Source: Paramecium tetraurelia | Lineage: Eukaryota; Ciliophora; Oligohymenophorea; Peniculida; Parameciidae | Length of the DNA stretch: 64,000 nucleotides | Assembly (NCBI RefSeq): GCF_000165425.1 | Contig: NW_001799048.1 | Location: 5,727 to 69,726 of the forward strand | Direction of reading: 5' to 3' | In this document: one piece after another, positions 1 to 64,000 of the stretch | How positions within the stretch are numbered: the stretch's first letter is position 1 | Layout: each line of letters opens with the position of its first letter | Position numbers and translations under genes: made by a program | The notes under the pieces: model-generated | Databases searched by the model: none | Told to the model about the DNA's origin: nothing | What the model saw: the letters and a program-made list of their open reading frames with translations, nothing else

Positions 1-3000
1 TTATGGTAATACCCTATTTTTAACCCTGTTCTTAATCATAATTAATTACATTTGAAATGTTTTATTAATTAAATCAAATTATGAATATAGATTTTAAAAA
101 TTCTCCATCGAATTAGCTTCAATATTTCAAACCCAATTTTGATTCTTATAAATTAAAATTTTTGTCAAATTTTTTCCAACACTCTATATTTACCAACTTG
201 ATTTCTAAAGAAAAAATAATAATCAATTTTATGAATTATTTATATTTAATTCTAATAAATACGAAATAATCTAGTTTTGTAATAAAAATTCAATTTTTCA
301 TTAGATTTTTATAAGGGCATAGAATTTTATTGAAGAAAATTATAATCTATTATTGCTTTAGAAAATAACTCTGAATGATAAGTTTTAGGTTATGCTAGTT
401 TACTCATTTATCTGTCAAAACAAATAGAAGATATATGATAATTTAAACGTTTTGATATAGTCAACTATTATTACTTATGATATTCGTTAATGTTGATGTT
501 TGTTTTGCTCTTCAAAATTATTTTACCTCTAATATAAGTAGCATTAGTAATTTTCCTTCTGTAATGACATTTTTTAGAAAGATTAGTAAAGTTGTATTTA
601 ATTTAATTCATTTTTATGTGTTGAAAATAGTTATAGTTCGATTATTTGAGCCAAGCTAAATGATTGAGGAGAAATAAATAAAGAATCTATTTTTATTTTT
701 TAGAGGTTCAATTGGGTCAACTATAAATATATATTTAATTTATTGAGAGATCAATTGAATATTTATATAAAATATGAACCAAATTAATGACTTAAAATTA
801 TGATATAATTAAAGATTGAGTAAAGGTAAATTTATCTTAATCTAGTATTTTGCATATTTCTATTTTATTTCTGTTTGTTGTGATACCTTAACGAATTGCA
901 TTTGGGTGAAAGTAATCTATTTTCTTTTTAAGACTAAATCAAATTAAGCTTATACTTTGAATATGTAATTAACTATTTTTTTAATAGGGATTTTATTTTG
1001 AAATTTCAACAGTTTTGGTTAAGTTAATTTAATTTCTAAAGAACTCGGTTAGAGAACCTAAAATAAGAAAATTTGAGTAGAAAAATAAAATTTTACTTTT
1101 TATAACTTTTATACTAGTAGATAATGAAAAATCATAGCAAGAGTATTGGGTTAACTTAAAGATTTAGGTCTCATGATTGCTTAGATTTAATACTAACTTT
1201 TCATCTAACATTTGCCATAATAATAATTTAGAATATGTAAATAATTCTGAAATTTTTTGAGTGATAGTTCTCTAAGTTTAATTATAATGGTATTTATATT
1301 CATTTAAAAGTTGAGAATCACTAGTAAAATTTATCTAATTAATTCTATTTACAAAAAAGGTAATAAAAAATCATAATTAATTTTTAAATATTTATTTTGA
1401 TTTAAAATTGGATTAATTTTAAAATGGATATTTAAATACATTTCAATTAATTTTAAATTAAATATTACTAGTATAAACTTTATTAGCAGCATTGCGTTAA
1501 GGTGGTTGTTTATTATCAATTATTATAGAATCAGATGATGATTTTACTTTAGATGAATCAAAAATTTGCTTGTTATTTTTTAGATTTTACTATATTAAAA
1601 TAAATTATTGATGTTAATAGATTTGATTGTTTATAAATGATGGGCATAAATCAAATTAAATATACTTTAGTTATTATATACCATTTTTTAAATTGACAAA
1701 AACTTATCCTTATTCAAAGAATGATGAAGGAAAATTTGTTATAACTCTATTGAAATCCTTTATTTGCTTTTTCATAAGGAAAGAATCAAAATTAACAGAT
1801 ATTTAAAATTTATTTTTTGCTATGTTAGTAAGTCTTAAAATATTATGATGCCCAAGTTTATAGAATAATTTCTTGGTGAGAAAACTCTGTTTACCAATTA
1901 TTTATAAAGAGATTATTTAGAGCTCCCTCTCAAAATTTATTTATGACAACTTTGTTTTGAAAGAACGATCATCTTTAATTATGAATTTGAAACTGATTGC
2001 TGTCAACTAATCCTAGGTGTTACAAACCTTATGCTTAGTTGATGTAACTTTTATTGAATTAGACTAAGGTTATTATTTTTCTTTCTAAACAATTCCAATA
2101 GTATTGTTTAAGATAGTTCCTCATGACAAATTTGAATAAAAAAATATGTAAATATTTGCAATTTCAACATAATATTTCTATTATCTTTCAAATCAACATA
2201 ATTTCTATATTTTATCCAGAAATTTTCTAATGTTATTAGATTGTTCTGTTTCGATTGATATTGGGAGTAAGACATCATTCAGTTTATAGATCTCTATAAT
2301 TTTATGATGAAGTCAAACTTACCAAAGCTCAAGTTTTTCAATCACTCTAGTAGTTTAATTCAATTTTAATTGATAATTTATATCTTTAAATCTATTTAGT
2401 TGGAATCATGAAAAAAGGTTACTGAAAAACAGAATTTGTATGAAAATCATGGCAATATTCAAATTATTCTTAGCTTTAGGTAACTTGGAACATCAATTAT
2501 AAGTAATAATAATTTTAAAGGATACCCAAAGTAGAACAATATTAGATATGCTATTTTAAAATATAATTCGATAATGATATACAACTTTAAGCATTAAGGT
2601 TCAAAGGTATACCCATCTATATTCTCACGTTTTATATCTCGGCAATCAATAAAATAAGCTGTCTTAAATGTCCATTACAATCATGCTATATAAATATTTT
2701 GTATCTCTGATCTTAAGCAATTTAGAATAATTAGTTTATTTAATAATTGTATTTAGTGTTTAGAATATTTCATTATTTAATTTATTAAAAGAAATATAAT
2801 AAGATTGTGAATCAATTAAAATATGTAATCTAATTATAGAATTTTCCCCTTATGAATTGTTTCTAAGGATGACCACTTATAGTATATGTAATTCATATTA
2901 TTACCAATCTCAGCTATAACACAACTCTGTTTGTAAAATAGAATGGTAATATAAAAGTATTTAAGTTCAATAAATTTTCATAATTTGGAGTTTACACTAT

Positions 3001-3139
3001 TAACTTCTTCAACAAAAACATTTTTACAGCTTCTCTTATGGGCTATATTATATAAAGATCTTGAATTCTCAAACCAAACTCATAATTTCTCATCAGAGTA
3101 TAAGAAAATATTATCTCAATTTATTGTTGAGTGTTGAAC
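1..3139. other. unassigned AT-rich region
   Basis: No gene could be supported here on either strand with TGA as the only stop. Several runs of 60-120 codons without TGA occur, but that is expected by chance at this base composition. No tRNA, telomeric repeat (G/T-rich hexamers) or tandem array was noticed. The last few hundred bases (from about 2,900) may be the decayed upstream part of the WD40 remnant that follows. Confidence 0.5.
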
Positions 3140-3785
3140 TCTTAAGAAGATTCTATCATAACTGGATCTAATGACCGTGTTATTAGATTCTATTAATCAA
3201 AATCTACACCCTCTTTATGTTAGGAGTGCTCATAGACTATAACTGTTCATTTAAATGATGTTTAAGCATTATCATTAAATCAAGATGGAATAAAATTAAT
3301 TTCCTATAAATTAGATCTAAATATGTTTTTATGGGAGGCTCAAAATAGATAAAATTTGGATAGGATAATAAAATATAAACATCATGGCTTAGAATTAGTG
3401 TCATTACTGATAATATATTTGCTTGCTAATAGCATAAAAAATGCCTTTGATTTTTACATATTCAATTCTGAATCAGGAGAATACTTGTTATATAAGCAAC
3501 TACAAGTCAAAGGAGGTTAATCATCCTTTGACCATCATTTCTCATCTATTTACCTCAAATAATAATTACTCCTTCTTGTGAAAATTCGTAAATACTTGAA
3601 TTTATAAGATTCACAAATCCATTTTGATCTTCTTAATATTTGGAATGTATTTTTGAATAATCAATTGATTTTAATTCAGGACAAGCAATCAGAGCATTTA
3701 CTTATGATGGACAATGCCTAATTGCTTTTGATGATAACTCAAATGAAATAAGAGAAAGAAAGTCCAAAAAGAGAGTATGAAAAAT
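3140..3785 (+). pseudogene. WD40-repeat protein remnant
   Basis: A stretch of more than 200 codons open to TGA begins with a typical WD40 blade (IITGSNDRVIRFY), followed by a second blade-like segment (LSLNQDGIKLISYK ... MFLWE). Near the end the plausible coding sense moves to another frame (DGQCLIAFDDNS ... RERKSKKRV then TGA), so at least one frame break lies around 3,660-3,690. No good start or full set of blades was found. It resembles the other WD40 paralogues further along in the window. It could instead be a functional gene with sequence errors, but the weak 5' part favours a relic. Confidence 0.45.
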
Positions 3786-5488
3786 GATGATATGTTTTAA
3801 TTACAATCAGGTGTCTTATCAATAAATTGTTTATGTTTTAAATTAAATAATTTAAGAATTAACCTATGTTAAAAAGTACAGATGAAAACAATGATATTTC
3901 ATTCAATACTTAAGTTTGTTTAATAATTATATTTTATGTATGTAGAATTGTAGAAAATCCATAAAAAGGAGTTAATTAGATAAATACTTTATAAACTGCA
4001 TATACTAAGAGAAAATCAAAGTATCAATAAGACATACCAAATATAATAATAATCTAGCTAATTCGAATTTAAATTATGAATTCTATTATTTTACTAATTG
4101 ATTTTGAGCTCTACTCAGTAATTTTAAAAGTTCTTTCTCATTCCATTTTACTGAAGGAAAAGGATGTTGATAAACTGTAAAATAATCTATTAGATAGAAA
4201 TTTTACAAGGAGAGTTGCAATTAATTATAAAATATTTAAGGGAATTCTTAATTATCGATTTTAAAATCAAAATTATTACTTAATATCCCTAGAGAGATAG
4301 ATAAATTTTGCATTTACTAAACAATTTTTCCCCTTATATTTACTTTTAATAACTAGGTTTCTGATGATGATATTAATTTATGAAGGAAGCTCAGGAGCAG
4401 TATTTATATCATTAATCCCTATGCTAATAAAGTTATAGTATTAAAGTATAATCAAAATGCACTTTTTATGAGAAATTCATACAACTGTTGAATAGAAATC
4501 ATTATTAGGAATTAATTAAAATATCTATAATAAATCCAGGGAAAATTGTAATTCAATAAGATTCATATTGATATCTATAAGATGTCTGTTTTATAGACTA
4601 AAAAGTCAAAGATATTTGTTAAATATGATTGGTAAATTTATATAGAACCTTAACTTGATTTTATATTAGATAGTTTAATCAAACTATATTCTTCGCATAT
4701 ATATATTAAGATACAAGAGGTCACATAATTATTATTCAGGTCTAATCTTTGCATTTAAGATTTTGGCCCATTAAATTCTAATGTTATTTTTCAATACGTC
4801 AAATTTAATATTTAGTAAATTATTATAGGCATCCAAAAATTTTAAATCATAATATCAAATTAATACCTATTTCTAAAAAGAATGAATGAAAATCAAAATT
4901 AATTATATGTTTCAGGCTGTTCATTACATATGAATTTAAAAAGGTTAAATGAAGCATTTAACTTGTGCAATAGTTTTCTTTTATTTATAAGTTTAAGAAT
5001 AAACAACAAGAATTTATCAACAGTTTTTTAATAATTGTATTTTCAAGTATATATAATTAATAGATCAATTTATTTAAGAAATGATTATGAATTGAATTAA
5101 ATAATCGTTATTCTAATATGTGAATATTAGCCAAAGAGATAAAGTATTATATAAGATTTCTGATTGCTATTTGTAATAATTAATTTATTATTTTCAGATC
5201 ATTTATTAAAACTAAACAATCTATATATTTCTAATAAACAGTTTTCTTCCCTTCTTACAATTAAAACTTCAAAATTCAATCTTAATATTAAATTTATCAA
5301 TTAATTTATTATTATCATTTAGAGGAGACTCTTTTTATATATAGTATTTTATTAATTAATTCTTGAATTAAGATTTATCATGAAATGATTAAACTCTAAT
5401 CCCATGTTTAAATTAAATATATCAGTAATGAATAGAATATTTACTCATAAATACAGCTTATACATCATATTGAATAATAAAAATGGAG
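3786..5488. other. unassigned region
   Basis: No convincing gene. A plus-strand segment near 4,400-4,480 reads like protein (INPYANKVIVLKYNQNALF) but is short and flanked by TGAs. The region is otherwise low-complexity AT-rich sequence lying upstream of the VIT/vWA gene, whose promoter should be in its last few hundred bases. Confidence 0.4.
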
Positions 5489-8019
5489 ATGAAGAAAATA
5501 TAGTTGCATGAACCTTAGATTATTTAAAATGGTACAGGATATTATTAGAAAAATTATGGCTGCTACAAAAATTCCAATATTTTTGTTTGTTATGATTTAA
5601 CAAAACGAACATTGATACCCTTATCACTTGCAAAGTATTCAGCCAAAATATTACCTGGGTTGTGTATTGTGTAATTAGAATTAAGATATTCAACTGATAA
5701 ATAGAATGAACCCATTGATCTGGAATATGTTTTTTCGATTAATAAAAATGCTGCTGTTACTAAAATGATCGTTAAGCAAGGGCAAACTAAAGTTTACGGT
5801 ATAGTAAAGGAAAAGGAGGAAGCAAAGGAATAGTATGAATAAGGACTAAAACAAGGAAAAACCACGGCATATAGTGAATAGGATAAGAATTTTCCTTAGA
5901 TAAAACGAGTGAAAGTAGGATAGCTTGCACCAAATAAGTAATTGATGATTACTTTTGAGTATATACAACCCTTAGAGGTGTTTCTAAATAAATTTTGGAA
6001 AATCGAATTATTCCCAGTTATTGATTACAATTTTGTATATGGCAATAACAAGTAGATGATTGGTATTCATGATGAGTAGATTTATGGATATTTAAATAGA
6101 TTATTTAGGATTTAAGATTTCGAGTTTACATTTAAATAAGAAATTTAGGTGGAAATAGAGATTGGATCACCGATTACATTTTGGAAATCCCCTACTCATG
6201 AACTTGTATCAATTAATGCCTAAGATAGTGTGAAAGGAAATAATAATCATTTAATGCTTCAGTTAGAAGATAATCATAAGAACTACGACCCGATTAAATC
6301 ATTTACCTTACTTTTTTCTTCAGATGAAATCAATCTACCCAGGGCGGTTCTAAGTCATACAAATAATGATGCCTTACAATATTAGAAATATTGTGCTACA
6401 TTAACATTCATTCCAAAATTTAATGTAGTTTCTTTAGATGATGCTTATTCACAATATTTAGATGGATTAATTATAGCGGATAATCAAAAAATAATAAGAG
6501 GTAATTACTTATTCATTATTGATCGAAGCGGATCTATGAGTGGATCAAGAATCAGTAAAGCCAAAGAAGCATTAATTCTGTTTCTAAAAAGTTTGCCTTA
6601 AGATTCAGAGTTTAACATTATTTCATTTGGTAGCAATTTTTATTCTTTGTGGAACGAATCCAAAATGTATTCATAAAATTCTTTAGAATAAGCAATTAAC
6701 CATGTTTAAAGTATGGATGCCAACTTGGGAGGAACACGTATAATTGTTCCATTAAAGGAGATGGTATATAACAAATATTATGGAGCTTCCAATAAAACAA
6801 CTCTAAATGTGTTCTTGCTTACAGATGGAGAGGATTTTGCTGATCCGATTATTGATTTGGTTCAGAAAAATAACCGAGCATAAACGAGAATCTACACTTT
6901 AGGAATTGGTGAAGGATGTAGTTAATATTTGATCAGAAGAGTGGCTGAAGTTGGAAATGGTAAACATTAAATTGTTAGTGATAAGGAGGATATAAGTGAA
7001 AAAATAATTGACCTACTTGAAGATTCCTTAACTCCATATCTGGAGGCTTTTACTCTAGAATCTAACATAACTAATATAGTCTCGATTATTCCTAATCCAG
7101 ACTCAATTGTTAGTTTGAAAAAAAATTAAGAACTCACAATCTAAGTACTTTTTTCAAAAGAAGAGACACCAGAAATTCTAGAGTTTAGGATCAATTGTTA
7201 TGATCCATAAATCAAAAATAAATTTAATATTCTGTAAAGTTAAACTTGAATGAATCTTAAAATAATGAATATTTTCATAATTTGCCCACCTACAAATTTA
7301 TTACTTATTATGAGAACTCCCTAAAATTTGGAGAAAATCATGTGAATTTTATCAAACTCAATAAAAACAAAATTGATTCAAAAGATATAATTGATTTATC
7401 TGTTTAACATTAAATTTTGTGTTCAAGAACGGCATTCATATGTTAGGTTTGTGATTTAGAAGATTAATTTAAATAATAGATTTATTAAAGAGTACCTGAA
7501 GTTCAACCTAAATAAGATATATGGAATTAATAATTAAATGCTAGTTATTAAAAAACGAACAGAGTAAAAATTCAACATAATTATAGAAAACCTCAAGCTG
7601 CTAGCTGCTGTGGTGAAATATTTCCTTCAAATCGGTAACCCAGCTTCAAATCATCTCCCTCACCTTAAAAATATGATCCCTAAACTCAGCCGTTATTATA
7701 ATAGGGAAAGTAAAAAGATAAAAGCAGAAAAAAGATAGACAATAATTAACTTACTTTTGAAAATTTGATTAATTTTGTTTAAGCAGATGGGTGTTTTAGA
7801 ATAAGTAAAGAAATTAAATCAAAAATCAATTTTAAGAATCTTTCGAATCATTAAAAACTAAAAGATGATGTTTGGTTTACTTTTCTAGTGTTATTATACT
7901 TAGAAAATAATTTTAGTCAAAGTAAAAAATCATGGTAGTTAGTTTATTAAAAGGGAATATAATATTTATAATAGAATGGAATGGATTATAAAGCAAAGAA
8001 AAATGAATATAAATTGTGA
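5489..8019 (+). CDS. VIT and von Willebrand factor A domain protein
   Basis: The product is about 843 residues, of the PARP4/VWA5A/inter-alpha-inhibitor type without a PARP domain. A VIT domain occupies about residues 30-160 (LEYVFSINKNAAVTKM, then KVYGIVKEKEEAKEQYEQ). The vWA domain follows at about 340-520, with an intact MIDAS loop DRSGSMSGS and a second metal-site segment LLTDGED. The C-terminal part has the DDVWFTFLVLLYLE helix shared by VIT-vWA proteins. The start ATG gives MKKIQLHEP and leads straight into the VIT domain. One frame break lies at about 7,229-7,240 (one base missing relative to the continuing frame); with it the gene is 844 whole codons including the stop. Such proteins are thought to act in protein-protein contacts; the substrate here is unknown. 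No introns are needed. Confidence 0.85.
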
Positions 8020-8169
8020 TAAATTATACATAATATATATATGCATATATTGTATACATTATTGAAATCATGATAGGATAATTATATAAATTCACTATTG
8101 ATAATATATAATTTGAATATTTATTATATTGATTCAATGGGGTGAACGGAATTTAAACTAGTCATTATT

Positions 8170-9145
8170 TTAATCCTTTTACTTATGAACTTCTCCCTTA
8201 AATATATGAGATTAAGATGGTATTTAAGCAAGGCCAAAAATTTAATATTCAAAACCTAAAGAAACATCGTGACCATGTTACCACTCTAAATATCTTTAAA
8301 ATTAAACATTAATTTATAACTGGCTCAGCTGATAATTGTATCATAGTTTGACCGACAACTATTCTACCAAATCCAAGTACTTAACAAAATTAAAGAACCA
8401 TTCATTTCAAATTACATGCTTAGTGATATCTTAGAATTCAGAATAAGTCTTTATCAGTGGCTCCAAGGATAAGTAAATAAAATTCTTGAATCAGAACATC
8501 TAAACTACATCCTTTGATTGGACTTGATGGTAGACAATTACAGAACACACTGATTAAATTTATGGTCTATCAATAAATTGAGATGGCAATAAATTAATAT
8601 CCTGTGGTAGAGATGGATTGAATTTAGTTATGTAAAAACATGATTATCAATTTTAGTAAATTCCGGAGTAAACTTACAAGGCTGTTTGATTTAGATTAAG
8701 CTTCATTAATAATCAGATGTTTGCATTTTAGCCTTTGATTCTTCATAATCATAAATTAAAGGCTTCTTAAATTCTTCTCGTATATTCTTGGAACTCTAAT
8801 TCAAGATCCTATGTTAAATCCAATAAATATCAATAAAGGAGAAGGATAATGGTGTCACATCTATTTCCCATAAACATACATACCACCCAAATAAACACTA
8901 ATTGCCAAAAATGGATAACTGTGAACTTGATAAGATCCTCTAAATCAGAAACTACTTAAGACTTCAATTATAAATTAGAGTAGGTTATTGATTATAGCGA
9001 TCGAATCCATAAAGTCATATATCAAGGTTAGATCTTTGGGGCAATTAGTGATGATGGTGAATATTTAATCATTATGGGACTCGGAATTCTAGTTTGATAT
9101 AAATTAGATAACTCAAAGAGAATTTGTTAAATTATCAATAAATAA
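8170..9145 (+). pseudogene. decayed WD40-repeat gene
   Basis: The protein pattern is that of the intact WD40 paralogues nearby: GFTYE-like lead-in, blades such as HQFITGSADNCIIV and FISGSKDKQIKF, then LISCGRDGLNLV, and the closing ISDDGEYLI segment. The frame is interrupted by TGA at 8,349-8,351 (where the family has Trp after IIV), 8,525-8,527, 8,579-8,581 (SIN*DG, where Gln is usual) and 8,687-8,689. One base is missing at about 8,372-8,377, and there is a further shift at about 9,070-9,078 before a Trp-Asp-Ser segment. Several nonsense changes plus indels are best read as true loss of function, unlike the indel-only damage in the dynein. Exact ends are uncertain. Confidence 0.7.
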
Positions 9146-9914
9146 TTAATATAATATGATCTAATATTTGCTTGATTTATTTCTATATTATATTATGCAT
9201 TAATTGATAGAAAATATTATATTAAAACTCATTATTGAACCTTAAGTGATTATATATTATAACATCATACTTATGTTTAAAGTTATACCTCTATCATAAG
9301 ATTGTTGTTATACATCTTATTACTGTTAGATTAGATATTTATTATGCATAGAAATATCTTTAAGGAGGTATTAAATCACTTCTTTGAAACATATAACCTA
9401 CTTGCAGAAAGACTTGTATATAAAATTATTATACATAAATCTAAAAATTTGATATTCATTCATTAAAAATCGAATGCTAAAGTCAATCCTATGAATTATA
9501 TTACATTTTTATACAATAGCCTTTTTTCCCTTAGAATTTATTTTAACATTAAATAATAAGTTAAATTTTTATTATGATAAAATTATTTTTGCCTAGGTGA
9601 ATGGGTTTGAATAAAACCTTATACTCAAATATAAAATTAGTAAATAGCAATTACAAACAATTATCTGATTACCACTAAATCATCCCTTATCATTAGGTTT
9701 TTCCTTTAAAAGATTTAAATTAACTAGTAAAAATTATTGAAATCTATAAAGCATAATATAATTTTATAATATGCATAACATTTCTTACTTATTTTATAGA
9801 TTCTTTATTGTTTTATTAATTCATAAACTTAAAGGCAATTCGATAAATATGAGGTATTATATATGTATTATTATGTATAAAAATAATTAATGCATGAATA
9901 ATCTAAATTAGATC
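9146..9914. other. unassigned region
   Basis: This is AT-rich sequence between the decayed WD40 gene and the stop of the minus-strand WD40 gene. No coding pattern, RNA gene or repeat was recognised. Confidence 0.45.
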
Positions 9915-10982
9915 TCATTCTTGCATTGTGAATTTTCTAATTTGAATTGATAATTAATCAAATAAATACGATACAAGATATTCTCCGTCTTTACTCATTG
10001 AGCCAAAAAGAAAATAATCTTTATATTCAATTACTTGTTCTAATTTGCAAGTCCATCCTCCTTCACTTTCCCTTATCTAGACTCCTTCTTTGGAACTTAG
10101 GAATGTAAATTTTACTACATTGACTTTATTTCCATTTTTTATTATAAGTGTCTCTGTTATAGGAGAATAGCATGGTGGGAAGAGGGCAAAGCATTTTTCA
10201 CCAGGTGGTGCTAAATTTAAATGATCTAATGATTTAGTAAAGTGCTAATGTTCATTTTAAGTGAAAAAGTGAAGTTAAGTTCCCATATGTGGTAAGACAA
10301 CCAATAGATCATTTGTAATAAAACACAATCGAATAACTTCTTAAGGAAATTTTATTCTTTATTTAACAGACCATTAAAATTATTGATCAGGTCTCATTAC
10401 TATAATTAATTTATCCTTTGAACATGATACAAATGAGTCACCACCATTATTAATCGCCATTCCATTTATCGCAGTTTTAAATTCAGTCATTGTTTGCTAA
10501 CAACTCCATTAAAGATCTTTTGACCAAAATTTTACTGTTGTATCTTGAGAACCTGAAATAATAATATCCTCTCTAATTGGATGAATAAGTAAGTTGGCCA
10601 CCTCATCACAATGTCCCTTTAATCTATACTACATACTATATTAAATAGGGCTGTTTGGATTTTGTACCTGTGACCATATGATTATTGAATTATCAACCAT
10701 TGCAGCACCAGAGATGAAGGAGTCATTTTATTATGGGAGATTAAAGAATTAAAGGGCTAAAACTTCATTTGAATGTTCTTTAAGTTTTTAAATCAATTTC
10801 AGTTACCCTGCCTCTCCATTTACATAAGGGATTTCAAATACTTAAATTTTACGACCTGCTCCTATGATTATCAAAGTCTTTTTCAAATTAATAGCATTAA
10901 CTTGTGATAAATAATTCAATTTTGTAGTTGTTTCTGGCAAAATTTCGAATTTATGTGTGCTCTACTTAGGATGTTGTAACAT
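9915..10982 (-). CDS. WD40-repeat protein, short form
   Basis: An uninterrupted 355-residue frame under the ciliate code, with many TAA/TAG glutamines. At least four WD40-type blades are readable, for example LKEHSNEVLALQFF ... SIIIW, LKGHCDEVANLLIH ... ISGSQDTTVKFW, and FVSCSKDKLIIV, ending with MSKDGEYLVSYLF. WD40 propellers are interaction scaffolds; no specific partner can be inferred. The start chosen (MLQHPKQ) is the first ATG after an in-frame TGA upstream. It lacks the N-terminal zinc-binding and coiled region of its two larger neighbours. An upstream minus-strand ATG at 11,134 opens about 35 codons that might be a first exon, but no intron joins the frames cleanly. Confidence 0.85.
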
Positions 10983-11755
10983 TTAAATTGTAATAATCTA
11001 TATATATTTACTCAATAAAAATTATCACATATATATTAAATAATTTAAAATCGCTAAATTTATCTATCTCTATCATATTAATGATTATGTCTATGATAAA
11101 ACTGATTTGTTTGGAAATCCAGCAACGATGTCATCTCAAATTTTAGTTATTGTTGGTTCTATATAAATAATATATTGGCTTTAAATATCTAAAAGTATTT
11201 ACACAGTTTTTTTCTATAATTACCATTATCAAGCAGATTATTCAAGAAGTGTTTTTACTTTATTGAATAAATTGTAAGAAGGATAACATTCTTTCAATTT
11301 GATTTTTATGTATAATCAATTGTTAAGATTTTCAAATTAATTTGCCAACATTAAAAAATGGTTAAACTCTTATTATTCATTTTTGAGTTAAAATCTAAAG
11401 ATTAAGTAGTTATTAATATTGTAAATATTTATCTGTAAGCGAACCTACTTAGTATGAATAGCCACTAGTAAATGTCAACGATAATTAAAACTTTATTGAT
11501 TTCTTTAGTAAATAACTACCAAATCCCTAACTTACTAAAATACAGAACAGACATCTAAAGGAAATCATCTTCTATTTATTATTTTTTAGAGTTGACAACA
11601 GGAGCATAACAGCATATTTAAAAACTAGAATAATATAAGATATTAATTATAGATTTTATTAAGAAAAAGAAAACCAAAAAATTTTAGTTTAAGAACTCAA
11701 ATAGTTTAAGAAAGAGTTCAAAAATAATGATATAGAGTCAAATTACATCTATAGT
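10983..11755. other. spacer between two WD40 genes
   Basis: This contains the presumed promoter of the minus-strand WD40 gene that follows. A minus-strand reading from 11,134 (MTSLLDFQTNQFYHRHNH) looks protein-like for about 35 codons and could be a lost or alternative 5' exon. Nothing else was recognised. Confidence 0.4.
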
Positions 11756-13222
11756 TCAATTACTTATCTATTCCTCTTTGTATTTTCTTAATTATATTTG
11801 TTAAGAAGTAGCGTCCCATGTAATTAAATATTCACCATTTTTGTCTAATGCTCCATATATTTATACATCACAAAATTTTATTGGTACCTAACTTTAAATT
11901 GTGTTATTTGGCATAATTCTGAATAAATTTACAAACTATCCATTCTTGGTTATTAAAATAGATTTTTGTTTAATAAATTGCTAAGGGAATAAAGCATCAC
12001 ATTAAGAACTTGGTAACACTGATACTTATTTTATTTAAGTAAACACCTTCGCATCTCGCTTTAATTCATAAATTTCCATGAACTAGGAAGCAAAAGGTTG
12101 AAATGCAAATCTAATTTCGTCTATAAAGCATAGCCTATATCCCCAAGGCTTCACTGATATAATCTTGTAAAATCTCCATTAATTATGATATTTTTCATAC
12201 ACATATATCTAATCTGAATATTCAACACTAGAAATCAGCATATCTTATCTAGAATTCAAACTTAATGATTATACTTCTCCTGTTATTTCATCGAAAGTTT
12301 ATATGCATTGATAATTTTACTACTTATCCCAAATTTTAATAGATCGATCGCTGTTCCCTGAGAATATCATATTTTCACTATTATCTATTATTAAACACAT
12401 CATTATGCCAGTATGTCCTAACAACTTAGAACTTTTAAACCATTCTTGCTAATCATTCATCGACCAGATTATAAGACTTGCATCTGCACTTCCAGAGACA
12501 AATTGATTAGTTTTTGGCATAAATTATAAGCAATAGACTGCCTCTGTATGATTTTTTATTATCTATTTTTCTTTCATCAATTCATTTATTAACTCAAATA
12601 TCTGAATTGTACCATTATCTAATCCAGCCACAATAATAGATGAATCGTTATTAAATGCAAACGAGCAACATCCAATTGATTTTCTTTTGTTTTCTTTCAT
12701 TAACTCGTATGAGAATGGATTAGAATTATTTAGAACTTCATCTTCAGAATCTTCGAATTAATCAACCTGATTTACAAACTCATCGCTGCAATCATTCAAA
12801 ATTTTTATAAATTGCTCAGTGCTTCTTATGAACTAATCTGCCAACTTTTATTTTTTTTCTTCATTAAATTTAACAAAATTGCTTAAAGTTTTACTAATTT
12901 GTTTTGAATTTAAATTTACCAGATTACTCTCCAATATTGAATACTAAGCTAGAATTTTAGATTTAAATTAGTAGAAACATTATTACATTTTTGAAAATTA
13001 GATTTCTATCTCCTCTACTAATTTATTGCATTAATCAGATTTGTCCTTCATGTATTCACAAAGATTCAAAATTTTATAAGTATGTTAAGAATGATTTCCA
13101 TGTAGGGATTGAATTCTATAGCATTATTCAAAACAAAATAGTCTTTACTCCTTACAAAATTCATTTGTACAAAACATATCAACATTATAACTATGCCCCT
13201 TTGCACATTTAAGCTACAACAT
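11756..13222 (-). CDS. B-box-like zinc, coiled-coil and WD40-repeat protein
   Basis: A clean 488-residue frame. The N-terminus (about residues 5-45) has Cys/His pairs spaced like a B-box-type zinc finger (CAKGH ... FCTNEFC ... LFCFEQC ... HGNH). Residues about 55-170 are polar and helical, probably a coiled coil. The rest is a WD40 propeller with blades such as LIIWSMNDQQEWFKSSKLLG, MIFSGNSDRSIKIWD, and the family-typical RLCFIDEIRFAFQPF segment, ending DKNGEYLITWDATS. The layout resembles TRIM-like scaffold proteins without a RING, but an activity cannot be claimed. The start MLQLKCAKGH is the ATG closest to the zinc motif. No introns are required. Confidence 0.85.
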
Positions 13223-14309
13223 TCTAATAATTTAATTTAATTATTATTATCTTTTAATAACATGTGAAAATAGAATTATGAAAAAGTATAATACTCATTA
13301 ATGATAACTAATTGAACATAAAGGCGTCAATTTTATTGCTGTTGACATTCCAATAATTTTCAAATGGAAGTTTTATACATCCTATGCAATGTTAATTAAA
13401 TAAAAGATTTGATTACCAAGTATATTATTTGCAAATATAGCAAACCTTGTCATGCTGCTTAAATAATCAATAATTATATGTTAGCACTGATTTTTTTCAA
13501 TTAAAGAAAGCATATTTATTATTAACTACAAGAATACCTTTTCTTTTAATCTATATAAAAATGTTGAGTTTTCTACATTCAATTTGCCATAACAATCCAA
13601 AAATGTAATATTTACTAAATAAGAAGATATAATTTGGATCAGAAAAATGGAAACAAGACCTATCCTAAACATTTCAGGCAGATGAAAATAGTATAATTCT
13701 TTAATCCTAAGACTTCCGTGATAATATATTTCTTAATGATAATTCCCTTTTAGAATTAGAAATGATAATTTCCACCTTATTTTAATGTTCTGAAATATCT
13801 TTGTTTCATAAACAAAATAAAGTTATGTTGCATGTGATAACTGTTATTTAAGGATTTAAAGTAATTTTCGATCTTCACTTTCTTTATTAAAGTATTGGCA
13901 ATTATGAAACTTCAAATATGATGGAAATCAAAACACAATTTTAAGTTTATGAGAACAATTACATCATATTGTATATTGACTGAAAAAATACTTGCAATAA
14001 TTTATTCATCGATAATCGATACAAATATTAAATCATTAATCATAAAATTATTGATTAGAATTAAAATAAATATTGAATTTGATAAATATTTAAATAATAT
14101 ACTATGAACTAATGTAATAAATTGAATTTTAGAAATAATTTAAAATGCATTATTTGAATTGCTATGGTTTGGTTCTAAAAATTTATTTTAAAGTATAATA
14201 AAAAATGTTTAAAAACCTAACAAAGTTAGCATGCTTTTTAGGAATAGTAAATAGACCCTGGATAGCATGCTCTTAATTAAAGAATGAGCATTGTCAGGAT
14301 AGAATACAG
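13223..14309. other. unassigned region
   Basis: About 1.1 kb without a supported gene. One short plus-strand reading near 13,310-13,400 (EHKGVNFIAVDIPIIFKW) looks protein-like but has TGA close on both sides. The start should contain the promoter of the minus-strand WD40 gene. Confidence 0.4.
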
Positions 14310-15095
14310 TGTTATAGTTACCTAAGTGAACATCAATTACATAACTTATTGAAAAAACATATGAACTTATAGGTTCTCCATAAAAAATTAGACAGAGCGC
14401 ATTTTATCTATCATTCGAGATGTCAATTGTGATATTGTGGTATCTGAAATAAAATTTAATTTGAGACCTTTAGATAGACTCTGATCGATTGATTAGAATT
14501 TTATTGGAGCTTGCCTTGCTAATCTGGCATGAAGATGTCCTTAAAATAATAAAATTTGGGGATTCACGATCCAAATGAATTAAAATTATCTGATTAGGAG
14601 TATATTCCATTTTACCTTAGAAAATCTATTGTAAGTATACTTAGATCCGGAAATGCATTCTTAAATGAATCTTTAAGAGTGACTTAAGGAGCATCGATTG
14701 GATAAATATTGATTTAAGGAAATGAAAAGACATCTATGCCAATGTATTCTTTTGAGAAACTTCCTGAGAACATTAATGAATAACAAATTATTTTGGTTGA
14801 TTCAATTCTTGAAATAGGAGCAAGTGCAAGCATGGCATTAAGAATATTATAAAAGTATGGTGTAAAGGAAGAAAATATCATATTTTTAACTTTGGTTAGT
14901 TGTGAATAAGGTTTGAATAAAGTCTTTAAAGAATTTCCAAATATTAAAATCATAACAGCTCAATTTAATCCTAAATTGATAAACGATGTTAGTTATTGTG
15001 CTTCAGGAATAGAAGACTTTGGGGATAGGTATTTCGGAACTGTTAAAAAGCTTACATGTGCTGAAAGATTTGATATGCCATATTTATATATGTAA
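14310..15095 (+). pseudogene. uracil phosphoribosyltransferase-like relic
   Basis: The second half reads continuously as a UPRT-type domain: SILRSGNAFLNESLR, IGQILIQGNE, KLPENI, IILVDSILEIGASASMAL, YGVKEENIIFLTLVS, then IEDFGDRYFGT near the end. The family uses a DPMLATGGS-type loop to bind PRPP; here it reads DSILEIGAS, so the TGG core is lost. The first half (a DRLIRILLE segment and a LHKKLDRAHF segment) is split among frames by TGAs. The end is given at a TAA, which is a sense codon here, so the true end is unclear. This is either a pseudogene or an inactive paralogue; the broken N-terminal half favours pseudogene. Confidence 0.65.
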
Positions 15096-15550
15096 CATAT
15101 TAATTATTATTATGAAATTAATATATTCCTTACTATTCTTAAAGCTTACAAGTTTTATTCCTCTCTCAGAATAAAATTAAGACAAGGAGAATTCAAACTA
15201 TATTATAATTTAACGAAGCAAGCTATTATTTTATATATTTTGCCTAAAATGTTTATTTAATAGTCAAAACATTAGCCAAAGCAGAAAACTCAAATATATG
15301 ATAAGTAAGAAATCGAAATAAGCAAAGATCTGCAGTTTTTCGATTGAATCTCTTATACTTCTAGTAAAAAAGAATAATATAGCGTTCATTTTTGAGTGCA
15401 AATAATAAGTAATAAATACTAATTTAATAAATTTAGAAAGTTAGCAAAGAGTTAAGATTACTCTATCAATAATATAAATAGATTATTGGAGATGTTTAAT
15501 CTTCTAATTGTTTTTATATTTAATATTGATGTATATATTTATATATTGAT
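15096..15550. other. unassigned region
   Basis: The UPRT-like frame stays open for a while past 15,095 but without recognisable sequence. No other feature was seen before the stop of the minus-strand WD40 gene. Confidence 0.4.
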
Positions 15551-16999
15551 TCAATCCACATATTATCTGATTTAAATAGAACCTGATCTATCATCCCAAG
15601 TGATTAAATATTCACCATCATCTGTCATTCTCCCAAATATAACTTTAGTTTAGAAATCTATTGATTATATAGTAGTGAACTCATCATTTTGATCCTTCTT
15701 AATTAGATTAACACAACATCCATTTTTATTTAAAACTACTTACTTAGATTAGACATACTGTTAAGGAAAGAACCAAAAACAACCTCTATTCTTTTTCCTT
15801 TCGCTTCCTACTCCAACTAAGATCTCTTTTGTCTTCACAAACTATTTATCTATGTTATCTAACTGATATATATGCAATTATTCCCTCTTCTCTGGTTAAA
15901 AAGCTAATATTTCGTCATTAATAAAACATAGTCTTCTGCCCCATTATTTTATCCTGAGTGTTTAATATACGATCCACATTTTTTATTCTTAATCATACTA
16001 ATGGATCAAAATTTAACTGTCTTTTGAACAAGAAACTAGTTGATTTTCAGATTCATTTAAGCTTATGCAACTTACAAAACTAGAATGTCCTCCTATTGTT
16101 TAAGCACATTCCCATTAATCTTTATCCTTTGCCCAAAATTTAATCAACATATCATCACTGCTTGATATTAAAAGATCTTCGTTTTTATTCATCAATAAGC
16201 AATTAATTCCTCCTTAATGTCCTTCTAATCTTTGTTTAATGTCCCATTTTGAATCACCATTTAAATAGCATATAGATATAGTCTTGTCACAACTGCCTGA
16301 TAAAAATTCTTTTGATTGTTTCATGAAATATTGACAATAGATGCTCTTCTTGTGGCAATTCAACTATTATATCATCTTTAATTATCCCTTGCTAAATTCA
16401 AAGACTTAAATTTTGCTTGACTCATAACCTCCTACCATCATAGAACCATCTTAATTGAAAGCGAAAGAATTTATTTATTCATCCTGAATTGAATCAATCA
16501 AATCATACTTTAAACTCTTCACTTCCTATTTTACTTTTTTACCAGGACGATCAAATTATTGTTGTGAGAATTCATTAAGACCAGTATAGATTGTCTCTAT
16601 CATATTTTCAGCACTCTTTGAAATCGTTGATATTAGAGATTGCTTCTCTTTTCGAAACCTAATCTTTGAACAAAGTAAGTCGTTCAATTGAATTAAATTC
16701 AATCCATTCAACTCCTCTTCACTTATCTAACAACCAAATTTTAATTCTTCCTTTAAAGTAAAAAATAGTTGATAAATGTGGTCAATCATTTTCTCGAGAT
16801 CAAAAATTAAATCTTCATCGCTTTTATTTATTTATTACCTTCCAAAATCTTTTATCTTCTAAACATCTTTTATATGAGTATTGTGTTTTTCATTCTGCAA
16901 ACACTTGAAACAAAATACTCTAAAGTCTTTGCATTATTCATTGGTGCAAAGGAATTCCACATCTGTCTCATGATCAGGTATATTGCAATTCTAATTCAT
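15551..16999 (-). CDS. B-box-like zinc, coiled-coil and WD40-repeat protein
   Basis: A clean 482-residue frame and a close relative of the gene ending at 11,756. The N-terminal zinc-type Cys/His pattern (CNIPDHETDVEFLC, then VFCFKC and a later HNTH) covers about residues 3-45. A long acidic/lysine-rich helical region follows. The C-terminal propeller has blades including EFLSGSCDKTISICYLNGD, LEGHQGGINCLLMNKNEDLL, SSDDMLIKFW, and IGGHSSFVSCISL, closing with MTDDGEYLITWD. It is probably a scaffold protein of unknown partner. The ATG at 16,999 precedes the first zinc-ligand cysteine by only two residues. No frame break and no intron are needed. Confidence 0.85.
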
Positions 17000-17823
17000 T
17001 ATATTTAATTATTACTTTCAGTTTCTTAATAAATAGATCTCTTCATGAATATAAAAATTTGCATCTTGTATGGTATTATTTTACTAATTATAAAATTAAT
17101 TAATTAATCAAAATCATCATAGAAACCGTATTTCTTATCTAACAATTTTGGTTGTATTTTATTCTTCTTAACTTGATAAAAAGACTAACAAGGGATTGAA
17201 TAATGATAATAAGAATTAAAAGAAAATCTTATTATTTTAACAAGTCATTATCTTTCTAAATTCATCATTTTTTAAGTAGAAATTTTATAGGATCTTTTCA
17301 GCTTATTTTTAAAGTCCAATCGCATAATCTTTTTATGCATAAGTGAATTGATAGTTTGGAAATCATTTAATATAGATTTTTATAACATGATTAAAATATG
17401 GGTATTTGAAAATATCTAAAGTATTTGATTGATTATAGAAAAATTTTATCATCGAATTGCGTCTGAAAGTTATTATTTGTAGTTCAGTTAATGTGTAATT
17501 ATATCAAAAAAAGAATTATATATTAAAATGACAATTTGAAATTATGATTTCGTATTATTCTTATACAATTAACTTAATTATAATAACCTATTTTGATATA
17601 TAGACTTCTATCATAGGCTAATCAATATTACAAATTTAAATATTACCATATATAACTCTTACCGTAAATTCATAATATTAAAAGTGGAACGAGGTGATAT
17701 TTAGATTAAAGATTGAGCATGCTTCCATTAAGAAAATTTTGAGTTGAGAAGATTAATCAGAAAATTAATTTTTTATTCCAAACAACTTAAATATATACAT
17801 AAGTTTGAATAAAACAATCAAAA
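17000..17823. other. unassigned spacer
   Basis: About 0.8 kb between the start of a minus-strand WD40 gene and the 3' end of the minus-strand deubiquitinase gene. No coding sequence or RNA gene was recognised. It should contain the WD40 gene promoter. Confidence 0.45.
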
Positions 17824-19246
17824 TCATGGATTTTCATTAATTTAGTAAAAGAGTATATATGCAGATTGCATAAGCACTTACTTTTTTGAGGCTGCTTTAA
17901 CAGTTTCATCATTAAATAGGAACCATTAATGATATCTTTTTGCAAATGTGAAGTAATGGCCTGATTATAAATTGCCGGTGTGAACGATAACTGCTCTTAA
18001 TCTATAAGTTTAATTTCCAAATTTTAGAGTATCCATGGGATATGTTATAGTTTTATTGTTTTTATGGCATTAAGGTAAGAATTAAAATCTTTTGAGGTGC
18101 AATACAAGTATTTATGGGATAGAAATGATTTAAAGGCTTTTAATACAGGAGGATTAACATTTGGTACATTTGTAGTCTCTTAGAGTTTCTTCTTTGAGAA
18201 ATTCTTCAAGGCATTGTTCAAGGGTTTTAGATTAAGAGATAGCTAAAGACAAAGTTAAAAATGGCTCAATTTGTTTGACCTTATAGTTACAAAGTTGACA
18301 TAAAATACCAGTCTAAAGTTTTCCTATTAAATATAAAATTTGCTACCTTTAAAGATTTAATCTATAAAATTAATATAATTTGATTTTGTATCCTTATTGA
18401 AATTCAAAATTTCATCTTCTATGTGTCCTAACAAATAAAGCAAGAATTCATGACAATCATGTTAATTCTTAGGATGAAATTAATTAATTATTAGGGTTTT
18501 TAGAGCATTAATTTTAACCGGTATGGTGCTTGCTTTAATTTAATCAATAAGATCGAAATAAGCACTAGTATATTATACTATGTTCGCTCTTTTTTTTTCT
18601 TTAGGTATTCTTTGAATGTATTTGATAATAAAATAATTAAGATCTGCTATGCTTAATAGTGATTGTAACCCTGAGTGCATATAGCAAAAGTAGGAATCAT
18701 TTTTCATTCCAATAAGAGGCAATTCGTAATTAGATTAAGTAGTAGAAACAGACTATCGATTTATCTAAGGCTCAACAGTCTTAGACCTTTTATCATTAGA
18801 TCTTGAATGTTTTTATTTACAAATTATATCTGGTTGAGCTTTATATTCTTGCTTAAAAAATATCCACACGGCCTCATTAACTATTATATATTATGTACAG
18901 TTATTATTGTCTAAAATACCTGGTCTTTCTCCATTTTGATATAAATATTATTTATATTACGAGATCCAATTTTCTCGAACCGCATAAAATTGATTGGATC
19001 GCTTATCTTTCATGAGTTCTTTGATTATTGTAGCTTCTAATTCTCTTTTCTCATTTGAATCCTACATGCTTCTATATTACGTAAGCATTTAAGTTGATTA
19101 TGATGTGGATTACGAAGAGATTTAACTAGATCCTATGGACGGTTTCTTTCTCATAGGAAATAATGGTACATATAATTATCTAATATATCCCTTTTTACTT
19201 CATACTTATCTTCAGACTCATCTTCGATATTTTCATTTTGCTTCAT
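17824..19246 (-). CDS. DUSP-domain ubiquitin carboxyl-terminal hydrolase (USP family)
   Basis: A 459-residue deubiquitinase. A DUSP-type domain lies at about residues 75-135 (WISQYKQYLYQNGERPGILD, VNEAVWIFF). The USP catalytic core begins at about 175 with the Cys box MKNDSYFCYMHSGLQSL, followed by QHDCHEFL (family QQDAHEF). CQLCNYK and CTKCQSSC form the zinc-binding Cys pairs. The His box is GNLQSGHYFTF, then WFLFND and SAYILFYQ. Cys, His and a following Asn/Asp are all present, so it should be active. Two introns restore the frame: 19,150-19,169 (20 nt) and 18,324-18,346 (23 nt); with them removed the gene is exactly 460 codons including the stop. The DUSP-USP order is that of USP4/11/15-type enzymes, but shorter and without an obvious UBL insert. 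Confidence 0.88.
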
Positions 19247-19318
19247 TTATGAATCGAATATGATCATAAAAATATTAATAAAACAATAATATAATAATAA
19301 ATATGTAACAATGACATG

Positions 19319-22137
19319 TCATTCTTAATTCGATGATTTGAGTGCTTAATATTCATCAAACAAAGATTAGATTTAGAATCCTTAATTTGTTTCAAATTTC
19401 AGCTTTCTTCCCTTAAATCCAATTTCAATAGACCCTGGAAAAACATTAAAAGATTGGGGTTGTTCAATTTTTTCCCATATTCTGTCTTTAGAACTACTAT
19501 AGAGTCTAATTCCATGATAACTAACACCAAGAACCAAGTTCTATTCCCCAAATTATGATAATGCCTCTTTGCACACTACTTGGAATAATTATTAAATGCA
19601 AAAATCATTCCTCAAGCATTCCGAAATAAATTGAATCATTGCTTTTGTTAAATCAATATTTATATTTTCGATTTATGAAAATTATGTTTGAACTGATTGA
19701 GTGAATGATGAAAAGATACCTTTAGATTTAACCTTAGCTATTTCTTCTGGCTCACTTATTTCGACCATTGTTGATTATGTATTGTCAATACTAGCCTTAA
19801 ACTCTTTAAATTCTTGGGTCACAACACAATTCCAATATTCTCTTTGCTTAAGTTATAAAATTGCAGATGGAACAATTTATTGAATGATATCATATGAGAG
19901 ATTGCAGTTTTATAAATATAAGTGAATGGCAGCTAATTTAATATATTAATTTTAAGTTGGGAATGGGAATGTCGAAATCTAGATATCTTTTACTAATTAG
20001 TAATACAAAAGCTTCATTCTAGTAGCATCAGAATATAGCAAGGTTTTCTCATATTCCAAATCCAAATATAAGAACTTCTTGAACCAAAGTTCTTTTTTTT
20101 TTTTAGCAAAAATAAAGCTATCTCCAAATAAATCACATATGTTTTCGTCATTTTACAAGATTTTCACACGAGATTTATTGTCATATATGTATAATTTAAA
20201 GTCATAGATTTATTGCAATTCCATTATCTTTTAAATCTAATCTAAAACGTGTAGAACTTTTGTATTATTCTGTATATTGAACTCCCATGGCTTCTCCTTT
20301 GGTATCGCATGATTTACTAGTATTTAAATTACATCCTTCTCTTTTTTTTTCTTCTTTTCTTCTACTAACGTTATGTTTCTGCTTATCATAGAGGATGCAC
20401 TCAATAATCTTCTGTTACATTAATTGTTCTATATAGAATGTTAATCATTCCCATAGTCAACTGTTTTAATTAATGTTCTAGTGGGAGAAACATAACTAAA
20501 TCTATCTGGCCCTTTTTGAGTGCCATTTCTTTGATTTCTAAATTTATCAGCTTAAGAAGGTAACTCATAAAAATTCTCTGGTAAACCTAAGTCTTTCAAA
20601 ATTTAAGGATCTTATCTTGCTAATTCTGACATTAGAAGTGATGAAACAAAAAGTGGTATGGCAATCATCCTTGATTCAATTTCCTTCTAATCATTCAATA
20701 GACTTAAAGTTGTACTTTATTTTAAAAAATGTAGTTGGATTGTTGGATATTTCTTTTTAATATAATCCTAGATCTTAATGCATTAACTAAATCTTAAGAA
20801 TAGTTTTTAAAAAACTTCATCTATCCCAACTTCAATTATATATACCTTATAACTACTTAAATTCTCTTGCCTTTCATCAAGGCCTAAAGCTGTTACTTTG
20901 ATCTTATTCAATTAGACTTTTATCTCAGACCCTTGGCGAGATGCTAATCTTTAAAATGTATATTTAGATTTCTCTTTGCATTCTTGAATTATCTTTAGTA
21001 ATTTAGCCATTTTTTCAATTTTATCATTTGGTGTTTGTTCTATAAACGTAATTGATTAACCGTTCATTCCTTAAAGGATGTATATATTTTAAAGATGTTA
21101 TTAATTTTCTACATCTAAACATCCACTTTGTTCATCCAAAAACACACTCTAAACATATTGATATTAATGCAATTATCTCTCTGCAATAATAATTAAATCA
21201 CTTAGAATAAAAGCTGTGACATTGATAACTCTATTATTTTAATCTAAAATGGTTGTTAAAAGTTCGGTAATATATTTTCTTTTCGAATTTACTAATTTTT
21301 AATTCAGTTTACTTCCAAACCATTTTTCCAAATCAAACAATTTACTCGACAGAAATTATTCCATATTTTTGTTATTGTCATCATTAATTTTTTTAAATAA
21401 ATCCAAACAGTCACATAAATTTTAATAATCTGGATGCGCTTTTTCAGTATGTTTTATAAGGTCTTCTAAAAGTAAGTTGTATTTTGGAATTCTTTAGACT
21501 GGTTTAATTAAATAACTCTCAATATCTTAATGATGATATTCCTTTTGTTCTGTCATATTTTTCAGGAATTTTCTTAAATCTTCTTTTTAACTTATACATT
21601 ATTTAAGCGTTGCCATAGATTTATTAAAACCTTCATAGAATGTGAAATAAACTTTAAAAAATGGAGCTAAACCTTTAATTATAGGACCTAATAATTTAAA
21701 TCTTTTGTAAGGAAGAAATCCTTCTAAATCTTAAAGAAAAGGATTATTTAAATCATACAATTATTGGAGATTATTGAATATTATTTCAATTTATTATTTA
21801 TTTAACCATTGCTTAACTTGACTTTATATGACAATCAGAATTCTTAAATCATGTACATAATTTCTTTCTGTATTTATCAACTCTTCAATTATAAATTTTC
21901 TATATCTATGTTATTTCTCTTTTCTATAATAAAGTATAAGTCAAAAAAATACTATTTATAAATTCTGTACAAAAATCTGAATATCTTTTTAGCAGCAAGA
22001 TCCTTCCTCTTCTATATATTAGCTTATGTCATCTATTATTTAGGTTTGTAAGAGTGATCAATTTATGAATTGTATGTTTCTTTCTTTTTTGTTTTTGTAA
22101 CAGAGGTATCAAGAGCACCATTTCCACCCACTCTCAT
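19319..22137 (-). CDS. RhoGEF (DH-PH) protein with PX and FERM-like domains
   Basis: A 929-residue protein. The N-terminal 90 residues are basic. A Dbl-homology domain follows (EELINTERNYVHDLRIL, and the hallmark YLIKPVQRIPKYNLLLEDL), so it should exchange nucleotide on a Rho/Rac-type GTPase. A PH-like region comes next (FILSDLIIIAER). After it is a PX-like segment (QKLFLRFSQCIKIQDYIKKK, then IESRMIAIPLFVSSLL), expected to bind phosphoinositides. The C-terminal half resembles the FERM-like part of SNX17-type sorting nexins (KVLHVLDQI ... TRMKLLYYQLVKDIQ ... LVLGVSYHGIRLYSSS). One 29-nt intron at 21,924-21,952 joins the first exon; the rest is a single open frame and the total is exactly 930 codons including the stop. 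The DH-PH-PX-FERM order is unusual. Confidence 0.82.
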
Positions 22138-22544
22138 TATTTATTTATAGGCTAGTTACACATATCCTTATTTATTTTTCATCCAAATAAAAATAATATT
22201 AAAACATTTTGCTTACAAAATATTTAATTGTAATAATTTTGTTTAAGTCATATGGAAAGAGAATATTGTAGTATTTTTTAAGCATTAGCATTACAGAGTA
22301 GTCAATAAAAAATATATGGAAATATATTATAAAAATAAGTTATTTAGTTAACGATTTTTCAAGAACTAATATAGTCAATTAAAAGAAGAAATTAACCTTT
22401 GAGTTGATGATAATCCTCTTTTCTTAAGAATATAAAGATTATTTAAACTTAAAGAATTTCTTCAGATAAATGTAATTCATCTTATCAATAAATAAATAAA
22501 TGAACTCAAAAGAAATACAATAAAATTTGATATTCTAGAGATAA
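22138..22544. other. unassigned spacer
   Basis: About 0.4 kb between the start of the RhoGEF gene and the 3' end of the next minus-strand gene. It should hold the RhoGEF promoter. No other feature was recognised. Confidence 0.45.
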
Positions 22545-23419
22545 TCATAATAATGGAAAATTATCATATTTTACTTTAGAGAATTTAATTACAGCATTCT
22601 TTAAATAGCTTAGAGGATAAGAAATGAAAACAATATAATTTCCTTTAATAAATTCCTCAGACTAATTATTTGCTGATAATAATCTTAAAATCTTTATATT
22701 AGGGTAATTCAAATATTTCCTATTGAACATGAGATCTGGAAAGACTTTTTGAATAAAATTCAACCATTGAGGAAGTTGTCAAAAATAGTTAAGAATATTT
22801 TCAAGGTTTGCTTAAAACTTTTCTAGGTAATAGGTGTTAGCTCAATAAGACTTAGAAAGAATATTAATTTAAATGAAATAAAGTACTATCAACCAAAAAA
22901 AAAAAATCTTAATATCGAGAGATACAAAAAATAAAAAGCAACAAATCTTAATTTACTTTATTGAAATTCTTGATACAATAAGCTTCTGTAAAGTTGATAA
23001 TCAATATCTTTATCGACTTAAAATTCAAATTTTATAAATTGGAAGGGTAAAGTAACATAATATTTGCTCCCTTAATTGCAATTAAACTTGCCTTTTATTT
23101 CTGTGTCAAACTATTCCAAAAATTTCAAATATGAGAGAGTTGATTTCAAATTAAATTGAATGAAAATTAAAATATTTAGAGATCCCTTTTATGAGAATTC
23201 TTTATAAAAGAACACTTTTTAAATCTAATAATTTGGTTCCTTCAAATTGATTAAGCCTGTTAGTCCAAGACAATTTAATAAAAAAACAAAGATTTGAAAG
23301 ATAATTAAGATCTTGATTAGAGGGTATTTTTTAGCTATTAATACCTGAATGCCTAAGATTTTGAACACTGAATCATATGAATCTACATTCACTGAAAAGT
23401 TTTATGATATCAATACCAT
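22545..23419 (-). CDS. putative membrane protein, unknown family
   Basis: About 280 residues, not recognised. A strong hydrophobic segment lies near residues 35-58 (IKILIIFQIFVFLLNCLGL). It is followed by a soluble, aromatic-rich part (KYYVTLPFQFIKFEFQVDKD, then LRFVAFYFLYL), a second hydrophobic stretch (FISFKLIFFLSLIEL) and a C-terminal region ending SKVKYDNFPLL. A 20-nt intron at 22,745-22,764 keeps the last part in frame. In the middle one TGA remains in frame just after a run of 12 T (A on the plus strand, 22,895-22,906). It would disappear if a 40-nt candidate intron covering the run were really 39 nt, that is, if the homopolymer length is wrong. The start is the first ATG of the frame. 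Confidence 0.6.
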
Positions 23420-23480
23420 CAAGGATTAATTGAGAAAAGTAAAAATTTGAATTTTTTGATTATTTTTTCTTATATAAATA

Positions 23481-24419
23481 ATGTAAGATAATTATGAAAA
23501 ATTGAGAAGCTAATTCAAATTGATACAACCTGTTAATCTACCAACTAGACCATATCAAATTACTGCAAACTTTGATGGTTCCACTATTCTAGTGTTTACT
23601 GTTGATTCAAACCTTCACCAATTTTAAAGGAATAAGAATAAGTGGGATCTTATATTATCCTAAAAATGGCATGATTAAATGATAACTGTATAAATAAATT
23701 AAAAAGGCACAAATTTGGCTTATGTTTCAAGAGGGCTTGATTATTTTTGGATTGCATATCTTACTTTTCATAAAAAAAAATGGATTTTAAAAAATAAATT
23801 TAAGTTGAAATAAGATCCGGATCCTTATATAACAAATCATGATTTTAGAATATCCAAAAATCTATAATTATGCACTTACAGATTCTAATGGAATAGAAAT
23901 TATTAAAGAATCAATGCATTTTAGATTACTAGTCATTTCAAAAGAATTCAAAGGTAAAAATTTAAAGGATCAGAAATAACATTTTCAAATGATTCTAATT
24001 TTTTTGTAGTTTAGAGTTTAGAAAAGTTGGAATTAAAGGTATTTTATAAATTTTCATTTAATTTCGTCCTTTTTTAAACTTAAGTTGTGATTAATAGTTA
24101 TATTATAGAATCAAATACAAGCATATTGATTCATACAACAGAATTAGTTTTGTGGAATTTCTAAACTAACAAAAAGATCAAGATATAGACTCCTTATAAT
24201 ATGTTTTAAGAAATGCAATCACATTAGATGATAATTATCGGGAATTTACTGTTAGTTTAATTTAATGATGAAATAATAGTCTTTCAATTATTATAATAAA
24301 AATTGAAATATTGTACAACTTGCAATCAGGGTGTTAATGACAGTAAACTTATTTCTTGTGATAGATAAATAATGGTTGAGAATACAAATATACAAAAAAT
24401 AGAGATTTCATAAATTTGA
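23481..24419 (+). CDS. uncharacterised propeller-like protein
   Basis: An uninterrupted frame of 312 residues, several times the length expected by chance between TGAs, starting MQDNYEKLRSQFKLIQPV. The early part (YQITANFDGSTILVFTV, DLILSQKWHDQMITVQ, GTNLAYVS) and the later repeats (ITFSNDSNFFVVQSL, IIGNLLLVQFNDEIIVFQLL) have the beta-strand rhythm of a WD40-type propeller, but without clear GH or WD pairs. It may be a diverged member of the WD40 family that fills the first third of the window. It is transcribed divergently from the membrane-protein gene, with 61 bp between the two start codons. The function is unknown. Confidence 0.65.
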
Positions 24420-25601
24420 TTAATGAATGGTCTATTAAATAATTTAACAATATTTTTTTTCTTAAATTTATGAATGACTTTGTTCAACTTATATGAGAAT
24501 CTGAGGTAAGTCTAAAATTAGAAAATTGAAACTAAATAGAAAAAATGAGAAAGAAAATAAATGGGAGAAAGAATTGAGGAATAGATGAGAAAGAATTGAG
24601 TAATAGGTGAGATCGAATAGATTAAAAAATTAAGATTTGCAGATTAACGAAAAATGAAAAAGGAAGAAAAAGAGAAATAGTAATTTGAATAATGACATAA
24701 TTCAAAATGTTTGCAAAAAACAACTTATAGATTCTTTAAATTAATCCTATTTATTTGCTATTACAAATTCAATTAAAAAATAATATTTATAGGTTAAACT
24801 GCATCGAGGAAGGTATTAAATAAATTAAAACGTATACTTAAAAGATACATTATGAAGTAAAGTTGGAGATAAACTTTTTGATGAATTAATGCCATTAATG
24901 GGCAAAGTAGCTAGGACACAAATTAATAAAAAAGAAATATATTTGTCTGTGAAGGTAGACAGATGAGGCTGAAGGCATAAAGGAATGAAATGAAATGAAA
25001 TAAATTGTGATAATCTGGAATGAGAAAAAGAGTTTTGAATTTCAAATTGAATTTACGATACTCCAGCTTATGGAAATAGATATTTTGAAATTTTAGTAAA
25101 ACCAATTAGTAGTAGGATAAAGAGTATATAAATCAATAATTAATTGATAAAAATATTTTTAATGTCTATTCAATAATAGGTGTTTAGATAAGCATACATT
25201 AAATCTAATAATAGTGGTTATCAAAACATAAAACTAACAAATCTAATGAATTAGCTATTAAGAGATTGAATCTTGTTTAAAAATGTAAATTAAAGTTTTA
25301 TCTAAGATTTGGAAAATTTAAAGAAGAAAAGTAAGTCCCTTTGCAGAAGTTGCTGAATGTTGTTGAGTTAAAAAGGTATGAAAATTATATATATTCGATT
25401 CTTTTGGATATTTACCAGTGATTGTTGTAAAATACAAAAAACAACAGGGCAATAATATAATTCATTTAGCTTAATCTCAAAATTGTAAGAGATATAGCTT
25501 ATATGAATTATTTAGAGTGTCTGAATTTCTTTGATTTCTAATAATGATTGATCAATTATAATAATATTATTATCAAAGAACAAACATTAACACTTATTAC
25601 A
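24420..25601. other. unassigned region with degraded coding-like patches
   Basis: No complete gene. A lysine/glutamate-rich patch near 24,560-24,690 reads like a coiled coil (EIEQIKKLRFADQRKMKKEE) but is interrupted by TGA. A patch near 25,055-25,105 (YDTPAYGNRYFEILVKP) faintly recalls a ubiquitin-conjugating fold but is isolated. Short repeats are described separately. The last part is the presumed promoter of the PH-domain gene. Confidence 0.4.
24565..24608. repeat. 22-bp direct tandem repeat, two copies
   Basis: Two adjacent 22-bp units, each starting GAGAAAGAATTGAG, differ at three positions; a third copy begins (GAGAT) and stops. A second simple repeat of GAAAT units lies nearby at about 24,984-25,002. 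Confidence 0.75.
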
Positions 25602-27155
25602 ATGGAAAGTTTCTTAGAGAAAAAAAGTCCTGTTTTGATTAAAGGATGGTAAAAGAGATATTTTGTTTGTTGTGAGAATATACTATTGTATTTTAAAAGC
25701 AAAGTTGATTTACCTCCTTATTAACCAAAAGGTATTCTGAATATTTAATGATCAAGGAGTAATAATGAAATAGAATATTGTTCAAGTGGATTATTTAGAT
25801 CCAAACAAAAATGAGTTTGTTATTCATGTAGGACTGAGAAAATTTTAATTGAGAGCTGAAAATAAGGAAATAAAGGAAAAATGGGTAATTAAAGGCAGTT
25901 TAATTTTAGCTTGACATTTTAAAAGTACCATTTAATTAAACATCTAAAACAAAGTCTGAATTATCAAGTATGAATAAGGTTAAGTGGTAAATTATCAATA
26001 TTTTGTAGGTAGGAAATCCCTAAATAATCAATAATTTAATTGTATTTGAAAAGAGAAGAGATTTTGTAGAATTTGATTCAATAATAAACATAAGATACAT
26101 AAAATTCATTGATTAAGTCATCCTATATTCAACAGACAATAGAAGCTATGGGTGAGAAAGTAACAATTAGTGTAATTTAAGAACAAAGAATTTATTTTGA
26201 GGTTGCTAGTAGAAAAAAGATCAACTAAGAATCCTTTGATTAAAAAGAAGAGATGGTTGCTGCTTTTTACTTCCATTAGTATTGAGTCTTTAGATTAGAT
26301 TCATTAATTTATAAAGTTCATTCCCCAACAATACTCTTTGGATACAATAAACCTATTAAAATATGATAATAACTTAGCAACATTGACAAGTAATAACTAC
26401 ATATATATGTGTTATAGAAACAATAATTGAATTATAATAAATTTAAAATTTACAGTTTGTTGTTACTAATGACTATTAACTAATATTTATGTGCAATGGT
26501 AGGGTATTCGACTTAGTATTTCCGTATTTAAGTGACGCTAAGAAATTACATGACTATATAGTTAAATGCTAACAAATTAATAATAGTATGCCTGTTTAAG
26601 TAAGTAGAACTAATTAAATACCTGTCTATAAAATGTAAGATAGTAGAAGAAGAATTATTAATTTGAAAGGGAAAACTGTTTTGGAGAATTAAGTAGAAAA
26701 GAAGGTTAATGCATCCCAATGGAAAAATGTCATCCTTACTTTGAAAGAGCATGCCTTATTTTGGGAATTTGTTGATGCTGAAGAATATTCAAATATTGAA
26801 TTGAAATCTATTTCAGCCATTGAATAATGTAATAGAATATTCACTATTATTGTAATCTATTGAAATTTCAATATAGGTAAATGAGGAAAACACAGTTCTA
26901 TAACAATTTAGAGTATCAACAATTCAAGAAGCTGATGAATGGACTGGTTAATTATCATATATGACCGATATCGAAATTACTGTTAAGGTATTAGAAAAGT
27001 AGCAAACGCTTTAAAATTATTAATAAAATGCTTTAACAAACTAGTCCTAAACTTAATAATTAACTAAATAATAGACTTAATAATAATAAGAGTAAAAAAA
27101 ACCATCTTTTTTTTAATAATTATTTTGTTGGGGAGGTGAGAGAAAAGAATTATGA
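25602..27155 (+). CDS. protein with two PH domains
   Basis: The product is about 491 residues after removing introns and correcting frame breaks. The N-terminal PH domain covers about residues 1-100: FLEKKSPVLIKGWQKRYFVC at the start and a closing helix with the invariant Trp (KEIKEKWLDIL). A second PH-like domain sits at about 340-440 (VNASQWKNVILTLKEHALFW ... IQEADEWTGQL). The tail is Gln-rich, written largely in TAA/TAG. Introns: 25,885-25,909, 25,984-26,008 and 26,852-26,876, all 25 nt. Three +1 frame breaks remain, at about 25,740-25,751, 26,208-26,217 and 26,408-26,412. With these the total is exactly 492 codons including the stop. PH domains bind phosphoinositides or proteins, so it probably acts at membranes. 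Confidence 0.75.
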
Positions 27156-27357
27156 TTAAATATAATTAAACAAGTAGATATTTCATCATAGATAAACAAG
27201 TTTATTGAACTTTCTCTTCCATTCATTATATTTAAATTATAGTTGTTCTAAGATGGCTAATTTATGTATATTACTCAATTACTAGAATGAATAATACATA
27301 AAAATTAGTGTAGGACTGTATTTAGAATATTTTTTATTCACAAATTTGTTATTTTAT

Positions 27358-28933
27358 TCATATAAATCTTAAATAAATCATATCAACATTTAGGAATCTC
27401 TCAACAATTTCTATATTTGTTTCTATTACTAATATTATATCAATGTTTGACAACATCCCATAATTGAGTATATCATCAGAATATCCTAAAATAAATAATA
27501 TTATTACTATTGGTAAACCAACAACAGCCAGAGAGGACATAAAACATAGATTGATTAATTTGAATTGATTTTGGTCATTCTAAATAGTTTATAATGACTT
27601 AAGTTGGCTAGTTTTTAATAATCCAAAATTAACAATTCCAAAGAGCAAAGGTGTGATAAAATAAGGATCGTAGGTTGTCATTTCAAATCCAAATAATTAA
27701 TAAGGATGAAGACTATTCCAATATATCACGGCTCTCAATTAGTTTGTAAGCATATATAACTATTAGAAATATTAAATATGTAATACAGCAGCTAAAGAAG
27801 CACTAATTTATTTGGCATTCATTAAATCATATTTATTAGTGAAGTTGTTAATGCTTTATGGGACATATGTTAAATTATGAATTAGGTTATAAGTGATTTT
27901 TGCTACAAAAAATGAAGTTATTGCATAGGTTGGAATTGAGAGATAGTTTTCTAATAAAAACAATATTTATCCATTTATAATACCACATTTGAATTGATTA
28001 TTGTATTTGTAATTATGTTATCTATTGGGGCTGTTAGAAATGAATATTTGTAAATTGGTTTCTTGAATAGCATTATATTATATTATAATTAATATATCAC
28101 TCTACAAAGAAATGTACAGCAATTAATCTGAATTCTCTATATGCAGACACGATAAATCTCGGTAATTTAGATTCAATAAAATAATCAATTTGAATCCAGG
28201 CTACCTTGGACCTCTTATTTTTATGATTCAATTTTAGGAAAACGAGATATAAAAAATTACCCAAATACCAATGTCGAATAAGAGTTTTGCAAATAGAAGG
28301 ACAGGTAATAAAATAATTTCCACTTTTTATTATTGTATCAAAAAGAGTTCCTTATTTTACTTAGTTTTATCAATATATGTTTACATTCCTAAACTAATTA
28401 TCATAAATATTGGCTACTTTCATAAATAGATTTATGGTGGAGGAATAGGAATTCCGATATCTCAATCCAGGAGTGCATGAGAATTGGACTGTATATTAGA
28501 ATGTTATGCATTCTTTCAAAAAAATGGAATAGGAATAAATACACCAAATTGTAAAAGAATTCATTATTGATCAGAGGTTTAATGTAATACCTTTTCTATT
28601 ATATTTGTGTATGTCTTATTGTCTTTACAATGCTAAAAAAATGAACAGATATCCAAATATCTAAGCTACACCTTACATAAATAACAAAAGCATAAAGGAC
28701 ATTTTGAACATATTCTCAGTGCTGTATATGTAATAGATTCCTCTTTGATGTTCGTTATTTTATTATTGTCTATTTAGTACATTTTATTCACATTTTCTTT
28801 ATACCAAATCTATTTTAAATATTCCAATCTCTCCTTTGATCTTATTGTATTGATTATAGTACATAGATTTATCAGCCGATTAAATATATTGATTCCACTT
28901 ATCATCCTTATCAAAATCATAATCCTCACACAT
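27358..28933 (-). CDS. multi-pass membrane protein, unknown family
   Basis: About 525 residues. A hydrophilic N-terminal 90 residues (MCEDYDFDKDDKWNQY) is followed by several hydrophobic segments, for example MFKMSFMLLLFMQ, FFYNLVYLFLFHFF, VEIILLPVLLFAKLLFDIG, GQILFLLENYLSIPTYAITS, FITPLLFGIVNF and SLAVVGLPIVIILFILGY. The pattern suggests six to eight transmembrane helices. No family was recognised. Four single-base frame breaks were inferred at about 28,590-28,596, 28,407-28,413, 28,240-28,245 and 28,100-28,105 (three bases missing, one extra), mostly in short homopolymers. Allowing for them the gene is a whole number of codons (526 including the stop). The last 260 residues are one open frame. 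The start ATG lies only 16 bp from the start of a divergent gene. Confidence 0.65.
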
Positions 28934-28949
28934 GATTAATATAAAATTA

Positions 28950-29363
28950 ATGAATAAAAATCAGATTCTCAATAAGAAATACATAATCAACTCTAGTGGT
29001 TAATTGAAGTATTACAAAAAGAAATCAAAGCGATAATCTCATAAAACAGAAGACTATAGCGACTAGATTACTTAGCCATTGCCTCCAATCTTGTAAGCTG
29101 CAAGAATCAATACACAATTAGAAAATATAAACCTCAAATACAGAACTAAACCTCATTCTTATTACACAACTAATACTCCGAGTAATAAGAATACATCTCT
29201 ACCTCTTCTAAAAATATTACCAAATGATAATGAAGAGTAAATTAAGCAGAAAATCAATTCATGTTTTCTATCATCAAATTAATCAAAGGTTATCATCAAG
29301 AATGATTTTCTTAAACAAAATATGATTGGATATAGTAAAGTGAGCACAATAATGATTATTTGA
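28950..29363 (+). CDS. small basic protein, unknown
   Basis: A clean 137-residue frame starting MNKNQILNKKYIINSS and ending with TGA at 29,361-29,363. It is lysine- and asparagine-rich, with a basic patch (KYYKKKSKRQSHK) and a Pro/Leu segment (LPPILQAARINTQ). No family was recognised. The length is about 2.4 times the mean chance interval between TGAs here, so it is probable but not certain. It is divergent from the membrane-protein gene, with 16 bp between the two ATGs. Confidence 0.5.
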
Positions 29364-29539
29364 TAATATATTGCTAAGTTTATTATTTATATATTTACTC
29401 TTAACTTTACATTTTATAATGGATTGAATAATATCATAATTAGAATATCTTGATTGTTGCTTGTAGATAAATACTTTGATATAAATAAGTATGTGATTAA
29501 AAATTTATATATAAGTTAAGTAAAAATTTATTCGTTAAA

Positions 29540-30088
29540 ATGAGACAATCTAATTACAAAGAAAACAGACTGTAAAGTAGTTAAAGAAAGATGTCAGACT
29601 ATATAAAAAGTACATTAGGAAGTAATTCATAAATACACGAACCCTTATCTAACAAAAAGAATTAATTGAATGAATTGGAACATCAATTACAATAGATAGT
29701 GAAAATAAAGAGTTCCTTCCAATAATTTTGTGGAGTAAAAGAGAATAAAGAAATAAGACAAAGCAAGGAGAATAGAGAAGTGCTGTATTAATACTAATAA
29801 CAGTAAAATGTTGATAGGCAAGCTTAGTTAGTATAGGTATGAAATTTATATGTATTTAAAAAGACTGGGAATTTTGGGCATCCAGAGTCTCAATTATCAC
29901 ATAGAATTAGCACCCAAAGGACTTTACCAGCATTTGAAATTCATGAGGATATTCCAACAATTGAAGATTTAAGAAAATTACAAAATTAGATTTTGGATTT
30001 GAATTCATTTACTGTAGAGCAGATGGATGAGTTAAAGAAATTGTCCTCTATAATATTATTCAGAATGAGGAATATTAGAAAATAATGA
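29540..30088 (+). CDS. small coiled-coil protein, unknown
   Basis: About 173 residues in two exons joined by a 27-nt intron (29,837-29,863, GTATGA...AAAAG). Exon 1 starts MRQSNYKENRLQSSQRK, with a Gln-rich helical stretch (NELEHQLQQIVKIKSSFQQ). Exon 2 contains FEIHEDIPTIEDLRKLQ and ends VEQMDELKKLSSIILF before TGA. The whole is exactly 174 codons including the stop. No family was recognised. It ends 27 bp before the ATG of the EAF6-like gene on the same strand, so the two might share regulation or be one transcript. Confidence 0.6.
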
Positions 30089-30115
30089 TGAATAGTTTAT
30101 ATAAATATTATATAA

Positions 30116-30607
30116 ATGGATAAAAAATATTCAGAACTTCTTGAGAAGAAGGGGATCTTGGAGAATGAACTTAAAAATTTAGAAAAGACTATATTTGATG
30201 AAGAAACAAAATATTTGGAGGAAACAGGTCATTTAGGAAATGTGATAAAAGGATGGGAAGGGTATTTGAGTATGAAGAATTCTAAATTGGGTGGAAATTT
30301 ATAAAGGAAAGGGAAGATAAATCCAAACGATAGAATATTTTCATAGAGTAGCAAAACGTCGCCTTTTGTATAGGAGGTTTCACAACCTGTTTAGACGGCT
30401 GGATCTTAAAAATAAGTGTTGAATGAAGGAAGTGGAGAGGAGAAAAAAGAATACCATTTCAGAAGGACTAAGAAAATAATAAATATGTTAGATTTCAAAA
30501 GGGGTAATTAACATTAAATATATTTTAGTGAAGGAGGTTTTCACTCTCCGATGACATCTAGTGATGAATATCATGAAAAGAAGGGCAAAGTACAAAAGAG
30601 GATTTGA
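30116..30607 (+). CDS. EAF6: EAF6-like subunit of a NuA4-type histone acetyltransferase complex
   Basis: The N-terminal 60 residues match the EAF6/MEAF6 pattern closely: a short coiled coil (YSELLEKKGILENELKNLE) leading to YLEETGHLGNVIKGWEGYLS, the characteristic ending of the family domain. EAF6 proteins are small nuclear subunits of NuA4/HBO1-type acetyltransferase complexes that modify histones H4 and H3. The rest (about residues 65-163) is basic and Ser-rich without a known domain. The reading to TGA at 30,605-30,607 needs no splicing and gives 163 residues. A perfect-looking 25-nt intron at 30,504-30,528 would instead give a shorter tail ending at TGA 30,552-30,554. Which form is used cannot be told from sequence. 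Confidence 0.72.
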
Positions 30608-30707
30608 ATTTTTTAAAGATATATGATATATATTTACTATAATAGATATTTAAGTGAAATGAATAGGAGTAGTATGATATTATTAATTTTTTTGTTAAAA
30701 TTTACAG

Positions 30708-33700
30708 ATGGTATATATATTGTTCATATCTTTTTACAGCCACAACCATTAGTTTGGGTATAAGTGAAGCAATCTGGACAAATTCCAGCACCTAGGTCGG
30801 GCCACACTTTTGTAACTGTTGGAAAAACGCACATCCTTTTTGGAGGATTGGATAGTGAGAAAAAGCCAGATGCAGAAAAGAAAAATACAAAGATAGCACC
30901 AAATAATTAAGGTAGATATTGTAATTAACATATTAGTATATTCATTGAGAGTAGCACCAAATGTTTGTGAATGGAAGTTAGTATAATGTTCTGGTGATCC
31001 ACCACTGCCAAGAACAAATCATGCAGCATGCGCCATTACTCCTGAGAAAATGCTTATTTTTGGTGGGTTCTACACATCAAATCTCCGTTTTAATGACACA
31101 TTCATCTTAAGAACTACAAATTTCTAATGGTCTCAACCACCCAATTAAAAAGTAACTGGTGAACCTAAAAATGCTGAATCTAAGATTGGCGCACCAGAAC
31201 CTAGAGGAAATCATTCAGCAACATTTCATAAGAACAAAGTGTATGTTTTCGGAGGACATGGAGGAGTTGGATATGCAACTAAATCATTCAATGATTTATA
31301 TGTTTTAGATTGTGAAAGTTTTGAATGGTCACAATTAGAACCTAGTGGAACACCACCTGACCCTAGAGGAGGACACAATTCTTAAATTATGGGATAGAAT
31401 GATTTACTCATGATTTTTGGCGGATGGAATCAAATTTCGCAATTTTAAAATGTCATCATATATGATATTAATAATAATAGTTGGGTAGATCCAGAAATAT
31501 CACATGAAATACCTAAGTGGAATATGGCAGGTATTATGGTGCCATCTATTCCATCATGGAAATATTTCATTTTTGGTGGACAAGTTGGTAACTTCGAAGA
31601 AGGTGGTAACAGAACAGCAAGTAGATTAGTTGATGATACTTTTGTATTGGATGTAGATGCTAAGAAATGGTCTCCTGTGTAATTAGAAGAAGAAAAACCA
31701 GTCAAACCTAAAACTAGAGAATCAACTACTTTAATTTATGATCCTTCAGATTCTAGAATTATGATGTTTGGTGGATGGTCAAATGCTTGGATGAATGATA
31801 TTTATGCATTGAATGTCTCATCAATTGTTGGACCTCCATATGCTATCTATTCAATTAAACCATGTTTAGGTCCATTAACAGGAAAAACCAAAGTCTCTAT
31901 CACGGGAGATGGATTCAAGGATTCCTAAAATATAATTGTTAGATTCTTTTCAGGAAAAGCCTCAGAGGATGTTCAAGCAGTATATGTAAGTCCAACTGAA
32001 TTAACTTGTGAAACACCTTCATATGAAAAACATGGAGCTAGAAAATCTGAAGTTAAAGTCAGTATTGACAGATTAGATTTCACTATTATGAGTCAATTCT
32101 ATTCCTATTTCTTAAACTCAAAGGCTGAAAAGTCATTAATGTTTGGACCAGGAGTGTTGAGAGAAAATGCAATAAAAACAGATACAATGTTCTATATTCA
32201 AACTAGAAATTTGAATAATTAAAATAGAGAAAGTGGTGCTGATGAATTTTAAATTGAAATTACTAGACCTGATGTTTTATCAGAATTGGAAGAAGAAAGA
32301 TAAAGAGAAGCCATTAGATTATAGTAATTAGAGTAGATGGATCCTGAAGAGAGAGAAAGAATTGAATAAGAATCTCATAAGAAGAGAACTGTTAAGAGAA
32401 AGAAGGTTAAATAATAATAAGAAGGAGAAGAAGGTGAAAATTAAGAATCTGAATATGAAGAAGTTGAAGAAGAGGTACCATAAGAAAAATCTAGATTGTA
32501 ATTATTAGAAGAAAAAGCTAACATCAAATATTCTATTCATGATAATGATGATGGATCTTATATTGTTAAATATTAAATTGAAGAACCATGTGAAGTTATT
32601 GTTAATGTTAAATTAAAAAATGAAAGAGGTGAATTTAATGAAATTAGAGGTGCTCCTAAGAAAGCATAATTTTTAGATGGTGTTGGAATTAAAAATAACC
32701 AATATACAGGCTAATAATTAGTTAATTATGTTACTAATAAGAATGAAGAAATTAATAAACTTATTGACACATCCAGAGATAATATTAATATCAAAGATAA
32801 GAATATCTAAGAAGATGTCAATAGTTTATTAGAGGTTATGGAGAATCTTAAAAAGATTTCAGATGAAAAAGAAAACATTCTTTTGTTATTAGATGAAAAT
32901 GAATAAATATTAAGAACACTAGAAAAACATGATATGAAAAAAGAAACAGAAATCAAAAAAGTGAACAAGATGTAAGAAGAATGGAAAAATTTATTAAAGA
33001 TTTCATAAACAGTTGAAAAAGACATAAGTGGTCCAGTCAAATAAGAAGCTGATAAGACCAAAGAAAAGATTAAGAAATTCGAAGAATAATTAAAAGAATA
33101 TTTACAAGGTCTTAAAAAAGAAACATTTTATTAATATAAAACTGGTATTAAAGATTCATAAGAAAGATTTACTGAAGTCTAAGCTTAAATAGATAAATTC
33201 ACAAAAACACTTTAAAATTATGAATATTATTCAAAAATGTTCAACTTCCCAGATGAGGTTGTTGGTTGCTAAAAAAATTTAGATGCTATCAAATAAGAAG
33301 TAGCTGCTGTGTAATTATTATGGGAACACATCAAGAAATGTGAATAAAAATTCTCAGATTACAAGAGATATAAATGGGCAACTATAGATCCAAATGATAT
33401 GGAAGATGAAGTGAAAAAGCTTCGTAAATTCTTAATTGATATGAAGGGTATCGATAAAAGATCAAATGTATTCACTGGTATTAATGAAGATTTACGTAAA
33501 TGGGGTACTTTCATTCCTTTATTAACTGAATTAAAAGATCCAGCTATGAATACAACTGATAGTAGACATTGGAAAGAAGTCAAGGTTGTTGTAAATCAAG
33601 ACTTTGCAATTGGAGATGATATGGAATTAGATGTTATTTGGAATCTTAAACTTTTTGATTTTAGAGAAAAAATTGAAGATATCTCTGAATAAGCAAAATA

Positions 33701-36700
33701 AGAATTAAAAATGGAAAAGGGAATTATCAAGGTAGATACATTCTGGAAGGATGTTCAATTTGAATTGTTGAAACATAAGGATACTGATATCAGAACTTTG
33801 AAAATGTTGGATGAACATTTTGAAACCTTGGAAGAACATTAATTATAGGTCAACAATATGTTATTGAGTAAGTATGTGAAATTCTTTGAGAAAGATGTTG
33901 AAAATTGGAAATGAGGATTTAGGAGCAATTTATGATGTTATTTAATTGTTATCAGAAGTACAAAAGACATGGTCATTTTTGGAAAACTTATTTATCCAAT
34001 CAGAAGAAGTCAAGAAGGAATTACCTAAGGAATCAGAATAATTTGTTGGAATTGATAAGAATATGAGAGAGATTATGGAATCTGGTTGCTAAATTAAGAT
34101 TATCTTGAAGTTCTGTACATAACCAAATATGTTGAAATCATTGGAAAAAATATAAGCTGATTTGAAGGTCTGCGAAAAAGCATTGAACGAATTTTTGGAT
34201 TTTAAAGAAGAGCATTCCCAAGATTCTATTTCGTTAGTGTCAATGATCTATTGGATATTCTTTCAAATGGTAATTCACCTGCAAAAATTAACAGACATAT
34301 GTCGAAGATCTTCTAGGCTATTGATAAATTAGAACTATAAGAAAATGATAATGAAAGACCATTTGCTAAAAAGATGATTACATGTGTTGGTCAAGAAGAA
34401 GTATCTTTAGTTAAACCATTGTAATTGTTAAATAAAGTTGAAACCTATTTATAAGCCATGATTGATTCTATGATTGATACTCTAAGAGAATTAGCCAAGA
34501 AATCATTTGGATGTTATGATTCTAAGACATGCCAATTACAAATGGATAGAAAAACTTGGATTGATTAAGATCCAGCTTAAATTGCTTTATTAGTCAATAA
34601 TATTATGTGGTCAGTTCAAGTAGAAGAAGCATTTGGAAAAATAGCTAATGGAGACATGAATGCCCTTAAAGATTATTATAAGAGAAGTGTTGAGGCTCTT
34701 ACTGAATTAATTAGATTTGTTAGAGGAGATTTAACTAAATCATTAAGATAAAAGTTGATGTGTTTGATTACTATGGATGCTCACTCAAGAGATACTATTG
34801 GTAAATTGATTGATGAACATGTTCGTAAACCAGATGAATTTTAATGGCAATCTTAATTGAAATTCTATTGGGTCAATAATGATGCTCTTATTAGAATTGC
34901 AGATGCATCTTTCAATTATTCATATGAATATTTGGGTAATGGTCCAAGATTGGTTATTACGCCATTGACAGATCGTATCTACGTCACAGCCACCTAAGCA
35001 TTGCATTTAAAGATGGGTTGTGCACCTGCTGGTCCTGCAGGAACTGGTAAAACAGAAACCACTAAAGATTTGGCTAATGCATTGGCTAAAGCATGCTACG
35101 TGTTCAATTGCAGTTCAGAAATGAATTATGAATCTATGGGTAATATCTATAAGGGACTTGCTAGTTCTGGATGTTGGGGTTGTTTTGATGAATTTAATCG
35201 TTTATTACCAGAAGTCTTGTCTGTCTGTTCAGTTTAATTTAAGGCAGTCACTGATGCTATTAAACAATAAAAAAAGACATTTTTATTCCCAGGAGGAGGT
35301 GAGATTTCTTTAGATCCAACTTGTGGTGTGTTTATCACAATGAATCCAGGTTATTTGGGAAGAGCAGAATTACCAGAAGGATTGAAAGCATTGTTTAGAC
35401 CAATTACAGTGGTTGTTCCAGATTTAGAATTGATTTGTGAAAACATGTTGATGGCTGAAGGATTTGAAGAGGCAAAGACATTAGCACATAAATTCGTTAC
35501 TCTATATATGTTATGCAGAGATTTACTATCAAAATAATTGCATTATGATTGGGGACTTAGAGCTATTAAATCAGTCTTAGTCGTTGCTGGTGGTTTCAAG
35601 AGAGCAGAAGCAAATATTGCAGAATAGGCACTTTTGATGAGAGCATTGAGAGATTTCAATATTCCAAAGATCGCATTTTAAGATTTGGATGTTTTCTCAG
35701 GATTATTATCAGATCTATTCCCAAATATCAATATTCCAAGAAAGAGAGATATGGCATTTGAAGGAATCATTGAATAAGTTACAGCAGAAAATAGATTGGA
35801 TCCAGACCCCGATTATATTTTGAAGATTGTTCAAGCATCAGAATTATTAGAAATTAGACATTGTATTTTCGTAATGGGTCCACCAGGAGCTGGTAAATCA
35901 ACTACATGGAAAATGTTGGCTAAAGCTTAAGATAAGGCTGGTAAGAAGACAACAGTGGTTGATTTAGATCCAAAGGTCGTTAGTACTAGAGATTTGTATG
36001 GTTACAATTTACCAACAAAGGAATGGAAAGATGGTTTAGTTTCAAAGGTTTTGAGATCTCTAAGTGAAATTCAAGATGTTAATCCTAAATGGATATTACT
36101 TGATGGAGATTTAGATGCTAATTGGATTGAGTCTATGAATTCAGTGATGGATGACAATAAGATATTGACATTGGCAAATAATGAAAGAATTCCATTGAAA
36201 CCACACATGAGAATGCTTTTTGAAATCAGAGATCTTCGTTTTGCTACTCCTGCCACAGTGTCTAGAGCTGGTATCTTATATATTTCAGATGACAAGGGGT
36301 ATTAATGGAGAGCCTACGTGAAATCATGGGTTAAGAATAACTTTAATGATGATAAATTTAAATAAGATTTACAAAAACTATTTGATAGATATATTGAAGG
36401 TACTTTACTATTCTTAAAGAAACATTGTAAGACTTTGATTCCAGTCAATCCAATTTCTATGATTATCTCATTATGCAAAGCCTTATTGCCATTATTATAA
36501 GGAGAAGTGAAGAATATGGAATATCATTTCGTGTATTGCTGTGTTTGGGCTATTGGAGGTGTTTTATCTGAAAAAGACTCCATTGATTATCGTAAAGATT
36601 TCTCTAATTGGTGGAAAGGTGAATGGAAGACTTCAGTAAAATTCCCAAGTAAGGGTACAGTATTTGATTACTTTGTTGAATAAAATTCAGAGAATGTTAA

Positions 36701-39700
36701 ATTCGATGAATGGGCTAAAAGATTATCTAATATAGATTTTGATCCTTAATCAATGGTTATGGGTAATATTACAGTGCCAACTAAAGAAACTTTGGCTACA
36801 AGTGAATTAGTTAAATAATTTATTTATGTTTAACAGCCAGTTTTGATGATTGGTTAATCCGGTTGTGGTAAAACTTAATTGGCCAAAGGTATTTTGAGAG
36901 ATATCGTAAAAGCTCAACCAGATAATTTTACTTATCAATTGATCAATTTCAATTATTATACTGATTCAACATATTTATAGGCACAATTGGAACAATAATT
37001 GGAAAAGAAGGCAGGTAGACAATTTGGACCTTAAGGAAAAGGAAAATTAATATATTTCATTGATGATTTGAACATGCCTTAATTAGATCCATATGATACT
37101 TAGACAGCTATAGCATTGTTAAGATAACATGCAGATTATGGTCATTGGTATGATTTAAGTAAATTGAGTTTGAAGGATATCATCAACACTCAAACAATTG
37201 CTGCTATGAATCCATCAGCTGGTTCATTCTTTGTTAATCCAAGATATCAAAGACACTTTTGGACTGTTTCAATTCCTATTCCTGACAATGAAAGTTTGTT
37301 CTTAATCTATAACACATTCTTATCAGGACATCTTAAGAGATTTAAACCAGCTGTTTCTGAAAATGGACCTGCAATTATCAAGGCTGCTTTATAATTACAT
37401 ACAAGTGTCATATAGAATTTCAGAAAGACAGCCATAAATTTCCATTATGAATTCAATCTTAGACATATTTCCAATGTTATTTAAGGATTGTTATTAGCAG
37501 ATCCTGCTAAATTTATTGATTCAGATAAATTAATAAGATTATGGGTTCATGAATCTGAAAGAACATATGGTGATAGACTAGTCTCAATGGATAATCTTAA
37601 TACCTATAAGGCATTGATGTTTGATTTGTTAAAGAAATAATTCACCAAATTCAATTTCAGTAGATTCTTTGCAAAAGATAATCCTGAAAATCTGATCTTC
37701 TGTAATTTCTTAGCTGGTATTGGTGGTGATAGATTTTATGATCAGATGCCAAATGATAAATTGGAACCAGTAATCACTGAAGCATTAAAAGAATATAATG
37801 ATAACTTTGCTTATATGGGATTAGTATTGTTCGAAGATGCTCTTAAACATGTATGCAGAATCACTAGAATTGTGTTACCACCAGGAGGACATTCATTATT
37901 AGTAGGAGTAGGAGGTAGTGGTAAATAATCGCTAACTAAATTGGCTGCATTCATTATGACATACACACTCTTCATGATTACTATCTCAAGCAATTATGGT
38001 ATGAATGATCTAAGAACTGACTTATAATTACTTTACTAGAAATCAGGTGTCAAAGATGAACCTATTATGTTCTTATTCAATGAAGGTCAAATTACAAACG
38101 AGAGATTCTTAACATACATCAATGATCTACTATCTTCAGGAGAAGTGGCAGAACTCTATAACTCAGATGAAAAGGAAGTGTTGATCAATCAAATTAGACC
38201 TAAAGTAAAGGCTGATGGTAGACCAGATACAAGGGATTCATGTTGGGGATGGTTTATTGATAAAGTTAGATAGAATTTACATATGACCTTGTGTTTCTCA
38301 CCAGTAGGTGAATCACTCCGTAAAAGAGCTCGTCAATTCCCTGCTCTTGTCAACTCTACTGTCATTGATTGGTTCCAACCTTGGCCTTAAGATGCTCTCT
38401 ATAATGTTGCTTAACAATTCTTAAAAGATATTGATGTACCCACAGATTAAGTTAGAGAGGCTATTGTTAAATTCATGCCATTCTCATTCAAATTAGTTAA
38501 TGATTTATCAGTCAAATTGTTAGAATAAGAAAGAAGATATGTCTATACTACACCTAAATCATTCTTAGAATTGATCAAATTATATATTTTCATGTTGAAG
38601 ACTAAGAAGGGAATGCTTGAAAAGAATAAGGAAAGATATGAAAATGGTCTTATCAAATTGAGATCTACCTAAGCTTTAGTGGCTGAAATTGAAATTCAAG
38701 TCAAGGAAAAACAATAAGAAGCTGAATAAATTAAGAATGAAGCTAATCAAGTAGCTGAAGTTGTTGGGTAAAGAAAAAGCAAAGGCTGAAGTTGAAAATG
38801 CAAAGGCAGCAGATGAAGAAGCCTAAATGTTCAACCATCAAATAAGATGTTGAATAGAAAAAGACATCCACCCAAGCAGATTTAGATGCTGCTATCCCAC
38901 TTGTTGAATAAGCCAAGGCTGCCTTGAATGGGTTGAGTGAAAAAGATTTCTAAGTTGCTAAGAACTTTGCTACTCCACCTTCTGGTGTACCAGATGTCTT
39001 CTCAGCTACCATTTTCTTATTGGCTGGATTCTATAATGAACAAATCGAAGTTGATCCAAAATCAAAGAAACCTAAAGCTTATGATTGGAAGAGTGCATAA
39101 AAGATGATGCAAAAAGCCAAAAGAATTGTTGAATAAACTCATGGGTTTCAAAGATATTGTAGATGCAAATCAAGTACCCACAACAAATGTAGATTTTGTT
39201 AAGAAAAACTATTTGAATTTAGAACATTTCAATGCATAAACTATGGCTAATAAATCATCAGCTGCTAGAGGTCTATGCGATTGGGTTATCAACATTGTCA
39301 AATATTATGATGTCATCCAAATTGTAGAACCTAAGAGATAAGCACTTAAAGAAGCTATTCAATAATTGGATGATGCTAATGCAAAATTGGCTAAAGTCTA
39401 AGAACAAGTGAAGGAATTAAATGATAGATTAGCTGTTTTGACTGCTGATTATAATAAAGCTATGGCACAATTATAAGCTGCCTTAGATTAAGCTGCCAAA
39501 TGTGAAAAGAGACTTAATTCTGCCAATCGTTTAGTTAAAGCCTTAGGAAGTGAAAATGAACGTTGGGATTAAGCAATTAAAATGTTAGAAGGCTAAATTT
39601 AATTATTAAGTGGAGATGTTTTAGTTTCAGCTGCCTTTGTCTCATATGCTGGTCCATTCAACAAGAGATTCAGAGATGTTATGATTAAGGACTACTTCCT

Positions 39701-42700
39701 GAAATTCATCATTGATAACAAAGTTCCACTTAGTAATAATGCTGATCCAGTGAAATTATTGACAGATGAAAGTACTATTGCAAAATGGAATCAATAATTA
39801 TTGCCAAGTGATGCTGTCAGTACTGAAAATGGTACCATTTTAACTAACTCTGAAAGATATCCATTGATCATAGATCCTTAATTATAAGGAATTAAATGGA
39901 TTAAAGAAAAGGAATCTTCAAACAATATGAAGATCTTACGTATTGGATAAAAAAATACAAATAGATAAATTGAATTCTCTATCTAAGCTGGTAATCCATG
40001 TTTAATTGAAAATATGGATGAAAGAATAGATGCAGTTTTAATGCCTGTTATTGCAAGACAATTTATCATCAAGAGTTCAGGATAAAAGAAGATTAAATTC
40101 GCTGGTTAAGAATTGGATGTTCATCCTAAATTCTAATTGTTCTTACACACACAATTGAGTAATCCACACTATCCCCCTGAAATCTAAGCAGAAGCTACTC
40201 TTATCAATTTCACTGGTCACTGAAGATGGTTTAAGTGATTAATTATTAGCCTTGGTTGTTGGTAGAGAAAGACCAGATTTGGCTTAGAAGAAGGTAGAAT
40301 TGATTCTAACAATAAAATTCATTCAAAATTAAATTAAAAGAATTGGAAGATGAATTATTATATAAATTAGCTAATGCTGAAGGTGATATTTTGGAAGATA
40401 TTGCTTTGATTGAAAATTTAGAATATTCAAAGAAGATCTCTACAGAAATTGCTGAAAAAGTAGAAATTGCTAAGGCCACTGAAGCTAAAATCAATGAAAC
40501 ATCAGAATAATACAGAAATGCAGCTGCAAGGGGCGCCTTAATTTATTTCTTATTGACAGATCTATCTAAGATCCACTCTTTCTATAAATATTCATTGGAA
40601 TCCTATTTGGTTGTAGTTCATAGAGCTATTGATTTAATTTCTGAACATAAATATGTACAAACAGGTGTCATGTTAGATGAGAAAGCAGCAGCTTAAATTG
40701 ATCTTGGAAAGAAGAAGGAAGGGGAAGATGAAGAAGCAGCTGAAGGAGAAGAAGGAGAATAATAAGAAGAATAACAAGAGGAATAATAATAAGAATAACA
40801 ATAAGAAGAATAATAATAAGGTGAATAATAAGAAGGAGAATAAGGAGAAGGTTAATAAGGAGAAGGAGAAGAAGGAGGAGAAGCTAAGGAAGGTGAAGAA
40901 GGAGAACAAAAGAAAGAAGAATAAGCTGAAGAATAGAAGAGAGCTGCTGATGACGATCAACTCACTCCATAATCATTGAGAAAGAGAGTTAATTAATTGA
41001 TTGAAAGTATTACTTATACATCTTTCTAATATGCCAGAAGAGGATTGTTCGAAAGACACAAGTTGATTGTATCAACTATGCTTACTTTGAGAATCAATTT
41101 GAAAGCAGGAAAATTACCAAAAGAATAAGTTGACCATTTGATTATTGGTAAAATTGAATTAAATCCTCCTCCTATGCCTGAATCATTGAAATCATTCTTG
41201 AATGATACTATTTGGGCATGTTGCAAAGCTTTGGAATCAATCCCTGAATTTAATGGTCTTGGATAAAGTTTAGAAGTTGACAATCTCCAATGGAAGAAAT
41301 GGTATAATGAAGAAAAGGCTGAAATCAGTGATCTACCAAAGGCATTCAGTCATCTTAAGAAATTCCATAGATTACTATTACTAAGAACAATGAGACCTGA
41401 TAGATTGACATCAGCTATGGCTAATTATGTTGCTGAAGAAATGGGAGATAAGTATGTTGAATAACCTCCATTCTCTATCTTTGAAACCTTTAGTGAAATG
41501 GCTCCAACCACACCTATTTTCTTCGTCTTATTCCCAGGAGTTGATCCTACTCCTGAAGTCGAAAGAGTGGCTGCCTAATATGATATCACATCATTTAATG
41601 GCAAATTCATCAACATCTCTATGGGTCAAGGTCAAGAAGAAATTGCTAGAAAAGCATTATTGGATTGTGCTGTTTAAGGACATTGGATTATGTTACAAAA
41701 TGTACATTTAATGTAAAATTGGTTGACAGGTCTTAATGGTTTGGAAGGATATCTTGAAACAGTTTATGCCAAACATCATCCAAACTTTAGGGTGTTCATT
41801 TCATCAGAACCTCCTCCTCTGCCTGAAATGAAGATTATTCCAGAATCTATTCTATAAGCATCTGTTAAGGTCGCTAATGAAGCACCTTAAGATTTAAAGG
41901 CTAATCTCAGAAGAGCATATGCTCACTTTGATTAAGAGTTCTTGAATAAATGTTAAAAGAAACCAATCAGAATTCAAGGCATGTTTGTTTGCTTTGTGCC
42001 ATTTCCATTCCTTAGTCTTGGGTAGAAAGAAGTTTGGTGCTTAGGGATGGTCTAGAATTTACAACTTCAATGATGGTGATCTAACCATATGTGCTAATGT
42101 CTTGTATAATTATTTGTCCAAATATGATGTTGTCCCTTGGGATGATTTGAAATATATTTTTGGTGAAATTATGTATGGTGGACACATTACAGACGATTGG
42201 GATAGAAGAACTAATGCCACATATTTGAGAGTCTTAATTAAACCAGAATTATTACAACCAAATTTCAGTTTGGGTCCAGGATTTAAATCACCAGATCCTT
42301 CAAGATTCGAATATGAATAATATAAGGGATACATTGAAAAGAAATTACCAATTGAATCTCCATAAATGTTTGGTATGCATCCAAATGCCGAAATTGGTTA
42401 CTTGACATAATAATGTGAAACCTTATTCAGTACCATTTTGGATGTTCAAGGAGGATCTAGCAGTGGTGGTGGAGGTAAAAAAGATGATGGAGTCATGACT
42501 TAATTGACATTATTAAAATCTACAACTCCTGCTGATACTAATTTGATGGATGTCACAGCTAAGGCATCAGAAAAGACACCAGATCAAATTGTCTGTTTAT
42601 AAGAATGTGAAAGAATGAACATCTTATTAGGTGAAATCAGAAGATCACTTGAGGATCTTAGACTTGGTATGACAGGTGCTTTGAATATCACAGATTAAAT

Positions 42701-43347
42701 GGAAGCCTTATCTCTATCATTATAATTCAATAAAGTCCCTGCCAGTTGGGAGAAGTTTGCCTATTTCTCAAGAAAGGGTTTGGCTGCCTGGTTCAATGAT
42801 CTAATTGAAAGAACAAACTAATTAGCAGTATGGACACAAGAGATGGTCACCCCAATTTCATTATGTATTAGTTATTTGTTCAATCCCATGTCATTTTTGA
42901 CTGCCATTATGTAGAAGACTGCCAGAGAACAAGGATTACCTTTAGATGATGTAAGATATTATTATTTATATTATTTAGATGGTCTTGTAAACAAATGTTA
43001 CAGCAATCAAAGGACATGAAGAAGTTACTGTTTCAGCTGAGACTGGTGCTTATATTCATGGTTTGTATTTGGAAGGAGCTGCATGGGAATTGGGTGGTTA
43101 AGGATAAGAAGGATATTTGATCGAATAGAAATAGAAGGAATTACATCCAAAATTACCAGTTGTTAATGTGATTGCTGTGACTGCCGAGAAAAAGAAGAAG
43201 ATTGGATAATATTAATGTCCAGTTTACGTAACATCAATGAGAGGACCTACATTTGTATTTACAGCAAATCTTAATATGGAAAATGAGGATTCAGACCCCT
43301 CTAAATGGATTCTCAGTGGTACTTGTCTACTGATGAGTGATGATTGA
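30708..43347 (+). CDS. axonemal dynein heavy chain with N-terminal Kelch propeller and IPT domain
   Basis: About 4,183 residues. Kelch repeats fill about residues 10-370 ([36 protein letters not shown], and several FGG strands). An IPT/Ig-like domain comes at about 375-460 ([14 protein letters not shown]), then a charged linker. The motor has four P-loops: AAA1 [11 protein letters not shown] near nt 35,031 with CFDEFNR; AAA2 [10 protein letters not shown] near 35,876; AAA3 GQSGCGKTQ near 36,852; AAA4 GVGGSGKQS near 37,905. The coiled stalk lies about 38,560-39,560, followed by AAA5/6 and the C-terminal domain. Kelch-type heavy chains belong to ciliary outer arms. Introns: 30,711-30,739, 30,912-30,936, 42,951-42,978. 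Eight single-base frame breaks (near 33,910, 34,208, 38,767, 38,826, 39,135, 40,218, 40,306 and 41,969) leave 4,184 whole codons including the stop. An intron-less start at 30,659 is possible. Confidence 0.9.
40716..40950 (+). repeat. Glu/Gln/Gly low-complexity insertion in the dynein motor
   Basis: About 80 codons made almost only of GAA, GGA, TAA and CAA/TAG in the dynein frame, giving an acidic, glutamine-rich tract (for example EEQQQEQQQEEQQQGEQQ). It lies between the AAA5 region and the conserved [17 protein letters not shown] segment. At DNA level it is a degenerate purine-rich GAA/TAA trinucleotide array, likely to change length by slippage. Confidence 0.85.
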
Positions 43348-44483
43348 GGAATATTTGAAATTTATTATATATATTATATATATTCATATTTTAAACATAA
43401 ATATCTTTATTCAACTAATACAATTGTATTACTTACTAATTATATAATTCGCCCAATGTCTATAATCATTCAATTATCATATAAGAAGTTTATTTTTGTA
43501 TTTAATAAAAAATAGGTTTCTTGTTTTTGAATGACATAAAATGCATCTAATCATATCATTCATATTAATTATAAATTAGTTGATTGTATGTATAGAGTTG
43601 CATAATAATAATGTGATATAAATTCTTTTGATAAGATTGTATTCAAGTAGAGCATATAATTATAACATAATTAATATTGTTTTTATTAGAATGTTTAAAT
43701 TATAAGATTATATATATATATATAAATTTTGGTTTCACCACTCATAAAGTATTGCTATAAAATCAGAAACGAATTAGAAAAACTTAGGATAGTAATACTA
43801 TGTTCATAATTCGATATAAAAAGGACATAAATAGAATTTGGCAGATGTAAAACAGCAGTATCATAATTTGCTATAATATCTGAAAAATAAGATCTTGATT
43901 TAAATAGCTATTGTTGATTGATGGAAGGAATAATTAGCGGAATGATCTAATTTTTAATTATTAGAAATCTGAAATTAGAAACCTAATATAGATTAAAATA
44001 TTAATGTAAATCCATATAAAATAGAAATATAACAACTTAATGAAATTGTAATCAAAGTGCTGCAAAAAGGATTGGATTAATTGTTGGTTAAATTGATTAT
44101 TTTAATTTGTAATATAAATTAAATCTCAAAATTGTGTATATGATCTTAACTTTATCAAATAATTATATACTTGTTAAACATTATTTTTGCAAATTAGAGA
44201 AAATAACTAATATAATGCTATAGATGGAACTTAGGAAAATAATATCTTTTATGTTAAATTAAATGAATTTAAAAATTTAAGAATTTGTATGTGTTTAAAT
44301 AATGGATAGGAATGGAAACTAAAATTTTCTAAAGTAAGAGTTAAAATCGCATCTTTGTAGACATCATCTCTAAATTCAAAAGAAAAACTCATATGATAGA
44401 AGGAGAATAAAATTTTTGAATCAGAAAAAAGATAATATAACCTAAATTTGGATACATAAAAATAATTAATTAGTATTTTGAAC
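43348..44483. other. unassigned spacer with AT microsatellite
   Basis: About 1.1 kb between the dynein stop and the start of the giant cysteine-rich gene. It includes a (TA)n run at about 43,708-43,724. A plus-strand patch near 43,990-44,120 (NVNPYKIEIQQLNEIVIKVL) looks protein-like, but no start or full frame could be built. The promoter of the cysteine-rich gene should be near the end. Confidence 0.4.
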
Positions 44484-47400
44484 ATGTTCAAACTCATTTG
44501 CTTGTTTGTTTTTACATTAGCAGGATGTAATTGCAAATGCAATTAAAATGAATATGATCCAGCTATCTGTATTTTATAGATAACTGATTCAAAATGTATT
44601 TAATAAAAGTTTATTGAATAGGCTTGTATGATGAATTTCTGAATCAGTGCATAGAAACTAGTAATTAAAATTTAGGTTGTTCTCATTATTTGAATCGTAA
44701 TGCTTGTATAAATTAATTAACGATTAGTGGAAATGTTGAGAAGAGATGTAAATAATAATTTATATATAGGCATATTTTAAAATAGATGTATAGATGTTAA
44801 CATATACCATCTGAAAAATTTAGGTTGCAGCGATTCATTTTCAAAATATGCTTGCATTAATGTAGTTAATAAAGATTGTTTTTGGAATGGTTCTTAATGT
44901 GAAGATTCTTAAAAGATTATATTTTCAGATAATTCGAAAGAAGAAATATATCCATACTCTGTTACTCCATAACTATGTGCTAAATATCATAAATATCCTT
45001 GTAAATGACATTAATAATAAAGGTATCAATACAGGACCACAAGGAGATTATAAATGTGTTATAATTAATTAGATATAATTTAAAGAATTAAAATGTTCGA
45101 CCTTGGGTTTAAATGAAATAGGATGTGTTTCAATTTTGACACGGAATGAAATGTGTAATTTTATATATCATATTAGGCCTCTTTGAAAATAATTAATGTA
45201 AAACCATAAATCCTTCACAGATGATAGAATGCTCTTAAAAAATAAACAAATTAGCTTGTTTATCTATTACAACACCTAATTTATTATGTCAATGGTAACA
45301 AAATGAATGCCGTGTTTATAAATTTGATCAATAAGTTACATGTCTAGATATTGTTGATGTTAACATAAATGTATGTGCTAATTAAGAAGGTTTATGTATG
45401 TTTGATTAATTAAATTACAAATGTACATAGTTAAATTAAAAATAATTGGAATATTTAAATTGCGATACTCCTGGAATAACAAAATTTGCTTGTTTATCCA
45501 TCTAAAATTAATATTGTACTTTCAATTAAGGGTTTTGTCAAACATTATCTGAAAATGATTTAAGTAATTATTAATGTTAAATGCAATTAAATTAAGCAGC
45601 TTGTATTAATATTAAGACAAAAGGTTAATTATGTTTATGGAATGGATAAGGTTGTTAAAATGTAGAAATTACTTAAGATTAAGATTGCAATAATTTTGAT
45701 CGATTTTTAGTTAATGGAAATGTTTGTTAAGCAATCAAAAAGCCATATGCAATGTGTAAATATGATGAAATAACTAAAATTTGTGTTAAAAGTTCAACAA
45801 ATGATTATTGTACTACTCCATATTTAAATTTATATGGATGTGTCAGTATTTCAAGAGAGAATTAGACTTGTAAATGGATAGATTCAAGCTGTTGAAGATA
45901 TTGTAATAATACCATTTGAAACACTTTGTAGTAGTTTTGGAATATGCAAATTATTAAGCATGTCAACAAGTATTTGAAAATAATTAAATGGGTTGTTATC
46001 ATGATTAGAAAAAATCCTAATGTGTATCTTTATTAATAAGCACTGATAACGAAACTAATATAAATCTACAGGAGATACAAAAGGCTAATTAATATTTATC
46101 AACTGTTTCATGTTTTGATAAATCTTTAGGATTGAATAGAATCATATGTGGATCTATCACTACGAAAAATGTATTTTGCAGATGGCAATAGAATAGTTGT
46201 AAATTTATGAAAAAAGAAGCTATTGCTAATATTCCTTGTACAGATCTAAAATATGCTAATCCATCAACGTGTGCTTAAGTAAAATACAACAATGAATTTT
46301 GCAGATATTTTAAAGAAGAAAAAGGATGTACAAATCAATTAAAAGGTGAAATGAATTGTATTGATCTTGGGCTTAATACAATTAGTTGTAAATAGGCTAA
46401 AGAGAATTGTTACTTTGACAACGATAGATGTTAAAGTATTGGTGAAATTTCAACTTAAATTACTCCTGAGGTTTAAATCATTTTAGAAAAACTAACTTGC
46501 TAATCTAATTTTCCAACTATAATGATTTGCTTAGAAATATAAACTAAAGGTTAATTATGCTAATGGTCAATTATGTATTAATAGTGTAGAGACATCCTAG
46601 TACTTCCAAATAAAAAATGTTCAGATTTCTCCTCATTTCAAGTAAATGTTAATGTTTGTGCATCTATTACAATGGAAAATCCAAATAACATTATTTTTGG
46701 TATGGAATAATCCTTTGAGGGATAAAATCCTGGTTATTGTGAATATGACAGAACAAAAAAGATTTGTAAGGTAAAAACCAAAGATTGTACTTCTGAATGT
46801 TGTACAGAAAATGAAGAAATAGGAATAAATGTACATTCATGCAGTAGATTCTCAAGTAAAAATCCAGGAGTTTATTGTTATTTTAAAGACTTCAGATGTT
46901 AGCAACTCACAAACTAAAATGTAGATATCTCAAATCCTAATAATGTAAAGAGTTACTATAATGAAAAAAAATTTAATTGTGCTTAAATGAATAAGAATTC
47001 TTGTCATATGATTGATTGGGTCAACTTCTTAAACTTGCTATTATAATGGATTTGCTTGTGTAAATTTGAATTTAAAAAAGTAAGTAGACCTGATAGAATT
47101 TACAAAACCCTCTTCAATTCTCAATATTTATGCCTGTTTAGCAATTGAGGCAGTGAATAGCATCAATTTAAGTTAAAAATATTTTGAGTATAATTAAGAA
47201 GGTAAAAACTGTAAACTACTTCTACAACCATATCCATTATATTAAACTTGTGAAAGTGTAACTGGAAATTCTAACATTTGTTTAGGACTTACTAGTAATC
47301 TTTATTGTAAATGGAACAAAGAATTGTTAAAATGTGTTACAATTACAGAAGATTAATAATAAGAAATCCTCACATGCAATGAATATCAAAATATCAAATC

Positions 47401-50400
47401 ATGCTTAGAAAATTAATACTCAGCGTGCCAATTCTCTCTTGCCTAAGATAAATGTATTAATGCACCTTTAGATCAGGATTGCTCATATTTCAATACTACA
47501 GGTAAAGTAAGTAGGAAAACTTGTTCATTAATAACGAAAAGTGGCTAAATTTGTGAATTTTAAGATAATTATTGTGTTGTTTCTAACAAATCTATTGAAG
47601 GATGTAATTTAGATGGAATTAATAAAAGAGGTTGTTTTAAGAATACTAAAGGAAATTGCAGATGGGATGATGTCTCAGGTTAATGCTATGAAAATAAAAC
47701 AGTATTATAAGAATTGGAATGTAATAATAATTTAAATTAAATCTTATGTATGAAAGTAACTAAGTAACCATGCATGTGGAATGATGATCAATATTAATGT
47801 GTTTATTTTAATCAAATGACTAAAGATCAATATTTAGAATAAAATCCTAAGAATTAATATAATCAATGGGCTTGTACCCTAATAGTTGGTGCTGGATACA
47901 CATTTGATGCAGATAATCATAAATGCAAATTACTAGATAATACTTAAAATTTTGGATGTTCTGATATTTAGATGAATAATTATGCATGTTAATTTTTAAC
48001 AAAAGGTTCAAATTGTTATTTTGATTAAAATGAAAAAACCCTCCAAAATGTAAAATTTTCAATATGGGAATCAAACAATTTGCTCATATAAATATGCCAT
48101 AAATATTGAAGTCTGTATGAATAATACCAAAATCATGTAAATTCTCTCTTCAGAATTTATCTTGTATAACATTATAAGTAAAAGCAGATACGAGTTGCTT
48201 AGATCTTTAGGACTTAATAAACAGAGGAGATTATGTTAATAAACTAGGATGCTCCTCTATATCAGAATCTTTAGAAGGGAATGATGGAGAATATTAATGC
48301 TATTAAAATAAAGAATTTGTCTAATAATGCAATTATTAGAGATTTTGTTATTGGGATAATTACACCTGCAAAGTGAGTAAGTAATAAATTCATACATTTG
48401 ATTATGAAAACTACGTCATCAGTTAATAGTCATATTGGGTATATCAACATAATAACTGCACTGATACTGCTGAATGTAATTAAATATGTAATAAATTCAG
48501 AATTTAAAAGTGATGGCTTAACTTATCCTGGCAAGAGTGATTAATTAAAATGCGGATTAGGAAGATGTGATTATACAAATGAACCCTGTTCTTTAAGTGA
48601 TGATTGTGGATAGATTTTAATTGAAAATCTTAAGATTAATGATGATGGCACAATATAACCACCTATTGTATAGAATTAAACGTGCTAAAAATATTGTTAG
48701 TAACAATTAGAAATCTAACCCTGTAAGGATACAGACCCCCCACCTCAAGAAGTCTTAAACCCTGAAATACTTTAATAATAAAAATGTTTTGGAAGTTGTA
48801 ATTACACAAAAGACCCTTGCTAAATGTTTAGCGATTGTCCAAAAGCTTAATAAACTTTAGTAAATCAAGTATAACTTGAGAACAATACTATCAATATAAC
48901 TACTATTATACAAATAACTTAACTCTGTGATTCATATAAATGTTCAGATAGCCATAAATCTTGTAATAAGACAGCTGATTGTTTTCCTTTTGTAGCTAAA
49001 TCTTGGGAACTTTAGGATGCAATATGTAAAAAATAGGATATCTATACTAAATCAGAAATCTGCAAAGGGTTTTATTATCTGCAGTTAAAATGCCGAAACA
49101 TTTTTTCTAAAGCTCTTTGTATTCAAATGACAAATGAAAACTGTTACTTTGATTTAAATTAAGGTGGTTGTATTTAGCTTGAAGGGAATGAACATAAAGT
49201 TCCAAATTGTGATAGCATAAAAAATACTCGCAAACCAACTAAATAATGTGATAACTTTACCAATATTTGTAGATTTAGTGGGTAATAATAAAATGAATAT
49301 CAGAATACATGCCAAGCAGTATCTTCATAATTAGTGTAATGTAAAGATAGTAGTGAATAAAGTGTTGCAGATAATTCATGTCCGGCTAATACACATCATT
49401 ATATAACTTGTGTTAGAGATTAAAATTTTCAAAGCTCGTTGTCATGTATAAGGGTTCTTAATCCATCAATATTTAATTGCGCTGCAGTAGCTGATTATTG
49501 TCGATATTCAAATGGAGTTTGTATATCTGATCAGAATACCTATCCATGTAAATGTGATAAAAGCTTCAGTAAATCTTGGTGTGAATTTTGTAAATGCAAC
49601 TTCGATTTGCTTGGATACTGTTAACTTGAGAGTAAACCTATTCAAAAATTACCTGACAATTCTAATCAATATTATTTATGTTATGAGGTGAATTTGTTAC
49701 CAATTGATGCTGATGGTAAAAAAAAAGTTTGTGGAATGGTCGATTAAGCATGTCGATACACTTTTATATGTGAAGATGCAACTCATTATAGTTGTGATTA
49801 CCTTCTAAATTTGGTTGTATCTAAAAGAGCTTGCATCAGGTGTAATTCTTTAAGTGTTTATTATGATGAACAAAAATAATTTTGTAAAATATAGGAAGAT
49901 GATATAAAATAGTGCAACTCATTAAACAAATAGGCATGTTTATAAATGACAAAAGGGATAAAATGTAAATGGGAAGATTATGAATGTAAATAAATAGATA
50001 GAATAACCGGATCTGATAGTAGAGATTGTTCAATTTATAATTAAGATGCTTGTATATAATTCTAGTAAGATTGTTGGTTTGATTAGAATATTGGTTATTG
50101 TACATAGTTTGATCCAACTTAAGGTTCTTGTAATTTATTATTAAATGAAGATCTTTGCTTATTTTCATTAAAGGAATCTTGTTTATGGGATTCAATTAAT
50201 TTAAAGTGTATGAAGAATGATAATCAAATTACATAATGTTCAGATTTAAATAAATTTGGATGTTTAAATTAATCAATCATGTCATGTGTATGGTCAGATC
50301 TTTATAAATGTTAATGGGCTATATTAAATGATAAAGTAATATCATGTAATTCTGTATTATCAAATACTTAATAATCATATATTACACATTTTAGTTAAAA

Positions 50401-53400
50401 CATTTGTTCTTAATTAAAGATTCAATCAAGTTGTTTCTTAGATAATTATTATTAATGTAGATAAACTATTATTACAGATATAATTAAATGTAATACTTAA
50501 GGATTAAATAAATTTGGTTGTATTAATAGATCAATAGGATAATGTTAATTTAAAGATGAACAACATTAATGTATAGAAAATACAAATGATTAAATTGGAT
50601 GTCTTGATTCATTAAATAAATAGGCTTGTATTTCTTAAAAATAAACATGTAAATTTGAGAATAATATCTGTTCTCTTCATTAAGTAAATACAATTAATGA
50701 TATCATTAATTCTACTTTATTATTCGTTTATTCTAAAAGTGTTTGTTATGCTATAGATTAACAAATAACAGATTGTTTGATATATAGTGAAATATAAAAT
50801 AGATGTATTAATGTATCTAATAGATAACCTTTTATTGATAATTGTTATAAATTTACAATGAATAAGTATGCTTGTTTATAAAAAACATTATAAACATGTG
50901 AATATAATTAAAATGAAAATAGTTGCATTTAAACATCATAATAAACTTTGAAAACTATTAATAATTGTTTTCCTGAAAAATATTTAAATTGGATTTCTTG
51001 TATATCTTTACCTTCTAATTGTAAATTCAATGGAATAAAATGTTAATCTATTGATTTAAAAGTTGATACTTGTGAATCTTTATCTAAATCTATAATTTAT
51101 AGTTAAAGCTTCAGTTTGTGCAACTACAAATGATCGAAATTGTAAATTAAATATTACTTAAAATACTTGTGAAATACTATTAGAAACTGATAATTTCTAA
51201 TGTTCAAGTCCAGGTTTAAATAGAAGAAGTTGTTTATTCTAAACAAAAGGCTATCTTTGTAGATTTCAAGATGATTAATGCATTTTTGATTTTGGATAAG
51301 CTTAATGTGAAGATATGATTAATGAAGATAAATGTTATTCAATCAAAACCAAAGGTTAATACTGTACATTTGATTCATCCAAAGGTTGTTATTCTATTGA
51401 TAATTCTTAAGGAGAATTACTTAAAATGTATTCATTCATTTAAAACTAATCCTATTACCTGTTCAAAAAGTACAGACATACCATGTTTTTACGATTAATA
51501 TAACAATATATGCATACCTTTTCTTGATAATAAAGAATATATATCAGTCTCTCAATTTAAACTGGAATAACAAAATATCATTTAATTCATTAATGTGTCA
51601 AAGATATTCTTAAGGGACTATTAAGGTATTTTGGAAAATCTAAGACAATTATGAAGAATGCTTTGAAGTCTAAGAAGCTGAACTGAGAATTTTGAAGTGT
51701 AGCGATAAACTAAATGAAAACGGATGTGTTAATATTCAAACATCATTCTAATTGTGCTAATATGAAAATTATATTTGCAAGGCAATTAATCTTGATAGCC
51801 CAAACATAAATACTAATTGTTCTTATTATCAAAAAATTAATAGTAGTGGCTATCTGTTAAATAACAACCGATAATCCTTTGTGAATATGAATATAAGTAA
51901 TAAAAGATGCTAAGAACTTACTTAAGCCTCTGAAGTGGATTGCGATTAGAACCAAACTTAAAACAAGGGGTACAATGGGTTAGCATGCAATAAAAATAAT
52001 AATTGCATCTTTTATGATGGCACTTGCTATAACAAAATTGGAGATTCAATAGCATTTTGCTCAGACGTAGATTCTACATAAATATAACTTTGTAAAGAAA
52101 TTATTACTTAAGGTTGTACTGTAACTAAAGACAGGTGCATATCATTATTACCAAACAATTATATGTCCATCAAGTGTAATGAAGCAGTTAATATAAAAGG
52201 ATGTATATAAATTTAAACTCCAGGATAAACTTGTTTTTTTGATTAATATTTAGAGATATGCAAATTCTAAAATTTATATATTGACTTTAAATCGAAATGT
52301 TTAGAGCTGAACAACATAAATTCTTTTAAATTCTGTGAATAAACTACAGATTAACCATGCAAATATAATTTAATGATGAATAAATGTGAGATTGCAGCTG
52401 GAAATAATTATGATTGTATTCGTGGATTGAATAAAATGGCATGTTATAATTTAACTGATAAATCATAATAATGCAAATATCTAAATTATTGTTATGGACC
52501 AAATGATAAAATACTGGAATGTAATCCTAATAATTATTATGATTGCTGCCGTGAAGCATTAACCAAAGAGTCATGCTTATTTCAAAAAAGATTTGAATGT
52601 TAATGGCAAAATGGATGTTAGGCTTATCAATAAAAAATTTAAAATGAATGCAATTAAATTAAAGATGCTTCAGTAACTGTTTGCACATCTATAAAGGACT
52701 CATTTTGTATATTTGATGCTGAAAACTTCAATTGTAAATAAATTACTCCTGAAAGTTGTGATGAAATCTAAACTTCTGATCAATGCAATAAAATAACAGA
52801 ATATCCTTGTATCTGGGATGAGCTTAATGAAATTTGCATCTATAAAGATAAAGATATTTTAGATTAATGCACCAACATTAGTGATAATAATGGCAATTTG
52901 AAAGCATGTACTATGATAGAAAGAAGTGGTTAAAAATGTATATTTATAGATAATTAATGTAAGACATTTTACTAAAAAGATGGGATTAATAACTGTATTA
53001 ATAATATTAATATTACATCTTGTTTATAATAAAATGTTAGTCCGTGTGAATGGGTGATAGAAGAAGTAAAAGTAAAGAAAACAAAGGATATTACAAAAAT
53101 GGAAACCATAAAAATAGGAGAGTGCTAATAATTTACTGATTTTGATAATAGAGACTGTAATTTACTTCTAAGTTAAAAATCATGTATATCAGTTAGAAAA
53201 TTAGGGTAATTTTGCAGATGGAAAAATAATTAATGCCAAAACTTTTCTTTATCTGATTATTAGATTAATAAATATAGGCAACCTGAATTAGCTTAAATAG
53301 TTAATCCAAATGTTTGTGGATTATATTAAGATTAAAGATTAATTTAATATTCTTAAGAACTTGCATCATGCATTGAAGTAAAAGATTCAAGCAAATTATC

Positions 53401-55248
53401 TTGTTAATAATCAAAATATGGTTTAAATTCAGTATCTTGTTTCAAAATTTAATCTGAATCGTGTAAGTGGAATCCTATCCACAAAACATGTGAATAAGTC
53501 ACAATAAATAATACAAATCTTACAATATCTTGTGATTTGCCTGGCCTCAATTCAAAAGCATGTACATTAATTGAAATAAATGATAGTTGCGGTTTTATTG
53601 GCAACGGTTGTAGTAAAATAGATTTAAATGTTAATTGCAAACATTAAGGATTAAACAAATTTGCATGTTTAACAATTTTGAACTATCCTTGTGCTTGGAT
53701 TAAGAATGAAGAGGATGAAAACTATCATTGTGATGACTATTAACCATATGATACTTGCAACAATATTAATCTGTAAGTTAACTCTATGGTATGCTCCTCT
53801 GGTTTAAATTGATGCTTGTTATTATAATAAATAAACTCAAAGTTGTGAATCTCCTAAAGAAACTTTGGATGGTTGTGATATTGAGGGTTTAAATTACATA
53901 GCATGTTCTGAAATAAAAGGATGTTATTTTGAAAATCATAAATGCTAAACACTTAATGAAGAAACATATAGTTGCCTTTAATATCCTAAAGCTCATTAAG
54001 ATATTTGTAAAAATGCTTATGATTTATGTAAATATAGTCCTTTAAATTATGGTTGCGTACCTGCTTAATCCAATGAAATATGCAAAAGAGAAGGTTTAAG
54101 TTAATCCGGTTGTGTCAAATCATAAAATTAGTGCTTTTGGAATAAAAATAATTGTGAATGCTTGAGCATTTAAAATGTTTTTCCATTTTGTGATTAAATA
54201 TTTGACTCTCAAAAATGTAATAAATTTAAACATTGCTAATATGACTATATGAAAACAAATAATAATGAAGTTAATTAATAAATTGAAAATTAAAATTTAG
54301 GGACTTGTCGACGAAAGCTTTGCTCAGAACTTACAAAAGGGTAATGTTAAAAGTTTTAAATATTGGATGATTATTGCTATTTAAACAATTAAAATAAATG
54401 TTAGAAGGCAAATTCATGCGAGGAAGTTAAAAATGCAAGCGAAATGTGCTCAAATTTAGTCATTAATGGTATTCCTTGTACAGAACATTCAGATAATATT
54501 ACTTGTAAGAAATTAGAGTGTTCAAAATTGGATTATAAATAGTGTAAATTATTTTTTCTTTATTGCACTTTTACTGACCTTTGTAAACCCATATTATGTT
54601 AAGAATTGGAATCTGAAGACTCATGTAGATTTCATAATTGCCAATGGAACTACAATCAAAGTAAATGCAGTAATAATTAGCCATGCGAGAGTTATTCTAC
54701 ATCAGATTTGTGCAATTAAAATTCCTATAATAATGTTAAATGCATCTGGAAAATTGATAATGAAGAGAGATTTTGTACTGCTAAAGGATGTAGAGAGTTA
54801 GTTAAATTATAGGAATGTAGAAATACGTTTATACAAAAAAATATATGTGTCCGCCTTCAAGATGACACATGTTTATAATGTGAAGAAATTAAAGATTCAT
54901 GTTTATGCATTGATCAAGAGTATTGCAGTTTCAACTATATTTTGCGATAATGCTAATCTATAAATTGCATTAAGTTAAATAATGAAAAAAAATGTTAACA
55001 ATATCATTTTTGTTAATACAATTCCTCAAATAAGGTAAGAGTAAAATCTAATCTAGACTTGTCACTTTAATTGCGCTAATTATGATAATAACCTTGATTG
55101 TAGTAATGATTCTTCCAACTGTAAGTGGAATAATGAATAAAATAGTTGTACATTAATAAAAGTAGTTATCGATCCGTCTCCACCAGTAAATAATTTTGAT
55201 TGGAAACTTTGTACTTGTGTTTGTATTCTTTTTTGGATACTAATTTGA
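44484..55248 (+). CDS. giant cysteine-rich surface-antigen-like protein
   Basis: About 3,580 residues. A secretion signal is clear (MFKLICLFVFTLAGC). After it come dozens of cysteine-rich units of roughly 60-75 residues, with the rhythm Cys-x2-Leu-Asn-x2-Ala/Gly-Cys-Leu ... Cys-x-Trp/Phe ... Cys (for example CNSLNKQACL, CSDLNKFGC, CSSPGLNRRSCLFQ). The end is hydrophobic (LCTCVCILFWILI), fitting a membrane or lipid anchor. The layout recalls Paramecium surface (immobilisation) antigens and related ciliate cysteine-rich proteins, which coat the cell. A 31-nt intron at 51,072-51,102 is supported by its presence in the second copy. Other frame changes (for example near 44,630 and 45,008) are undecided between short introns and base errors. 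It converges with the next gene, 58 bp apart. Confidence 0.7.
49921..51155 (+). repeat. 1.24-kb inverted repeat, left copy
   Basis: This is almost identical to the reverse complement of 58,713-59,950. I compared the whole tract by eye and found one substitution (near 51,094), a 1-base indel (near 50,247) and a 2-base indel (near 50,539). Outside the limits identity falls at once to that of distant repeat units. The tract encodes about 400 residues of cysteine-rich units in the plus-strand gene. Confidence 0.93.
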
Positions 55249-55306
55249 CCTAACTAAATTAATTATTTAGTTTTTAATATAAATATAAATTATATAATTC
55301 ATATAC

Positions 55307-58300
55307 TCAATATTAAAGAATTTAAATGAGTATTATTATTCTAAAAATTATACTATGGATATCCGAAACTACAATAATTGAGGAAGGTTCCGTATATTTG
55401 TAGAATTTTTTCTCTAATTAAATACATAATTTAGAATTTTTATCCCAAGTACAATATGATTCAAAATGGTTACATTGCTAGCGGTTATAATTATTTTCGC
55501 AAAGTGGAATACATATCTACTTTATATGTTGATAAATACCTGGCCCTTCTCATTAAATTAACATCTGTCAGCCGGACAAGTTTCATGATTGAAGCTTCCA
55601 CATTATTTAGACTTACAAAGATTATCAAATTTATCATATTCACAATAATTTTCGTACTACAAACAAATACAAGGATCCATAATCTCTTAACAACTTACAC
55701 AGGTTGAATCTGATAAAGGAACACAGACATCATCACCAATTTAAGCTCCATTACACAAAGAATACTTAATTAATAGATATCTACATCCTATAACTGAACA
55801 AAAATAATCCTCCCCTTCCTCTTCAATTAAAGCACACTATTTACCATTTTGTTAAACTAACATGCAATTTTCTTTGTTTTGAGAAGCACAAAATTGTGAG
55901 TTCATACAACTTTTATTTTATTCAAGCCATTCACATTTCTTGTCAATGCATTTCTATTTTATAGTAAAACGATAACATTCTAATGTCTTACATATTTCCT
56001 CAAAAATGCAATCTTGAGGAAATTATTAACAGGTGTAAGCATCTAGACTCTCGCAATCTGGTGAAGTTATACAATTCTTATTATTTGAATCTCTAAAACA
56101 TTGTTTGTTCTTTAGGGTATATATCAAGCAATTATTTTAAGGATTCACTATATCATCACATGTTTTTGCCAAATTGCATTTATTATCCTAGGTTAAATAA
56201 CATATATCAGTATCTAATTTCTAACCGTCACATTAATCTATTGAATAATAATCGCATGTCCTTCTTAAACATTTTACTAAATTTTAATCGATTATTTCTT
56301 AACTAATATCAACATTATATTAAGGATTAGAAGGTGCAACATAACAATAATTTAAATTTTAACATTTTCTGGAATTTGTGATAAATGAGCAATCTGGATA
56401 TTAAGTTAGTATAGCCTTACATAGACATTGAGATTAATTCCATTGACAATCTAATAAATCATCGCAGCCAACTTAATTAATCCCTTTTGTTGAACATATA
56501 TCCTATAACTCTGATGATATGCAACCATATCCTAAATTATTATATTTACATCTATTCCTTTAAATTTAAGTACAAACCTTATGATTAGAAAATAGAGCAT
56601 CTTCACAATTTAAATTCATCGTTTTTTCATATTTCATACACCTACCTTGTAAATAAACACAATTTTCAATTTTAGAACATCCAATACCATTAATACCTGG
56701 TAGATTACAATTAATTTCTTATTGGGCTTTAAATAAAATGCAATTTCTTATTATAGAATTATAAAAGCAAGGAGCATCTAAAATTTAAGTGCATACAAAT
56801 GCATTAACCTAATGATTATAGCCTAAACAAGCATCAAAATCTTGAATTAATTTACATTAATATTATAAAAGATAATCATCTTAGACCCATCCACAAGGAT
56901 AATTTGTGATTTAAAGGCATGCATGCTCATTTAACCCTGGATAATCACAAGAAATTTTAGTTACATCAACTTGATCACAATCATTTTCTTTTGATCCACA
57001 AGGAAGAGATACTTATATTGATGAACATGATGCAGGGTTAATATTTTTTAAGCTGCAACTACTACTCTATATATTAAATTTAAGACATTTTTTTTTTGTG
57101 TCATCCCATTTACATTGTTGGTCTTTAATATTCAAACAAGCTTGCTTATTCATACCTTTAAAATCACAAGTTAGATTCTTTAGATTTGATGCATTTAAGC
57201 ATTTAAAGTACTTAGTATCACATATTACACTAGAACCATCATTTATTAATCCACATGTATTACAGTTACACTAAGATAAGGATGAGAAAGATAAAATTTA
57301 ATTAGTTTCAACATTTTTACATTAATTGTCTTTCCATTAACAAAATGTAACAGGGGTATTAATATTCAAACAAGCAAGATAACTAAGATTTGAATCACAT
57401 TAATGACTAGATTGTTGATTGAAATCAAGACATAGTTATTTTTAATTTTGATCCCAAATACATTCGTATAATACTTATTATAAGCAAGATAATTTATTCA
57501 CTTTTTATGAACAGCCTACCACTTATTATTACGTATAATCAGTGCATTGATTTTAAAAGATACACATTTATCCTTGTTTTACAACATCTAAGCATGTTCT
57601 TTCGCTACCCCATTAATCTTATATATCTTAACATCCATCATTAGGATTCTTTACTTTTGTTAAGCATTAGGCTTTGATAAAATCCCAATAACAAGGTAAA
57701 TTATTAAATTAAATACATTATTCTTTTGTTTAAACTTATTCACAATGATTTGGTTGAATTTCTACACATCCTAATTTATCCAAATTGAAAATACAAATAA
57801 CATCCTTAATATTATAACATACTTTTCTTGAAACATTATTTAAAGTTAAACATTCTTAATTCGATTCTGAATATTATTTACATTCTTCATTTTACCACTA
57901 ACATAAAAATTTATCCTAAAATAAACAACTTTCAATAGTATTAGCTTAGAAGCAACAATCTTTGATTTTTATAGGGTCACAGTTAAGAATATTGTAATTA
58001 GGTCCGTAACAGTAATTATAGAATTTACATTATAAAGATTATTAAGTATGTGTTAAGCAAGCAATTTAATTCAAACCTCTTATGCATTAAAATTCTATAT
58101 CTCCTTGGGCATTTTCGCATTTATGCTCTAAGGAATTGTGTTTGCAAGGAACAGCAAAGATTTGTTCACAAAATACTTAGCTATTAATTTAAGAGATACT
58201 TTTACAAATACCTGACCGTATTTCTAAATTTATAAGCTCACAAATATTATTTTACTCATTAAATTGACAAAATTGTTTTTTTGTAATGATGTTGATGCAC

Positions 58301-61300
58301 CCAATTTTATTTGAAACTTGATTACATTCTAATTATGAATATTCACTAGGATTTATTGCAACACATTTATTTTACTCTATTTTACATCCTTCTCTTAAAG
58401 GCTTGTTGCATTCATTGACAGGAAATTCACTACAATATTTAATATTCTCAGTTGCCTTTTTTTAATAGCATCCATTTGAAAAAGTACAATCTGAGGATTT
58501 TAAATCACATGCCATTTTACTATATCCAAGCTATTCTGGATTAGCATCAACACATTGAATTTGGTTAATCGATATAACCTTCTCGCATGAATACATTTAA
58601 TTATTAAATTAACAAGCTTCAATTTCATTTACCTAACAAAAAATTCCTGAATTTACTTTCTAAATATTACTGCAATGAAATGATTTAAAATTTTAAGGAT
58701 CTTAAAATTAGCAATATTTAATTTACAATTTCGATCATTTGTAGTTGCACAAACTGAAGCTTTAACTATAAATTTTAGATTTAGATAAAGATTCACAAGT
58801 ATCAACTTTTAAATCAATAGATTAACATTTTATTCCATTGAATTTACAATTAGAAGGTAAAGATATACAAGAAATCCAATTTAAATATTTTTCAGGAAAA
58901 CAATTATTAATAGTTTTCAAAGTTTATTATGATGTTTAAATGCAACTATTTTCATTTTAATTATATTCACATGTTTATAATGTTTTTTATAAACAAGCAT
59001 ACTTATTCATTGTAAATTTATAACAATTATCAATAAAAGGTTATCTATTAGATACATTAATACATCTATTTTATATTTCACTATATATCAAACAATCTGT
59101 TATTTGTTAATCTATAGCATAACAAACACTTTTAGAATAAACGAATAATAAAGTAGAATTAATGATATCATTAATTGTATTTACTTAATGAAGAGAACAG
59201 ATATTATTCTCAAATTTACATGTTTATTTTTAAGAAATACAAGCCTATTTATTTAATGAATCAAGACATCCAATTTAATCATTTGTATTTTCTATACATT
59301 AATGTTGTTCATCTTTAAATTAACATTATCTTCTATTGATCTATTAATACAACCAAATTTATTTAATCCTTAAGTATTACATTTAATTATATCTGTAATA
59401 ATAGTTTATCTACATTAATAATAATTATCTAAGAAACAACTTGATTGAATCTTTAATTAAGAACAAATGTTTTAACTAAAATGTGTAATATATGATTATT
59501 AAGTATTTGATAATACAGAATTACATGATATTACTTTATCATTTAATATAGCCCATTAACATTTATAAAGATCTGACCATACACATGACATGATTGATTA
59601 ATTTAAACATCCAAATTTATTTAAATTCTGAACATTATGTAATTTGATTATCATTCTTCATACACTTTAAATTAATTGAATCCCATAAACAAGATTCCTT
59701 TAATGAAAATAAGCAAAGATCTTCATTTAATAATAAATTACAAGAACCTTAAGTTGGATCAAACTATGTACAATAACCAATATTCTAATCAAACCAACAA
59801 TCTTACTAGAATTATATACAAGCATCTTAATTATAAATTGAACAATCTCTACTATCAGATCCGGTTATTCTATCTATTTATTTACATTCATAATCTTCCC
59901 ATTTACATTTTATCCCTTTTGTCATTTATAAACATGCCTATTTGTTTAATAGGTTGCATTTTGAAACACTTCTCGTCAGAAGATAATAGCAAATATGATT
60001 ATTAATGTCATATTAAGTACTAGCACCCTTACATAGAGTGCAGGCTTTCTTTGTTGTGTAATATCCCTTCAATTGCTCGCATGTATAATGAGTTGCATCT
60101 TCGCATTTATTATTATTAAAACTTTGCATGCCTATTCAACCAAAGTACAAACAATCAGACTTACTCAGAATATTTAATTGATTAACTTCATGACATAAAT
60201 AATATTTGTTTGATGCATCAGGTCTTAGTTATGGAGCAAGTGGATATTATTGGCAATATCCAACAAAATCAAATACACAATTGCATTCTTCACAAAGCGA
60301 TTTACTAAAACTTGAATCACAAATACATTAATTGTATTAATTTTTCTTTATAGTACTAACACAACGATTTAACTCAAAGCGACATGGATCTCTTGCTAAT
60401 GCACAATAAGCAGGAGAAATATCTTAAGTAATAGCATCACAATATATATCTTCAGTCAGAGTCACAGGTTCACATATCTAAATTGGTCTTTATAAAGAGA
60501 AGCATTAACTTTAGGTCGGTAATATTTTCATTTATCCAGCTTTACAAATTACTTTTTAATTAGAACTGCTTAAACAAGAATTTAAGAAACTGTTAGGTTA
60601 GCATTCTGTGCTACTTTTACAAATTTGCTTTTTTGGATCACATTACAAAGCATTTTGAGTAGGTTTACATCTGCTAGAAATTGATGAACAATTAGGTATT
60701 TTATTTTCATTTCCTTTTAATTATTAACATCCTCCTTAATTTAAATCAAAGAAACATTCTTCTAAAACGCCATATAAACAAAGTGATTTTGAGAAAGTAT
60801 TTTTGCATCTTAATTCAATATAACCAAATCCTTTACAAATAGGAACTACTTTATAAATAGTTTTCTCGAAACATTAAGCAAATTTTAGAGTCCAACTTTT
60901 GGAAACATAATCAGGACACTAATCATTACTGCAGGAGACTTGACTGTAAGTACATTCTTTATTCTGACATATATTTTAATAATAGCTGGTTTGAAAGGTA
61001 ATATAATCAGTAACAGAAGTATACCCACATTCAAAACTTTCATAGCATGAGGAATATCCTGAATTATTGCATCTCCCTTGGCAAGATTAATGACCAATTA
61101 GAGCATCACTAATAATTTCTTATGGATTTTAGTCACTTTATTGATTGCAGATCATATCACCGTTTTTTTAACATCGTTTTGAGCATAATTAATTTTACTT
61201 AATACCTAAATACAACGTGCCATCATCATTTATTTTAATTGGATCTTTGTAAATGGTTGGACAATCAGAATCTGTTTAACAAAGTTTATCTTAATAATCA

Positions 61301-64000
61301 CATGTTTTATTTAAGCCACATTGTAAAGGAGCAGAAGTTCCTGGAAATATTATCTTATTTGTTTTGGAATATACTTCTGGGGTTTTTACGAATTAATTGC
61401 AGTAATTTGTACAATTATCTATTTAATACCTGTATTCATAAACTGAACTTTTTTCGGTATTTTCTTTATCAAAAAATAATACATTTAAAATTTTGACTTA
61501 ACACCCATAAATTTGATTATGCCATTCACATTTATTTTCATAATTACACTTTTACTTTTTATCTTCACTCCCAAAACATTTATCTTCAGAATAAGTCTAT
61601 TTTATTGATTCATCAATGGAAGAGCAAGATAATTTATTATAATGATTTCCATTATATAATTAGGCACCTAAAGAAGAGCACGTTTAAGACTGAGGAATAT
61701 CTGCAACTAAACATTATAATTTGGATTTAGAAAAGTAACATTATTTAGAAATATTCATGCAAACTTCAATATTTATAAGATTGGAAGTTGTACATACTGA
61801 TTAATCATCTGTGAAAAATTAACATGGAGGCATTTTAGTAGTATCATATACACAATTATATCCTCTTGTCAAATATAAGCAAGCATATTAATTTATCATC
61901 TAAAAACAGGAGTTTTGATTATTTGAATTTTCAATAAATATACACTTATTTTTCTTATCATCATATGTATATCCAGCTCCTGTTATCTATAGACAAGATA
62001 ATGGATTAAACAAATTATTTTTATTTAAATCTCTGAAATCGCTATAAGGAGTTTAATTAAAGGTAACACATTCATATAATGAATCATCCCACATGCAAGG
62101 TTCCTTAGTTACTTACTTACATAGAACATAATTTAAATTATCATTGCATCCTAATTCAACTATTTATTTTAATGACCCTATTTCATAACATGTTGAGTTT
62201 TCAATACTCCATCTACAATTTCCCTATGTATTTTTATAGCAAGTATATTTATTAGTTCCGATTACATCACATTTATTTGAACTTTTATTTGTCAAAATGC
62301 ATTTATAATTTTACCATTCACATTATTAATTAGGAAGGTCAATTTATGAGCACGACTTTTATGATACATACCCTTTAGAATCAAAATAGTTACATGGAAC
62401 ATAAGTATAAGCAGTTATGCATCTATCTAAATCAAAAGAAAAAAAACAAGAAGAGTAAATATTTTCTTTACATGCTTTAATATTTTAATTCTGATCGCAA
62501 GTAGTTATATCTGCAAATTCATCTAATGAGATTGTGACACATTTTAATAGCTTTTTATCCCATTTACAATAATTATTTTCGGTAAATCTTAAGCATATAT
62601 TAGAATTGCCTTGAACATCCTCACATCGTGCATAATATGGAGGTGAAGTTTAATAATTCCTACTAATACAACGATGATTTTAAGGATCGTATTCAAAATA
62701 TTTTTCAATGTTGAAAATAGTTAAGGATGCTTCAATTGCCAAACAAGCAAAACGATTTAAAATAGAAGGAGCTTCTGTAAAAATTTTATAATTCTTATAG
62801 TTTTCAAAGTTGATGTTAACGCATGAAAATCCATTAAAATAACATCTTTAAGAAGTCGACCATTCAATCATATGACATGAATTTTTACCCATTTATGAAC
62901 ACTTAAATCCATCAACCTCATTAGCATTATAAAATTGTTTAACAGCTTCTTCATTTTTTATATCAACTTAATTTTATGTCAATTCTTTACACCTATAATT
63001 ATCGAAGTAGCAATAACTACTAGAATTCTTGGTTAAAAAACTGCATGAATGTTAATTTATTCCATTAAATCTACCTTCAGTACAACAATTTGTTTCACAA
63101 AGTTCGTTACCATCTAAGAGATCACAAGAAAAATTATTTGAGTTATATTTACAATAGCCAACTTTTTATTTTTCATTACTAGGTATATAATCTGGATTTT
63201 CCATGATTACAGATGCGCATACATTACTATTAACGTTTTTAAATTCTGTGCATTTTTAATTCATATTCACAATGATTTGTCCACATTTATCTAATGTTTC
63301 TTTCCATCCACATAATTATCCTGGTTTTGATATTTATTTACATATCTTTTCAGTAGGAGAACTTTTATCACATTCTATATCGTCCAAACTGTTAATCGAT
63401 ATTTGATTATTATTCGACTCAGACTCTTAAGAAGAATTTTAGGAAGGAATTTAAGATTTGAAGAGCTGGCATTCTATAGTAGCCTGATTAAAGTAACATT
63501 AATCTTCTAATTAAGCACAAGCAAATGCATTCAAACCAGATGTATCACATTTCATTATTTATTTAACAGAATTGACGCATCCCTTAGCAGCATTTTCAAA
63601 TCTACAAGGTTCTGATTTAAATTAAATCATAGCACAACTCTTAGAATTTGAATATATCATTTCTTAACAAGAAACATCTGAAAGCTCTTTAGGATTAAAA
63701 ATCTTAACGCATTCATTTTAATACCACCTACAGGCCGTCTATGGTTTGATTATACTAGCACAAAGTATTCTATTTAATCCTAATAATTTGTTTTCACAAT
63801 CCAATGAAATTAGCAATTAAACTTAAGTTTATAATTAATCTACTTTCTAACATCTTTGATTTGATTTATTATAATAACACCCAGATACTTCGTTTTCTAT
63901 TACTTGAGAACAGGAATTAGGATTTGCATTGCCTAAGCTTTCGCAAGTTGTTTTATATGGCAAAATGACTATATATATGCATCCATTAATTGTCCATTAA
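55307..64000 (-). CDS. giant cysteine-rich surface-antigen-like protein, N-terminus outside the window
   Basis: The last 2,880 or so residues of a paralogue of the plus-strand gene, read from the right edge to TGA at 55,307-55,309. It has the same cysteine-rich unit pattern. Near the end are dense Cys segments (CVSCQEIMDPCIC, CGSFNHETCPADRCQF, CNHFESYCTWDKNSKLC), and the tail is hydrophobic (IIFRIIILIQIL), fitting a membrane anchor. A 20-nt intron at 55,520-55,539 restores the frame just before the last unit. A 31-nt intron at 58,766-58,796 matches that of the plus-strand gene. Relative to the plus-strand copy there is one extra base near 59,625 and two near 59,331, which would disrupt about 290 nt if real. 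It is probably a surface protein; it may be a pseudogene if the frame changes are genuine. Confidence 0.62.
58713..59950 (-). repeat. 1.24-kb inverted repeat, right copy
   Basis: The reverse complement of 49,921-51,155, 3 bp longer owing to a 1-base and a 2-base insertion (near 59,625 and 59,331). It lies inside the minus-strand cysteine-rich gene at roughly the position its partner holds in the plus-strand gene: 3.4 kb from the stop here, 4.1 kb there. Confidence 0.93.

What the first reader, a model, noticed from the sequence alone, without database searches (positions are those of the whole stretch)
49921..59950. Near-identical inverted tracts inside two convergent antigen-like genes: a possible invertible cassette
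Two giant cysteine-rich genes face each other. Each contains the same 1.24-kb coding tract, in opposite orientation and nearly identical, while the flanking coding sequence is much more diverged. Homologous recombination between the tracts would flip the 7.6 kb between them and swap the 3' ends of the two genes in frame, producing two chimeric surface proteins; reversal would restore them. Antigen switching in Paramecium is known as expression control, so a recombinational shuffle would be new. A simpler reading is a recent gene-conversion event. Orientation and identity are seen directly; the inversion is inference.
Basis: partly seen in the sequence, partly recalled or inferred. Interest (0 to 1): 0.8.

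Follow-up and report, generated by a model that had tools for sequence, protein, structure and literature searches.

The report
Gene-conversion patch between facing genes
Two neighbouring giant genes of a Paramecium share a nearly identical 1.24-kb stretch, most likely because one was recently copied over the other, a patching also seen between other neighbours of the same gene family, and nothing found here shows that it works as a DNA switch.

Summary
Window 49921-51155 (+) and 59950-58713 (-) are 99.9% identical inside two convergent, giant cysteine-rich genes that otherwise average 59.5%. (1) The pair is one of two similar convergent pairs; two more tract copies lie outside the window and both pairs have the same orientation. 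(2) At the tract edge the site pattern flips: 280 of 938 ungapped columns separate left from right genes outside, 0 of 793 inside. (3) Same-strand neighbours of this family on contigs C58 and C138 carry similar patches (0.5-1.0 kb, 94-99%) at other gene positions; 0 of 7 pairs from different clusters do. A flip cannot explain those. (4) A dynein gene in the window reads as converted with its duplicate on C157. The family matches no Pfam model, including the Paramecium surface-antigen domain. Both genes look frame-broken, but so does the strongly constrained dynein on the same contig, so many breaks may be consensus errors; I withdrew an earlier pseudogene reading. Rare inversion in macronuclear copies cannot be excluded without reads.

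The parts
44418..55248 (+). left giant cysteine-rich gene (L1); the 5' end is approximate
   Evidence: rough gene parse, open stretches, protein matches to the intact paralogue C58b over nearly its whole length in changing frames
55307..64000 (-). right giant cysteine-rich gene (R1), convergent with L1; runs out of the window to about C95:70985
   Evidence: translation, open stretches, rough parse, protein matches to C58b; the 3' end was read off the translation by hand
49921..51155 (+). near-identical tract, left copy
   Evidence: segment test, repeats, four-copy site patterns
58713..59950 (-). near-identical tract, right copy
   Evidence: segment test, repeats, four-copy site patterns
51156..51491 (+). 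stretch next to the left tract that the right gene of the second pair (R2, contig C156) also shares, but the right gene in the window lacks
   Evidence: C156:6885-8453 matches C95:57217-55648 at 96%; alignment; genome search
58709..58713 (-). edge of a deletion of about 0.64 kb in the right gene relative to R2; it sets the inner edge of the tract
   Evidence: C95:61023-64439 and 64439-71079 match C156:3170-6583 and 7221-13889; junction letters

Best explanation
The tract is a segmental, ectopic gene-conversion patch between linked paralogues. Two old, strongly diverged, convergent giant cysteine-rich genes came to share at least 1.24 kb (probably about 1.57 kb before the right gene lost about 0.64 kb at the inner edge). 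The pair was also duplicated as a block, and conversion went on inside a pair afterwards. The inverted orientation is incidental: same-strand neighbours in other clusters are patched in the same way. Shown: identities, edges, copy number, site patterns, tracts in both orientations. Inferred: that copying rather than another kind of exchange made the tracts, that contigs C95 and C156 are neighbours, the direction of copying, and that it happened in the germline nucleus.
For: Identity 99.9% over 1235 positions in genes of 59.5% mean identity, score 1228 against a permutation maximum of 35. Columns that separate L from R: 280 of 938 ungapped outside, 0 of 793 inside; 5 columns inside group L1 with R1 and L2 with R2, as conversion within a pair after the block duplication would give. 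Tracts between same-strand neighbours on C58 (538, 1025, 560, 568 nt) and C138 (704, 1005 nt) at other gene positions; 0 of 7 pairs from different clusters. Third codon positions differ at 43 of 2027 codons in seven patches (two of them in the recent duplicate pair C58c/d) against 849 of 1650 in the background of C58a/b, so protein constraint is not the cause. Pair 1 against pair 2 is patchy: variance between 100-nt windows 17.0, 22.1, 17.5 and 3.8 times the shuffled value in four stretches. The dynein gene in the window is 98.8% identical to its C157 copy while the upstream flank is 82-85%.
Against: No direct observation of conversion and no outgroup genome, so direction and date are not known. 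Several of the pairs with tracts share genes and are not independent. 6 of 14 diverged same-cluster pairs show no tract at the threshold used. R2 keeps an 87-nt patch with 28 differences inside the tract, which needs either a discontinuous event or a further donor; none was found in the genome. The five L1=R1/L2=R2 columns lie within 50 nt and are probably one event.
Confidence: 0.88

Rival explanations
1. Invertible cassette: recombination between the inverted tracts flips the 7.55 kb between them and swaps the 3' halves of two surface-protein genes, reversibly.
For: Inverted, near-identical, homologous tracts 7551 nt apart are a plausible substrate. Contig C95 ends inside another tract copy, which alternative arrangements could cause, but so could any unresolved repeat.
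Against: Both pairs show the same arrangement. Tracts of the same kind join same-strand neighbours, where nothing can invert. As assembled, a TGA stop lies inside the tract in both copies, so the 3' halves would not be read in either arrangement; this argument is weak if the frame breaks are consensus errors.
Confidence: 0.05
2. Assembly artefact: one tract copy was filled with the sequence of another.
For: The contig breaks inside a tract copy and consensus quality in near-identical sequence appears poor.
Against: The copies keep their own indels and R1 its own adjacent deletion. The copy on an independent contig, R2, carries the same tract with its own differences and a longer shared flank. 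Further tracts occur on C58 and C138.
Confidence: 0.04
3. Strong protein constraint keeps the stretch alike without exchange.
For: The region is aligned across ten family members with many invariant cysteines.
Against: Silent positions are identical too (99.9% over 1235 positions), whereas the eight other paralogues aligned over this region are only 33-40% identical in protein to L1; patches in other pairs lie at other gene positions.
Confidence: 0.01

Closest known systems
Gene conversion between Paramecium whole-genome duplicates (PMC11334263 and PMC3464196, passages seen)
   Same: Duplicated genes share recent identity by copying; the dynein gene in the window looks like such a case.
   Different: Here the exchange is between linked neighbours of one gene family and covers 0.5-1.6 kb pieces inside 10-kb genes.
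Segmental gene conversion of surface-antigen genes, as in Trypanosoma brucei (mentioned in PMC9788069, passage seen)
   Same: Pieces of diverged members of a clustered family of probable surface proteins are copied between members.
   Different: No expression site, no switching and no immune selection are known here; surface location is only inferred.
Paramecium surface antigens (PF01508; PMC9788069, passages and part of the discussion seen)
   Same: Giant, about 10% cysteine, duplicated within chromosomes, hydrophobic C-terminal stretch.
   Different: No PF01508 match; profile comparison with nine PF01508 units of this genome gives only 24% probability.
Invertible DNA cassettes (recalled; no call)
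   Same: Inverted near-identical arms around a segment.
   Different: No second arrangement seen; the arms are ordinary coding sequence, and same-strand neighbours have such tracts too.

Membership tests
Ectopic gene-conversion tract | Abrupt switch of relationship at the tract edge, with diverged flanks | tested here: met
   L/R-separating columns 280 of 938 outside, 0 of 793 inside; permutation test
Ectopic gene-conversion tract | Silent sites homogenised as well | tested here: met
   99.9% over 1235 positions for L1/R1; third positions differ at 43 of 2027 codons in seven patches of other pairs
Ectopic gene-conversion tract | Non-reciprocal copying seen directly or polarised by an outgroup | not testable with these tools
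   no genome of a related species is held
Invertible cassette | Inverted near-identical arms | tested here: met
Invertible cassette | Both orientations exist | not testable with these tools
   no reads; the second pair has the same orientation as the first
Invertible cassette | Dedicated recombinase or recombination sites | not tested
   no systematic search; the 18 window ORFs given to Pfam showed none
Paramecium surface antigen (PF01508) | Match to the PF01508 profile | tested here: not met
   no Pfam family in six pieces of the window pair at E 0.01 or in two halves of an intact paralogue at E 10; among the 150 of 1370 genome candidates scored, none on C95 or C156
Paramecium surface antigen (PF01508) | Expression as a serotype, GPI anchor | not testable with these tools
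   only a hydrophobic C-terminal stretch is seen in translation
Pseudogene pair | Real frame-breaking mutations | tested here: inconclusive
   frame changes and TGA codons are present, but a dynein with 93 silent and 1 non-silent substitutions on the same contig is broken too, and R1/R2 and L1/L2 substitutions still favour silent changes

The most novel reading that the evidence does not exclude
A second family of giant cysteine-rich, probably surface proteins in Paramecium, outside the known antigen family, is kept mosaic by frequent conversion between neighbouring genes, so that recombination and not only expression control diversifies the coat; in the inverted pairs the same exchange also flips the segment between the tracts in a fraction of the many macronuclear copies.
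Probability: 0.12. Interest if true: 0.7.

Novelty: new member of a known kind. Interest (0 to 1): 0.33.

Why it matters
It turns a striking 'switch' into a measurable case of segmental conversion between neighbouring genes in Paramecium. [quoted passage not shown] the clusters on C58, C138 and C95/C156 give ready markers. It also warns that frame breaks in near-identical sequence of this assembly do not prove pseudogenes.

Tried and rejected
Pseudogene reading: L1 and R1, and less so L2 and R2, are frame-broken against an uninterrupted paralogue, and I first took the window pair for pseudogenes. I withdrew this when a dynein heavy chain on the same contig, with 93 silent and 1 non-silent substitutions against its C157 copy, showed 12 single-base indels against that copy, seven to nine of which I assign to the C95 side by hand from the reading frames. 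Of 19 indels of 1-2 nt between the two pairs within the compared gene stretches (I looked at the letters of 16), 14 are extra bases in the window pair, which fits residual long-read consensus errors but is only suggestive. 12 of 14 listed breaks in L1 and R1 lie where another copy is within 3 substitutions per 121 nt, against 97 of 170 sampled windows. Against this reading: eight of 14 family members fetched from other contigs are single open frames, two of them cut by the fetched stretch, but six are in two or three pieces. Real breaks are not excluded, above all in R1 with its deletion.

Intron reading of the breaks: a rough parser offered introns at some of them, but C58b reads straight through.

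Haplotype reading of C156: disfavoured because C95 itself holds the second left gene as a direct repeat 24.7 kb on, and because C156 beyond about 13.9 kb does not follow C95.

No RNA family or tRNA in the window; no PDB chain matched the family profile at E 1. A comparison of two PF01508 array pieces on C93 (89-92% alike) was not informative. My first query for the R2-specific patch used the wrong stretch and was redone. Structure prediction was not used.

Papers: seven searches listed no paper whose title or abstract start deals with segmental conversion in such a Paramecium family. I saw listings; passages of PMC9788069, PMC3464196 and PMC11334263; and part 1 of 2 of the discussion of PMC9788069. 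The library lacks most subscription journals.

Full report
WHAT IS THERE. The window is C95:5727-69726 of a 69.07-Mb, 231-contig genome. Its genes read with TAA and TAG as glutamine, and PF01508 (Paramecium_SA) matches abound elsewhere in the genome (all 150 scored of 1370 candidates pass the cut-off; none of the 150 on C95 or C156). I therefore take it for a Paramecium macronuclear assembly; the species was not determined.

THE TRACT HAS FOUR COPIES, NOT TWO. A genome search with 621 nt of the tract gave four places: the two in the window, one on C156 (98%) and one cut off by the end of C95 (168 nt, 100%). C95:74893-81199 repeats C95:50213-56431 in the same direction at 92-93%, and C156 from its first bases to about 13.9 kb follows C95:58004-71079 in pieces of 88-97.5%. 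The simplest layout is a second convergent pair (L2, R2) 24.7 kb beyond the first (L1, R1), with the assembly broken inside the L2 tract. The missing L2 piece was not found elsewhere. That C95 and C156 are neighbours is an inference.

THE EDGES. On the outer side the copies change from diverged to alike within a few bases. In the 1 kb outside, 280 of 938 ungapped columns separate L from R and 2 separate pair 1 from pair 2; in the 793 ungapped columns of tract present in all four, 0 separate L from R and 5 separate pair 1 from pair 2. The five lie within about 50 nt, probably one event inside a pair after the pairs had separated. R2 alone keeps an 87-nt patch with 28 differences, for which a genome search found nothing closer than the tract copies themselves. 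On the inner side R1 has lost about 0.64 kb relative to R2 at the tract edge, while R2 stays like L1 for about 330 nt further.

SAME-STRAND NEIGHBOURS HAVE SUCH TRACTS TOO. A protein search of the genome gave 28 matches on C95, C156, C138, C58, C177, C157, C223 and C208. Of 14 members fetched from contigs other than C95 and C156, eight are single open frames of 2520-3308 codons (two of them cut by the fetched stretch) and six are in two or three pieces. I compared 24 chosen pairs. Two (L1/L2, R1/R2) are uninformative because the background is too alike; one, C58c/d, is a recent duplicate (81%) with four blocks of 96-99%. Of the other 21, 14 lie within one cluster and 8 of these have tracts: the four L x R pairs, C58a/b (538 nt 96.8%; 1025 nt 98.7%), C58b/c (560 nt 95.4%), C58b/d (568 nt 94.0%) and C138a/b (704 nt 99.1%; 1005 nt 97.7%). 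The seven pairs from different clusters have none. Several pairs share genes and are not independent. The C58 and C138 tracts join same-strand neighbours and lie at gene positions 399-937, 460-1163, 4276-5280, 4810-5378 and 6854-7878 nt; the L/R tract is at 5504-7068. Third codon positions differ at 43 of 2027 codons in seven patches (two of them in C58c/d) and at 849 of 1650 in a background stretch of C58a/b, so protein constraint is not the cause. Pair 1 against pair 2 is patchy as well: the variance between 100-nt windows is 17.0, 22.1, 17.5 and 3.8 times that of shuffled columns in four stretches.

A CONTROL IN THE WINDOW. The dynein heavy-chain gene at 30800-43402 is 98.8% identical over 12.6 kb to a copy on C157. 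The upstream flanks of the two are 82-85% identical, and downstream the similarity stops at about 43.4 kb. This looks like conversion of a whole gene, of the kind described as widespread between Paramecium whole-genome duplicates (PMC11334263, passage seen).

THE FRAME BREAKS. Against the intact paralogue C58b, L1 changes frame seven times, R1 twice, the C95 part of L2 twice and R2 once; R1 also has two in-frame TGA codons in one matched stretch. The TGA at 51131-51133 is inside the tract and present in both copies, so at face value neither arrangement would translate the 3' halves. But the dynein gene, with 93 silent and 1 non-silent substitutions against its copy, shows 12 single-base indels against that copy, seven to nine of which I assign to C95 by hand. 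A gene under such constraint is unlikely to be so broken, so I take these for consensus errors in sequence that is hard to polish. Many breaks in L1 and R1 may have the same cause: 14 of 19 small indels between the pairs are extra bases in the window pair, and 12 of 14 listed breaks lie where another copy is nearly identical, against 97 of 170 sampled windows. Substitutions still favour silent changes: R1/R2 149 silent and 281 not, L1/L2 113 and 256, where 19-20% silent is expected by chance. Whether the genes are intact stays open.

WHAT THE PROTEINS ARE. No Pfam family matches the six pieces of the pair or an intact paralogue up to E 10, and no PDB chain matches the family profile at E 1. 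A profile comparison with nine PF01508 units from C93 gives 24% probability (pairwise E 0.00083) over 45 columns: a hint, not membership. Surface location is inferred from hydrophobic C-terminal stretches in translation.

VERDICT. Segmental ectopic gene conversion between neighbours explains the tract and its relatives in both orientations, and gene conversion is already known in this genus. The switch has no positive support; a low-frequency inversion in macronuclear copies can be tested only with reads.

Noticed in passing
window 30800-43402: Dynein heavy-chain gene 98.8% identical over 12.6 kb to a copy on C157 although the upstream flank is only 82-85% identical: it reads as whole-gene conversion between duplicates. 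It shows 12 single-base indels against that copy, likely consensus errors.
   Followed up: yes
C138:65386-66390 and 75930-76935 (loci L011, L012): A 1-kb conversion patch in which all 23 codon differences counted are non-silent and none silent, unlike the other patches; possible diversifying selection or a chance of a small sample.
   Followed up: no
end of contig C95 and start of C156 (loci L006, L007): The assembly breaks inside a tract copy; about 1.6 kb of the second left gene appears to be missing.
   Followed up: partly
C156:7972-8058 (locus L007): An 87-nt patch with 28 differences inside the R2 tract copy, with no donor found in the genome.
   Followed up: partly
window 9915-16999: Three WD40-repeat genes on the minus strand; one has a 74% identical copy on C223, a contig that also carries members of the cysteine-rich family.
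   Followed up: no
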